This document shows positions 1 to 64,000 of a stretch of 64,000 bases of DNA, in pieces. This stretch comes from Phytophthora sp. 'mugwort' (lineage: Eukaryota > Oomycota > Peronosporomycetes > Peronosporales > Peronosporaceae), in NCBI GenBank assembly GCA_033558025.1, contig JAUCEF010000007.1, positions 1,798,001-1,862,000 on the forward strand. The letters are read 5' to 3'. Within the stretch, counting starts at the first letter, position 1. Each line of letters starts with the position of its first letter. A program made the position numbers and the translations under genes. The notes below the pieces were generated by a model, which was not told where the DNA came from, did no database searches, and worked only from the letters and a program-made list of their open reading frames with translations.

Positions 1-215
1 GGTCAAGGCGCAGCTCACGGAGCTCTTCCTCCATCTTGAGTAATACTGTTGTATTTCGAATACTTAGTACTTAAGTACTTGTATTGTATCTTTCTGCTGT
101 TTTGTCTTCCTAATCGGGGTTCTTAATCGGAATTCGAAGTCCTATCAAGAGATCATATTTCAAAGCAAGCCAGAACGCAAAAATCAGTTAGGGCTCGGAT
201 TTGTGTGGGTCACTT

Positions 216-555
216 CACAAAACACGACCGAACACAACGAGTCATTCTCCATCGGCAGGTGCGCACACTTCATCGCAGAGACGCCCGTGTATTAAATGTT
301 AACGGCGGTGTCTGATGACGGTGTAGTTGGTGCATTAGAGCGAGGGCACGCTGCAGCAGGACAACGCGCCGTCGCGCGAGGCAGCACAAAACACAGTCGA
401 ACACAACAGGTCATTCTTCCTCAGCAGGTACGCAGGTGCTTCATCGCACAGACGCCCAGGTAAACGAGCTAACAACTACGTTTGATGATGGTGCAGCTGG
501 TGCATCAGAACGAGGGCTCACTGCAGCAGGTCATCACGCCGCCGCGCGAGGCCGG
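216..555. repeat. Imperfect tandem duplication, period ~169 bp
   Basis: Two adjacent units start near 216 and 386. Both contain the block CGAACACAAC followed by GTCATTC, then a CAG-GT-CGCA block, ACAGACGCCC or AGACGCCC, a GATGA-GGTG block and a terminal GCGCGAGGC. The matching blocks at 231 and 400 and at 371 and 541 give a period of 169-170 bp. Weaker echoes of the ACGAGCTAAC part recur near 645 and 770. No coding function is seen. The flanks at 1-215 and 556-839 hold nothing else I recognise. Confidence 0.7.
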
Positions 556-839
556 AATGAAGAATTGCTTTTGTGGTGAGCAAGCTAGAAAGTGGCGGCA
601 TGCTGCCATTTTCATTGAAGTTATGACACGTGTTCGTGGATTACGAGCTAACGATTGTGTATGATGGCATTGTAGGAGGTGAGCAGGTCAGGGAAGCAGC
701 CAGAAGACGAGGAGGTTGTCCAAGCAGCTTGTATAAAGAGGTAAGCCCATCGTAAAAGCCAAACTGCACGGGGAGCAGCTAATAACTATGTTGCTTGGCT
801 TGTACCAGGACTTTAGCCTAGCAAAATGGAAATTACTGT

Positions 840-1650
840 TGCTCTTCCGCCGCAATTGAATTGCCGTCTGAGTGTGAAGTCGGGAGAACCTATGACACCA
901 TGCCGAGACAAGGTACCCGGCATGACTTCGTTTTCCTGATTGCCGATGGCCTCGCCGTTTTGCTAGGGCACATCAAGCGTGTGTTTGACAATACAACAAG
1001 TCTCGCATGGCAAGGTCCGTTGCGGCGTACCTGAAGCCTACAAACCATGCACCGCAGAAAAACTACGTGTTGGTTCCGTCCAACTCGAGCGATATGGAAG
1101 ACCTCTTCGCAACGGTGTGTGGCACAAGGCGCGACTTAGGAAGCATGGCCGCGCTTCGTTCATACACTTGCTGTTCGTGTATGTGCCACGACCACGAGCC
1201 CAGCGACTGACATCTCTTCGGCGCGCAACCGACAACCGCATTCAAGAGCAACAGCCATGGGTCGCAGCCTACCTGACCGGACGTGGGATTGAAGGTGGTG
1301 CGGCAACACAGCGCTACGCCGCTGTCAGCCAAGCTCGATTACCGGAAGATGCACCCATACAAGTACTGGGCAACACTACAATCCGCCAGCTACAATTCAT
1401 TGACCAGCACGAGAGCGCAATGCAGCAAGAACAATCTGACCAGCACGAGAATTGCGACGATATATATCTCATGGCGCGGGCCCGAGTACACGGTGTGGTG
1501 GTGCCTATGTTTCTCAACGTCAATGACCTTCTTGACGCACTCGGCCTCCCTCCCTACAGCTTGCGACCACCTTATCATGCCCCGCAACAGCTTGACACGC
1601 CGAACCCGGCGGTAGACATGGAAGACGTGGATCATGCAGAACGCGAGTAA
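840..1650 (+). pseudogene. Unidentified broken ORF (probably a repeat-family protein)
   Basis: The longest open stretch is 979-1650 (223 codons), but the protein-like reading changes frame at least once. Between about 880 and 1030 a different frame reads as a hydrophobic stretch (FVFLIADGLAVLLGHIK). The convincing part is the C-terminal half of the 223-codon frame, about residues 120-223. It includes IQVLGNTTIRQLQFIDQ and VNDLLDALGLPPYSLRPPY and ends in an acidic DMEDVDHAERE tail. I do not recognise a domain with catalytic residues. The gene lies between a tandem repeat and a dead transposase that runs the other way and overlaps its 3' end. It may be the accessory ORF of a mobile element or an unrelated host pseudogene; I cannot tell which. 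Confidence 0.35.
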
Positions 1651-1689
1651 GACCCTGGTTAACAATGATTCGTCTACAGAGACGGAATG

Positions 1690-2725
1690 TGTTTTGGTTA
1701 GTGTAATACCCACAATGACCGTAGAGGTTTGTGCCAACTAGGTCACTCTTTTTCGTACAGTAGTGCATCGCTACCTTACGAACGTCTAGCGGGACTTCGC
1801 GAAAAGCCATGCTTCAATGCCGGTGGATCCAGCGCTTCAATAGAGAGAACCCGACATCAATCGGATCCAGGTCGGGTGAGTACGATGGCAGGAAGAAGAG
1901 TAGGACCCCCGTCGCGAGCACCAGTGGTTACAATTCTTGGTACATTGGATCTTGGCATTATCGAGCATAACGATAGAGTGTGGTAGTGGCCAGGTGTTCA
2001 GGTAAGGAGCGATTTTTGACTTGAAAACGGCGTGAAAGTTGGACCGAGCGAATGTGTCATCGACAAAAAAGCCTGACGTGTCCATGGCGTCGAGGACAGA
2101 TACGCGCTTCCGCGAGCAAACGCGACCTGCACTCTTGCCGGCGTGTTACGAGCTGACCACCCATGTTTTCTCAGCATTGATCTAGAAAAATAAGATTTAT
2201 TAGAAGACATTATGAACATAGCCACCAAATACGATCGCACCTTCCGGCTTTGGACGTCTCGTCAACAAATACAAGTTGATCTGGACCGCTATAGTAGGGA
2301 GTAAGTCGCTGGACAAACTCTTGCCTCTCGCGAGGCAAACACTCCACAGCGCGCTTTGTTAGAACCTTACGTGTAATTCCTAGATCAAACTTTAGCGCAC
2401 GACAAATCGTAGCATCGGAAACACTATGACGCATGTCGAAGCGCTGAACTAGCTCAGTACGTAACTCTTCAAAATAAAAACAAGGGTGGTGTTTCACATA
2501 CTTCTGAACAAATATACACACATGCTGGGGCCACTTCGAGGTCTTTTCGTTGCTGTTATTTTTGTCAACATTGCCAGTCTTGATGAACCTATGGTACCAT
2601 CTCGTGAGGCTCCTTTCGGGAGCTCCTAGGACAGTCGACACCAAACTCACCTGAACATCGTGTGCGTACATGAGCACGATGCCGCGCCACTTGATACATA
2701 AGGAAATATCATTTTTAAGCGCCAA
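1690..2725 (-). pseudogene. IS630/Tc1-mariner type DDE transposase, frameshifted
   Basis: The N-terminal 171 codons (2725 down to 2210) hold a helix-turn-helix region (GAPERSLTRWYHRF) and a second winged-helix-like segment (HSVSDATICRAL). They end in the first catalytic motif, VFVDET. The reading then shifts frame: the 2085-1837 frame gives GFFVDDTF and the second Asp motif, IVMLDNAK. A third frame near 1840-1780 gives the SLLKRW-like block normally found just after the catalytic Glu, and 1810-1700 gives the C-terminal helix region (AFREVPLDVRKVAMHY). The order HTH-D-D-E and the spacing match the IS630/Tc1 superfamily. At least two frameshifts and internal stops make it inactive. I did not find convincing terminal inverted repeats. 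Confidence 0.75.
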
Positions 2726-3359
2726 GGGCTTGAATACTATCCCTTTGACACGAAAAAACCGAATACCATCCGTGACAACGGCAATCAGGCTTTCTTGCTG
2801 AAACTAAACGCTACGCCAGTCATTTCACGAATATGAATTATAGTGGTACACTGATACACTTCGTTAATCTTCGGTGAGTATCCTAAAGTCACCCCATCAA
2901 ACCACGTGTCCCTATAAAGTCCGACATACAAAACATACTTTTTCTTGGCTGAATAACTAAAAAACAGAAAGGCACAATACATGTACTACGTTGGAAAACT
3001 TGAATCGGCTATTTTTGAATTATGGTTTGGACAGCAGAGAAAATAATATACTTAAGTATACTCTCAATCGGATACTTTTTGAATGACCAGCAAAAGTGAC
3101 CGACTTTATATGAAATACAGGGGTCACAAACATGACCGCTGTACTGTGAAAATGACTGAATTGCAATACTACTACAAATATTATTTATATTACATTTAGC
3201 CACGAGTAACAATTCAAAGTATCATAGTACAAAAGTAACCAGCTCAAAGTAAAAGACCGGTATTACATGCATATACCGGTAGTCACGCAATCGATGGTAT
3301 GTGCGGATAATTGATCCGGACCTACATGTATACTGTAAGCGTTAATGGCAAGTTGAAGT
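2726..3359. other. AT-rich intergenic stretch, no gene recognised
   Basis: No ORF here has recognisable protein character. A small palindrome at about 3257-3283 pairs ACCGGTAT with ATACCGGT around a TACATGCAT-type loop. A similar ACCGGTAT/ATACC arrangement occurs near 18150-18200, so both may be relics of one miniature element. The 3' end of the TCAIM-like gene abuts the stretch at 3360. Confidence 0.4.
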
Positions 3360-5203
3360 TCACCATTTGAACCAGTCGACAGGCAGCACGAAGACGCCGT
3401 CCTGACCCAGTCCATATGTGCGGCTGATGCGCATGCTGCGGCCTTGTGTGTACATGTCAAGAAAGCGCATCATTTCGTGAGGTATGGAACCTCTGGAGCT
3501 CTGCGAAGTCATCCCGACGACGGCTTTCAGCAGCTCTTCACAAGCTATGCTGGCATCGACCACTGGGATCCCCTCGTCGCACGTGATCGACTTGATGCGC
3601 ATTGCGTCTGTGCAACGCGAAGAGATATACGCGAATGCCTCTAAGTTGGCGTTGTGCGTCTCTTGTTGACGGCGAATCTGCAAGCGATTTCTGCGGAGAA
3701 ACGTAATCGCTTCTCCGTACGAGCTGGTGAACGGTGCTCGCACTTCACCGGTCTCCAGAACTCGCCAGTTGTACGACTCGTCTTCAATCACAAGGGTGGA
3801 CATCCCCAGCAAGCCTTGTTCCCTTTCGTGCAAAGGGTCATGTTGCCTCATACTTTGCAGAAATGTCCGGTATCCGAGAGCCGAGCAAGTGTGACCCCGT
3901 GAAATGTTCACCTCTCCAAGAGCGGAAGTTGCATCGCTTTGCAACGACGCCAAACTCTCTCGCGCTGCCTTCATGAACCGTACCATGTTCGAATCAATGG
4001 TCTCCAGAACTTGGACCCACTGTACGGGGACATCAGCCGGGTTCAGTCCGATTCGATACTCGTTGCTGAAGTCGATCCCGGATGGGTTAGCGCTGTCCAC
4101 AACAAATGAATAATAACATTTGAGCCTTGAAAAAGGAAGCGTGCTCGCTCTAGGCCCCCCCTTACCTGATATCAATCGTCGCACCACGCAGGAAATCCTT
4201 GGGAGTAAAGATACCTTGCTTATTTGCCCGCGTGTACTTCCGTAGTGTTTGAAGAAGAATCATGACTGTCGTGTTCAGATGCATCGTAGACCATCCACAC
4301 GAAAACAGCACGTCCTCAAGACCAAGCTCACGCTTCAGTGTGCCTCTGACCGATTGAATCGATTGCCAGGCAATCTGACGCCGCTTCTGGATCTCCATCG
4401 TATCGTCCTCCTTCATATATTCCAGCAACCCTTTCAAGGACTGGATAGGTTTCTTCCTCCGTCTGGAGGTAGAAGCTGCCGCAGCTCGGTCCGCCTTGGT
4501 GTACATCTCGCCCATGGTAAACCCGCCGAAATCCATGCCGCTCGGACGTTTACATCCTCCCTCTCGGCATCGTCGTCGATCATCAGGCCGCCTATCAGCT
4601 CTCATATTTACCTTGCGTTGCTGTGAAGCTGCGCTAGCTGCCGCTGCCTCCTCTTCCACGGTCTGCTCCACTGCGACGCTGCACGCTCTCAACACCGCGA
4701 GCATCGTAGCTTCAATGTTGGCATCCAGCTCCAGCGGGAACCGCTTCAGCTTCTTGGCCTTCTCACCGCCGTCCTTGACGCTAGCACTCAACGATGATGC
4801 CATTATATTAAAGTAGACCTGCGTCCAAGGAGCAGCGGAGACCAAAGATATGTGTTCTTGACTAGTATTCAGCTCGACATTAAACTGCCACAGTTCCCAC
4901 CTTTTTCTTCGGATCCCCCAGACACCTCCAGCCCATGGACCCTCCATCGCTTAGCGCCGTGCAGTGCTCGTCCATAAACTGGTTCAGAAGTTTTACGGAC
5001 TGCAGATTCTCATCGTGGACCTGTAGAATAGAACACAGAGCGATGATTTTTAAAGTTCTGCGACGATTTACGCGCTACAGACGGCGGAGAACCCGGTGCT
5101 TTGTGGTTACGATGAAGAGGAAACCGACCTCGGGGATGTTGCGGAAGTGGTCGGGGTGCACGCGCAGCAGGAACTGCTTGAGCGTCGAGGAACGTTTAGC
5201 CAT
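3360..5203 (-). CDS. TCAIM-like protein (DUF4460/DUF4461), 4 exons
   Basis: Exons are 5203-5129, 5020-4901, 4818-4166 and 4092-3360, with introns of 108, 82 and 73 bp. All introns are GT-AG (GTCGGT, GTGGGA and GTAAGG donors), and the joined frame encodes 526 aa. Exon 1 encodes a start MAKRSSTLKQFLLRVHPDHF, the J-domain-like DUF4460 signature (lysine-rich turn, then LLRVHPD). Exon 2 continues it with LQSVKLLNQFMDEH. Exon 3 carries an Ala/Glu-rich linker and KKPIQSLKGLLEYM. Exon 4 opens with GIDFSNEYRIGLNP and a W-x2-VL block, as in DUF4461. In animals this family (T-cell activation inhibitor, mitochondrial) is mitochondrial and of poorly known biochemistry. No classical presequence is obvious. 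The gene is divergent from SDHB with 343 bp between the start codons. The exon chain is read from the sequence; the family call is inference from motif order. Confidence 0.75.
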
Positions 5204-5546
5204 ACGGTCGCACTTTGCACCGCAAACTAAACTTCAAGTGCTGTAAAATGACAGCAGCAATTTGGTGTGGCGTAGTGTTCAAGGGCATGAACCTCCGGAA
5301 TAATTATCTGCCAAACCGCATACGAACGTAATGTCACAGGAATATACATCTTAGAAGCTCAGCATTTAAAGCAAAAAGGTAATGTTCTTAATATGCAACT
5401 AAGTACGATTCAGCTATAAGTTTCACGAGGCACAAGTTAAACGTACGATCCGCAAAGCTTGCGTTTGCCTTCCGAACCGGTCAGTCTCGAAAATCCCAAC
5501 GGTAGCGCTAATACCGCGAGTTCAAGTGTTCAGAATCAGGAGAAAG
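5204..5546. promoter_or_regulatory. Divergent intergenic region between the TCAIM-like gene and SDHB
   Basis: This 343-bp spacer lies between two start codons on opposite strands, both for putative mitochondrial proteins, so it must hold both promoters. I see no TATA box or recognisable oomycete initiator that I would defend. An in-frame upstream ATG for SDHB lies inside it at 5526. Confidence 0.5.
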
Positions 5547-6691
5547 ATGCTGGCGGCTGTGCGTTCCATCCAGAAGCCCGTGATGAGCACGGGGCTGCGC
5601 GCCTTCAGCGTGCCGACTTACAACCCGGACCTCAAGTCCCAGGCGACCAAGCCCAAGGTTCGTAGAGGGGGCAGCGTCAAAGCGTCTCTCCGCGTGTTGT
5701 TTTTCGTGGTGTAGGCCCATGAGAGACTGACATGTGCTGCTACTGCTGCTGGAATAGAATATCAAGTACTTCAAGATCTACCGTTGGGATCCCGAGTCCA
5801 AGGAGAAGCCCTACTTGTGCACGTACCCCGTGGATCTGGACGAGTACGTCACACTGAGATAGGGCGATAGAGGAAGGGAGAGTAACCAGTGACTGATGCC
5901 TTGTGTGTTTGCTCTGCAGGTGTGGCCCCATGGTGCTGGACGCTCTGATCAAGATCAAGAGCGAACAGGACCCGACGCTCACTTTTCGGCGGTGCGACAA
6001 TCGATCGAGTAGCCTCTTTCGAATGCACGACGTGCGGAGTGACTAATATGCGTGTATTTCTGGCTGCAGCTCGTGCCGTGAGGGAATTTGTGGGTCGTGC
6101 GCCATGAACATTGACGGCGGGAACACGCTGGCGTGTCTGAGCCCCATCAAAAAGAACAAGGACGTGACCAGCATCCACCCGCTGCCGCACATGTTCGTCA
6201 TCCGCGATCTGGTACCCGACATGAACAACTTCTACGACCAATACACGTCCATCAAGCCGTGGCTGCACTCGGACAAGCCGAGCGACGTCAACCATGAGCA
6301 CTTGCAGTCCATCGAGGACCGCAAGAAGCTCGACGGCATGTACGAGTGCATCCTCTGCGCGTGCTGCAGCACCTCGTGCCCCAGTTACTGGTGGAACCCC
6401 GACAAGTACCTCGGCCCCGCTGGTACGTACAATAAACTGCTAGCTGTCTTGTCTTCTACTGCTCTATTCCTAACGCGTTTACTGCTGCTGTCCATAGTGC
6501 TGATGCAAGCATTCCGCTGGATCGAGGACTCGCGTGATGACAAGACGGAGGAGCGTCTGCGCGCGCTGGACGACTCGTTCAAGCTGTACAAGTGCCACAC
6601 CATCATGAACTGCACGCGCACATGTCCGAAGGGCCTGAACCCGGCCCAGGCTATTGGCAAGATCAAGACCCGACTCGCCAGCCTTCACTAA
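5547..6691 (+). CDS. SDHB: Succinate dehydrogenase iron-sulfur subunit (complex II)
   Basis: Exons are 5547-5657, 5758-5843, 5920-5991, 6070-6422 and 6498-6691; introns are 100, 76, 78 and 75 bp with GT-AG ends. The product is 271 aa, normal for the family. It transfers electrons from the flavoprotein subunit to ubiquinone in the mitochondrial inner membrane, in the TCA cycle and respiratory chain. The first ~25 residues ([20 protein letters not shown]) are basic and hydroxylated, as in a mitochondrial presequence. A plant-type [2Fe-2S] site reads [13 protein letters not shown] with the later NTLAC. The [4Fe-4S] site reads [16 protein letters not shown] and the [3Fe-4S] site [14 protein letters not shown]. 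All cluster cysteines and the quinone-site His of CHTIMNC are present. An in-frame ATG at 5526 would add seven residues; I prefer 5547 because the presequence then starts cleanly. Confidence 0.97.
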
Positions 6692-7455
6692 GGCGCGCGA
6701 ACGGGTGGCCGCGCCATTGCAACCGGTGTGATAAACGATAGCGGCACAAAAACACACAAACACGAAAAAAAGCGGCAGCGCGAGGCGTCTCCATGGAGCG
6801 ACCGCCGCGACCAATCGATCACAGTGTTGGTCGCGTTTGGCACTCGCAGCCAAGAACTGAACAAAAATACAAACTTCTACTCATTGAAAGCTGAAGGTAT
6901 TTACTGGTGCATGTCCAGTATTAGCGTGAGAGGAGAAGAAAGCTCCGACTCGGGAGCCTCCGGGTCATGAGTTCTGGTTTAACATAGTGAAACGCAAACA
7001 GCAGCACGTGGTCGATCCCTGTGACGCGCCGATGCTGTACGGCGCTTTTCACGCTCGAGCGGCTCTGTACTCAGATGCTGGTGCTGGGACGAACACGGCA
7101 GACAAGCAACTTGTCGCGCGTAGAAGTGAAAAGGCAAGTTCATGTTTGTTTTATGATTTGTCGTGACAGGTCCATAATGTCTGGCCTTGTGCACCGGCGC
7201 AACGCCGCCCATCCTATTCAACTCAACGTTGCTAACCAAAATCATGTCTAATCGTCCTCTCCAACACTGAGCACTTCACTGACACTGAGAGGAAAAAAAA
7301 AACTACTGTAAAGGAAGAAAAGCAATGTAGCGAAAGGGCCTGTGACTCCAGCCCTTCGCCACCGCGTCCCGTCTTGTCCTGGTGAGGGCTGCGACGGCCA
7401 GTTAGTCGCGCTCAAGAAATTGATCGTACATTACTGCTACATGGGGCCGCTCCCG
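6692..7455. other. Intergenic region between SDHB and the PDZ gene 3' ends
   Basis: The two genes converge here, so this holds two 3' UTRs. ORFs inside are short and lack protein character. Nothing else is recognised. Confidence 0.5.
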
Positions 7456-10400
7456 TCATACTGTCGCACTCACGCGCTCGTTCACAAACCCCGGGCCGTG
7501 TCGGATCTTCATCAGAGTCGTCTTGGTGCACGTCTTTAGGAAATTGACAGTCTTTTTCACCCCCATCGTTGATGTATTGCGGCCATTAATCTCGATGATC
7601 ACGTCGCCCACGCAAATATGTCGCAGCAGCTCGCAGCACGTCTCCTGGCACACGTCCATCACAAGTGGGTACGTGCCCTTAGCGAAGTGTACTTCCTTCA
7701 GTTGCAAGCCGATACTCCGGTTCTCTTTCCACTTGATTAGATAAGTCGTACTGTCAGGAGTGTCTGCCATCGAGAGCTTGGGTTTCGGTCGGCCACGCAC
7801 TTGGATAGTCGTGTTCACAGCGTTCGGTGCGACTAGTGGAACTGTTAGTGCCTCCTCTTCAGTGAGTGCCGGCAGCTTCATCACACCACGTGCTGTCTTG
7901 CCCTTCTTCTTATACTTAGCCAAGTTGGCATTCAGGGACGATTTGCTTGGCTTCGGCGTGTTTGACGGATCCACTTTATCCTTAGGGGCTTCCCGCATCA
8001 TAATCTCGTTATCCACGATATCAATATCACTGGAGATATCCGGGTCGTTCGAGAACTCATCCGGCGACTCGGATGCATCTGCAAAATCGACCTTGGGCAT
8101 TTCTACAGCGCTATCGATTGAAGAGTTTCCGCTGCTAGAAGACGAAGCCTCTTTGCGTGAGGAGGCATTATTGCTGCCATGATGCAGTGTCTTTTGGCGG
8201 TCCGATTCCGGCTCAAGATCCCACGGGTTCTGATCACTCGCCGATGCACTACTCTCCACATCTTCGGCATCTTCGGCCTCAGTCTCCTCGACAGCAATCC
8301 CCACCTCCACATCAGCAAGCATCCCGACCTCCACATCGTCCTCCGATGAGCTGTCTACAGGATGCGTTGGCACTGCTGGCTCTGCTCCCTCGTCGACTTC
8401 GGTGGCTTCGGCTTCTTCAGCAAGCTCAGCCTCTTCAGCCACTTCCACTTCTTCAGCGAAACTAACCTCTTCGGCCAGCTCTGCTTCCTCCGCAAACTCG
8501 ACTTCCTCAACTAATTCCGCTTCGTCAGGAAGTTCAGCTTCTTCGACCATAGCATCAAGACCCAAATGGGTATCTGCGCTAGGTGAAACAGGCACATCGA
8601 TATCAACATCGTCATCTTCATCTGCGTCAATTGGCTCTGCCTTGATCGTCGGCGACAGGATGTGCTCAGGCAAGTCCCATGGTTCAGTAGGTGACAGATG
8701 CGTCGTCTTATTGACTGGAGACAACACTTGTTCCTCATCGTGCATAGCGATTGTTGCTGGTTCGTGCTGCTGTTGCTCCTCGCTGCTGTTCCGACTCCGT
8801 CTACCGTGAGACTTTTCATAAATGTGCTGGCTCTCGTTTGATGGGGAAACATCTTCTTCTTCCTCTACTGAAGAGTGAGGAGCAGTAGGCACATCATCAT
8901 AGTCCTGCTCCACGGGTGATGAAGTCGTATTGCTTGATTCACCGGCGATCTCAGCTACAACAAACGATGAGATTGGCGAAGCCAGCGGTGAACTGCTCAC
9001 CTTTGGCGAGCTGCCCATACTTGGGGAGGGATTAGGCGAAATGCCGAACCTCGGCGAGATGTCAACTCTCGGTGAGCTCCGTATCATGGGAGACATACTG
9101 GCCTTTGGAGAAACTTCGTAGTTGATACTCGCAGTATTTTCAGTCATCTCTTGTTTTCGGAGCATTACTGGGGAGCTCGGAGGAGGTGTCCGCATGTTGG
9201 CTCTGTCTGCAGGGTGATGGTCACGGTGATCACCAGTAGGTTCCAGCCGAATTTGGGGTGAAGGCGGGCGTGGAGGGGGAGTGGAAGCACGCTTCACGAT
9301 TGGGCTAGGAGTTCGATTACGGTGAGGCGTCCTGCCCTCAGCCGGTGACGCCGATGGCGACGGAGACGTGTCAACTGTGACAGAGGGCGTCCGGTTACGT
9401 GATGCTGCTTCCTGTTGACGTCGCTGTTCCTCGCGTTGCTGCTGCTCCCGTTCTTGCTGCTCACGAAGTTGCTTCTCACGTAGTTGCTGCTCCCGAAGTT
9501 GTTGCTCGCGAACCTGCTGGTCCCGAAGTTGTTGCTCGCGAACTTGCTGCTCCTGCTTGAGTTGCTGTTCAAGTTGCTGCTGTTCACGTTGCTGCAGTTC
9601 ACGTTGCTGCTGTTCACGTTGCTGCAGTTCACGTTGCTGCTGTTCACGTTGCTGCTGTTCCAGTTGCTGTTGGTCACGGAGTTTATGTAGTTCACGCTTT
9701 TGCTCTTGCTCGCGCATTTCCTGCTGCTCGCGCATTTGCTGCTGACACTGCTGGAGCTGCTGCTGCAACTGCTGTTGTTGTTGCCGCTGTTGCTGCTGCT
9801 GCTCCCCCTGTCTTACAATAACAACTTGATCATTTGGTTGCCTTCGTCTGAAAACCAGCCGCACGGGTTTATTCATTTGTTGGAGGCGACCAAAGAACGC
9901 TTCGAACGTGTAGTCAGCAGACTTAATGCCATTGGCAGACACGAGCGTGTCGTTGATGACAACAGCGCGACGCACCACCGGATTCGCACTCGGAGTCGAT
10001 CGCGTCACGACTGGCAAATTCGTTGCCCGGTCCTCGCCGAAAAACAGACCCAGAGATCCTGTCTCCCAGTACACCTGATACTCGTAAGGGGCTAGAGGTG
10101 AGTGGGAAAGTTGACCCATAGACCCATTCGCCGCCACCGCGTCTCGCGGTGACACTTGATGGTCCCTGTTGCTCGGCACGCGTCGCTGAGCCTGTGAGGC
10201 CCCCATGCGCTCATTTCCTCCGTTCACTCCATTCGGTCCAACGGATTGCGCGGGATTTCCCTGGCCAACCGAGTCTTTGGCTGACGTGGCGCGCCAGAAC
10301 GCTCCTCGCGTCGCCTTGGGTGGTTTCTGGTCTTTCTGCGGCACGGAATTGGCTCTTTGGAACTTGCCTGTAGAATCCCCCTCGTCTGGATTGGGCACGT

Positions 10401-10941
10401 TCTGTCTCGCATAATGACTGGCAGTATTAACGGCGTTCGTGGAGCTGGAGCGTTGCACGCCGAAGAGCTGTGAGGTCTCATCCTCGTCCGAGGACGGGGT
10501 GCTGGCCGACAAGCGCTCGAAGCGCAGCAGCACCGGCTTCTTCATCGTGGCCAGGATCTTGAAAAAGTCTGAAAACGAGTGGTCTTTCGAGCGCACAACG
10601 TTCACGTACTTGAGGATATCACCCTGGCCTACAGCGGGGGAGATGCACGACTCGGTGGCCTTGGACACATACGGAATGCCGTCCTTCTCCGACTCGAGGA
10701 AGATCACGCCCAGCACGCCACGCTCCCACAGCACCTCGTACTCATTCTCGCCCAGCGGCGGCAGCTTGTCCCTGATCTTGTCCGCCCACGTGGCGCGACG
10801 CATGATGCCGCCATTCACGCCCGGGGACGAGATGCTGCTGGTGGTGCTACTGCTACTGGGCTCATGCGACGCTGAGGAGCTGCTCGACTTACTCGAGAAG
10901 AGCGGACCCCCGCGAAAGTTTTTGCGGGACATTTTCTTCAT
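7456..10941 (-). CDS. Large PDZ-domain scaffold protein with Gln-rich coiled coil
   Basis: Single-exon ORF of 1161 codons. I see three PDZ-like folds: residues ~68-144 (NEYEVLWERGVLGVIF to KKPVLLRFERL), ~285-366 (YEYQVYWETGSLGLFF to KPVRLVFRR) and a C-terminal one at ~1060-1150 (TYLIKWKENRSIGLQL, then GDVIIEINGRN). Each shows a GxLGxxF- or SIGLQL-type carboxylate loop and a GD-x-I/L turn. Residues ~378-515 are an extended REQQ/RELQQ coiled coil. About 515-720 is Ser/Pro-rich with many SP and TP dipeptides. About 760-900 is acidic, with repeated AEEAELAEEV units. The N-terminus is Ser-rich. There is no signal peptide or membrane segment. It is probably a cytoplasmic or cortical adaptor binding protein C-termini; the partners are unknown. 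The ATG at 10932 (MSRKNF) is an alternative start. Low-complexity repeats make the opposite strand look open over long stretches; those are shadows. Confidence 0.85.
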   Translation of the reverse strand: MKKMSRKNFRGGPLFSSKSSSSSASHEPSSSSTTSSISSPGVNGGIMRRATWADKIRDKLPPLGENEYEVLWERGVLGVIFLESEKDGIPYVSKATESCISPAVGQGDILKYVNVVRSKDHSFSDFFKILATMKKPVLLRFERLSASTPSSDEDETSQLFGVQRSSSTNAVNTASHYARQNVPNPDEGDSTGKFQRANSVPQKDQKPPKATRGAFWRATSAKDSVGQGNPAQSVGPNGVNGGNERMGASQAQRRVPSNRDHQVSPRDAVAANGSMGQLSHSPLAPYEYQVYWETGSLGLFFGEDRATNLPVVTRSTPSANPVVRRAVVINDTLVSANGIKSADYTFEAFFGRLQQMNKPVRLVFRRRQPNDQVVIVRQGEQQQQQRQQQQQLQQQLQQCQQQMREQQEMREQEQKRELHKLRDQQQLEQQQREQQQRELQQREQQQRELQQREQQQLEQQLKQEQQVREQQLRDQQVREQQLREQQLREKQLREQQEREQQQREEQRRQQEAASRNRTPSVTVDTSPSPSASPAEGRTPHRNRTPSPIVKRASTPPPRPPSPQIRLEPTGDHRDHHPADRANMRTPPPSSPVMLRKQEMTENTASINYEVSPKASMSPMIRSSPRVDISPRFGISPNPSPSMGSSPKVSSSPLASPISSFVVAEIAGESSNTTSSPVEQDYDDVPTAPHSSVEEEEDVSPSNESQHIYEKSHGRRSRNSSEEQQQHEPATIAMHDEEQVLSPVNKTTHLSPTEPWDLPEHILSPTIKAEPIDADEDDDVDIDVPVSPSADTHLGLDAMVEEAELPDEAELVEEVEFAEEAELAEEVSFAEEVEVAEEAELAEEAEATEVDEGAEPAVPTHPVDSSSEDDVEVGMLADVEVGIAVEETEAEDAEDVESSASASDQNPWDLEPESDRQKTLHHGSNNASSRKEASSSSSGNSSIDSAVEMPKVDFADASESPDEFSNDPDISSDIDIVDNEIMMREAPKDKVDPSNTPKPSKSSLNANLAKYKKKGKTARGVMKLPALTEEEALTVPLVAPNAVNTTIQVRGRPKPKLSMADTPDSTTYLIKWKENRSIGLQLKEVHFAKGTYPLVMDVCQETCCELLRHICVGDVIIEINGRNTSTMGVKKTVNFLKTCTKTTLMKIRHGPGFVNERVSATV

Positions 10942-11533
10942 GGCCGTCGTCGCGAACGCCTTCGTCCTCGCCCTGTCGTCGTTCCACGCTATCTACAGCC
11001 CGATGTCCGCTTGCCGTCCAGCTACAATGCGCTGCGCTGAGCTCCGTCGCGCCGAGTGCCTCACGCTTCTGGTACGCGGCGCGTTCTTGCTCTGGCGCTA
11101 TACGCGACGACCCGACGGCGCGCTAAGTACGATCGATCGCACGGGAGAAGAACTCGGTGCACTGTCTGTGGCCCGAGAGGGGGAGGGGGTCTCGTCGGTC
11201 AACTCAAAAGTTATGCGATTAGGGCGGCACGGTGACTGTGAGTCTCACAGTGAGACTCTCTGCAGGGCTGTGAGGAAGAGGGCACTTCTTATATTGGTAC
11301 GCTCGCGCACTGGCTTTGAAAAGTCAACGGACAATATAGCGAGCTACTATTATATATGCAGGGTACGCTCGACAGACAGCGCATTATTATAGTACAGTAT
11401 GTAAATTGCCAGTTTAGTAGAATTGAGCAGTTTAGTAGAACCGTATTCAATGATGGTTGAAAAACGAATGGATGCTACAAAACCTGCGCTGATCGACTGG
11501 CCCAAGCTTTCTTCTATTTAGCGAGCAGCTAAA
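10942..11533. other. Upstream region of the PDZ gene, no gene recognised
   Basis: This lies 5' of the PDZ gene and ends at a pogo transposase fragment. A long plus-strand open frame runs through it from inside the PDZ gene to 11392, but its composition is that of an antisense shadow. Nothing else is supported. Confidence 0.4.
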
Positions 11534-11920
11534 ATGGCAGGGAGCTGTGGCAACTACAGCGACGAATTAATGAAGTACGCTATTCAGTGTTCTTTTTTTA
11601 TCAGGTGAGGTAAAGCTGGTGGTCGATATAAGGACCAACATCACTTATAGCACGCTATATAACTGGGTTAAGGCAGCAAAAGCTGGCAGCCAGGGTGGTG
11701 TGGGCCCACTCCGCTCCTGCCACACGAAGCAGAGCAAAGTCTTTTTGAGTGGTTGTTGCTCGCTAGCATACTGGCGTGCCAGCAATTCGCCAGGAGGTGA
11801 TTGTAAAGGCATGTGCAATGATCGAGATCATGGATTATGTTTGAGCGCAGCGTAGGCGACGGTTAGTATCGTCGGCTCTTGTCACGCTATCCAGAGCTGA
11901 CGTGCATACCTAATAAGCTT
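11534..11920 (+). pseudogene. pogo/Tigger transposase N-terminal fragment
   Basis: Starts MAGSCGNYSDELMKYAIQ at 11534, an N-terminal psq-type helix. The frame then shifts; 11619-11700 gives YSTLYNWVKAAKAG, the recognition helix of a pogo/Tigger HTH. A third frame near 11705-11800 gives LPHEAEQSLFEWLLLAS, the start of the CENP-B-type second HTH. Near 11870-11910 RRLLSRYPEL still matches that domain. The DDE domain is missing: the copy stops where a second pogo-like element in the opposite orientation begins at about 11922. At least two frameshifts are visible, so it is inactive. Confidence 0.7.
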
Positions 11921-12029
11921 GGTTATGCCGTACACCTGATCTGCTGTGTAGAGACTAGAAATGACGTGTTCCGGCTAAAGGCATCTGCAATGTATCGATA
12001 AAGCGATGAACAATGAAAAAACACGTAGT

Positions 12030-13840
12030 TTATTGATCTGTTTGAGCAGTTGCACGGAAAAGATCATCAAAGTCATCTTCTTGTATGAACGGCTGTGGTA
12101 TCGTTCGAATGAAGCATATCTTGAAAAACGTCGTCGTCTGCTTGGATTGTTTCCACATGCTCCCGTACGAATGGCACTTCTTCGTCACTCTGAACCATGC
12201 CACATCGGCGAAACCCAGCTTGGATTGTCGACGAGGCCATTTCACTCCAAAATCCCCCGATCCACTGGCAAAGCTGAGCACGATCGAGGGGTAGGGGGGG
12301 GCAAGCTTGAACGGCAGGCCTGGAACACGAGCAGCTATTTGAGCACTAAAATTCTGTATCCACGCATTGCGCAGCCTCTTTTTGACTGGCCCGTTCCACA
12401 TGGTATCTGCTGGTTGGGAAACGGAGGTAGCGTTTGGTCGTACCTTCATCAAGATGACGTTGATTGCCTTAGCATACTCGACGATTTGGTCCGTCCAATG
12501 GCTGGAGACGCCGTCGAGCAGAAGGAGTACGGGCTTGTCACGATCTTAGCGGGTGCCAAGCTGGAATCAAAGCCACTCCACGGTTTTGTAAGAATTCCAC
12601 CAGCCCAAACACCTAAGCAAACACGCGTAGTAGTAAGGGATCCCTTGGTAACAACTAGAGCTTGCTTACCTTTTCCGTTGCCATGCACTTGCAACCCCCT
12701 ATCGACCTAGGCAGTTAGTATGGGATCCCTTGGTAACAACTAGAGCTTGCTTATCTTTTCCGTTCCCATGCACTTGCAACCCTGTATCGACCTGGGCTTT
12801 AGAGATTGTTTTCCAAATGTGGATGTCAAAAACCGCTGCGAAGTCGGAGATTGTCTAGTTTGTTTCCAGGCTTTTGAGATGGGCGGACTTTGCAAACCAT
12901 GAAGGGAATGTACTTGATTCTGTCAGAATCGCCCAAGAGCATGACCGTAGCTTTCTCTTGCTCTATACCACATAACTTCATCCACACCGTTTTTATTCCC
13001 TTCTTGGCTATCGTTCTTCTGGACAAATATTCAAAATTCACAGCTAGAAAATCAGACACACAGCGTTAGCAAGCTCATAAGGTTGATCAATAGCTTCGTG
13101 AAATACCTGTGTGGTATGCTTTGTAAATTTTCGTGACGCTGAGGCTACAGTCTTTCGCGCTGACTTCTTTAGCAAACGCTTGGGCAATCTGGGCCCGTTC
13201 CGGGGGACGGAGCTGCCCCTGTCGCGTTTTGCGCCGAAGTGCTAGCCGATGTCGAGCCTTAAAAGCATTCTGCCAGCACCACGAAGCATAAAAGCACTCA
13301 ATATACCCGCCTCCTCAGGTTCTACTAAGGCTTGCATTCTCAGGATCATGGGCGTGACGGGCACGCCTTTTCGCGCAGGTCGCTAACCAACCGAACCAGT
13401 TGGAGCTCCACCAACGCTGGCACTTCAATAGCCACCCCGCTTGAACGAGCCTTTTTCTTTTTGGGTTCTCGGGGTGATGCACATGCAGAGGCAATCTTTT
13501 GCAATGATTTCCGCCATGAGTAGATTAGTACACGTAGGCTGTGATACCTCCTACCGGGTAGGGTGGGGTAGAACTTGGCTATTGTCGTTGTGCTGGTCAA
13601 ATGCTTGAGGACCTTCAACTCGTGAGCTGAAGTGTAGGCTGAGATCGACTGGTTCTTTGCAATTCGACCCTTCCCTCCCGGCAAGCGAGGTATACCTTTC
13701 GGAGGCTTTCGAGGTTTGGAGGGCGTTAGCGTTGTTGCGCAGTGAGAGACTCTGGCTGTGCGGAAGGATGAAATAGCTGATTTGCAGGACGTGTATGGCA
13801 TAACACAGCTCGCGCCCAAGCTAGGTTTGCTATTGGTCAA
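12030..13840 (-). pseudogene. pogo/Tigger transposase (HTH plus DDE_1), frameshifted
   Basis: Reading on the minus strand, 13840-13346 (164 codons) gives a Lys-rich start and the DNA-binding region: ELKVLKHLTSTTTIAKFYP, then IYSWRKSLQKI and ELQLVRLVSDLREKACP. Between ~13280 and 13090 another frame gives RPPERAQIAQAFAKEVSAKD. 13059-12826 gives the entry to the DDE domain (VNFEYLSRRTIAKKGIKTVW, then ATVMLLGDSDRIKYIPF). Around 12540-12450 a shifted frame gives KPVLLLLDGVSSHWTDQIVE, carrying the second catalytic Asp. 12452-12030 gives RPNATSVSQPADTMWNGPVK, typical of DDE_1 pogo/Tigger transposases. The order is complete but split by several frameshifts and an 85-bp internal duplication. Confidence 0.8.
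12637..12806. repeat. 85-bp direct tandem duplication inside the pogo pseudogene
   Basis: GGGATCCCTTGGTAACAACT begins at 12637 and again at 12722. The units stay nearly identical through the CATGCACTTGCAACC blocks. The duplication breaks the transposase reading frame. Confidence 0.85.
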
Positions 13841-14084
13841 TTTGGGCTGTATGGCATAACAAAGTGTATAGCATAACTAAGGTGGTTCGATATATGCCTG
13901 CAGTTGTTGGTGCGCGTAGTGCACATGATTGACGCGATTGGCGTTTGGTATTGTATGGACCGTAGCGACGAAGTGCTCGGCTCGGTGACCGACCGCGTCC
14001 TTCGTGTGCATAACACGGCATGGCAGGGGTTCCGATAGTTATATTTTACGGCATAAAAAGATATTTTCAAAACGCTAGGCTTTT

Positions 14085-14147
14085 AGTTAGAAACCTTAAA
14101 CAAGGTTTCTAACTGACCAGGGCCGCTCTTAAAGAGCGGCCCTGGTC
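14085..14147. repeat. Two adjacent perfect hairpins
   Basis: 14085-14097 (AGTTAGAAACCTT) pairs perfectly with 14102-14114 around a 4-nt loop. Immediately next to it, 14115-14130 pairs perfectly with 14132-14147 (16 bp, GC-rich, built on GGGCCGCTCTT) around one base. No ORF covers them, and there is no U-tract or gene end nearby to make them terminators. They may be the tip of a foldback element or a recombination scar. Confidence 0.85.
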
Positions 14148-14970
14148 CAAGTACGGACCACGTTCTGGGGCATATTTTTACTTGCGTCGGATTGGCTAGG
14201 CAGAATAATACCGTGTACCACAAATCGGATTAGAACGTCGGTCTTAATCCAGAATTTGATTCTAAAATGGATGATCAAGCCGAGTAGACCGCTTGTAGCC
14301 GCGGTGGTCTTTGCCTGGTCGGCCGGCTCCCGTCCGCGCTGGCCTCCGACAGGCACTTGCACGGGACACTTTGGGTGAACGTCCCACCGAGGCGTCGTAG
14401 AATCCACTGGCAGCTCCCCATGCAGCGGGGCTGCATAGCGTACTGCGCCAGAGGAAGACGTATGACTCCCTGAGTCTTAGCTGTGGTTATCCTAGCCCCT
14501 AAGGTCTCCGCAGAGGCTTAGATCATTCAAGTTATACCACTACAGACTCAAAGAGTCAGTATTCCTAAACCTAGGGCAATACTCTCTTTGATGCTAAAAC
14601 TGAACTGTTATTTGTTTGCTTATCTGCGGCAAAGCCGCCTGTGGTATAAATGTATGACTCTAAATACCTACCATAATTTTACCTAATAAAATGCATATCG
14701 AGTGGCCCTGTGGCCATGAACTGAAATCCCATGAATCCAGGTGGTACCAAGTACCACTTACTACAAAGTGACACATAGCACGGCTACAAACGTGTTACAT
14801 TTGTGTAACCCCGTTACACCCCACACCCCACCCCACACCCACCCCCCGCCCTACTAAACCGTGGATACACCGTATCCACGACGGTCTGATTGTATCAATC
14901 GCAAAAGGCCCGGAACCTTCCGCTCCAAGAGCGTTTTACTGTTCGTTCCGCATCGAGTGTTCACACTCAG
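14148..14970. other. Leader of a degenerate LTR retroelement (LTR-like end near 14818)
   Basis: CCCCGTTACA ends at 14818, the same terminal motif as the 3' ends of the gypsy LTRs at 37 and 53 kb. It is followed by a C-rich tract and a small hairpin (CGTGGATAC/GTATCCACG, about 14862-14882). I could not locate the start of the LTR. Confidence 0.35.
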
Positions 14971-15850
14971 ATGTCAACTGCCAATTGGTCTTTTGATCTC
15001 CCTCGTTCGCCTCGCGATAACAGCCCTCGTCGCGGGCTAAGCCCATCTGTGTCTCCGACACCTTCGTTATCCTTGTCATCCCGTACGGGAGAGGTCTCTG
15101 ACCGTGCGCCACCCGCACCCTCGCGGCTCTCGGTGCGAGGGTATCACTCAGCGGACAAGTGCCGATACGCTCAAAAGGCCATGAAGGAGGCGGCGAACCC
15201 GCTGGAGGCAGTGCCCTGTACGCTTTGCGCGAGACGCTCTCTTTGACGACCTTGAAGAAGGTGAAGAGGAGGTCAACTACACTGAGTCCATGACCGGTAG
15301 TAGCTCTGTCCGCTAGCCGAGCCCGCGCCGCCAACTGCGCGCTCCGAATCCTTTCGAGCTTTCGACTCCACGAGTCCTGTGCAAAGCGCCTCCGCTACCT
15401 TCACGGGGAACAACAGATGATCCCAGGGGATCTGGTGTCGTCACCAATCTTTTGGACGAAGTCCAGGAGCAACAGTTCGCGGCTGGTCCGCAGCTCCCAC
15501 GTTCGAGGCGACCTATGGCTCGGCCATTGCTTACCCGTCACGTCGTGACTATCGTTTCGAGCCTCGCGATCCCAGCGAACTGGCTCACCGAGCAGTATCG
15601 GAGTTGCTTAACATATGTTATTGGGCCGGCGGCCGCAACGCCCGCCGAGCTCGCCGCGTGAGAGTCTCTCAGAGATATATATTTAACTTCTCAAGTGATT
15701 ACTCAGCGGGAATATCGTGAGGGCCGGCAAGTGCAAGCTCGGCGCGGCTCGTTCCACCGATGCGGACTTATCCAGCCGTTTTCCTGCCAGGAGAGATGCC
15801 TTGGGAAGACGAGGGTCAATTCCAAAGTTGGGTGGATGGCATGCTCTCTT
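14971..15850 (+). pseudogene. Gag-like fragment of an LTR retroelement
   Basis: Begins MSTANWSFDLPRSPRD at 14971 in a Ser/Pro/Arg-rich frame open to 15246. It continues in shifted frames: 15240-15300 acidic, 15452-15661 LLDEVQEQQFAAGP-like, then 15660-15780 ESLRDIYLTSQVITQREYRE. The composition resembles the N-terminal part of oomycete Ty3/gypsy Gag. No zinc knuckle or pol follows: the copy ends where a pogo fragment begins at about 15851. Several stops and frameshifts are present. Confidence 0.45.
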
Positions 15851-16300
15851 CTATTGATGCCCTTCGGGTAATTTCAGTGAAACTGATGTTCGAGTCGAAC
15901 GAAGACTCGAGTCCGGCGTCAACCTAGGACCAATGGACGACGACTGATAAACCTTGACACAGGTAATACTGAATAGAAGTGATTGACAGTCAGTTCTATG
16001 CCATCGTATTGATCGAGGTGATCTAGCAGTTCTAGCTTGGGAGCGGCAAGGCAGGACGAAACTCGGTTGGTTTTTAACCTTTTGGCCTTTTCCCCCAGGA
16101 AGACGTGGCTTTCCGTTTTGTCGGCGTTGCTCCGTTCGAGCCATCCAACTGCGAAATGAGGTGTGGAGGTTGTAGGAAAGGCAGTTTATGTCGTTGATTA
16201 GGCGGTGTATGTGATAGCTAAGGTTGCGCGGTTGACTTTCCCGTTCGATCGGCTAAAATGCAGGTGTATAGCATAACAAATAGAAGGTCATAACAAAGGT
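15851..16300 (-). pseudogene. Second pogo N-terminal fragment
   Basis: The minus-strand frame 16144-15851 reads RLPGGKGQKVKNQPS, which resembles RLPGGKGRIAKNQS in the pogo copy at 13840-12030. A shifted frame then gives ELLDHLDQYDGIELTVNHFY, the same HTH region. The end motif GTATAGCATAAC lies at 16266-16277, as at the end of the first copy. Only the first ~80 codons remain. Confidence 0.6.
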
Positions 16301-16929
16301 AATTCGGTATTCAACTTGTCACACAGCTTCTTACTTATAAGAGACGTGCTCAGCATTACGCCAGAGTCAAACATAGTCATACTTTGGAGCTGCGCAAGCG
16401 TTCTCCTGTTCCATCGCTACGCGCACTTTACGTTCGAGACACGGTGATCGCCTCTCGGCTAATCTCAGGCGACCCGGTGTCAATGATGCGGCGGGCTGTG
16501 GCGGCTCGAGTGCCGTTGTGGTGAGCCAACAGGCAGGCAGTCTTGCATTTGTCTGTAGGCGTCCACCACGCGCGTGCGTGGGGGAGTGTGTGCTTGGGCT
16601 CATGGGGCATGTTGCCCAACATGGTGAATCGGAAGTGATTTCGTACTCCGCTCCTGGCCACCACTTTGCGCTGGACACTGTTTGCATTGAATGCATCTCG
16701 ATTTTCTAAAATAAATTTCCTTCGATAAGAGACTACTTCACTTACATCATACCATGTTTAGCTGGTTTGAAGCACTTTGAGATGTCAAAGGCATCTTTGC
16801 CATCTCAAGTGATTACAATGTAATTCGAAAAGGTTAGCGTAAAACATCAGCTTTTATATTTGCAGAAAGGAAAGCATGATTTTTTCTTCAGACCTATATA
16901 GCTTTCCATCTCAAATGGTTTACGTGTCG
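16301..16929. other. No gene recognised
   Basis: A short hairpin relic near 16773-16812 pairs CACTTTGAGATG with CATCTCAAGTG around AAAGGCATCTTT. ORFs here are short and unconvincing. Confidence 0.35.
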
Positions 16930-18126
16930 TACTCCATATCTTGGCTCCGCTTAGCGGCAGTGACCGCGTGCGCACAGTGGCGTGCCATACTATTGATCAA
17001 GCGCGAGAGTCATGCATGGCATGCATTGTTCGGCGGCCTTCTCGAGCAGCTGCATGCGCAGCTCTTGCGTCTGTCTCCGAGGCACATTCAGCATCGTGCC
17101 GTGATTCAGAGCAAGGTATCCCTTAATCCTACCATTCAATACGCTGAAGCATCCTATACAAAACGTTTGAATAACATACATCAGAACACATATCCTAGCA
17201 ACCCCTACCTTCGATGGGATTGCAGATTGGAGAATAGGGCCCCCGATGGAGTAGCACCAGATCGTCTCGGGCCAGGACCAACGCTTCGGTTTGGCTGTGT
17301 GTGAGGCGCTGTTCAGCGCTATCACGACGAGCTTGCCAGCGAAGTCGGACTGGTAAACTACGCTCGCTTTCACGGCGCCGTAGACGCATCGACAAACGGT
17401 GCATTGACATCCATCTGAATACTGCCTCGCTGTGAGGCATAGTGCACAAGCCCTATTTCGGAAATGATGGCGCATTGAATCTGTAGATTTCTCCCATTTG
17501 ATGGCGGGAGCTGGATCGCCACGCACGTGCCTTCGATGGACCAACCTTGGGAACACTGATAGTAGATGTGTGTGTGTGTGTGAAGTATGTTTCGTCATAA
17601 TAAAGAGGGAAATCCTGTTTCGGGACCGTACTTTTAAAATAGTTCCGTTTCGGGGCCGTCCTGTCCAATTGAGGCGTTAGATTCAAAACACATCGTCTTT
17701 TGTGAATGTAGCCCAAGTGTATCCTGTCACCCAAGGGCATCATGTTACCCAAGTGCATCCTGTTACCCACATGGTCTCTTATCTCCAAAATGTGGCCTGT
17801 AGCCTCGATTGTAATTGTAGCGTGTAGCCTAACCGTAGCCTGTAACCGCGGTTATCAGGTTCAGATGCATTGGGCCATGTCTCGGGCTGCTTCGCGGACT
17901 TTGTGGCACTTCAGTCGTTCTTTATCACGTCTCTCACATGTTCGCACGTTATGCCCTGGCTTGGAGCACCGACTACAGTGGAGTCGTTGTTGAGATACTC
18001 AGAGCGGTTTCTCATTCTAACTTTCTTCGGACGTCCGAGCGTAGCAGTACATGCGCCCACAAGGGAATGCGACCGGTTCGTCTTCGCCCATGGCCCTCGA
18101 AATCCTGACTGAACATCACCAACCAT
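16930..18126 (-). pseudogene. Tc1/IS630-type transposase, catalytic Asp lost
   Basis: 18126-17911 gives a basic N-terminal segment (GRPKKVRMRNRSEYL, then GITCEHVRDVIKND). 17788-17453 carries the first Asp motif in YYDETYF. 17598-16990 carries the region of the second Asp, but it reads VVIALNSASH where this family has a D-N-A-x-x-H motif, so the Asp is gone. A shifted frame near 17240-17200 gives LLHRGPYSPICNPIEG, the S/P-Y-S-P-x-x-N-P-I-E block with the catalytic Glu. 17190-16990 finishes with CFSVLNGRIKGYL and the C-terminal helix LLEKAAEQCMPC. This is a second IS630-like lineage, different from the one at 1.7-2.7 kb. Confidence 0.75.
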
Positions 18127-18427
18127 TGTTGTAGAAACTGGTAATGTACCGGTAAACTGTTATTCTATCGGTACAACCGGTATTAGTATACCGATTGTAT
18201 ACATGGTATGTTTGGGATACAGTGTGTTGGACAAGATACACGTCACCAGTTGCGATCCGGATAGGTGGCTGTAATCATTCGAAATCCTGACCTATACCCC
18301 ACAAGCGAAAAGAAACCCATGCCGAACAAGCGCAAAAGCGGTGCTATCTACAAATTTTGGACTTTGATAAACATTAATGGAAAAACAAATGATTTATGCC
18401 CAAAATAACAATGTTTCACAGTGGGTA

Positions 18428-19189
18428 CCGATTTGGACGGAACGATGCGACGGGCACAAAACAATGACAGATGAGGTTTTACATCGGCCGCACCATACCA
18501 TCATGATGACCAATAATATTATCGGTCTGTGAACACACCGTCGCCACTTCAAGCTTGGTGCACGAAATGCAGTTCAGGAATCATTTTCAGCCTGGGGTAC
18601 GAAGGTGGTGACGCTGCAGAAGAACATCACCTCGGTGCTCCAGCCTCTAGACGTGGGGGCCATGGGCCCGTTTAACTAGAAGTTGCGCGCCCTCACACGG
18701 GCCTACGAGCTATCAGCGGTTTAGAGCGAGTTGTCGAGTACCTCTCCGCAAACGTCTGCTGAAGCTGCAGCGCCTACCACTCGTAACCACAGCGACGACA
18801 CGCTCCACCAAGCGCTTCCGTTTTCTGGTGGAGCTCGTCGTCGCTGTGTGGGATGCGGCTAGTGGAGTAGCATAAAGAATGCGTGGAGTAAGGCTGGCCT
18901 CTTATAGACTGACCACATAGCGCGGGAGACGTCAGTAGGTACACCTAGTACCTTGGAAACCCGGCAACAAGGTCACCACTCGAATGGCTAACTTTGCAGC
19001 ATTGAACCCTCGTCACTTAATAAGGTGGTCGCAAACCGGTTGTGATTTTTATTGGCGCCAAAGTCCATTTTGTTATGTCGAGGATTAATTTACTCCCCGA
19101 TTGCTAATTGGTTAAATATTAGAGTTCGTTCTTTTGAGTCCGCATACACTAGAAAAACCTAGCGCGTCTCATCTTTCCGTCCAAATCTG
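18428..19189 (+). mobile_element. 762-bp TIR element with a pogo DDE remnant
   Basis: Terminal inverted repeats of ~28 bp: the left begins CCGATTTGGACGGAACGATG at 18428, and the complement of the right end begins CAGATTTGGACGGAAAGATG at 19189. TA dinucleotides flank both ends (18426-18427 and 19190-19191), the target duplication of Tc1/mariner/pogo elements. Inside, on the plus strand, 18590-18680 reads VVTLQKNITSVLQPLDVGA, the DDE_1 pogo motif, then a stop. SIKNAWSKAG follows near 18870. It is an internally deleted, non-autonomous pogo derivative. Confidence 0.75.
18788..18848. repeat. 23-bp imperfect inverted repeat inside the TIR element
   Basis: 18788-18810 (CACAGCGACGACACGCTCCA) pairs with 18826-18848 apart from about two positions, with a 15-nt loop. 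It interrupts the DDE remnant. Confidence 0.7.
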
Positions 19190-19191
19190 TA

Positions 19192-19774
19192 CTGCATCAT
19201 CATTTCTTTGTGCGGACATTATTATTGTACTTCCCGCCTATATTTGCCAAAATTGACCGATTGAACGAATCGCCCCAATACAACCTCTCAGTCATTTGAT
19301 CATGCCCGATCTATGCGCTCGCTTTGCCATACCGTATTTCCCTTATCAAAAGCGTCGCTTTAGTCATAAGCGTCAGTTTGTTTAAGCCAATGATGAAGCT
19401 GCTTTTTCATTGGGTTTGGGTTTGCCAGAAGCGTCACCTGTAAAGTGCAACAGCACTACCGTAAACCCCGGGTTCACCGCAACGCACGGGCTCAGTGCAA
19501 CACTGTAAAAACAAAGAAAGGACGTGAAACAGGCCTTGACGAAAAACACCCCACCCTAGTACTTTCATTTGTAAGTAAAACCATAAAGATTATCAACTTT
19601 CTAATGATTTCATTTACTGACCAGAATCATTTTTACCACGTGAAAGGTTCAAAGTTTATAAACAATTAATATAGCAATGGGGCTTTTTACACCTGTTGCA
19701 GTGAACTCGAGGTTTACGGTACTTACATGTATCTGATGGTGTATAAATACACATGGTGGTATTGACAAGCTCTG
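19192..19774. other. No gene recognised
   Basis: AT-rich sequence between the TIR element and the copia LTR. The ORF at 19445-19669 has no recognisable features. Confidence 0.4.
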
Positions 19775-20091
19775 TCTAGGATACCGATTCTTCTTGCGCT
19801 TGGTTCTTGGAGTCTTGCTCGGTGCGATGTAAATTGAAAAGTGAGCGATATTCATCAGATAGACAAAGTCCTGGTTCACGACTTCTTCCTACTGTACTCT
19901 CCTAGTGCTCTTCCTCAACTTGCGCTACATCCAGCCGCATCTATCTCTATACCAGATAAGATCGAGCTTGGGATCTGGCCGCTGCCTCCAAGCCACTAGC
20001 AGGCAGCTCAACTGCAATCAGCTGACTGGGTAACATCCGAACGTCGGATGATGCAACCGGCTTATATCTGGAGTTGGTGCAGCTGCCAACT
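19775..20091 (-). repeat. copia 3' LTR (~317 bp)
   Basis: Matches 24421-24769 from TCTAGGAT through GGTGCAGCTGCCAAC (plus-strand reading). It lacks the 33-bp segment found in the other LTR near 24600-24635. Its element-strand 5' end reads AGTTGG where the other LTR has TGTTGG. Confidence 0.9.
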
Positions 20092-20098
20092 CTCCTCC

Positions 20099-21900
20099 TC
20101 ATGGTGCATGGTCCACTAGCCCGCACGTCTTGGTGCATTTTACAAACTCTGGCGTGGGCTGCGACTTGGTGAGGAAGTCAGCTTTTGGATGGTGTGTGCT
20201 GAACATCAATGTCTCCACGATCCACGTGGCCCCGGATAAAGTGTAGCCGTAAATCGATGTGTTTTGCTCTGGACGGACCACCTTGGTTTGTGGCAATGGA
20301 GATCGCAGCCTTGTTGTACACGTAGACGGTTGAGTATGGCAATTGCTGATATCCAATTTCGTTGAGTAGTTGTCGTAGCCAAACAATCTGCTGAGTGGCA
20401 AGTGCCAAGGCCATGTACCTGCTTCAGCAGTAGACAATGTGACGGCAGACTGTTGCTTCGATCTGAAGACAACTGGACCACCACCGATCTTGACCAATAC
20501 TCCCGAGGTTAAACGACGTGATGGTGTGTCTCCTCCCCAGTTTGCGTCGCTGAAGCCCACAATTGTGCCAATTGCTTAATTTGTTCGCCGAAATCGCAGT
20601 CCCATCGAGATGGTGCCCTTTAAGTACCGGAGCACCCGAATACCTGCTCGCCAGTGGACATCATGGGGATTCTCCAAAACATTGAGACAGAGACTGGTTG
20701 AAATACAAATATCCGGGCGAGTACCATCGCGACGGAGAGCAGTGACCCGACCAGCTCACGATATGGCTTGCTCAACGTCGCCAAGCCGTTCTGCGTCACA
20801 GAATGAAGGTCTTGTCCAGGAACATTCGGGTTTCTAACCGCATGTGACTCCAATTGGCCAAAGTTCTTCAGCATTCTGTCGATAAACTGAGTCTGCCTGA
20901 GAACGAGCTGACCTTCATGACGATTGTACTGGACCTCCATCCCGAGGATAAACTTTGTGTCGCCGAGTGCTTTCACCTTAAAGTGCTCGGCCAGGACATT
21001 CTCCACACTGGATGCTTCTGCTGCGTCTGCGCATCCGACGAGAAGCTCGTCGACGTATAGGGTCACCAGCACTGGTCCACGAGTACTGTCGCGAACAAAG
21101 AGACATTTGTCGGAAAGACACTGTCGAAATCCAGCATTGAGGAAGACCTCACGAATCGTTCTGTACCACACCGCACCTGCTTGCTTTAAGCCGTAGAGAC
21201 GTTTCCTCAGCCGGAAAACCAATCCATCTCCAACTTTGACGCCGTGTGGGACTTTCATGTACACCGTCTCCTCGAGTGTTACATTGAGGAATGCTGTTTC
21301 GATGTCGAATTGTTTTATGTGGTGCCCAAGCTGACAGCATATCGCCAGGAAAACGCGAATTGTTGCCAAACTAGCACCTGGAGCGTAGGTTTCCGAATAG
21401 TCGATCCCGAAGTCTGCAAAAATCCAAGTGCAACGATGCGGGCCTTGAATCGAGTGGTGCTGCCATGCTCATCGTGTTTCCGAGCAAATACCTGCTTGAA
21501 ACCGATCACCTTCACTGCCGATGGCCTGCGTACGATGCCCACGTATGGTTTCTAATGTGCGACCGTAGTTCTGCACGGATAGCGTCTTTCCACCGCGTAG
21601 CTTCAGGAGATGCCATCGCTTCGGCGTAACTTTGAGGAACGTCCACCCCGCCGATAGAGCAAGTTCGAAGTCGTCGTCCATGCGTGATCGCTTAGGATCA
21701 GGCTCACCACATCCCATTCGTCCGATGCAGTCGGAGACCCAGCGGCTGGAGGTGCTTCTAAGAGCAAAGGATCTCCGGCTGATGGGTTTCCGGCGGAGGT
21801 AGAGCCAGCGGCTCACGCTGTACTTGTTCTTATAGAGGGGAACTACGGGATACTTGGTAGCTTGAACGACTTCGACCACCTAGGTTGCGGAATACGATGC
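20099..21900 (-). pseudogene. copia reverse transcriptase and RNase H
   Basis: 21542-21315 gives the RT entry (GFKQVFARKHDEHG, then TRFKARIVALGF). 21369-20620 gives the palm: FDIETAFLN, YGLKQAGAVWY and the active site at 21057-21046, which reads YVDE instead of YVDD. 20560-20099 gives RNase H: GFSDANWGGD, then SKQQSAVTLSTAEAG and, after a frameshift, the ATQQIVWLRQLL block. Copia RT needs both Asp residues, so the D-to-E change plus frameshifts at ~21370, ~20690 and ~20410 make it inactive. Confidence 0.85.
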
Positions 21901-22389
21901 GATTCGCCCCTTGCTCTGAGCACGAGGGCATGGCACGAGAGTTGTGCGATGCACTAGGGAGAGAAGCTACCGTACTTGTCGGAAATTCAGCAGAAATGTG
22001 TGGGCGCTCAGACGAAGTCTGCTGTCGGTAAATGGATAGTGAGGCATTATTGGGTACTCCAGACTCATCAATATTCATTTCCACTGGAGCCTCTTCCATG
22101 ACTGCATCTACCGGGTTGGTTGTCTCCATGTCGACATCGATGGCCGACTGAGTCGCCGGAGGAACGTGAACAGGTTCATCGCCGACGTCATCCACAACAA
22201 TCCTCTGAATGCACCCAGGGTCTTCTCCGGACAGCTTAGTGTATCGTGATGGTCCACGCTCATCCAGTCGAACAGTACGAGAGGTGATCAGTCGTTCGTC
22301 CTCTTCATTCCAAACATGGTACGCTTTTGATCCAGGCGCATAGCCGAGATGCCCTGGATCAAAAACGGTGGTGAGCCTTGCTATCCCAT

Positions 22390-23512
22390 TTAGCGACGAG
22401 ACTTCTCGACGTGAACAAATTCACGTGATCCGAAAACGCGCAGGTGCTCCAGGTCAGGTTTGACTTTGAAGATCAGCTCGTATGGAGTGGTATCACCACG
22501 AGCAGTGTTGGGAAGACGATTTATGAAGTACACAGCTGTCATGAGTGCCTCGCCCCACCATACCTTATCCAATTGCTGATAATGCAGCATCGATCTTGCC
22601 ATTTCCACGGTATTTCGGTTCGTTCTTTCTGCGAATCGATTCGGCTGTGGGGTATACGGGGCTGGTGTTTGCCGTTGTGTTCCGTTCTTCGCACAGTAGC
22701 TGACAAATTTTCGACTGGTGTATTATCCACCATTGTCGCTGCGAATTCACTTGACGCGACACAGGGTTTGGTTCTCGAGCAGATCCTTAAATTCTGCGAA
22801 GCGGTCGGGCACGTCGCTCTTTGACTTCATGAGGTACGCACTGACGAAACGGGAGTAGTCGTCGACGAAACACACGACATAGCGCGCACCACCACGGGAT
22901 GCCGGCTTCATAGACCCCATGACATCAGTGTGGATCACTTCCAGAAGCTGTTTCGTCTTCACCTGGCTTCTGCTTTAACGAGATATTGCTTTTACAGTCA
23001 GTTTGCCACGGGAGCATCCGTCGCACGGTTCGTCGTGGGTCTCCATTGGGGGAAACAGTGGTACACCGTTCACTGCTTTGGCAGTGGTTCTCATCCGAGA
23101 AGGGGGTACATGGCCAAGACGAGCATGCCATACATCAACACTCGCACCGGCCGTGCTCGACGCAGCCATCACCGCGGCTGCGCTTGGATTCGCTACTACT
23201 ACCACGTCCCAGATGTAGAGTAGACCTTGCTTCTTCACCCGTGTAACCAACTTGTCGCCGTGCGAAATAACGCACTCATCGACGTCGAATGAAAGCTGAA
23301 CACCTTTAGCTGTCAAAACCGATACTGAAATCAACTTCCGGTTGAAACCAATAATGTAGAGAACATCGATCAAGGAATGCTTCTTCCCACTCGAGCACAA
23401 ACTTTACTGTGCCCTTTCTTGTGACAGGCGGTCGCTCACCATTAGCGACTGTGATCAGCAATGATCCTTTCAGCTTTTCGAAGTGCACGAAGTCGTCTTT
23501 GTCACCCGTCAT
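22390..23512 (-). pseudogene. copia protease C-terminal part and integrase
   Basis: 23512-23306 begins MTGDKDDF just after the protease active-site region (a SSHMTG-type context); the DSG itself is split by a frameshift near 23530. 23400-22975 holds the pre-integrase block with VWHARLGHVPPSRM and CDGCSRGK, a complete HHCC zinc site. 22962-22747 holds the first catalytic Asp (VIHTDVMG) and FVDDYSRF. A shifted frame at ~22740 reads IRSDNGG (second Asp). Another at ~22650-22600 reads NRFAERTNRNTVEMAR with the catalytic Glu. 22608-22390 continues with VWWGEALMTAVYFINRLP. All DDE residues are present but spread over four frames. Confidence 0.85.
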
Positions 23513-23591
23513 GTGAGAAGAGGCTCCGCTATCGAGCAGCCACGACCGTGGTCACTTTCGCCGCGGATAAAAGAAACTCATCCTCGCTACC

Positions 23592-24416
23592 TCAATCATT
23601 GTCATTTGGGCAGTCGATTCGTTTGTGGTCTTGATGTCCACACGAGAAACACTCCGCGAATTCGCCAGAGCCATTACGACTTCCTCGTCCTCCTTGACCA
23701 TCCACGGTTGTCACGTCCACCGCGACCACTGCGACCACCATATCCGCGACCTCCGCGGGCACGTCCTCGGTTGTTGCCTCCACCATGACGACTGCCGCAA
23801 CCTCCATTATGACGACCATAGCCCGATGCTTGAAATGCCGTCTCTCCTTTCTCTCTCTTTTGCAATGTAGTGAATTCTCTGCACAGCATCTTCTTCGCTT
23901 CCAGCAGCGAGCCGTTGCCATGAGCTTCGATAATTTTTACCATGCCGTCAAAATTGAGGCTGACTACCAAGCAGGATGACAATCCGCTCGTCCTCAGCGA
24001 GCGTTTCTCCCACAACGGTTAGCCGTAGGCAGATGTCGTCGAATGCCATCAGGTGGTCAATGAGGCTGTCATCAGCAGACACTCTCGAAGTCATGCAGCT
24101 CCTTTCTCAGTTGAACCCGATTGTACAAATTCTTCTTCACGAAGAACTCGCGAAGGACCCCCTATGCCTGAGCTGCTGAAGTGGCATCACGGACCATGGT
24201 CAGGTAAGTCGGGCCCTGAAGCTTGACTAGCACACCAAATGCATTCATGTCCGTGGCTTTCCATTCGGGGGTGTCTCGCTGCGCGGCTTGCTTGGGCTTG
24301 AGGTCAACGTGACTCAGCAAGTCCTTCCGCGCCAGTGCCGTTCGAGCACCAAACTCCCATAAGAAGTAATTGTCGTCACGGAGGATGCCATTTGGACCTT
24401 GCAACGTAGGGCTCAT
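23592..24416 (-). pseudogene. copia gag with zinc knuckle
   Basis: Starts at 24416, MSPTLQGPNGIL, then DDNYFLWEFGARTALARKDL, the usual copia Gag N-terminus. After frameshifts near 24160 and 24010, 24015-23674 gives the middle region and an Arg/Gly-rich stretch (GRARGGRGYGGRSGRGG). 23650-23600 gives a CCHC knuckle, CFSCGHQDHKRIDC. The start codon lies inside the primer-binding site (see that entry). Confidence 0.8.
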
Positions 24417-24420
24417 AACC
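24409..24420 (-). promoter_or_regulatory. copia primer-binding site overlapping the gag start codon
   Basis: On the element strand the LTR is followed immediately by GGTTATGAGCCC. Its complement GGGCTCATAACC is the anticodon arm of eukaryotic initiator tRNA-Met; the CAT is the anticodon. Priming from a cleaved initiator tRNA is known for Drosophila copia. The ATG in this site is the first codon of the gag frame. Confidence 0.75.
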
Positions 24421-24769
24421 TCTAGGATATTTATTCTTCTTGCGCTTGGTTCTTGAAGCCTTGCTCGGTGAGATGTAAATTGGAAAGTGAGCGATATTCA
24501 TCAGATTGACAAAGTCCTGGTTCACAACTTCTTCCTACTGTACTCTCCTAGTGCTCTTCTTCAACTTGCGCTACATCCAGCCGCATCTATCTCTATATAC
24601 ACATGTACAGGTAAGTTCAACCCTCAATACCAGATAAGATCAAGCTTGGAATCTAGCTGCTGCCTCCAAGCCACTAGCAAGCAGCTGAGCTGCAATCAGC
24701 TGACTGAGTAACATCCGAACGTCGGATGATGCAACCGGCGAATCGCTGGTGTTGGTGCAGCTGCCAACA
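24421..24769 (-). repeat. copia 5' LTR (~349 bp)
   Basis: Element-strand start TGTTGGCAGC at 24769 and end CCTAGA at 24421. It contains 33 bp (CACATGTACAGGTAAG region) missing from the 3' LTR. Confidence 0.9.
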
Positions 24770-25711
24770 CTTCGATGCCTACAGGTTGGAGAAGCTGCTG
24801 CTACTCGCACTGCCACTCCAGTGATGACGCAGCAAGCGTCTAAAGCTCCGTGTTGTCCGACAGTAGCAGCGAGGAGAGCTAAAATGCAATATTGTCCAGG
24901 CAGAAGACATAATACACTGAATCCATGACAAACACATGCTTTTTACGAAAGTTGCGTACCTGCAGCCGTAGGGGTAGATAGGCATACACACCATGCAGCA
25001 CTATTTGCCACGTTTTAGCGCGGTCCGCCTCCTGGCGGCCAAAGAATCGCCGCTCCACCACTGCGCCTGGTCACTTGAAGGTTGGTGTGTTGGAAAGTGG
25101 GCATTGTATCAGTACAGCATTAGCTCGTTTAAGTTGTGTATTTCAATGTTTTTGAACAGATGTCGAAAGACCTACCCCATTTGCATTTTGGGTAACGCCT
25201 CTGACAGGGGGAATACATCATCTAGCTTCATCGCGTGGCTGAACGCCAGCCCAACTGTTTGCATGTTCCTCGACAAGCTTTTCGAAAGCGTTGGGCTCCT
25301 TCAGGTGCCGACCGCTTTCCTAGCTCGAGCTGAGGTCGTAATTTTCAATGGAGACGAGTATGTGCAATACGACTGTTTCCCTAAGTACGATATTTAATAT
25401 AGAACTTTGTATGTGGCTCATAAAAGGTGTATGGTATTATAATTCTGTCGCTTTTGCCGATACCGGTAATTTGTATGCTGAACCTGTCAAAGGCGCTGAA
25501 ATCGCAGACGATAAAACATGTACCCTCTTGCTATGCATAATAATATACAGTACGTCTTCATCCGTGTATAGTACTGTAGGTTGACCAATGTTCAGAACTT
25601 GGTTAAGATCGTTGTCAGGTTGAAAATAAAGACAACTCCACACACAGCCAACGCGACGCAAAATTATTGTATGGTTGGTCTCCCCCATCTATCAGCGAAC
25701 GTCTCTATCAA
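24770..25711. other. No gene assigned; possible broken coding relic
   Basis: Short open frames occur on both strands (24993-25397 plus, 25061-24879 minus). The plus frame has a stretch FLDKLFESVGLLQVPTAFLA that looks protein-like, but I recognise no family. The copia insertion at 24769 may have cut something here. The last part is the 3' flank of the WD40 gene. Confidence 0.3.
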
Positions 25712-27156
25712 CTACAAGTCTGAAAAGAACTGTTCGCTGGCCGTAGGAAACGCCTTTCGACCTCCAATGGAGCCGCCCATGTCCGAACCATCACTGTCGC
25801 TATCACTGTCGCTATGGGCGTCCTGCATCTCGGTGTCCATGGGCACACCGACCGGGGCCTTCTCCTCGTCTTCATCCGCCTCGTCCTCTCCGTCATCCTC
25901 CTCGAAAAGGTATCCCACATCCCAGAAGTGCACCTTATTGGTGTGCGAAACGCTACCAATAATCTTCTTGTCGTGAGAGAACTTAAGGCTTTCCACAGGG
26001 AAGTCTTCGTGATCACCAATCAGTCCCAGCAGCTTGTTCGGGTGCAGCTGCACCACGCTGTGTGCCGCAAGAGTGATGTCAGCCCCTGCTCGAAAAAAAA
26101 AAAACAAGACCGCCAACAAACGTACCGAACTATGCCATCACTTGATCCCGTCAGCACGGTGTCCTCGTCCACCTTCAGTAGGGCTTCGACAGAGTCCGGG
26201 TGTCCGGGAAAGCGGTCCGACATGTCTCCCCAAGTGCCCCAGCTGAAAATCACCAGCACGCCATCCTGCGAGCCACAAACAATCTTCTGGCCGTTCTTGA
26301 TCACTGCAACGGAGAGTAGTTCATCGTCCAGCTCATCACTCTTGCCTGCCAGCACGTTCTTTCGCAGATCGTAGGCCGACAGTCGACCATCGCCGCTCGT
26401 CGCCAGCAAGTGGTCCTGAGCCGGGTTCGTCGCAAAGCCAGAAACGTAGTCCTGCAAAACAATAAGCCTTCGGTTAATAACATAAAGATCATCACCAATC
26501 AACACATGAGCAACAACGCACCGTGTGCTCCTTAAACTCAGCGAGACAGCGGTGCTGCCGCGTGTCCCAGATCTTGATGCAGCCTTGGTCGTCGCCGCTG
26601 GCAAATACATTCGCAGACAGCTCGTGAAGGCGGTTCACCGGGTGGCTGTAGGTAGCGCCACAAACCTCATTAGCTTTTCTACTCGCATTCTAGCTCCTCG
26701 TGCCTCTCGTCCTTACTCGTGCGCGTGCATCTCCGCCCATGTTGGATTTCCGAGCGTGTCAAATGCGCGGATCGACTTGTCCGCTGACGCTGTGTAGAGA
26801 GCTGTAAACCACATCAATCAATCGTCAACAACAATGCCAACCCAATCAACCCAAAGTGTCAGCTACTGTTGCGTACTTTGTCCATCGGGGGCAAAGAGCA
26901 GCGCTCTAACGGCCTCCTGGTGGTTCTTCAGCTCCAACACCTTCGTGTTCGCCTCCTCTGAGTACTTATACCTGCAAAACACAGCACCAGAGCGTCAGCA
27001 TCTCATTTGGCTTCTGTGTGTCTGCTTTTCTTACACTTGAACGATGCCATCGATGGAGCCGACAGCCACGATGTCGGCCAGCGGGTGGAAGTCGATGTCA
27101 AACACCTGGCTATCGCAGTAGATTTCGTCGGGCGTGTGGTCGTCCAGGTCTCCCAT
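25712..27156 (-). CDS. WD40 protein, WDR55/Jip5-like, 6 exons
   Basis: Exons are 27156-27035, 26971-26877, 26801-26717, 26645-26522, 26451-26126 and 26057-25712. All introns are short GT-AG (~63-75 bp), and the joined frame encodes 365 aa. It opens MGDLDDHTPDEIYCDSQVFD, then WD repeats: DIDFHPLADIVAVGSIDG, AVRALLFAPDGQ...SADKSI, VFASGDDQGCIKIWD, LLATSGDGRLSAYD, IVCGSQDGVLVIFSWG, TVLTGSSDGIVR and IGSVSHTNKVHFWD. The C-terminus is acidic and Ser/Asp-rich. The GVLVIFSWGTWGDMSDRFPGH block and the DGIVR-VVQLHP-NKLLG junction match WDR55, a nucleolar factor in rRNA processing. The last acceptor must be the CACACAG at 26064-26058; the nearer GCAG would give a stop. Confidence 0.85.
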
Positions 27157-27391
27157 GGTACTTCCGGTCTCAGCCTGCTTCACTTCGGCGTGCGTAGCTT
27201 TTGACTGGCTGGAAGCGATTTTGAGACTATTTCGTTACCCAGGACAATAAATACACCAATAGAAAGCGAATTTAGGAAAGAGAAAAGCGCAAAGTTTGCG
27301 TTAAATATGAAAATGGGGCGTCTAGATAGGGGAAGCTGGCTACGTCTCGGTTGAAGAGGCAGCTCGCCGCTTAATAAGTCCCGGAAGTCGT

Positions 27392-28948
27392 TTATAGGTA
27401 ATCGGAGAACATCAGGTGCTCGTCAACGTGCGACACGACTGGGTTTCTCTGGTTGGCCAACTCGCGCGAAATGGATGCAAACTTCGCCTTAATGCGCTGC
27501 TTGGGCACCTCGAAGCGCTTCCGATTGCGAGCGATCTTGGCGCGATTCACTTCCACAATGATGCCCTGCGGGAAATACGGTAGGTTCGAAGAACCCTGCA
27601 CCGGCGCGGCGGCTGAATCAGCAAGCATGCTGTGGTTACAGCTACCGTCCGCGATCACCATACTGCCAGAGCGTCCGTTGCGCACCAACCAGTCCATTTC
27701 CGGTGCCGGAATCTTGTGCAGAGCCTTACGACCCGAGGCTTTCTCCTTCAACGTATCCATGAGCACAGTCAAGTTCACGCGGAACTCGCGCAGCAGCAGC
27801 TCGGGCGCAGGAACGTACTTGGATCGGTTATCACGCTTGAGGTTCGAGTGACCGCCCTTACCGATAACCTTTACCAGCTTGTCCAGCTGTGCCATGCCAG
27901 CATCGCCAAGATCCACGCGGTTGCGGTGGTGGCGGCGCTGCTGACGCTCCTTCGCGCTGATCTTAACCGCCCCAACAAACTCCTCATTGAAAAAGTCGAA
28001 CATGATGCTCGCCGTCTGCTTGGGGTTGCCCACAGCGAGCGTCTCGACGATCTCGGCCGACTGCTTCGTACAGGGGAGCAAAAATTTCTCCAGCACAGCG
28101 CATAGTTCTCGCTCATAGTGGAGCTGACCTGGCGTGATGGTGCCGGTCGCACGGCGCTTCAAGACCGCCAACACGGGGCCAGCGTTTCCAATGACACTCG
28201 AAACGACACTAAACTTGCTAGAAGCAATTTTTCTATCCTCTATGGACGCGCGACGCACACTCTCCAAGACGACCTTCTCTCCGAAAAGACTGGCCAACGA
28301 CGTCTCCCAAAGCAGACGCTGCAGACTGGTGAGGTTATACCGGTCCAGGATCCTCCTTGCATGGAAGAACCAGTAGTCCCTCGAGGGCGAGCCAACATTC
28401 CGGATCTCCTCCAGCGCACTGGGCGACCTGCTGTTGTCGTCCTTCTCGTCCTGCGCTTCCCGCCAGGCGTAGAAGCTACGCCACTTTTCGGAGGAAAAAT
28501 CAAAGCTCTGCGCAAACTTAGAGACTGTCCGGAAGGCGTAGCCACTGATGGCCACGCGACCGGCGTAGAAAAGCTTTACCATGTCGGAGCTGGAGGCCTT
28601 GCCGGAGTAGATCCAGAGGAAGTCATCCATAGAGATGGTCACCTCGCATGTGGGGCGCACATCGCGCGGATTCGCGTTCTTGCGCGTGGCCACCTGTCGC
28701 TCGTCGCTGATCTCCACGGCGTACGTGGTTTTGACCTCGGCGTCGCCCACGTCCTTGAACTTGAATAGGATCGTGCCTCCGAAGCTCGTGCTGGGCTTGA
28801 CGCTGAACTTAAGGAACTCCATGACCTCGTCGATTTCGCGCTCCTTCTGCGGCTCCATCGCCGCAGCTTCAACACCTGTTGAAGCCGCCACGCGTACCGT
28901 TTCGTCCACGACACAGTCCTGATCATTGATCGCCATGTCGGTCGACAT
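27392..28948 (-). CDS. SCP2 sterol-binding domain protein with unknown C-terminal region
   Basis: Single-exon ORF of 518 codons; the start is at 28948 or at the in-frame ATG 12 bp later. Residues ~40-150 look like an SCP2 lipid-transfer fold: GGTILFKFKDV, then CEVTISMDDFLWIYSGKASS and KLFYAGRVAISGY. That last pair is the hallmark I/V-x-x-x-D-F-x-x-hydrophobic plus L-F-x-x-G-x-hydrophobic signature. Residues ~160-518 are largely helical and unfamiliar, with a conserved-looking YWFFHARRILDRYNL block and a Lys/Arg-rich C-terminus (ARNRKRFEVPKQRIKAKF). No peroxisomal PTS1 is present: it ends MFSDYL. I infer binding or transfer of a lipid; nothing shows which one. The 5' end is divergent from a membrane-protein gene. 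Confidence 0.75.
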   Translation of the reverse strand: MSTDMAINDQDCVVDETVRVAASTGVEAAAMEPQKEREIDEVMEFLKFSVKPSTSFGGTILFKFKDVGDAEVKTTYAVEISDERQVATRKNANPRDVRPTCEVTISMDDFLWIYSGKASSSDMVKLFYAGRVAISGYAFRTVSKFAQSFDFSSEKWRSFYAWREAQDEKDDNSRSPSALEEIRNVGSPSRDYWFFHARRILDRYNLTSLQRLLWETSLASLFGEKVVLESVRRASIEDRKIASSKFSVVSSVIGNAGPVLAVLKRRATGTITPGQLHYERELCAVLEKFLLPCTKQSAEIVETLAVGNPKQTASIMFDFFNEEFVGAVKISAKERQQRRHHRNRVDLGDAGMAQLDKLVKVIGKGGHSNLKRDNRSKYVPAPELLLREFRVNLTVLMDTLKEKASGRKALHKIPAPEMDWLVRNGRSGSMVIADGSCNHSMLADSAAAPVQGSSNLPYFPQGIIVEVNRAKIARNRKRFEVPKQRIKAKFASISRELANQRNPVVSHVDEHLMFSDYL

Positions 28949-29523
28949 ATGTACCGCCTATTGGAATAAATGAAGGCTCACTTCTTGTGGTCAACGAGGG
29001 CTAAGCAACAATAGGATGCCTGCTGTATTGCGGCTGCTCCCCACCCAACATTTTGCCAAGGTTAAATATCTCGTCCTAGGGCTGGGGGCATAATGTGATT
29101 GGGTACTGCCATGAGGTTTTATGTGCGGCACGCATGTTGCAAGTTGCGCATACCGCAGTTGGTCTGGACTTGAAAACTGTATATGCACAGCTATTGTTGC
29201 CAACCCCTACTTTTTGCTCGTTCGGAGTCTTAAGCCGAAGAGCTATTGCTGCTGCCAATGGACATCGACCGGGTCAGATTCGTTCAGTCCAGGGGTCAAG
29301 GCAGAAGCTGAAGTTCGAACTAACGTCCGGATACCTTGTCATCCGGATACAGAAGCTGGCAGTGTACGGTACAGTGTACCGCCATCCGGTTAACTTCAAT
29401 GTTCACCCACTAGCCTAGCCGCGTCCCAGGTTCCAGCGTGTCCAGTGCTATTAGGCGTGGGACTCGCATTTATTGGTTTATCTGTCTTGCTTAGCAGTTT
29501 GAAAGATACTGTCAACATCGACA
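28949..29523. promoter_or_regulatory. Divergent intergenic region (SCP2 gene and TM gene)
   Basis: 575 bp between two start codons on opposite strands. A short palindrome, CGGTACAGTGTACCG, lies near 29368-29383. No promoter motif is certain. Confidence 0.4.
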
Positions 29524-30390
29524 ATGAAAAGTCCAGCCACCGACGTGATCTACCACCGGTACCCGAGCAAAAACCTCGACGCGGTCGAGAAGGCCGTGCC
29601 CGTCGCAGTCGCAGTGGATGGCGCCGATACGGATGATGAGGACGACGAGGTCAGCTCTCGTCTGAATTGTTCTCCGCCTTTGGCACCGTCTCCGCCAGGC
29701 CGCTTCCTGTCGTTCTGTTCTCGACTTGGACGGCTGCTCACATTCCACACACTCAACGGATTTCTTGGCCTTGGTGGTGCTGTTCTCGTACTGGTGCTCG
29801 TTCCGCTGAGCGTGGGGCTGATCCCGCTGTTTGGCGTGGGTATCTCGCTCTTCCAGCTGTCCGCTGGTGTCGTGGAGGTGCTGGCGAGGGCTGACATCCG
29901 CCTCGCGAATATGCTGTTGAGGCAAGAGCCCAAACTACGCAAGGCGTTTGGAATTCAAGGTGGATTATCTACTAACAACGGCTGCACAAACTGCTGCCAG
30001 CGCCTCTTCTTCCTCTCGCCGAAAATGATACTAGTGATGCTCTACTTCGCGACAGTTAAGCTGGTGGTGGGTGTTCTGAGCATCATTGCCGTTTGGTGGG
30101 GATTTGTACTCCCAGTCGAGGCACTTACGAGCGGCGGCCATGCAGATGCAATCGGGTTGGTGAACTACCACAACCAACCTGAGGCCTATGTTGTCGTCGT
30201 TCTATGCGGCTGGGCGCTCGGAGTGTTCTGCGTTGTGTTTGTTCCTAATCCATCCGTTCGTCTGACGACGTGGGCTTGCGCGGAGCAGGAAGATTTTGAC
30301 GAAACTCCCACTCGAGGATCTCCCCATGATTCGTGCCACGACCTGAAAAATATTCAAACGTCAAAGAGGGAAGCGAATGCATTCGTGTAA
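29524..30390 (+). CDS. Four-TM membrane protein, first of a tandem pair
   Basis: Single-exon ORF of 288 aa. An acidic N-terminus (DGADTDDEDDE) is followed by two hydrophobic hairpins: residues ~80-125 (GFLGLGGAVLVLVLVPLSVG) and ~165-200 (MILVMLYFATVKLVVGVLSI), plus ~225-245 (AYVVVVLCGWALGVFCVVFV). A short conserved TTWAC motif follows. The lengths and hairpin spacing recall bacterial putative-sensor domains (PF13796), but that is only a resemblance. The protein is most similar to the downstream pseudogene copy: FHT-x-N-GxLGLGG, TRLDAKLA/ADIRLANM and LTTWAC/LTAWACC are shared. No signal peptide; function unknown. Confidence 0.7.
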   Translation: MKSPATDVIYHRYPSKNLDAVEKAVPVAVAVDGADTDDEDDEVSSRLNCSPPLAPSPPGRFLSFCSRLGRLLTFHTLNGFLGLGGAVLVLVLVPLSVGLIPLFGVGISLFQLSAGVVEVLARADIRLANMLLRQEPKLRKAFGIQGGLSTNNGCTNCCQRLFFLSPKMILVMLYFATVKLVVGVLSIIAVWWGFVLPVEALTSGGHADAIGLVNYHNQPEAYVVVVLCGWALGVFCVVFVPNPSVRLTTWACAEQEDFDETPTRGSPHDSCHDLKNIQTSKREANAFV

Positions 30391-30585
30391 TCTGGGGACC
30401 TTTAATAAATATATGTACGATGGAATGTCCACTTCTCGAGTTATCAATTTTAATAGCCGTGTGACTTACAATGTGGATACACGACTTCATGTTTTCAGAA
30501 AGAAGCGCCGATTGTCCATCGGCAAGCAATCCGGTTACGGCTTTATCAGTCAGTTAAGAAATACCCCAGTGACACCTAGCTCCCG

Positions 30586-31310
30586 ATGTCAATCCCGGTG
30601 GTAGTGCTAAGGCAAGAAGAGGCTCGGACAACCGCAACAGTCAATTTCCAGTCACTGGGACCAGAAGATGTTACTATGAACGCTCAAGCTTGCAACTGCC
30701 GGCCCACTGCGCGAAAATTATGCGAGCTGCTCGAGTTCCATACGTATAACGCGGCGTTGGGTCTTGGTGGTGGCATTTTAACGTGGATACTGCTCGCTTT
30801 GAGTGCAGTTCTCCTCCTTTTCTTTGGTCTTGGGCTCGTGGTATTTCGATTCATGCTGGTAGTTTTGGCACATCTCACACGTCTCGATGCAAAGTTGGCC
30901 AGACAACAGTGTCCGCACAACCTGATGCAAAACACTTTCCAAGAAACTCAAGATCATGTACAAACGCTGAACTGCTCCATTTCGACCAGCCATATTCCCT
31001 CGAAAATGTATCGCATCGTGTTTTACTTCGCTCTACCGAAGTTCTGGTCGGCGCGCTGAGTGGTGGTGCGGCAGCTTGGACCGTCGAGCAACCGTTACTA
31101 GCCATAGTCAGCGCTGGATACAACGACGTCCTTGGAATTACGATTTTTAAGAACAACCCCGGCCTCTACGCGGCTATTCTAATCGGTTGCTTGATCACTG
31201 GGGCAATCTCCTGTGTGCTAGTGCCGAAAGTTTCAGTTCCATTGACTGCATGGGCGTGCTGTGACTTTGATAACGATGAGGAAGCAGAACCGTATCGGAG
31301 CGAACAATAA
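30586..31310 (+). pseudogene. Second copy of the four-TM protein, frameshifted
   Basis: 30586-31059 reads LCELLEFHTYNAALGLGGGI, LTRLDAKLARQQCP and YRIVFYFALPK, then runs out of homology and stops. The homologous remainder (VLVGALSGGAAAWTV, then SCVLVPKVSVPLTAWACC) continues in another frame to 31310. The break lies at ~31040-31050 and is explained by loss of one base relative to the upstream paralog. A translation start could be 30586 or 30676. It is either a decayed tandem duplicate or a real gene with a sequencing or assembly error at this point. Confidence 0.7.
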
Positions 31311-31850
31311 AAACAAACAACCGATCAAACCCAACAGAAAGGGGATAGTGTTTTCGAGCCAGAGGCAACCCAGTGTAGGTGGAACAGTTGTGGTGTTTGC
31401 CCCTGTACATCGGAATTTTTTTTTTATGGTCGCATCATCGATATGCTACGGTTTCTCTTTAGCCTCAAGTCTATTTTCTTATCGAAGCTCTAGTCAATAC
31501 TCTGAACTGGCACAGGAAATTTGTTAAAATTTGTGGATTGTAGCAAAGCGAATGCTCTTTCGAGTTGCAACATTTCACCTAACGAGCTGTATATAAAGAG
31601 TAACGTGTCACCTGGTCGCAATCACTTTCTTTGGCACCAAGAGCAGCGATGATAATCGCGTTCGTTAATGTAGATGATCCCCTCAAGAGAGATTCGCCAT
31701 TTTCCCTGCCCCCGTCTTACCCTTGCCTGGTGCTTTTTGAGACTGGGGGTAAGGAATTTCGTGGACAGATTTCGCGCAATCTTTGTCGTAGCCTTACCAT
31801 GGGAGACTGATTAGTTTGTCACTGTATTACACTGTACTACTACTACATGA
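31311..31850. other. No gene recognised
   Basis: 3' flank of the tandem pair and 5' flank of the Harbinger transposase. A T-run lies at ~31417-31426. I looked here for the left Harbinger terminal repeat and did not find a convincing one. Confidence 0.35.
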
Positions 31851-33080
31851 ATGGCGCGGAGGTCACCACGGAAAGGATGCGGTTCACCCAAGACGAGGCT
31901 CTTGAGCTCCACCTCGTTCTGTGGGCAATGGGTACTGAAAACGTCTGGACTGCAGTGTGACGTGATCGCAGCACCGGAGCGATCGCTTATACCTGGCGTT
32001 TGCTTCAGCCTTCTCTCTCACGGGAATGCCAACGCAGAGGTAGACTTCCGCTTCGATGTACAAGATGTGCGAAGGCTTGCTTCGCTGTTTGCCCTCCCCG
32101 AAACCATTATCACAAGCAGCAATGATCGGTGCAATCAGCTAGAGACCATGGACATACTGCTCTATCGGCTGTCGTATCCGGGTCGACTGCATGATATGTC
32201 CGGGAAGTTTGGTCGATCTGCTGTCAGCTTGTGCCTCATATTCCTATGCTTGAGTAAGTTGCATTACTTCTCAACTATGCATTTGCTGGCATGCTAACCC
32301 AATTGTATGATCAATCGACTATGTAGATGACAGGTATAAAGCCAAGCAATTCTTTCAGACTCAATTGGTAGCACGTCATATGGACCAGTATTGCGTTGCA
32401 ATTTCGGCGCGCACACACATTGAAGGTGTGTTCGCAGTTCCACCGACTAAATTCCTATTTGCCGGCCCAAGGCAATGGGAGATGGCGTCAACTTGCAACG
32501 TAGCGTCTACAGCGGCCACAAGAGAGTTCATTGCCTCGTATTCCAGGGTAAGATTTACAAAATCGAAGCGGTTTGGAGAAGATACGAGTTATCTATCATA
32601 GTTGTGGGTAACATTACAGGTCTTACGACACCAGACGGACTGTGTATTCACTTCTACGGACCGTATGAAGGCAGACGTCACGACACTATGGTGTTTGCAG
32701 CTAGTGGGTTGTTGAATTCCTTAATCAACATCCTACACTTTTCGACGGGCGGATGGTTTTCGGTGACCCAGCGTACAGCATCAGCAAGTACGTCGTAACC
32801 GGTTTCAAACACGCTCTCTCCAGTCATCAGCGCGTATTCAACGAAGGGATGAGTGCTGTTAGGACGTTTGTGGAATGGAACTTTAAGCTGATGAAAACGC
32901 TGTGGGCCTACGTTGATTCAAGAAAGGTTTAAAGGTGCGGCTCAGCCCAGTGGGCAAGTTCGTTCGAGTGGCAATGCTACTGACCAAGCCACACCTGCTA
33001 CTACGAAGGAACCCAAATTAGCTCATACTTCGACTTGGAGCCACCGACGTTACTAGCGTATCTAGAAATGTAACTCCTAG
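31851..33080 (+). pseudogene. PIF-Harbinger transposase (DDE_4-like)
   Basis: 31851-32297 ends in the helical N-terminal region (FRFDVQDVRRLASLFALP, then LYRLSYPGRLHDMSGKFGRS). 32475-32798 holds LQRSVYSGHKRVHCLVFQ and the first catalytic Asp block, TTPDGLCIHFYGPYEGRRHD. A shifted frame at 32745-32800 reads GRMVFGDPAYSISKY (second Asp). 32860-32930 reads VEWNFKLMKTLWAYVD (Glu). Order and motifs are those of PIF/Harbinger nucleases. At least three frameshifts, an in-frame stop near 32932, and a region near 32230-32400 that may hold an intron leave it inactive. Confidence 0.8.
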
Positions 33081-33128
33081 AAATAAAGCTTCATTTTGTT
33101 AGCCTTCCAGCACTCACTCCAACACTAC

Positions 33129-33874
33129 CTACTTTCTGGCTAAAACTGCTAGGACCTCAATGAAGCGCTGATCATCAAACTCACGCTGTCGCTCTACCTC
33201 ATGACGCTCCCTCTCAGGAGCAATACGGTCAGCTCGCTCAGCTTCCCACTGCTCCTTCTCGGCGGCCAACTCTTTCTTCTTGTATTCCTCCAGCTTGGTA
33301 AGCTTCGTGCCCTTCGTAGGACTCTCACCAAAATCGGGGGCAGGGCGCTTTAAGCGCTCCACAGCCAGTTTGCGCACCGCTTCTCCAGCAACCTCAGCGT
33401 TTCTGCCTTCTTCGTATCTGCTGCTTTCTTGAGGGCCCTGTCGTGTCGATATGCTTCAATCGTCTCGAGCAGTGCCTCCGCAAGCGCTTTCTTCTCCGAG
33501 AGCGTCACGTCGACCCCGGACAGACAGGCCTCTTCCGCATTTTTCTTTTTAGCAGCATCTACATATAGGGATGACACGGCAAACCAACGTTAAATCAACA
33601 TTAGCACCGTCCTGTTAGATATAGAAACTTACCAATGAGCAGAGTAGTGCGGTTTTGCGCGGTTTACCGGTCAGTTTATCCCGCGAGAAGGCTGGACACG
33701 ACAGCAACACCGCGACTAGCTTGCCCCACTTGTCCATGACTTGGCCATCGCCATGCCGGAAAGGTTCGTCTGCTTCAGGAGCAGAATGTCGTCCTCCTCG
33801 GTGAAATTTTGCGCTTCCGAGGCTCTGTTGCTGCGGGAGGCGCGGCCGTGGTGGCGTTGGTAGTTTGGCTGCAT
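33129..33874 (-). pseudogene. Myb/SANT-like DNA-binding protein of the Harbinger element
   Basis: Reading from 33874 (MQPNYQRHHGRAS), the first frame gives FTEEDDILLLKQ at 33805, a Myb/SANT helix start. A shifted frame at 33760-33670 gives HGDGQVMDKWGKLVAVLLS. 33577-33350 and 33377-33129 give Lys/Glu-rich helices (KKKNAEEACLSG, LEEYKKKELAAEKEQWEAER). PIF/Harbinger elements encode a transposase plus a Myb-like protein; here the two genes converge tail to tail with ~50 bp between them. Frameshifts near 33760 and 33370 break it. Confidence 0.65.
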
Positions 33875-34549
33875 TTGAGCTGTGCTCTTTGCGAATAGCT
33901 CAAGTGAATCACAGCCATAGCTTGGGGGTGGTGACTGGGATTCCCCACACAAACGGAATCCCCGGGATTTAGGTGTGAAGAGCAGGCGCTCAAACTTGTT
34001 TAAACAAACATGTGATTCAAAGGATGGGGATTTGTTCGTACGAAATCTCTCTAATACTGTATGAATCTCTACTCTTGTAATATTCATCTTTAATTAATAG
34101 GATGAAAACACGGCTCTCGAAGACCAGCAGTTTACAAACTCTTAGATCATTTTCAACGGTGTAGACTGTAATAAAAGATATAGCGTGGGCTTCCACCAGA
34201 GCAACGTAATTTACCTCCCACCGGTTCACGCTCAGCAGTCTACAGCAACAATAACCCGTCAGCCAATCACCCCCACCCACTCTCTTTATCTCGACTCTCT
34301 CGTACTCACGATCAGCGCCTGTGGCAAGCCCCATGTGAAGGGCAACGCTAACGGCAACGGGAAATTTAACACCGTACTTCAGTGATGGTCAAAAATATAT
34401 TGCTTGGCACTGTAACAAACTTAAAATTTCCAATATATACTGCAACTACATTGCTCATATTCAATGCTACTGCAATACTATGCTCCTTACACCGCTAACC
34501 TGCTGCATCGCCTGAGACACCACATCAGCGTTCCAAAGAAATCGGTCGT

Positions 34550-35960
34550 GCTTCAGGAACAGGATCTTGTCCAAATGGACAGGTGTCAGTCGCTTCCTGG
34601 TAGATCGAAGCACGTCTTCGCGCTGCTGAACAGGCGCTCCGCTGACGCAGATGTCCCCGCGATAAAGCGGAGATCGGCATATTCTTCAGATTGCTCCACT
34701 CGCTGACGCTTGCGCTCGTGGAGGCGGGAAACATAGCTGCAGCGAGTGGTGGCTCCAGCTTGGCTTGGCTCGTCAGACCGAGGAATAACGAAGTGCTTAC
34801 GTTCATCATCGGTTAGGATGTCTTTCTTGCCATCCAAAATCGTCACTACAGCAGCCTCGAAATGTGGAGAGTGTGCGATATTTGCGTCTGCCGAGATGTA
34901 GGCCTTTAGCTCTGGAAATTCCTCAAACATCAACTGGAATTTGCCGTGAACCTCGCCAACATGTTTCCTTTATTCTGCAAATCGGTCATCACGCTCTTAA
35001 AGTCATCAAGGGTTGGCAGCACGCTTTGGAAACGCTCTGAGTCAGTGCGCCGGGAAGATTCGATGTCATCCTCTTGCTTGACTTCTCCCTCAATACGCAG
35101 GAACCGGTCCAGCATTTTGCGAGTGGATGGCCAGCGAGTTACGTTGCATTTAATCGGACAGAGAGGTGTTAACTTATGAAACGCGCCAGCGGCCGTGAGA
35201 TTCCGCAGTTGGGTCACCCCTTTACCAACTTTTTTAATAGCCATTTGAGTGACGGGTCCAGGAAGAATATCACAGCCAAGTTGAGTTTGTGGCATCCACA
35301 GCCAACGCGAGGAACGTTCATCAAGTCTGCAAGCGCCTTGTTGGTGGTGCAGTTGTCGCTGATGAGGACGGATGGCGACGGTATCGATTTTCCATAGAGC
35401 GACAGCACATACTTGAGCAGGTGATAATGCTCAGGAGCGGGTACTTCTTCTCGTCGAGAGGCGGCGAGCAACCAAGAAGCACTTCAGGATACGTGCCATT
35501 CTCCATGAAAGTCGCAATAACTCCGATGTAGTGAATCGAGCCGTCTGACTACCCGTCGAACATGGCTGACCAGCCATCGAACATGATACCGTTGTGATCA
35601 GGAAGCATGTTACGAATCAGAGCCTCAACCAATATGACCAATCGGGTGATGTAGAGAACAAGGATGTTACTGCATACATTGTCCAGCTTCGAGATGCCTT
35701 TCATGAGAGGGTTATTCACCTCCAAAAGAGTTAAATATTGCGCATAATTATCCACTCCAGCCATGAAACGTGCTCAACTCCTTGTCCGAGACAAATCGTT
35801 CACGAACTAATCCAAGCGAGTTTGGTTGCTTCCGGACACTTTTATTTCTCACAAATCTCCACACGTAATCAGGACCAACACAACTCATGAGATGCTTGTG
35901 CAGGTTAGAGTATCCAGACTTCCAGGCTTGCTTTGGATGGCCCCGGCCTTTTTCGACATT
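34550..35960 (-). pseudogene. hAT-family transposase remnant
   Basis: Reading on the minus strand: 35960-35750 holds a BED-finger-like segment (SGYSNLHKHLMSC) and SDKELSTFHGWSG. 35764-35549 reads VLYITRLVILVEALIRNMLP then HNGIMFDGWS. 35471-35214 holds ISDNCTTNKALADL and CGCHKLNLAV, the hAT C-x-x-H-x-L-N-L motif. 35295-34930 reads KCNVTRWPSTRKMLDRFLRI. 34933-34586 gives FIAGTSASAERLFSSAKT, the hAT dimerisation domain. Domain order is complete; frameshifts and stops between segments make it inactive. Sequence beyond the BED region (35960-36400) reads partly open but I could not assign it. Confidence 0.8.
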
Positions 35961-36417
35961 GATAGGAGACCAAGCCATCGACGAGACGGACATCAAAAAA
36001 AAGTAGAACCGTGTCTTCAGGAACGCTGTCGATTGAAAAGAGCTTGAGCGGAGAGCCATGACCGTTGAGGTGTAACAAGGAAAAGAAAAGTGAGATCTGT
36101 TTGCCAAGAGCGCTTCGGATTCGCGCACCTTTGAGCGCTCACGCTTTCGTGGCCACCCATGCTGCCGAAGTTGGCGCCAAAATGCTCGAGGCGTGCAATG
36201 GGCGGACGAACTTTGAGGAATGACTTTGACAGGATTCCCGAGATCGCTGAATCGTTGTAATAAAGGCTTTCGCGCCAAGATTTGAAAGCATATCGCTGAT
36301 GTGTCATCCCTCCTGGAGGAGAGGGAAACCATTGAGGCCAATTGTGATGAAGCCGATGCGCAAGCTGGCCATCACTTTGTTGCGCAACCAAAGAACATCA
36401 TCAGTAGGTCTTGCAGG

Positions 36418-36853
36418 TTATGGAGAGGGACAAGTGGCCGAAAACCAGGTAGGTGCACGACTGTACACGTGGGTGGAGTGAACTGACGAGCTTACCGACA
36501 CCACACGGCTGCTGCTTCGCGTCGTGCCAGCGTCACTTGGTCTCCGTCGCCAAGTAATAGAGCCCGATGACGTAAAAGCTCCGAGCCAGTAAGCACACAG
36601 CAGCGACGTGAAGACGCAAATAACTTTGAGCACGAGCGCCATTAGTATTCCCTAGGTGATTATGGCCACGAGCTTCAGTACGCTGGTGGCTGGCTCGCTC
36701 TTCCTCGGCAGCGGCTGCGCGACGATAGGCACACGAGCGGATGGCGTCAGCCACGACTGCGGATACGCGTAGTTGACCTACGTCTGTATGGTGAAGGTCA
36801 TGATCGATTGTCCTGCGATGCGATGCACGCAAGGGGCCGTTTTTCGCAGCCAC
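36418..36853 (-). pseudogene. Small membrane-protein pseudogene with two in-frame TAG stops
   Basis: On the minus strand one frame reads MTFTIQT, a TAG, VNYAYPQSWLTPSARVPIVA, a Lys/Glu segment ending LKLVAIIT, a second TAG, then GILMALVLKVICVFTSLLCA, a membrane segment, and GAFTSSGSITWRRRPSDAGT. A GTAAGC splice donor follows at ~36497-36492. Both stops could come from CAG-to-TAG or TGG-to-TAG changes. The MALVLK start alone would give a 74-aa signal-peptide-like ORF, but the continuous frame upstream argues for a broken longer gene. Family unknown. Confidence 0.5.
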
Positions 36854-37114
36854 ATCGATGCTCTCGAGACTTTGTGTAATGCAAATTCGGCTTCCTGTTC
36901 GCCCAAGCTTCGCCTATTAAGTATTAATTCCAAAATGCCGAACAAAAGTCATCTTTTATCCGACGTTTAACCGCGTTACTACGCTGTCAAAGACGTACGA
37001 GAAGTATTTGCACCGCTCGGGCGGGAGTTGTTTCGGGTCTAACAAATCGCCTTGAGCCAGTGGGATACTGTCGCTTAGATATGTTGAGTCTGCTACCGAC
37101 AATTACATCTCGGG
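36854..37114. other. Left flank of the palindromic gypsy element
   Basis: No gene. CGGGTCTAAC occurs near 37033 and again at 37111-37120 across the LTR edge. The 5 bp outside the left LTR (TCGGG) do not match those outside the right LTR (TTTAG), so no target duplication is visible. Confidence 0.5.
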
Positions 37115-37398
37115 TCTAACGGGGTAAGAGTTACCATTGCTAGCTTGCACTATTAGTAGCAGAGGAAGCTTCTAATTAACAAACCCAGTGTCACTTTAGT
37201 GGCAAATTTAACTCTGTTTTATTTTTAAGTCCGTGGAAAAGTTTCCCCGACTTTTGTGAGCCACTCGAATGTGGATCGACTCCTCATTAGTCGATATGGG
37301 TCTGGCAACCCATAATCAACCAATAGGAGAATAGCTACCTACTAAAGCAATATGTAACAGAAGCCTACTTACTTATGTAACAGACACAGCCCGTTACA
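37115..37398 (-). repeat. 3' LTR of the gypsy element (284 bp)
   Basis: Element-strand ends TGTAACGGGC and CCCCGTTAGA. It aligns along its length with 53178-53462, with about 25 differences by eye. It contains two further TGTAACAGA motifs. Confidence 0.9.
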
Positions 37399-37413
37399 TC
37401 CCCCCCCCTCTTT
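37399..37413 (-). promoter_or_regulatory. Polypurine tract
   Basis: AAAGAGGGGGGGGGA on the minus strand directly abuts the 3' LTR. It is the plus-strand primer site expected there and shows that the left LTR is the 3' LTR of a minus-strand element. Confidence 0.8.
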
Positions 37414-37484
37414 AAGTAGCGCTTACGGCAGCTTAAGCGCAAAACCGAAAGAAACACCCAACTGTCAATCAATCAATCCAACTG

Positions 37485-37620
37485 CGGGAAACTTTTCCTT
37501 GGACTTAAAAATAAAACAGAGTTAAATTTGCCACTAAAGTGACACTTGGGTTTGTTAATTAGAAGCTTCCTCTGCTACTAGTAGTGTAAGCTAGTAACGG
37601 CAACTTTTTACCCCGTTACA
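37485..37620 (+). repeat. Inverted 136-bp fragment of the 5' LTR
   Basis: The reverse complement matches 53313-53178 with essentially no change, ends CCCCGTTACA and is followed by a second copy of the primer-binding site at 37623-37631. It lies 72 bp from the polypurine tract, in opposite orientation to the neighbouring 3' LTR. It marks the outer limit of the palindrome. Confidence 0.88.
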
Positions 37621-37680
37621 CCTGGTAGCACTTCGTAGTCCTTCCTATGCCCAAGTACGAGATGAGCCTGGACGGGCCCT

Positions 37681-38709
37681 ATGCGACCCCAGCGACAACG
37701 CTGGATCACTCGGCCTTCCCCCCATCTCACCACCGTCGAGTGGCAAGCTCTACACCGCCTCGCGGCGGTATCAGGAGAAGTCTTCGTAACGTCGCTGCTG
37801 AGCTCAGCGACGCCCGAACGACAGCGTGAAGCCATTCAAGAGCTTATGTCATGCGAGCTCGCCGAAGCGAATCGGCGAGTATCAACACCCTCGCGTGGCT
37901 CACGGAGCGATGCTGTCAAGATGGAGACGTCGACTTACTCCGGTGTCGGACAAAACCGTCTGCCACTGAACCGCTGGTTCCGCGAAGTCGACATCGCAGT
38001 CGCTTCGAGGATAATCGAAGCGACCCCAGCAAGAATTAACTTCTTGCTGTCTCGCCTGTCCGGAAAGGCGAAGGAGTGGGCCCTAGGCAAACTGGTTGCC
38101 GACCCCAATGCGTTCCCCACTCTGGAAAGCATCCAGAGTGACCTGCGACTCGCATTCGAGCCTCCACAGGACGAGGCACGCATGCGAGCAGACTTCTTTG
38201 CTCTCAAGCAAGGTCGACTGTCAATACGCGATTACGTTCAGAAGGCACGACAGTTAGTTTCGTGTGTACTTACGAACCCTATCGACATGGCCTCGCAAGT
38301 CCACGTCTTTAGTTTTTGTATGTGCGAGGGCTTGACGCGCTATTCTATCACGCGCGCCGACCCGGAGTCCCTGGAAGAGGCTTTCGCCCTCGGCGCTCGT
38401 GAGGACTATACTGTGTCGTCTTCATACTCCCGCGGTCCCCCAGTCGAAGCCCGCGGGTCAGCGCCCGAGCCAATGGAGATCGACGCGATCGACATTCCTG
38501 TTGGCCGCGGTCGATTGCCCAACCGCGGCACTCGCACCCCGAGTATCACGACCTGCTACCGCTGTGGTAAACAGGGCCATCGCGCGGCAGTCTGCCGCGC
38601 GCCCGCGCCGGTTTACCGCGCTGCTGCGCTGGTCTACGCGAACGCAGTCGTCCTGAGGGATGATGCTTCTCGCCAGACGGCCCAGCCAAGAAACGATCAG
38701 GCCCAGTAG
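37681..38709 (+). CDS. gypsy Gag, left copy
   Basis: Intact 342-codon ORF. Residues ~85-230 are a retrotransposon Gag (capsid) region: [17 protein letters not shown], then [16 protein letters not shown] and [24 protein letters not shown] zinc knuckle, [14 protein letters not shown], lies at ~299-312 after an acidic PMEIDAIDI segment. It would assemble virus-like particles and bind element RNA. The stop at 38709 separates it from the protease frame. Its sequence is identical to the right copy, although pol is broken in both. Confidence 0.88.
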
Positions 38710-38753
38710 GTGCGGGGCGCCCTACTGGCTGGAACGGAGGTCCGGATCCCCCG

Positions 38754-41700
38754 GTGGCAACCGAACTTCCTAGCCCCTATGTGCAGAATGCACATTTTAA
38801 TGCCACCATCAGCAGCGGTGATTCCAGACTAATCATCGTCAGTCTGTTCGTCGCTGGCGCGCGGCGTCCACTCCGCGCGCTTCTCGACTCCGGCGCGTCG
38901 AATAATTTCTTCAGGGCGTCGTGTCTCTCGCTACTACCCGCTTCGGTTCCGGTCCATGAGGGGCCCGTGAACTCATCGTCAAACTGGCTGACGGGAAGCC
39001 GCATCGTGTGCCGCGGCGAGTGGTCTCGCTCCCGTACACTTTCGACGGCTTCCGCAGCAACGACGAGTTCATGATGTACGAGATGAATTACGCGTTCGAC
39101 TGCATCCTAGGGATACCGTGGCTTGCATGGTATCGTCCGCAGATTGACTGGCTGGCCCGATCGGTAAAACGTCGGGCTGATTTCGATGTACGAGAGGTGT
39201 CCACACACCTGCTCGTCGCACCCTCGGACTGGCCACACGTCCGAGTGGTGGATCAATCAACTACGACGCATTCCATGCATCGAGAAGGCGATGACCCTCT
39301 TTGCATGGTATGCGCTGTATCGGTGGATGTACCTGAGGCGGTCGAGCAGAGAGGCTCCCGCGAATAATATGGCGGTCGAGCATCCGAGGCTCCCGGGCAT
39401 TCAGGAGGCGGTCGAGCAGGGGCTCCCGCGAGGGGGTCGAACAGGGGTTCCCTCAAATTTCCGCGGCGGTCGAGCAGAGGCTCCCGCATGATTCCGTGCG
39501 ATTAAGGCAGAGCTCTCGCACCTAGAGGGGGGTATTCAGAAAATTCATCGGGCTGCGACAGTGGCGTATCAGTCTCGGGCAGGGGCTCGAGACGCACGAA
39601 ATCATCGCGCCGAGCCAAGCGACGGCTGAAGCCCCGCCTCGATCCCAGCGACAGCAAACAGGCTGTGCTGGAATCCGTGCACGCCCTTGAGTATGTGGAT
39701 GGTTCCCCACAACGCAGTTGCAGAATTGAGGTCTCGAGTCCAGCTCGCGACGCAGCGTCGATCATCCGCTTGCCGGGTTTCTCGTGGAAGAATTTCCTCC
39801 ACGAGCTCAAGTCCGGCGAAATTGATCAAGTGTGCTTGATCACCATCGAGGCTCCAGCGCATGACACGTTCAACGCCGTAATTGACAATAACGTGTCGGC
39901 TCGGCCTCATAACGCCGAGTTGAAATCAGCGCGCGAAGAACGGTTCGCGGCTCAGTCCTGGGAATCACTCCAGGCATCCAATAACCCGGTGTACACGATC
40001 GCCCGGGAATACGCAGATGTATTCCCGAATAAAACTCCTGCAGAACTCCCCGCCGACAGAGGAGTCACAACATTGACCTCGCCCCGGGCACGAAATACTG
40101 CGTGACGCGGCAGTGCTCACTGCCGCGAGACCAAGTCATTGCGATCGACGAGTTCTTTGAGGTCGACGGCGAACGCGGCCACATCCGTGAGAGCATCTCG
40201 CCTCACTCGCGCCCGACTTCTGCGTCAAGAAGGCGACGGGTGGATGGCACATCGTTCACGCTTTTAACAAGCTGAATGATGCCACCATCCCCGCACAGAC
40301 ACCGATTCCTCGAAAGGACATGGTATTAGACTCCATGTCAGGCAGCACGATCTACAGCGCGATCGATCTGACAGAAGGGTTCTATCAGATCCTCATGCGA
40401 GAGAGTGATGTTCCTTCACTGCGGTAAGCACTCCCAGTGATATGCTCTGTGAGTGGCTCGTGATGCCACAAGGGCTCAAGACGCCCCTGCCACGTTCAAT
40501 CGCATGGTTTCCCAAGTACTCCGCCTGCTCTGTGAATTTGCACCGAGCTACTTCGACGATATCTTCGTTTGCAATCACGCTGAAGGTAATCTCAGCGCAG
40601 TCGAAGTTCACCTCGGACACTTAAAACGTCAGTGGCTGGGTCTCGCGAGTTATCTTCACAAGTACACGAAGAATTACGCCGGCCTGATCCAGCCACTGTC
40701 ATCCTTGCTCAAGAGGGATGTCGTCTGGTTATGGCGTCCGGAACACCAAGCAGCGTTTGATTCGGTGAAGAAGATCCTCTCCGAAGCTCCAATATTGGTA
40801 CTCCCCAACGACGCCAAACCATTTCACGTGGTTTGTGACGCCAGCGATTTTGCCATTGGATGCGCTCTCATGCAATTCGATGATGAGGGCCGTGAGCGCG
40901 TTGTGAGCTTCCAGTCACGGCAGATGAAGCCGGCCGAGAGGAATTACCCGGTACATGACAAGGAGCTGCTCGCGATACGCGACGCCCTGATTAAATTCAA
41001 AGTGTACCTGCTCGGCGAGCAGACGTCATGCGTCGCTGAGGACTGCGACCAAAAGTCCACACCTCTCGCAACGCATGGCTCGCTGGTTGTCATTCTTTGC
41101 GGAGTATAATTTCGTCGTGCATTACAAGCCCGGCAAGAATAACATTCTTGTTCGACGCGTTGTCGCGCCGTCCTGACTATGATCCACGTCGGGACCTCGG
41201 TCATCAAGCCCTTGTTGAAGTGGATGAGGATGACGAGTGCGCGTGCTGTGTTCAGCTTGACGTCAATGCGGCATTGACGTCCCCGATTCCGTCCCTCCGC
41301 GATCTGGTCGCTGAGGCGTATGCTCATGATTCGTTCTATGCGAACATCATTGATCATCTGCGCGAGCCGACCATCAAGTCCGAAAAGAAACTCACGGGTC
41401 CCGTTCGTTCTCACATCAAGCGGTATCAGCTTGATGGTGCGTTGCTAACGTATACAGTCGATACGTTCGACTCCCCTCGCGTCGTCGTCCCTGCTGACGA
41501 CGACCTTCGTGCTCGTCTAGTCCATGAATACCATGACGCTCCTGTCTGTGGTCACCTCGGACGCGAGAAAACGTTCGGCGCCTGTGGCACGACTTCTTCT
41601 GGCCCCACATGCACAAGTGGGTCCGCAAATGGGTACGATCGTGTGAGATCTGCCAGCGAGTTAAGCCGGCTTCCTCGTCGCAGGCCCCATTGCGTCCGTT

Positions 41701-42985
41701 GCTAATCGCCACGGACGCGTGGCGCTCAGTCAGCATGGACTTTATCTTTCCTCCGGATGGCCAGGGCCGTACCGGTATCCAGGTCTTCGTCGACCGATTC
41801 ATCATAATGGTACATTTTGCTCCTGTTCCGGCCCAAATTTATGCGGAAGACACGGCTACGCTCTTCTTTTGACTTAATATTCCGACAGCACGGCCTGCCG
41901 GAATTTTCAATTGTTTCCGACCGTGACCCACGCTTCACATCGGCTTTCTGGAGCCGGTTATTCGAATTACTCGGTACCTGCTTCATCATGTCGACGGCAG
42001 CCCATCCAGAGACGGATGGGCAAACAGAACGCGTCAACCGCGTCCTTGAGGACGTGCTTCGCAGTTCCGCGACGTCTTTTACGTCGTGGAGTTCATTTCT
42101 CCCGCTCGCCGAATTCGCAATCAATAATTCCGTGCACGCGTTAACAGGGTTGACGCCGTTCTTCGTAAATTCCGCGCGGCACCCGCGTGTTCCCGCCGTT
42201 CTGGCTCTGGAGCCTCCCCCCACGGTATCGACTCCGCTCTTGGTGGGGGAGAACCTAGCGGTACTCAAGGAAAACTCTTGAGTCTTCCTCGATAGCGCCA
42301 CCGGCGAAGGGCCCGGTGGCCTCCGCGGCATCCACGCCTCTACCTGGCAGCACTAATACGGCTAAAGTTAATACGGTCCAAGCACACTCCACCGACATTC
42401 CAGTTACAATCAGCGCCGTCACACGTTCATCCACGAGATTACCACCGGTAACACACCCGGTGGCCGACCCGACGATTGCCAAGGGAAAATCCCGTTCTGT
42501 ATCTCGCGGTATTACCGACGCGATAGTACATACCGCGTCGCCCATAGCCAACTTCTCTCCACGAGAAGTTGATTCGCCGATAAGTTCCGCCGCGGTATCG
42601 GACTTCGTATTATGTCGTCAATCTGCACGCACAAAGTGCGTGACGCGCTGTAAGCAGCCGTATACAGAAAGAAAATGACCGCCGAGACCGTAAGAATACT
42701 TCTATCTTCCGGGTAGGCGACAGAGTATTATTGTCTACCGCCGGTATACAATCTACTGCAATTACGAATTTGGGAGCCAATAAATTGGCCCTGCGATTTA
42801 TTGGACCGTTTACGATACGTAAAGCAATTGGGGGCGCATATACATTAGATATTCCTAGGGCTATGCGACTACACCCGACGTTCTACGTCGGGTGGCTCAA
42901 GACTTATCTCCCGGCGGAGATCCCTGATCCGCAGGTGCCGGCTCGTACTCGGACATCCCAAGCCCACGATGATGTCGCCGACTTA
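38754..42985 (+). pseudogene. gypsy pol (PR-RT-RH-IN), left copy, broken
   Basis: Protease: LLDSGASNNFF with the active Asp at ~38886; the frame shifts near 39005 and continues as DCILGIPWLAWY. A GC-rich minisatellite linker follows. Reverse transcriptase is in pieces from 40090 to 40620: GGWHIVHAFNKLNDATIPAQ, YSAIDLTEGFYQILMRES and YFDD at 40549-40560. Just after EVHLGHL the frame jumps to KRQWLGLASYLHKYTKNYAG, so the RT thumb part is deleted. RNase H: FHVVCDASDFAIGCALMQFD, then NYPVHDKELLAI. Integrase: a YHDAPVCGHLG...CEIC zinc site, SMDFIF, SDRDPRF and [11 protein letters not shown] in several frames, then HPTFYVGWLKTYL. No chromodomain is visible. Lesions are identical in the right copy. 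Confidence 0.88.
39335..39490 (+). repeat. ~5-copy minisatellite in the pol linker, left arm
   Basis: Repeats of a GGCGGTCGAGCAG-GGCTCCCGCG-type unit, length ~24-36 bp with variable spacers. It lies between protease and reverse transcriptase. The mirror copy is at 51308-51463. Confidence 0.8.
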
Positions 42986-43759
42986 AGCGAAGTCCCCGCG
43001 CTCGCGCGTCATCTCGCCCTGCTGCGGCACTTCAAATGCCGCAGTCTCCAGCCGCCGGAGTCGCTCTACGAGAACCCGTTGTTTCCGACGGGTTCGCTCT
43101 GCAGAGGACGTCACGGCATCCGCGTCTTCCCGGGCCTTCTCCGCCATCTCGCGAGCGTCCTGCAATTCATCCGTCATCTGTTGCGCCTCAGCTCGCAGAA
43201 GACGACATTCTTCCGCCGTCATCCCTTCCGATTGCGAGGCCGCCTCGGAAGGCTGAGTCCCCTCCACGACAACGGGAGCATTATCACCGTGATGGTCCTC
43301 CCCCACTGACTGATGCGACTGGCGCTCGGCGCGCGCGACGATTCCCGGTCCGGGCCAACGCCCGGCACGCCCCGAAATCCAGTATCGGGTCCGCTGGCTG
43401 GGGTTCCCGCCAGCGGAGGACACGTAGGAATCGCGTGAGGCTCTCCTTGGAGGATATCCCGGATATTGTGACCGACTTTGAGAAGTCCCATGTCTGCCGC
43501 CATGGTTCTTCACTCCAAGAGCTCCGCGAGTATTCAGGCTGAAAAGTCTGGGGATATTCCGGACCAGAGGTACGAGAATATGCTTGTCCAGAGTAACACG
43601 GATATTCCTGTGGAGAGGTCTCCGAACGATTTGGCATTCGCCCTCGCGAGCGGCTGCGCTCGGGAGCAAACCGACTCCAGATACAATATTCACCCGATCG
43701 ACTGCGATTTCGTGCCCGAGTACGCTCTCGCTCGTAGACACGCGAGCGATATTTTCCAT
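42983..43759 (-). other. Antisense coiled-coil ORF at the palindrome centre, left side
   Basis: 258 codons running against pol. Residues ~170-258 form a strong heptad-like helix (EECRLLRAEAQQMTDELQD, then KAREDADAVTSSAERTRRKQ). Upstream there is a QYPGYPPRR/SQRTRYW region. A neighbouring frame carries tandem PEY/QEY units (GPEYPQTFQPEYSRSSW), reminiscent of oomycete gypsy Gag N-termini. The sense strand over the same bases reads as poor LLRH/RRHP sequence, so coding on this strand is more likely. Its first ~55 codons lie in the single-copy centre. It may be an accessory antisense ORF or the Gag start of a second element joined here. Confidence 0.5.
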
Positions 43760-43807
43760 GTAATATCTAGTCCCATTCCAATCTGGTCACTGCGACCAGC
43801 GACGATC
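43593..43807. other. Single-copy centre (loop) of the palindrome
   Basis: The arms stop matching at about TTGTCCAGAG (left, 43592) and its complement (right, 43808). The ~215 bp between are unique in the window and belong to no complete gene. Both antisense ORFs start in or beside this spacer. Confidence 0.8.
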
Positions 43808-43886
43808 TCTGGACAAGAATATTCTTGTACCTCTGGTCCGGAATATCCCCAGACTTTTCAGCCTGAATACTCGCGGAGCTCTTGGA

Positions 43887-44417
43887 GTGAAGAACCATGG
43901 CGGCAGACATGGGACTTCTCAAAGTCGGTCACAATATCCGGGATATCCTCCAAGGAGAGCCTCACGCGATTCCTACGTGTCCTCCGCTGGCGGGAACCCC
44001 AGCCAGCGGACCCGATACTGGATTTCGGGGCGTGCCGGGCGTTGGCCCGGACCGGGAATCGTCGCGCGCGCCGAGCGCCAGTCGCATCAGTCAGTGGGGG
44101 AGGACCATCACGGTGATAACGCTCCCGTTGTCGTGGAGGGGACTCAGCCTTCCGAGGCGGCCTCGCAATCGGAAGGGATGACGGCGGAAGAATGTCGTCT
44201 TCTGCGAGCTGAGGCGCAACAGATGACGGATGAATTGCAGGACGCTCGCGAGATGGCGGAGAAGGCCCGGGAAGACGCGGATGCCGTGACGTCCTCTGCA
44301 GAGCGAACCCGTCGGAAACAACGGGTTCTCGTAGAGCGACTCCGGCGGCTGGAGACTGCGGCATTTGAAGTGCCGCAGCAGGGCGAGATGACGCGCGAGC
44401 GCGGGGACTTCGCTTAA
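43887..44417 (+). other. Antisense coiled-coil ORF, right side
   Basis: 176 codons, the mirror of the left ORF. It has the same C-terminal helix and stop; the start here is the MKNHGG codon because the upstream part lies in the unique centre. Its sequence matches the left ORF throughout. Confidence 0.5.
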
Positions 44418-45415
44418 GTCGGCGACATCATCGTGGGCTTGGGATGTCCGAGTACGAGCCGGCACCTGCGGATCAGGGATCTCCGCCGGGAGATAAGTCT
44501 TGAGCCACCCGACGTAGAACGTCGGGTGTAGTCGCATAGCCCTAGGAATATCTAATGTATATGCGCCCCCAATTGCTTTACGTATCGTAAACGGTCCAAT
44601 AAATCGCAGGGCCAATTTATTGGCTCCCAAATTCGTAATTGCAGTAGATTGTATACCGGCGGTAGACAATAATACTCTGTCGCCTACCCGGAAGATAGAA
44701 GTATTCTTACGGTCTCGGCGGTCATTTTCTTTCTGTATACGGCTGCTTACAGCGCGTCACGCACTTTGTGCGTGCAGATTGACGACATAATACGAAGTCC
44801 GATACCGCGGCGGAACTTATCGGCGAATCAACTTCTCGTGGAGAGAAGTTGGCTATGGGCGACGCGGTATGTACTATCGCGTCGGTAATACCGCGAGATA
44901 CAGAACGGGATTTTCCCTTGGCAATCGTCGGGTCGGCCACCGGGTGTGTTACCGGTGGTAATCTCGTGGATGAACGTGTGACGGCGCTGATTGTAACTGG
45001 AATGTCGGTGGAGTGTGCTTGGACCGTATTAACTTTAGCCGTATTAGTGCTGCCAGGTAGAGGCGTGGATGCCGCGGAGGCCACCGGGCCCTTCGCCGGT
45101 GGCGCTATCGAGGAAGACTCAAGAGTTTTCCTTGAGTACCGCTAGGTTCTCCCCCACCAAGAGCGGAGTCGATACCGTGGGGGGAGGCTCCAGAGCCAGA
45201 ACGGCGGGAACACGCGGGTGCCGCGCGGAATTTACGAAGAACGGCGTCAACCCTGTTAACGCGTGCACGGAATTATTGATTGCGAATTCGGCGAGCGGGA
45301 GAAATGAACTCCACGACGTAAAAGACGTCGCGGAACTGCGAAGCACGTCCTCAAGGACGCGGTTGACGCGTTCTGTTTGCCCATCCGTCTCTGGATGGGC
45401 TGCCGTCGACATAAG

Positions 45416-45423
45416 GAGGTGGG
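45416..45423. repeat. Left target-site duplication of the hAT (8 bp)
   Basis: GAGGTGGG here, GAAGCGGG at 48814-48821. The empty site in the left arm reads GAAGCAGG on the same strand. Three variants of one 8-bp site, as expected of an old hAT insertion. Confidence 0.75.
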
Positions 45424-45602
45424 TAGAGCTGTCGCCGGAGTTTAGCGTAACCTCTGTTAACAACTTATTTTTAAAAACCTGTGTTAACCTCTAACCTCCG
45501 GAAATCTCCGCTCAACCTCCTATACAAAAGCCAAGTACAAAAATCTTGGCGACCGGCCGACAGTCACTTCAAGTAGAGAGACAAGAAGGCAAGGTGAAAA
45601 CA

Positions 45603-48172
45603 ATGGACGAGCTCCGCTCTCCAAACCCGGTCGCCAGGACTTCAAAGTCTCCTCGGACCCCAGCTAAGGCTAGCTCCGGGTGTGCCAGTGCCAGTTCGTC
45701 GACAGAAGTTCTAAAAAGGCTGGCCCGAGCCGAGTTCCCTCGTCTGTATCCCGACAACACTCAGGAAAGCATGCAATCACCACAGCTCTCGTCCACGACC
45801 CTAGTCGCAACCAGATACACGATGCATCCAGTTCATCTCAAGCCGGTGATGATAAACAACTCCGAATGCTGCATCCCGCGGCTCATCCGTCAGTAGCGAC
45901 CACGGCAAAATCGTTCGAGTTCGAAGAAATCCTCACTCAACAAGCAAAAGAAAACACGAGCAAGTCCCCCCCCTTGAACAGATCGCCAGCCCGGCAAGTC
46001 CACCCCAGCAGCATGCAGTCCCTGTTCCTCCTGAACGAGATCTGAATTCAGAAATGGCGGAGCGCTGGCGGTTTGCCCATAAACCAAGCACACGGCTTAA
46101 ATCGGCCCCTCCACGGCTATTTACACAGTTTTTTCCTGATCAATCACGTTGGTACCTCTCGGATGAAGAGTTTGACAACAGCCACGCTTTGTATGCCTAT
46201 TGCAAAAAGTGCAAGATGATACTAGCTTTCACGGTAGGGAATGACAAAGTGACAGAGCTTATGACGAAGTATCACGGTCGCGAGCTGACAGAGTACGCAG
46301 CAACCAAGAAGTTGCAACGCAGATTAGAGAAGGAATCTGTCGAAATTTCCGTGGAGTTCCGCACGATCATCTCCGAAGAACAAAAGGAGTTTAACAGACT
46401 CCTAGCAAAATGGATTGCTAGCCACTTTCGTCCATTTGGTTGAAGACAAAGGGTTCGTTGCTTTCTTGTCGCATTTATTACGGAAACATTGTCTCGGGTC
46501 AAAGTGAAAATGCCAAAGCGCACTCAGTTGCGTGGCTGCATCGTTGGATTTGCCGCTGAGCTCAGACTCCAAGTTCGGGATGATATCAAGCAGTTTTGTC
46601 TGTATTTTTCGATCACCCAGTGATATTTGGTCAGCTTGCAATGCGCGAAGTTACATTGCGTTCACAATTCATTACTTGACCGAAAACTTTGAGGCTAGAA
46701 ACTGGACACTGGAGGTAAAAGAACTTCCGAGTATCCACACAGGCGAAGTCATAGCCAAAGCATTAGATGAAATCATGCTGGAATGGAAGCTCCCAAAGAA
46801 TACTGTACTCGATTTGTCAGGGATTCTGGTGCCAATATGGTCAAAACGGGAAAATCGTGGGCATTTTTAATGCTCCTTGCATGGCTCACGAAATTCATTT
46901 TGTTCTATCTGGAGCATTGGCGACTCAAAAGAAGTCGTTTAGATAAACCGAAACCAGCATGAGCGTATATTTTTGACATGGAGGAAGGTGCGGTCGCCAC
47001 CGAACACGAGATTGATGAGGATCTAAATGATGATTAGAGCCGACATGGAGGCTGTTCGCGATATGGCAGTTGAGGAGCTTACTAGCTTTATTGACGCGAC
47101 ATTGGCGACACTGGAAAAGGATGGCATGCAACCATGAGGGAGATCGTCCAACGTTCCGTTCACTAGCTGTACATTTCCGGCGGTCCACCAAAGCACACAG
47201 TTGTCTTGAAGCCATTCAGAAGACAAATAATCCACAAGCAACAGCATTTACAATTGTCGATTGTCCCACTCATTGCAATAGTAGCTGGCTTATGCTGACT
47301 CGATGTGTCGCCTTCAGCCATCTTCTGAAAAATTCTTTGAGCATTTATTTTCCGACGAGGGTCGTCTGGGGTTCAAAGATATTCGCAACACGTTGTTGAA
47401 GCCTAAATACCAGGAATGGCTAGCTATCAAGTGTCTATGTGTTTTGTTGGAACCGGTTACAACCGTCTCAACCCCAGCGAAATCAGCTGGGTGGTCAAGC
47501 GTATCCAACACTACCGCTTGTCATGCCTGCAATTGAGGCCCTTGAAAACGTTCTGAAGGACAGCAAACGTTTTGATGGCATCTTAAATTCTGCCAGGAAG
47601 GAGACCTGCATAGATGAAGTTCGAGTGGCTATGAAAGATTGCGAAGTTGTGATTAAGCGGTTGTTGACAAGCGATTTGCAAAGTTGAAGTCGATCGATCT
47701 GGACTGGATAGCATACTTAGATCCCCGAGTGGCTAGCGAAATGAACCATTTGACAGTTGAGACCGCATCAGACGCTCGAACTCAATTTCTTGCCGCCGCC
47801 ACTGAGTTTGCACCTGATCGTATCTCTTGTGAGAGCACCGGTATATTGTCTGGAACTACAGTGAAAGCCCCCGATCGCGTAACTAGCCGTATGTTTGGCA
47901 AGAAGAAATCTGCGGAAGCACCTGCGACTAGAGTGTGTGAGCGGGAGTTTGATCAGTATTTGGCGGCTGCCAAAATGCTGGACGCTTCGACTGATAAAAA
48001 GTTCAACACCTTCGATTGGTGGTGCACGAACAAGGGGTCGTATCCTATCCTCGGTAAATTAGCACGTAAATGGCTGGGAGCTGTCGTGACAAGCGTTCCG
48101 TCAGAGCGAGCTTTTTCTACCAGCGGCAACGCGTCACCGCTAAGCGCAGCTCGTTGGCACCCGACTGGTTAG
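45603..48172 (+). pseudogene. hAT transposase, frameshifted
   Basis: 45603-46045 gives a Ser/Pro-rich N-terminus (MDELRSPNPVARTSKSPRTP and, after a frameshift, EFEEILTQQAKENTS). 46054-46443 gives a BED-like zinc region (YAYCKKCKMILAF...KYHG) and FNRLLAKWIASHFRPF. 46640-46830 gives YIAFTIHYLTENFEARNWTL and LPSIHTGEVIAKALDEIM, a classic hAT block. 47439-47687 is the next helical segment. 47684-48172 gives the C-terminal dimerisation domain (FDWWCTNKGSYPILGKLA, then TSVPSERAFSTSGN). Stops and frameshifts between these pieces show it is dead. Confidence 0.82.
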
Positions 48173-48329
48173 GGATCCCGTATTCATCGCGGAGAATACA
48201 CACAAGGAAACAACACTTCAGCTTGAAGGCTAAACAGTCAGCGAGGCGATTTCTTTTGCTATAACCCAACAAGTCGAATACAGTTCTTCACGACATGCTT
48301 GTTGACAACAGACGCTTTACAGTGTTCTA

Positions 48330-48645
48330 GGCTCTCCCGGACGGGGTCCCAGCGACCAGTACGCGGCGCAGACATGATCTGCAGCCGGTCATGTTGTTGT
48401 TGTCGAGCAGAATGTAGACAAAGAGCCGCAGCGTGGCGCCCTTGACCACCGTCTGCGCGACCACGGCCCCCAGGCACTCACCACAGTAGGGGCCGCACAC
48501 CTTGTTGCAGTTACTACCTCCACGAGCGTGGGTAGCACATCGGGCAGGAACGGGCCACGGCGTCCCGCGTGACACGCGAGGTGATGGCTAGCAGCGAGCA
48601 CACATCCTTGACGATCTGCGAGCGCAGGTCCTGCAGAAGCTTTGC
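48330..48645 (-). pseudogene. Captured host fragment resembling a CLASP/TOG HEAT domain
   Basis: On the minus strand, inside the hAT and antisense to its transposase, three frames in succession read AKLLQDLRSQIVKDVCSLLA then ITSRVTRDAVAR, next FLPDVLPTLVEVV, next NKVCGPYCGECLGAVV then TLRLFVYILLDNNN. Together they follow the HEAT-repeat order of CLASP N-terminal TOG domains (LRSQIVK-C-L; LLPTL; GNKV; C-x-V). Two frameshifts separate the pieces. It has no similarity to hAT proteins. I infer transduplication of part of a host gene, but the identity rests on motif order only. Confidence 0.55.
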
Positions 48646-51307
48646 ATTGGTATTATTGGTAGCTAGCTAATGCAAGAATTTGATTGAGCAATTGGATTTG
48701 TGTGGATCACATAGACGGAGGTAAACGCGGGTTAGCACAAGTTGAAGCGAGGTTAGTAACCCATCGGAGGTAGAGGTTAGTTAAGGGAGGTTAGCTTAAC
48801 CACGGCAGCTTTAGAAGCGGGTACCGAGTAATTCGAATAACCGGCTCCAGAAAGCCGATGTGAAGCGTGGGTCACGGTCGGAAACAATTGAAAATTCCGG
48901 CAGGCCGTGCTGTCGGAATATTAAGTCAAAAGAAGAGCGTAGCCGTGTCTTCCGCATAAATTTGGGCCGGAACAGGAGCAAAATGTACCATTATGATGAA
49001 TCGGTCGACGAAGACCTGGATACCGGTACGGCCCTGGCCATCCGGAGGAAAGATAAAGTCCATGCTGACTGAGCGCCACGCGTCCGTGGCGATTAGCAAC
49101 GGACGCAATGGGGCCTGCGACGAGGAAGCCGGCTTAACTCGCTGGCAGATCTCACACGATCGTACCCATTTGCGGACCCACTTGTGCATGTGGGGCCAGA
49201 AGAAGTCGTGCCACAGGCGCCGAACGTTTTCTCGCGTCCGAGGTGACCACAGACAGGAGCGTCATGGTATTCATGGACTAGACGAGCACGAAGGTCGTCG
49301 TCAGCAGGGACGACGACGCGAGGGGAGTCGAACGTATCGACTGTATACGTTAGCAACGCACCATCAAGCTGATACCGCTTGATGTGAGAACGAACGGGAC
49401 CCGTGAGTTTCTTTTCGGACTTGATGGTCGGCTCGCGCAGATGATCAATGATGTTCGCATAGAACGAATCATGAGCATACGCCTCAGCGACCAGATCGCG
49501 GAGGGACGGAATCGGGGACGTCAATGCCGCATTGACGTCAAGCTGAACACAGCACGCGCACTCGTCATCCTCATCCACTTCAACAAGGGCTTGATGACCG
49601 AGGTCCCGACGTGGATCATAGTCAGGACGGCGCGACAACGCGTCGAACAAGAATGTTATTCTTGCCGGGCTTGTAATGCACGACGAAATTATACTCCGCA
49701 AAGAATGACAACCAGCGAGCCATGCGTTGCGAGAGGTGTGGACTTTTGGTCGCAGTCCTCAGCGACGCATGACGTCTGCTCGCCGAGCAGGTACACTTTG
49801 AATTTAATCAGGGCGTCGCGTATCGCGAGCAGCTCCTTGTCATGTACCGGGTAATTCCTCTCGGCCGGCTTCATCTGCCGTGACTGGAAGCTCACAACGC
49901 GCTCACGGCCCTCATCATCGAATTGCATGAGAGCGCATCCAATGGCAAAATCGCTGGCGTCACAAACCACGTGAAATGGTTTGGCGTCGTTGGGGAGTAC
50001 CAATATTGGAGCTTCGGAGAGGATCTTCTTCACCGAATCAAACGCTGCTTGGTGTTCCGGACGCCATAACCAGACGACATCCCTCTTGAGCAAGGATGAC
50101 AGTGGCTGGATCAGGCCGGCGTAATTCTTCGTGTACTTGTGAAGATAACTCGCGAGACCCAGCCACTGACGTTTTAAGTGTCCGAGGTGAACTTCGACTG
50201 CGCTGAGATTACCTTCAGCGTGATTGCAAACGAAGATATCGTCGAAGTAGCTCGGTGCAAATTCACAGAGCAGGCGGAGTACTTGGGAAACCATGCGATT
50301 GAACGTGGCAGGGGCGTCTTGAGCCCTTGTGGCATCACGAGCCACTCACAGAGCATATCACTGGGAGTGCTTACCGCAGTGAAGGAACATCACTCTCTCG
50401 CATGAGGATCTGATAGAACCCTTCTGTCAGATCGATCGCGCTGTAGATCGTGCTGCCTGACATGGAGTCTAATACCATGTCCTTTCGAGGAATCGGTGTC
50501 TGTGCGGGGATGGTGGCATCATTCAGCTTGTTAAAAGCGTGAACGATGTGCCATCCACCCGTCGCCTTCTTGACGCAGAAGTCGGGCGCGAGTGAGGCGA
50601 GATGCTCTCACGGATGTGGCCGCGTTCGCCGTCGACCTCAAAGAACTCGTCGATCGCAATGACTTGGTCTCGCGGCAGTGAGCACTGCCGCGTCACGCAG
50701 TATTTCGTGCCCGGGGCGAGGTCAATGTTGTGACTCCTCTGTCGGCGGGGAGTTCTGCAGGAGTTTTATTCGGGAATACATCTGCGTATTCCCGGGCGAT
50801 CGTGTACACCGGGTTATTGGATGCCTGGAGTGATTCCCAGGACTGAGCCGCGAACCGTTCTTCGCGCGCTGATTTCAACTCGGCGTTATGAGGCCGAGCC
50901 GACACGTTATTGTCAATTACGGCGTTGAACGTGTCATGCGCTGGAGCCTCGATGGTGATCAAGCACACTTGATCAATTTCGCCGGACTTGAGCTCGTGGA
51001 GGAAATTCTTCCACGAGAAACCCGGCAAGCGGATGATCGACGCTGCGTCGCGAGCTGGACTCGAGACCTCAATTCTGCAACTGCGTTGTGGGGAACCATC
51101 CACATACTCAAGGGCGTGCACGGATTCCAGCACAGCCTGTTTGCTGTCGCTGGGATCGAGGCGGGGCTTCAGCCGTCGCTTGGCTCGGCGCGATGATTTC
51201 GTGCGTCTCGAGCCCCTGCCCGAGACTGATACGCCACTGTCGCAGCCCGATGAATTTTCTGAATACCCCCCTCTAGGTGCGAGAGCTCTGCCTTAATCGC
51301 ACGGAAT

Positions 51308-51463
51308 CATGCGGGAGCCTCTGCTCGACCGCCGCGGAAATTTGAGGGAACCCCTGTTCGACCCCCTCGCGGGAGCCCCTGCTCGACCGCCTCCTGAATG
51401 CCCGGGAGCCTCGGATGCTCGACCGCCATATTATTCGCGGGAGCCTCTCTGCTCGACCGCCTC
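51308..51463 (-). repeat. Minisatellite in the pol linker, right arm
   Basis: Mirror of 39335-39490, with the same copy number and spacers. Minisatellites usually change copy number quickly, so the identity is informative. Confidence 0.8.
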
Positions 51464-52088
51464 AGGTACATCCACCGATACAGCGCATACCATGCAAAGA
51501 GGGTCATCGCCTTCTCGATGCATGGAATGCGTCGTAGTTGATTGATCCACCACTCGGACGTGTGGCCAGTCCGAGGGTGCGACGAGCAGGTGTGTGGACA
51601 CCTCTCGTACATCGAAATCAGCCCGACGTTTTACCGATCGGGCCAGCCAGTCAATCTGCGGACGATACCATGCAAGCCACGGTATCCCTAGGATGCAGTC
51701 GAACGCGTAATTCATCTCGTACATCATGAACTCGTCGTTGCTGCGGAAGCCGTCGAAAGTGTACGGGAGCGAGACCACTCGCCGCGGCACACGATGCGGC
51801 TTCCCGTCAGCCAGTTTGACGATGAGTTCACGGGCCCCTCATGGACCGGAACCGAAGCGGGTAGTAGCGAGAGACACGACGCCCTGAAGAAATTATTCGA
51901 CGCGCCGGAGTCGAGAAGCGCGCGGAGTGGACGCCGCGCGCCAGCGACGAACAGACTGACGATGATTAGTCTGGAATCACCGCTGCTGATGGTGGCATTA
52001 AAATGTGCATTCTGCACATAGGGGCTAGGAAGTTCGGTTGCCACCGGGGGATCCGGACCTCCGTTCCAGCCAGTAGGGCGCCCCGCAC

Positions 52089-53117
52089 CTACTGGGCCTG
52101 ATCGTTTCTTGGCTGGGCCGTCTGGCGAGAAGCATCATCCCTCAGGACGACTGCGTTCGCGTAGACCAGCGCAGCAGCGCGGTAAACCGGCGCGGGCGCG
52201 CGGCAGACTGCCGCGCGATGGCCCTGTTTACCACAGCGGTAGCAGGTCGTGATACTCGGGGTGCGAGTGCCGCGGTTGGGCAATCGACCGCGGCCAACAG
52301 GAATGTCGATCGCGTCGATCTCCATTGGCTCGGGCGCTGACCCGCGGGCTTCGACTGGGGGACCGCGGGAGTATGAAGACGACACAGTATAGTCCTCACG
52401 AGCGCCGAGGGCGAAAGCCTCTTCCAGGGACTCCGGGTCGGCGCGCGTGATAGAATAGCGCGTCAAGCCCTCGCACATACAAAAACTAAAGACGTGGACT
52501 TGCGAGGCCATGTCGATAGGGTTCGTAAGTACACACGAAACTAACTGTCGTGCCTTCTGAACGTAATCGCGTATTGACAGTCGACCTTGCTTGAGAGCAA
52601 AGAAGTCTGCTCGCATGCGTGCCTCGTCCTGTGGAGGCTCGAATGCGAGTCGCAGGTCACTCTGGATGCTTTCCAGAGTGGGGAACGCATTGGGGTCGGC
52701 AACCAGTTTGCCTAGGGCCCACTCCTTCGCCTTTCCGGACAGGCGAGACAGCAAGAAGTTAATTCTTGCTGGGGTCGCTTCGATTATCCTCGAAGCGACT
52801 GCGATGTCGACTTCGCGGAACCAGCGGTTCAGTGGCAGACGGTTTTGTCCGACACCGGAGTAAGTCGACGTCTCCATCTTGACAGCATCGCTCCGTGAGC
52901 CACGCGAGGGTGTTGATACTCGCCGATTCGCTTCGGCGAGCTCGCATGACATAAGCTCTTGAATGGCTTCACGCTGTCGTTCGGGCGTCGCTGAGCTCAG
53001 CAGCGACGTTACGAAGACTTCTCCTGATACCGCCGCGAGGCGGTGTAGAGCTTGCCACTCGACGGTGGTGAGATGGGGGGAAGGCCGAGTGATCCAGCGT
53101 TGTCGCTGGGGTCGCAT
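52089..53117 (-). CDS. gypsy Gag, right copy
   Basis: Intact 342-codon ORF, identical in sequence to the left copy: capsid region, then CCHC knuckle [14 protein letters not shown]. It is the copy next to the true 5' LTR and primer-binding site, so if the element is transcribed from that LTR this Gag is the one expressed. It starts 60 bp after the LTR. Confidence 0.88.
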
Positions 53118-53166
53118 AGGGCCCGTCCAGGCTCATCTCGTACTTGGGCATAGGAAGGACTACGAA

Positions 53167-53175
53167 GTGCTACCA
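53167..53175 (-). promoter_or_regulatory. gypsy primer-binding site
   Basis: TGGTAGCAC on the element strand, two bases after the 5' LTR. It pairs with a tRNA 3' end reading GTGCTACCA. The mirror copy is at 37623-37631. Confidence 0.6.
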
Positions 53176-53177
53176 GG

Positions 53178-53462
53178 TGTAACGGGGTAAAAAGTTGCCG
53201 TTACTAGCTTACACTACTAGTAGCAGAGGAAGCTTCTAATTAACAAACCCAAGTGTCACTTTAGTGGCAAATTTAACTCTGTTTTATTTTTAAGTCCAAG
53301 GAAAAGTTCCCGGACTTCTGTGAGCTACTCAAATGTTGATCGATTCCTAATTGGTCAATATGGGTTTGGCTCCCCATAATCAACCAATAGGAGGATAGCT
53401 ACCTACTAAAGCAATATGTAACAGAAACCTACTTACTTATGTAACAGACACAGCCCGTTACA
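53178..53462 (-). repeat. 5' LTR of the gypsy element (285 bp)
   Basis: Ends TGTAACGGGC and CCCCGTTACA on the element strand, a 9-bp inverted terminal pair. It is the source of the 136-bp inverted fragment at 37485-37620. Confidence 0.9.
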
Positions 53463-53714
53463 TTTAGCAGCTTCATCGGCATCGTTAGCAGCGTCAATGT
53501 AATCGACATAAGCGCGTAATATCTGCACTTGAGTAGGGTCTTCGTCGCATCAGGCTAGTCCGTCCAATTTCAGTAAGTGGCTATGTCATCATTGAAAGTC
53601 ACCGTTCCATTTATCCGGCCACTACATCTGCGATTCGTTCACAGACGGCGACCCCTATTCGATGCTTTTTAATGTGCGACAGCACACGCTTCGTATCTGC
53701 GCACCTAGCATCAT

Positions 53715-55330
53715 TCACGGCCCCTGGTTGACTCGGACGTTGGCTTCCTCGTCGCTAGGGTCATCAAAAAGAGGCCACCGCTCAGGAATCGCGTCGTGGG
53801 GGGCATTAGAGCCATCTGAATTCCGCTGACGGCGCAGAAGTATTATATGCTTGCAAGGCAGCAGGAGTATGTGATTGACACTTTCAGCTACAACTGCTGG
53901 ATTCGAGATCGAAGGCAAACTAATACTCGTAATAATAAAACAGATTGTAACTAAACAGAATATCATTTCTCACAGCGTACTCCTGGGCGGTTATCTTGCT
54001 CGTCAATGTAAGCATTTGATGTAGGTAATGCATCCGTCTCGATAGTGTAATCAACTTGCGTCGTATTGTTTTCAGCCAAATTGCGTGCGTGTCAAGTAGC
54101 AATGAGGCTGGAGCTCTTTGTCGTGTTGGTGGTTGTAGCGAATTCCGGCTCGCTTGGTCTTGACGCGATAATTATCTTCCACAGCTTCTGAAGAAAAAGA
54201 GGTGGGCAATACATTTATCCGCAGGCATATGCCAAGTAAGAACATCTTTGGCGGCTCGCCAACTTGCTTCCAGCCGGTTTTGGTGTTGTTGTCCAAGTGT
54301 GGAATGGTAACACGCATGAATGCACGCCACAGATGCTTACAGCTAAGCCAGTTAGACTCCAAGTACTCGTAAAAATACAGGTTTGTTGCTGCACGTTGTT
54401 TCTACAGTTTGTCGATAGCGATCAAATGTACTCTCATCGATCGTCCGCACCATTAGTCTGATTAAGGCCTTGATGTGAAGCTTCTCAACCGCCGCAAAAT
54501 TTATGCCTCTTACTGACTTTTCGCTTGAGATAATCAACGACGTGAAAATGGCATAAAGATGGTGATATCCGGCAACGCTTCAGTGAGCACAGTCAAATCT
54601 TTTCGATAACAACTACCTTGATGTTGACCCTCCCAGCATTTTGCGTTCAAATGCGCTAAACGCGTTCTTCATGTTAACCTTCGTCTCACCATCGACCAAG
54701 GAATTCTCGGCGAACGCCCTGAAACAAAATATATCCGTCACCATGAAACTGAACAAACGAGTGGGGTACAAATAGAAGCATTAATATGTTGGTGTAAATG
54801 CAACCAAACACTGCGGTGAACATACCACCAACTCGCCAACTACCACCAACTACTGACAACTCACCTGTTTACATTTGTTCCATGTGTGCTATCAATGCGG
54901 AAAACCTCTGGAAACTTTCGATCCATTCTCCGCATGGGCGCCGTCTGGAAAGTGATGTAACTTGTCAAATTGGTGCCAGAGGCCTGAAAGATACCAACTG
55001 CAATACTAGTACCTTCGCAAAACCTTGAAGGATGTCCGAGACGCGCTCATTGGCATCACTGGATGTGTAGGTCTCGCGCCGCATCTCCACAATCATGTTC
55101 TCAATGTCTTCTATCAGCTATGTTTTCGTGAAACTGTCTTTAAGTACCTCAATATCTTCTCGCGCTTGGACGCACATGAAAATCACCTCTTCGTATAGAT
55201 TGACTCGTTTAGATACGTCATCCAAGCACGTTTAGAGTAAAGCATGACCTTCCTTGCCACATTGTTTTAGCAACTCGCTTCGTAGCATCTTTCTCTTCGC
55301 CGCATACGAGAAGTACACATCTGATCTGAC
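53715..55330 (-). pseudogene. MULE (Mutator-like) transposase remnant
   Basis: Minus-strand reading: ~55260-55050 gives coiled helices (CVQAREDIEVLKDSF, then IENMIVEMRRETYTSSDANE). 54990-54860 gives SYITFQTAPMRRMDRKFPEV then FRIDSTHGTN, the first catalytic Asp block of Phytophthora-type MULEs. ~54730-54640 gives NSLVDGETKVNMKNAFSAFE. 54620-54480 holds FHVVDYLKR-like pieces. 54362-54072 gives ESNWLSCKHLWRAFMRVTIP. 53966-53715 gives LLPCKHIILLRRQRN, the end of a SWIM zinc finger, then IPERWPL. Frameshifts and stops occur throughout. The order supports one decayed gene. Confidence 0.75.
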
Positions 55331-55889
55331 AGCGGGTTGTGCGTTGAAATATGATTCGTCACCCGAGCTGTGTACATACCATCAATCAGAGAGCACACTG
55401 CATTGAGTCTTGCCTTGCACCCACGCGATCGAACAAATTCTGGTCGGTTCGGTCGCCTTCCGCACGGTTTGAACGACCACCCGTGATGTAGATGAAGGTA
55501 TTAGCGTAATACCTGAGTTTCTCACCGAAGAGAACATGCTTACGCCCCGATAATGATGCTAGTTTCGTACGAGTAGTGTTTCTGTAGCAAATGAGTTACT
55601 TGTACGTATCTTATAGATTTGATGCGTCTCTTGTTGTATTCGTAATGTGATCGCACGACACCCCATACATGTGTCTAGTTTAGAACATTAAAAATGATGT
55701 CCATACCGCTCGAGGGTGGGAACTCTGTACGAAATGGTGGGGCGTTGCACCAGGACATCGCTTCTCATGACCACCGCTGAATTGCTGATGATTTCAGTGT
55801 TATCAAAAGGTGTGTCTACACCTGGTGACGCACGACGAGCTGATCCGGGTCGGAGTCCGCGGCATGGCGCGGGGGAGGGTCAATGCGTG
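55331..55889. other. No gene recognised
   Basis: Between the MULE remnant and a short tandem repeat. The open frame 55716-56066 runs into the repeat and has no recognisable features. Confidence 0.35.
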
Positions 55890-56025
55890 GACCTCAGTAC
55901 TCGGATGTTCACTGCACAGGTTCTTCGTGCTTGGGGGCTAGCTGCGCGCGGTCGCAGTACTCGGGGCGCACTGCCCAGGGACCTCGTGCTTGGGAGTCCA
56001 GTGCGCAGGTCTCAGTACTCGGGGG
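55890..56025. repeat. ~59-bp tandem repeat, 3 partial copies
   Basis: CAGTACTCGG recurs at 55895, 55955 and 56013, with CGTGCTTGGG and CACTGC-CAGG blocks between. It lies 0.3 kb upstream of eEF1B-gamma. Confidence 0.75.
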
Positions 56026-56330
56026 AACGGCAGAGTGCCGCCATCCTCTCCTGCCCGCCATGCTGACCGGAAGGGAGGAAATGAACGGTGCAGCAGCATC
56101 CCCCAAAAAGTATTTATTGATAAGAAAACATACAGTAATACTGTTGATAATCAATATCGGATACCGGTTAATAAATATTCTTTCTCATTGTGAGCGTAAA
56201 CTTCCTATGTTCTTACTGTACTGTAGCTGACTTGCGATTGGCTGTTTGGCTGTTGGTATGCCGACGCATGCCGAAAGCCAATCGTTGAGACGCGCCACTT
56301 CCTTTTTTTTTTAAATTCAAGCTCGATAAG

Positions 56331-57646
56331 ATGGTTCTGGTAGGATTGACTTCACAGACCCCCCCCCCCCGCATACACCATGCATAGCTAAAAGATGCTT
56401 TCCTTTCTCGTCTGTTGTTGCTCTCACCAAGTAGAAGCTTTACACGTACCCCGGAAACTACCGCGTCTTCAAGGCGCTCATTGCTGCTGAGTACAACGGC
56501 ATCGACATCGAGCTACCGGAGTTCGACTTTGCCAAGGAGATTAAGTCAAAGGAGTTCAAGAGCAAGACCCCAGTGGGCAAGGTCCCGATCCTTGAGACCG
56601 AGGAGGGCTGCATCTTCGAGAGCGGCGCCATCGCCAAGTACGTGGCTCGCCTCCGCGCCGACACTGGCCTGTACGGCAAGACCTTCTTCGAGTCGGGCCA
56701 AGTGGACGCTTGGATCGACTTCTCGGCCTACGAGCTAGAGATCCCACTTGAAGCCTGGCTGTACCCGATCATAGGCTGGGCCAAGTTCAATGCCGCCGCC
56801 CTTGCCAAAGCCAAGGCTGATGTGAAGAAGGCTCTGCAGACCCTGGAGAACCACCTGCACCTGCGCACCTACCTGGTGGGCGAGCAGATCACCCTTGCTG
56901 ATATCTTTATTGCCTCGGCTCTCGTGTACCCGTTCAAGTTCGTGCTAGACAAGGAGTTCCGCAAGCCGTACTCGGCCGTGAACCGTTGGTTCTCGACCCT
57001 GGTTAACCAGCCGGAGTTCCAGGCTATCGTGGGCGACGTGCCGCTCATTGACGTGGCTCTGACCGCCGAGGGTGACAACTCGACCACGAAGGCCACCAAG
57101 AAGGCCGCCCCCAAGAAGGAGAAGGCTACCCCCAAGGAGGAGGCCCCCAAGCCCAAGAAAGTGGAGCACCCGCTGGCCGTGCTGAACCGCGAGAAGCCGT
57201 CTTCTATGAACCTTGACGCGTGGAAGGTGCAGTACTCAAACACGAAGAACCTGGCGGACGCTATGACGTGGTTCTGGGAGCACTTGGACACGGAGGGCTA
57301 CTCGCTGTGGTTCTGCGACTACAACTACAACAATGAGAACACCAAGATGTTCATGACGTGCAACGCCGTGGGCGGATTCCTGCAACGCTCGGAAGCCATG
57401 CGCAAGTACGCGTTCGGTGTGATGGACGTGTGCGGCGCCGAGGGCTCGGAGATCATCATCACGGGCTGCTGGCTGTTCCGTGGCGACTCAGCGGAGCACA
57501 TGGTCGAGGCTAACCCGGACGCTGAGTACTACACGTGGAAGAAGGCAGAGCTGAACGACGAGACGAAGGCTCGCGTGGCCGCCTACTGGTGCAATGAGGA
57601 CGAGCTGGAGGGCAAGCCCATCGCCGACTCCAAGGTGTTCAAGTAA
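56331..57646 (+). CDS. Translation elongation factor 1B gamma subunit
   Basis: Exon 1 is only 9 nt (56331-56339, ATGGTTCTG) and exon 2 is 56435-57646; the intron of 95 bp has a GTAGGA donor and a TAG acceptor. The product is 406 aa. Residues ~1-80 are a GST-N-type thioredoxin fold (KLYTYPGNYRVFKALIAAEY, then GKVPILETEEG). ~90-200 are a GST C-terminal helical domain (LVGEQITLADIFIASALVYP). ~215-238 are a Lys/Pro-rich linker. ~240-406 are the EF1G domain (KPSSMNLDAWKVQYSN, then EGYSLWFCDYNYN). It anchors the eEF1B GDP/GTP exchange complex that recharges eEF1A in the cytosol. Without the micro-exon the first ATG would be at 56573, and the GST fold would lack its first strand. Confidence 0.93.
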
Positions 57647-57649
57647 GCG

Positions 57650-58211
57650 GCTTCATGGCGTCGTTTTGTGTCAAGTCACTGGACTCAAGTGTCGATGAGC
57701 TCATTAAGATCTCGGTAGTAGTTCGCCTACTGTCAGTGCAATATTGTAGTCGTTAACTTGGAAATGAAAGAAACTAGTAGACCTTCAAGTTCGAGATAAT
57801 GATATTCACCAACATGCTGCATAATGAAAAGTGAAGGTGCTTCAGGCATGTCGGTCTAGAAAAACCTCGTGGTCTTGTCCTCCCGAGGTTTTTTGTCGGT
57901 GGGCGGGGTTTCCCCACGGCTCACTAGCGAAGTTGCGTCCCAGCCCGCAGAGGGAGGAGACAGAAGCGCGTGTCGGCTGCCGCCTTACGTGCCTCGTAGC
58001 GCCGCGCAGAGGAGAGGGAGCCCCGCACCGCTGTCCCCCAAACGACGGAGCAGAGCCCGCGCCCCATCCACGCGTAATCGTGACCGAGATAACAGCACCA
58101 AAACGCGCGCAACATTGTCCGATTGAGGGATATTTACGCGCCAGCAGTGACTCGACTAGGGGCGAAATAGCAGCAGCGTACGCCTATCAGACCCGCGGGC
58201 CATAAAGAGCC
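57650..58211. other. Intergenic region between eEF1B-gamma and MED14
   Basis: Holds the 3' UTR of the first gene and the promoter of the second. No other gene is seen. Confidence 0.5.
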
Positions 58212-61200
58212 ATGGGCGACTTCCCTCCTCCTGAGCGCACCAACGTCAAGGCGTCCGAACTCGTGCATCGCGCCGTGGACAAGAGCTACGAGGACTTCCG
58301 CACGCTCATGCATCAGCTGCCCACGATGCGCGAAGAGGAGCGCCGCGAGCCGCTTCTGGCGCATTTGCAGAGCTCTCGCAAGCGCTTTGCGCAGCTCCTG
58401 GCCGTGCTTAAGTGGTCGGTGCAGTCGCCGCTGCTGCAGCAGTGTGACACACTGCTGCAGCAGACAGAGACGTACCGCAACAACGTGAACGAAACTAACG
58501 ACCGGCTGTTCTTCATGCACGCGGATCTCAACCGCGCCAAGGAGCGGCGATACGACCTCAGCACGGCCGTGGATGTGCTGTATGGAGGCAGCTATTTGCG
58601 CCTGCCAACCATCATCAAGAACGCCATGTTCCCGCGAGAATTTCCTGAGGTGGATATGGAGCAGGCGGCGACGGAGGTGGCGGATATCATCCGTTTTCGC
58701 CTCATCGAGGCAGAAATCCCAGAGCAATTTTCCAACATTCAGCTGGAGGGAGGTTTCGTCACGTGTCAAGCGGAAGGCGAGTTCGAGATCGTGCTGACCA
58801 TTCAGGGCAAGGAAAAAGACGCCAAATGGAGAGTTATCAGTGTGAACACGGCGCTCACAGACATGCAGGCTTTTGAAGACCACTCGCAGGCAGCGTCCAC
58901 GAGCGCGCTACGCATTATCCGTACGAATGCACCAAACGCAGCGCATTACAACCACTTGAAGAACCTTGTGCAGCGTGCCATGAACAAGTCGGAGAAGCCT
59001 TTCGTGGATGCTTTTATAGTAATGCGAGAGTTTTGCTCGTCGCTGGCACTGCAGATTCTGGCGTCACAGGGAAAATTACTCATGGAAGGCCGCTGGAAGA
59101 ACCGCATCATGATTAAGCACCACCGTGACCAAAATATTTTGGACATTTGCTATTGGCCTAAGGCTTGCACACGGAAGGAGGCGCAGGCACTGACGGAGCA
59201 GCAGCGTCTGCTGCAACAGTTAAGTGACCCAGTTGCTACAGCTCGAAGGGGATCTGCGCTGCCATATCCTGAGTCAAGCTTGTGTGTGCGACTGGGGTTC
59301 GATCCGAACAAGAAGAAGCTTCTCTCTGTGTATCTTAGCCCGTCGCTCCCGCCGAATCTCCCGGGGTATGCTTTATTGCTGAGCGCACTGGAGGTACCGT
59401 CCAACATGTTCTTGCTGAGTGCTGAGAACTTGCTGATTGCGGCCATGCGGGCCCATGTTTCGGCGGCTCTTTTCTCAATAGGCAGACTCCTTGTAGTTGA
59501 TTCTCCGGATGAAAAGGCTGCTACGCAACTGGTTTCTGGAGAAGACGTCGCTATGGTCTGCTCGAACACGAGCTTACGGATCGCGCGGGCTGATATTGGC
59601 GGACTGCAGCAGTTTTTGGAGGTAACGTTTGATATTCGCGAGGGTCGGTTTATTGTGAGTGCAGTCGCGGCGGCGAAACATTCTGCGCTTTACATCACGG
59701 TGAAACAACTTGAACGGATTCTGAACACTCAATGCAAAATTGAGCTTGGAGGTAACGCTGACAAATCGTTCCCGAATGATTTTGCGCTGGTTTCTGGTGA
59801 TGGGAAGGGCGATAAATCAAATGAATTGATTCACTCGAGCGTTCGGAAGGTTTTGTGCGAGATCGTAGCTGACGAAGTGGCACAAATTGGCGCTTCTTTC
59901 AAGGGAATTCAAGTCTTGCGCAATGTTAACTTGAACTGGGAACGATACCTCACTTTCCGACAGCAGCATGGTGGACAGACTGAAGACTTAGCGATCTCAG
60001 ACACGGCGTTGTACTTCCAGCTGACTTCTTCCAAAGAATCTACATGTTATCTGGTCATTGAGATTGATAAGTATGGCGAGGTGGATGGCATAAACGGAAA
60101 TGTGCATGAAGCTGCGGAAGTGGAGGAATACGTGCGATTACCATGCTTCTCATTGCTCCAGACGACTGCGGGCATGCCGGGACAGCCATCAGGTGTACAG
60201 TTTATCCAGCGGTTTGGCGCTTTCAAAAAGCAAGATTTGCATCCGTCCATCACCCGGCACAACGAGATTATTGTAAACGATCTTCGTGGTAGTAGTCGAA
60301 AGCGTCCACACGGCTCGAATGGCAATTCCTTGGTTGGAAATACTGTTAGGTCAACGAAAAGGGCGCTGCTCGAGGGTGGTCGAGTGCAAGAAAACACCGG
60401 TTACTGGCTGGATGATGCTGAGCACCATGCAGTCTCTCGCAATTTTGTTCCGCACATTGCGTCGGTGCTGCTGCACGCGATTAACATGTGCAGTGAGAGG
60501 ATTCAGCTGCAGCACTTTGTGAACTTTGCTCGACGGCGCAAATCGAGGATTCGTTACTCAGGCGAGGCTGGTACTTCAAACGGAGAAGGCACAGGTGGTC
60601 AAGTTGTGACACTTTCTTTCCCGGAAAAGGTCAACAACATAGATCCATTGAAGATCGTTGCTATTCAAGGTCATCTGAAACATGGTGGAGGGTTTGAGCT
60701 GTGTCTTCAGCTGGCGTCACCGCCATTTAAGTTTATTCTTCCGAAGAACCCGACAGAGAACTTTCTATCAGAGCGCTCACATTATGTTAACGAACGTGAC
60801 CAGTTGATATTCAAATACCCGACGACGCTCGTTACGAGTGAACTTTTTAGTGAAAACCCGCTGGAAATGTTCATGGTTGAACTGATTTGCGTCGTAAGAC
60901 CACTGTGTGAACTCGCTGTGAAACTGGAGAAGATGCTGACTGCTGTCGGGCGCTACACAAATGACATCAAGAACGACGGTCATTTTTACGTGGAAAGCGC
61001 CGACCCGTTTGCGATTGTCTTGGCTTGCCGAGCACCCAACCCGAGGCACTGTATCGCCGCTGGTTCATCGCCAGATGGCATGACGACGTATCGTGTGACT
61101 GTGCAGTTCAAGCAGAAAATGGGCTTCGTGGTTAACTACAGCCACAAAGCCGAGCATCCGTTGATGCACTTTATCCAGTCGGCGCTAAATGGACACAGCG

Positions 61201-61787
61201 ATCCCGCGCAATTTGTTGAAGCTTTGGAGCGGACATGTATTCCAATGGGCATTTTGGCTAGCGTGGTGGAGTCCCAGCTGCTTTGTGCTAAATACTATCG
61301 CCAAGACCCTCCATCGAATGCGAAGGATGGTGCAGTTAATGGAGGTCCCAAGGCCTTTGGCCGAGGCAAGATGGGTGGAAAAGGAATGAAGTTGGGTTAC
61401 AAATTTAAGCTTCCAGGCGAAGAGAAGGGCTACTACGCTGAAAAGTCGTACGGCGGTGACGACAAGTCCTTTGTGCCTGCCGAACTGGTGATGATCCCGC
61501 GGTCACAGACGCAGGTTCGCCTGTCATACGGAGACCGCTGCGCCGTAGATATTTATTTCCTGGAGGTACGTCCTCAATGCTTGATGTATTTTTTTTATCT
61601 CGTTTAGGTTCGGCGCCGACTAACTTTGCATTGACTAATTGCCCTATAGAAGCATTCGGTGAAGATGCAGAGCTCATCAGGAGGCGTTCGTGTGCCCAGC
61701 TGTGGGTCTGAGAAGGGTATCGTTATGGACTGCCAGAATTTTGCTGATAAGCTGCGAAGCACGCTGTCTGAGATGGCATCGGCCTAA
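58212..61787 (+). CDS. MED14: Mediator complex subunit 14
   Basis: Exons 58212-61565 and 61650-61787; the intron of 84 bp has a GTACGT donor and a TAG acceptor in phase 0. The product is 1163 aa. Residues ~10-200 match the MED14 N-terminal domain: ASELVHRAVDKSYEDFRTLM, then KRFAQLLAVLKWSVQSP and YRNNVNETNDRLFFMHADLN, followed by AVDVLYGGSYLRLPTIIKNA. The rest is the long alpha/beta body typical of this scaffold, which links the Mediator head, middle and tail for RNA polymerase II transcription in the nucleus. A Gly/Lys-rich insert lies near 1085-1100. Without the second exon the protein would end in an intron-coded tail. Confidence 0.92.
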
Positions 61788-62286
61788 ATGGGCATGGCTC
61801 TGCACCGCATGGCAGGTATTGTTGTGAATAGCAGCGCGTGTCAAAACGTAGCTAGCCTCAAGTAATTTACGAACTCTCGGGATAGAAAGTGAGGTGGACA
61901 TGCTGGAGGCAGACAGTTAAATATGGCGGGAAGGATTGGTGATAGGCAATAGGACGGGCAGCACAGAAGAAACAAAAAAGCTGATGCGGAGAAAGAGGAA
62001 ATGCCGTTGCGAGCAGCGGCGCTGGCACGGAATAGATCTGAGCATAGTACTACGTAGTAATAAGACGGCAACGAGAAACTTGGCATACAACAACAATCGC
62101 CCATCTATGCTTACGATGTAGCCATGTTCCATCGCACTTAGTTGGATTTCTTGCGCCACGTGTCAACTCGACCGTTAACATACATGTAGTGAAACCTTGT
62201 CAATGTGTTTAAAACATCACGCCCCGAAGATCACGCCGTCAGTGTTAGACATTCGCGCTTTGGACGAGTAAGAAAGAGGAGCGATC
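61788..62286. other. Intergenic region between MED14 and the PDI gene
   Basis: 499 bp with no protein-like ORF. It carries the MED14 3' UTR and the PDI promoter; no motif is certain. Confidence 0.5.
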
Positions 62287-63375
62287 ATGGGTATGTGGAA
62301 GCTCGCAGTTTCGCTTGCGGCAGTGGCGCTGGGCGTCGTGACCGCTGGTGACGTGAAGGTACTGACCCCCGACAACTTCGATGAGGTCGTGGACGGCTCC
62401 AAGCACGTGCTGGTCAAATTCTACGCGCCTTGGTGCGGCCACTGCAAGAGTATGGCGCCGACCTACGAGACGGTGGCCACGGTCTTTAAGAAGGCTGACA
62501 ACGTGGTGGTGGCCGAAGTGGACGCCGATAACTACAAGGATCTTGGCTCCAAGTTTGGCGTGACGGGTTTTCCCACGCTGAAGTACTTTCCCATGGGCTC
62601 CACGGAGGCCGAGGACTACAAGGACGGCCGCGGTGAGGAGGACTTCGTCAACTTCCTGAACCTGAAGGCTGGTACGCACTTGCATGTGGCTAAGGCCCCG
62701 AGCCACGTGGCTGCGCTGACCGATGCAGACTTCGACGCTGAGGTCATTCACTCGAAGAAGCACGCCATCGTCGAGTTCTACGCCCCATGGTGCGGCCACT
62801 GCAAGCAGCTGGCTCCGACCTACGAGGAGGTAGGCGCCATCTACGAAGGAGAGGACAACGTGCTCATTGCCAAGGTGGATGCTACTGCCAACACTGAGCT
62901 GGCCAGCCGCTACAACGTCAAGGGCTACCCGACGCTCTTCTACTTCGCCCCCGGCTCGGACGAGCCCGAGGACTACTCGAACGGCCGCGACAAGGCCTCG
63001 TTCGTTGAGTTCATTAACGAACACGCTGGTACGTACCGCACGGTGGACGGCGGACTCACAGCGGAGGCTGGCCGCGTCGAGGAGATTGACGTGACCATCT
63101 CTGAGAATGGCGACATCACGACTGACGTGCAGAAGAAGGTGCAGACGGTTGTTGACAGCCTCGAGGGCAGCGATGCAAAATACGGCTCGCTGTACGTCAA
63201 GGCCATTAAGAAGATCGTCGCGAAGGGACCTTCGTACGTGGACTCTGAGCTTAAGCGTCTTGAGGGTTTGCTGGAGAACGACAACGTGTCGCCGCAGAAA
63301 AAGACGCTCTTCGCACTCCGCCAGAACATCCTCAAGTTTTTCCAGGAGAAGCAGAACGAGAAGACGGAGCTATAA
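62287..63375 (+). CDS. Protein disulfide isomerase, two Trx domains plus ERp29c domain
   Basis: Single-exon ORF of 362 aa. Residues 1-20 are a signal peptide (KLAVSLAAVALGVVTAG). Two thioredoxin domains follow, with active sites APWCGHC at Cys50/Cys53 and Cys169/Cys172, both CGHC as in oxidising PDIs. cis-Pro loops are GFPTLKYF and GYPTLFYF. Residues ~265-355 are an all-helical ERp29-like C-terminal domain (YVDSELKRLEGLLEND). This two-Trx plus ERp29c layout is the plant/fungal/protist PDI-D type. It catalyses disulfide formation and isomerisation in the ER. The C-terminus ends KTEL, a plausible but non-standard KDEL-type retrieval signal. AATAAA lies at about 63497. Confidence 0.95.
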   Translation: MGMWKLAVSLAAVALGVVTAGDVKVLTPDNFDEVVDGSKHVLVKFYAPWCGHCKSMAPTYETVATVFKKADNVVVAEVDADNYKDLGSKFGVTGFPTLKYFPMGSTEAEDYKDGRGEEDFVNFLNLKAGTHLHVAKAPSHVAALTDADFDAEVIHSKKHAIVEFYAPWCGHCKQLAPTYEEVGAIYEGEDNVLIAKVDATANTELASRYNVKGYPTLFYFAPGSDEPEDYSNGRDKASFVEFINEHAGTYRTVDGGLTAEAGRVEEIDVTISENGDITTDVQKKVQTVVDSLEGSDAKYGSLYVKAIKKIVAKGPSYVDSELKRLEGLLENDNVSPQKKTLFALRQNILKFFQEKQNEKTEL

Positions 63376-63552
63376 GCTTGTCGAGTCGGCAGTCGCACCT
63401 GTAGGATCGAGTAGCCACGCTGCTATATCACTATAGGTAGCGTTAGAATGTCAACGCGGTTCCTTGTTTTCCTGCTTCATTTTGTTGTTTCTGATTAATA
63501 AACACACGGCATGAAGATTAAAAAAGGAGGAAAGAAAAAAGTGGTTATAAAC

Positions 63553-64000
63553 TTAATCCACGTAGTGTGTGGCATGGTGAACACCGAGCTCTTCGGGAGA
63601 AACGTCCGATCCGTTCTGGTCTTCCTCGATTACGTTAACGTTCATCTCCACGTTCTGCCCACATATGACAAGGTCATTAGTATCCAGGCGACGAGAATCT
63701 GTATCAGAAAATGACAACCCAAGCAGAACTGCACGTACCGCGCGTACGAGCGTCTCCTTGCGCACGTCGTTCTCGAGGAACTGCACAATCTCCTCAAAGG
63801 TGGGACGCACCGACTGGTCGTCGGAAGTGCAGCGCTTGTACAGGTCGCGCACGCTGTCCATGCAGTTCTTGCTCAGCGACGGACGCAGGTTCTCGTAGGC
63901 CACCATGTGCATCAGTGTGCTACCCGAAACCTTTTTGTTGCGGGCTCCCTTGGCCTTAATGTCATGGTACGGGATCTTGCGCGTGTCGAGCTCCGCTAGC
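63553..64000 (-). CDS. Protein kinase-like C-terminus (TKL type), partial
   Basis: The 3' part of a minus-strand gene that continues past the window edge. From 64000 the frame reads LAELDTRKIPYHDIKAKGAR, then STLMHMVAYENLRPSLSKNC and LYKRCTSDDQSVRPTFEEIV. The last is subdomain XI of a protein kinase (C-x(n)-RPTF), and the preceding block is the usual P-YxD-x-hydrophobic-x-G region. A ~50-residue acidic tail follows (VNVIEEDQNGSDVSPEE). Catalytic residues lie outside the window. It resembles oomycete tyrosine-kinase-like kinases; N-terminal domains are unknown. Confidence 0.8.
   Translation of the reverse strand, partial: LAELDTRKIPYHDIKAKGARNKKVSGSTLMHMVAYENLRPSLSKNCMDSVRDLYKRCTSDDQSVRPTFEEIVQFLENDVRKETLVRAVRAVLLGLSFSDTDSRRLDTNDLVICGQNVEMNVNVIEEDQNGSDVSPEELGVHHATHYVD

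Follow-up and report, generated by a model that had tools for sequence, protein, structure and literature searches.

Gene conversion between the arms of a palindrome has been described for sex chromosomes, the account drawn on here being a passage on the willow W (PMC7023750). In similarly partial extracts, inverted duplications with spacers are attributed to fold-back repair in human (PMC3907307) and yeast (PMC7467729), and uncoordinated retroviral integration is reported to alter host DNA, the case presented for XMRV being a duplication of 273 bp (PMC2857682). When open-licence papers were searched by title and abstract opening, no match was found to a palindromic LTR element of the layout described below or to a strand-switch product, nor any account from oomycetes of a palindromic LTR retrotransposon or of conversion between inverted repeats of transposable elements.

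We analysed a stretch of 64,000 nucleotides from Phytophthora sp. 'mugwort' (hereafter the window), in which one LTR retrotransposon with a palindromic interior occupies positions 37115-53462. The inner junctions of this unit are unique among the family copies compared, its outer ends lack both a target-site duplication and a segment of host DNA, and the few differences between its arms cluster at edges. On the sequence evidence we consider it probable that an old element was rearranged once into an inverted duplication, and that its arms have since been homogenised by gene conversion.

The host element and its palindromic interior

Comparison of the piece 35000-56000 with the whole window by BLAST returned a direct repeat between 37113-37399 and 53176-53463, with 91.0% identity. 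It corresponds to the two outer LTRs, both on the minus strand: a 5′ LTR of 285 bp at 53178-53462 and a 3′ LTR at 37115-37398, in which the outermost CA reads GA. A PBS-like sequence, TGGTAGCACTTCGTAG, directly follows the 5′ LTR (53160-53177, minus strand; recognised by eye, with approximate limits), and a polypurine tract, AGAGGGGGGGGGA, adjoins the left LTR (37399-37412, minus strand; by eye). Because both motifs lie on the minus strand, this is the direction of the element. Direct LTRs with these two motifs just inside them are arranged as in Ty3/gypsy elements. The initial annotation had described one outer LTR pair in a single orientation with both motifs present, and the BLAST alignment and the motifs seen by eye agree with it.

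Retrotrans_gag, RT_RNaseH_2, RT_RNaseH and SH3_Tf2-1 domains were detected, in the gag-then-pol order of Ty3/gypsy elements. Integrase_H2C2 gave a match below its cut-off, and no core reverse transcriptase domain was found in the open pieces searched. The presence of gag, RNase H and Tf2-1-type SH3 domains identifies a Ty3/gypsy element. Retrotrans_gag is encoded by an ORF of 342 aa in the left copy (37681-38709, plus strand), and the 342-aa gag ORF of the right copy (52089-53117, minus strand) is identical to it. At E 1e-3 gag has 263 relatives; the best 120 of these 263 are 50-80% identical to it, and many are named Phytophthora or Peronospora. The host element is an old, defunct Ty3/gypsy LTR retrotransposon. 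No Rfam match was found anywhere in the window.

Two long inverted alignments were returned by the same BLAST comparison, one of 37485-41984 with 53312-48814 (4500 bp, 99.96% identity) and one of 41988-43593 with 45412-43807 (1606 bp, 99.8% identity). Kilobases at 99.9% inverted identity are not a product of chance, and at the level of sequence the palindrome is confirmed as real. Its left arm (37485-43593, plus strand) comprises the final ~135 bp of an LTR, followed by PBS, gag and pol. Its right arm (43807-53312, minus strand) comprises the end of the 5′ LTR, PBS, gag and pol, the 135 bp at 53178-53312 belonging both to the arm and to the 5′ LTR. The LTR piece of the left arm is also seen in a third inverted alignment, of 37486-37622 with 37247-37113 (92.0% identity). 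Between the arms lies a single-copy spacer of 213 bp (43594-43806, plus strand), which is continuous with the left copy in other members of the family, and the sole large interruption, confined to the right arm, is a hAT transposon of 3.4 kb. A 72-bp piece of the 3′ end of the element (37413-37484, minus strand), common to eight other places in the genome, borders directly on the inverted LTR piece at 37484/37485. Read along the element strand, the 5′ LTR, PBS and gag come first, with pol reaching the point that corresponds to 43593. The inverted copy then returns from pol at 43807, by way of gag and PBS, to the ~135-bp LTR end, and is followed by the 72 bp, the polypurine tract and the 3′ LTR. 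The inverted alignments and the identical gag ORFs bear out two outward-facing gag-pol copies in a palindromic interior, as initially proposed, and the left copy does open with ~135 bp from the end of an LTR (136 bp in that proposal) next to the 3′ LTR. The hAT insertion, the divergence of the LTRs (~8%) versus that of the arms (~0.1%), the lack of a target-site duplication and the loss of host DNA were absent from the initial annotation.

Unique inner junctions, missing target duplication and missing host DNA

The genome (86.26 Mb, 154 contigs) was searched for other copies with the centre (43500-43900) and the outer junction (37413-37485 and 37400-37800) as queries. In these 86.26 Mb the centre junction is crossed by none of six other copies: all six match up to the end of the spacer, which in them runs beyond the equivalent of 43807 into different sequence. 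Likewise, none of the eight other copies of the 72-bp piece in this genome carries the outer junction, all ending at it or before it, and with the 37400-37800 query no other match spans both sides (40 of 48 candidates scored). Three copies (L002, L005 and L008) have ~0.66-0.77 kb between the equivalent of 43807 and the 72-bp piece, and this stretch is missing from the palindromic copy. By eye, microhomology at the junctions is 0-1 bp, the central one having ~1 bp. The suggestion that the palindromic form itself transposes did not hold in this genome: neither inner junction recurs (0/6 copies at the centre, 0/8 at the 3′ end), which rules out a transposing palindromic family here. A pure hairpin-primed fold-back was set aside as improbable, no clear pairing stem being seen at the centre.

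The outer ends of the palindrome do not carry the target-site duplication of a single insertion. The five bases outside the LTRs agree at 2/5 positions, and shifting the register yields no match (by eye). The comparison was made with nine other copies, namely five LTR pairs and four apparent solo LTRs with both ends readable, after exclusion of the 6 of 22 collected LTRs that had no readable partner. Seven of the nine agree at 4-5 of five bases in register; of the other two, one shows a 6-bp repeat and the other matches after a 1-bp shift.

The left (36510-37114) and right (53463-55714) host flanks are parts of the same old repeat, whose relatives are 70-81% identical to them. On C18 and on C2 there is one place each where matches to the left and right flanks follow one another in unchanged order, and in both of these paralogues a segment of ~1.4 kb lies between the equivalents of the LTR positions. 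The two segments are 75-78% identical to each other and have no match in the window. The C2 paralogue contains further sequence besides this segment. Two places on C1 match part of the left flank only and are uninformative on the ~1.4-kb gap. Among four pieces of host-repeat relatives searched, the sole match was an SH3_Tf2-1 domain beside the C18 copy; a piece of the window gave a weak ZSWIM1-3 match. We conclude that host DNA was lost between the outer ends, and consider it less likely that it was never there. Recombination between two neighbouring insertions would explain such a loss, as would uncoordinated integration of one cDNA. A clean single insertion, as the single element of the initial annotation would imply, finds no support, given 2/5 target bases and ~1.4 kb of host sequence missing relative to both paralogues. 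Nor need two insertions still show four LTRs, as was argued there, because recombination or deletion between neighbours removes the inner LTRs.

Divergence of LTRs and arms around a one-sided hAT insertion

The outer LTRs differ at 22 of 281 aligned bases (92.2% identical), and five other LTR pairs of the family are 89.1-95.7% identical. A tree of 22 LTRs is star-like, with one of its 19 inner branches well supported. Judged from these sequences, the family is an old burst and the palindrome locus is no younger. LTR divergence was rejected as a proof that the outer LTRs come from separate insertions, true pairs of the family being equally diverged.

In contrast, seven differences separate the arms over 6,109 bases. 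One is an indel, at 37489; the other six are substitutions, at 41979, 41985, 41987, 43280, 43574 and 43582, of which 41985 and 41987 were placed by hand where the aligner had split the hAT gap. Of the seven, six are found no more than 20 bp from an edge, with 80 bases at risk (p 3.5e-11); this limit was chosen post hoc, but limits of 10 bp (4/7, p 6e-8), 30 bp (6/7, p 4e-10) and 50 bp (6/7, p 8e-9) agree, all these values being drawn from only seven differences, with a bias towards differences at the outer and inner edges, which are defined by the end of identity. The hAT edge alone has 3/7 within 20 bp (p 1e-5). Divergence at the edges is 7.5% (interval 2.8-15.6%), near the 7.8% of the LTRs, and the arm interior has one difference in 6,029 bases. 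The arms are more alike than sequence of like age at the same locus, as in gene-converting palindromes.

Relative to other copies of the family, changes are specific to the left arm at 41979, 41985, 43280 and 43582, and to the right arm at 37489, 41987 and 43574. At 43280 the base of the left arm is present in one of four other copies. The AAA of the family at 37487-37489 is kept in the left arm, the right LTR being short of one A. With the differences at 43574 and 43582, a small palindrome of the right arm becomes perfect; a single event may have produced both. We infer that these patterns are best fitted by arm-to-arm gene conversion, which would keep the arms alike up to a few bases from each heterology. 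Three derived bases at the inner edge (43573, 43575 and 43590) are common to both arms, and would indicate either conversion that is patchy to within a few bases or a copy made after the element had aged; because of them, the palindrome may have formed either at the insertion or some time after it.

The hAT transposon of 3.39 kb (45424-48813, plus strand; limits by eye) is present in the right arm only. It contains a hAT dimerisation domain at 47657-48169 (E 2e-13), ends in the terminal inverted repeats TAGAGCTGTCG and TAAAGCTGCCG, and is flanked by the 8-bp target repeats GAGGTGGG (45416-45423) and GAAGCGGG (48814-48821), as is typical of hAT elements. These target repeats agree at 6/8 positions, as against 8/8 in the closest copy of the genome (C7:4938843-4942261, 89% identical). 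The left arm has the length of uninserted family copies. The one-sided insertion, its decayed target repeat and the uninserted length of the left arm imply that the hAT came long ago, into one of two arms that already existed apart. Identity of the arms beside the hAT extends over at least 4.48 kb on one side, a length set by the stretch tested, and over 1.29 kb on the other. Base 41982 lies 2 bp from the hAT edge; both arms carry a change there and the second target repeat of the hAT does not, as if conversion had taken place after the hAT insertion.

Origin of the inverted copy and comparison with known systems

Four rare derived bases are common to the outer LTRs, a number not reached by any other of 231 LTR pairs, and all four fall in the first 62 alignment columns. 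The pair differs at 2/88 positions in this early part and at 20/193 further on (p 0.017), a contrast that is not seen in the other LTR pairs (7.4% and 6.7%). The left LTR also shares three rare derived bases with the C17 copy. The shared bases would fit a pair derived from one parent, and local conversion of one LTR end would fit equally well. No PBS, polypurine tract or recognisable RNA end is found at any of the junctions. The LTR is broken near base 150 of 285, just after a conserved GCTCACAGAAG, which by eye does not fit the oomycete initiator motif YCAYTYY as it is given in an extract of PMC3599244. Because the junctions have no such landmark, and the sharing of LTR bases can be explained by conversion, we lean, at modest odds, towards an origin of the inverted copy in DNA repair and not in reverse transcription.

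In the explanation that we favour, a break would have occurred, probably near the 3′ end of the element, and would have been repaired by end-joining or by template switching that involved nearby insertions of this family, at the cost of ~0.7 kb of the 3′ part of the element and ~1.4 kb of host DNA. The arms would have had a long separate existence, dating back beyond the insertion of the hAT into the right one. Conversion between them would then have preserved their identity, except for the last bases at the outer junction, at the hAT edges and at the central spacer. Against this explanation, two insertions within 1.4 kb are unlikely in a family of about twenty known copies, barring targeted insertion.

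It is possible, if rather unlikely, that the whole unit was one aberrant cDNA, in which reverse transcriptase switched twice between sense and antisense and so made the interior palindromic between normal LTRs, and whose two ends were integrated separately, 1.4 kb apart and with loss of host DNA, before conversion of the arms. This account departs from the favoured explanation in origin only. Support for it comes from the single outer LTR pair, the four rare bases common to the outer LTRs, the resemblance of edge divergence to LTR divergence and the GA terminus of the 3′ LTR; in addition, uncoordinated end joining can remove host sequence and disrupt the target duplication, as a passage of PMC2857682 indicates. 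However, the junctions bear no recognisable landmark of reverse transcription, the shared bases are restricted to one LTR end, and neither junction is present in any other copy examined. The reverse-transcription strand switch put forward in the initial annotation may be the origin, but it cannot by itself account for arms that are ~99.9% identical beside LTRs that have drifted by ~8%. The locus could also derive from three separate insertions, two on the minus and one on the plus strand, whose inner parts were removed by two deletions. Inverted repeats are known to undergo central deletions. In plants, nesting of LTR elements is common (PMC6911290, in the extract used), but a low-copy family would have had to hit one spot three times and then suffer both deletions, and the identity of the arms would still require conversion, so that we hold this to be improbable.

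A recent inverted duplication, with the left arm a young copy of the right, would explain the ~0.1% divergence across 6.1 kb by youth only. The hAT would then have to be younger still, yet its target repeat has decayed; alternatively, it would have to have left the left arm without a trace and with the length unchanged. Moreover, both arms have changes of their own, concentrated at the edges, and the left arm retains the AAA from which the right LTR has lost one A. We regard this account as slightly more doubtful than that of three insertions. An artefact of assembly or polishing, in which the arms were collapsed or homogenised and true differences survived only at places where the reads extend into unique sequence, agrees with the position of the surviving differences, all near unique sequence. 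Nevertheless, the distinct host flanks, the 3.4-kb hAT in one arm and the spacer continuous with one copy point to two real arms, and ordinary long-read assembly would not collapse copies that are 8% diverged; such an artefact is very unlikely.

If the favoured explanation is true, an inverted repeat of selfish origin, without a useful gene, has been kept identical, and conversion would need geometry rather than selection on a gene. Decay of the LTRs and the presence of the hAT in one arm only serve as internal clocks, the clustering of the differences suggests that conversion halts within a few bases of a length mismatch, and a transposon cannot be dated as young from the near-identity of its inverted copies. 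If the unit was a single cDNA, palindromic products of reverse transcription can integrate and persist.

The element resembles the Ty3/gypsy elements of Phytophthora and Peronospora in its gag and pol domains, its gag relatives and the other copies in this genome with ~5-bp target duplications. It differs from them by a second, inverted gag-pol, by the missing region before the last 72 bp and by the missing target duplication. As in the fold-back duplications of PMC3907307 and PMC7467729, to the extent that the extracts describe them, inverted copies surround a short spacer and are accompanied by a second rearranged junction; here, the central junction has ~1 bp and no clear hairpin stem, and the rearrangement is confined to one transposon locus. 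The lack of a proper target duplication and the altered host DNA recall the uncoordinated-end integrations treated in the passage of PMC2857682, whereas host DNA is missing here instead of being duplicated over 273 bp, and the provirus-like unit is palindromic. Finally, the locus would share with the palindromes of sex chromosomes (human Y; willow W, in the passage of PMC7023750) inverted arms kept alike by arm-to-arm conversion, but its 6-kb arms lie in one dead retrotransposon and contain no gene whose upkeep serves the host. We regard it as a new example of processes already known, in an unusual setting.

Outer LTR ends and a small palindrome

Over their initial 88 bp (53375-53462 versus 37311-37398), the outer LTRs match far more closely than over the remainder, and the four rare bases common to the pair all lie within this stretch. 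This likeness and the four shared rare bases suggest local LTR conversion. In the right arm, ACAAGAATATTCTTGT at 43818-43826 is a perfect palindrome owing to two differences; quasi-palindrome correction would be expected to yield such a sequence.

The hAT insert and the host surroundings

The right arm also contains a degenerate hAT transposon (45424-48813); its relatives are found at C7:4938843-4942261 (89%) and, divided into pieces, on C10 (81-87%). The LTR retrotransposon is flanked by pieces of an old host repeat (36510-37114 and 53463-55714) with at least two paralogues, C2:192064-196171 and C18:4303900-4306531, the latter adjoined by an SH3_Tf2-1 fragment from a different LTR element. 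Host genes for elongation factor 1 gamma (EF1G with GST domains, 56435-57643) and the Mediator subunit MED14 (58206-61604) lie to the right.

A split genomic copy

In L007, another copy of the family on C11, the 72-bp 3' end piece (2482420-2482491) lies about 4 kb from the polypurine tract (C11:2486472), split at TTAA. This pattern would be expected from a TTAA-targeting, piggyBac-like insertion.
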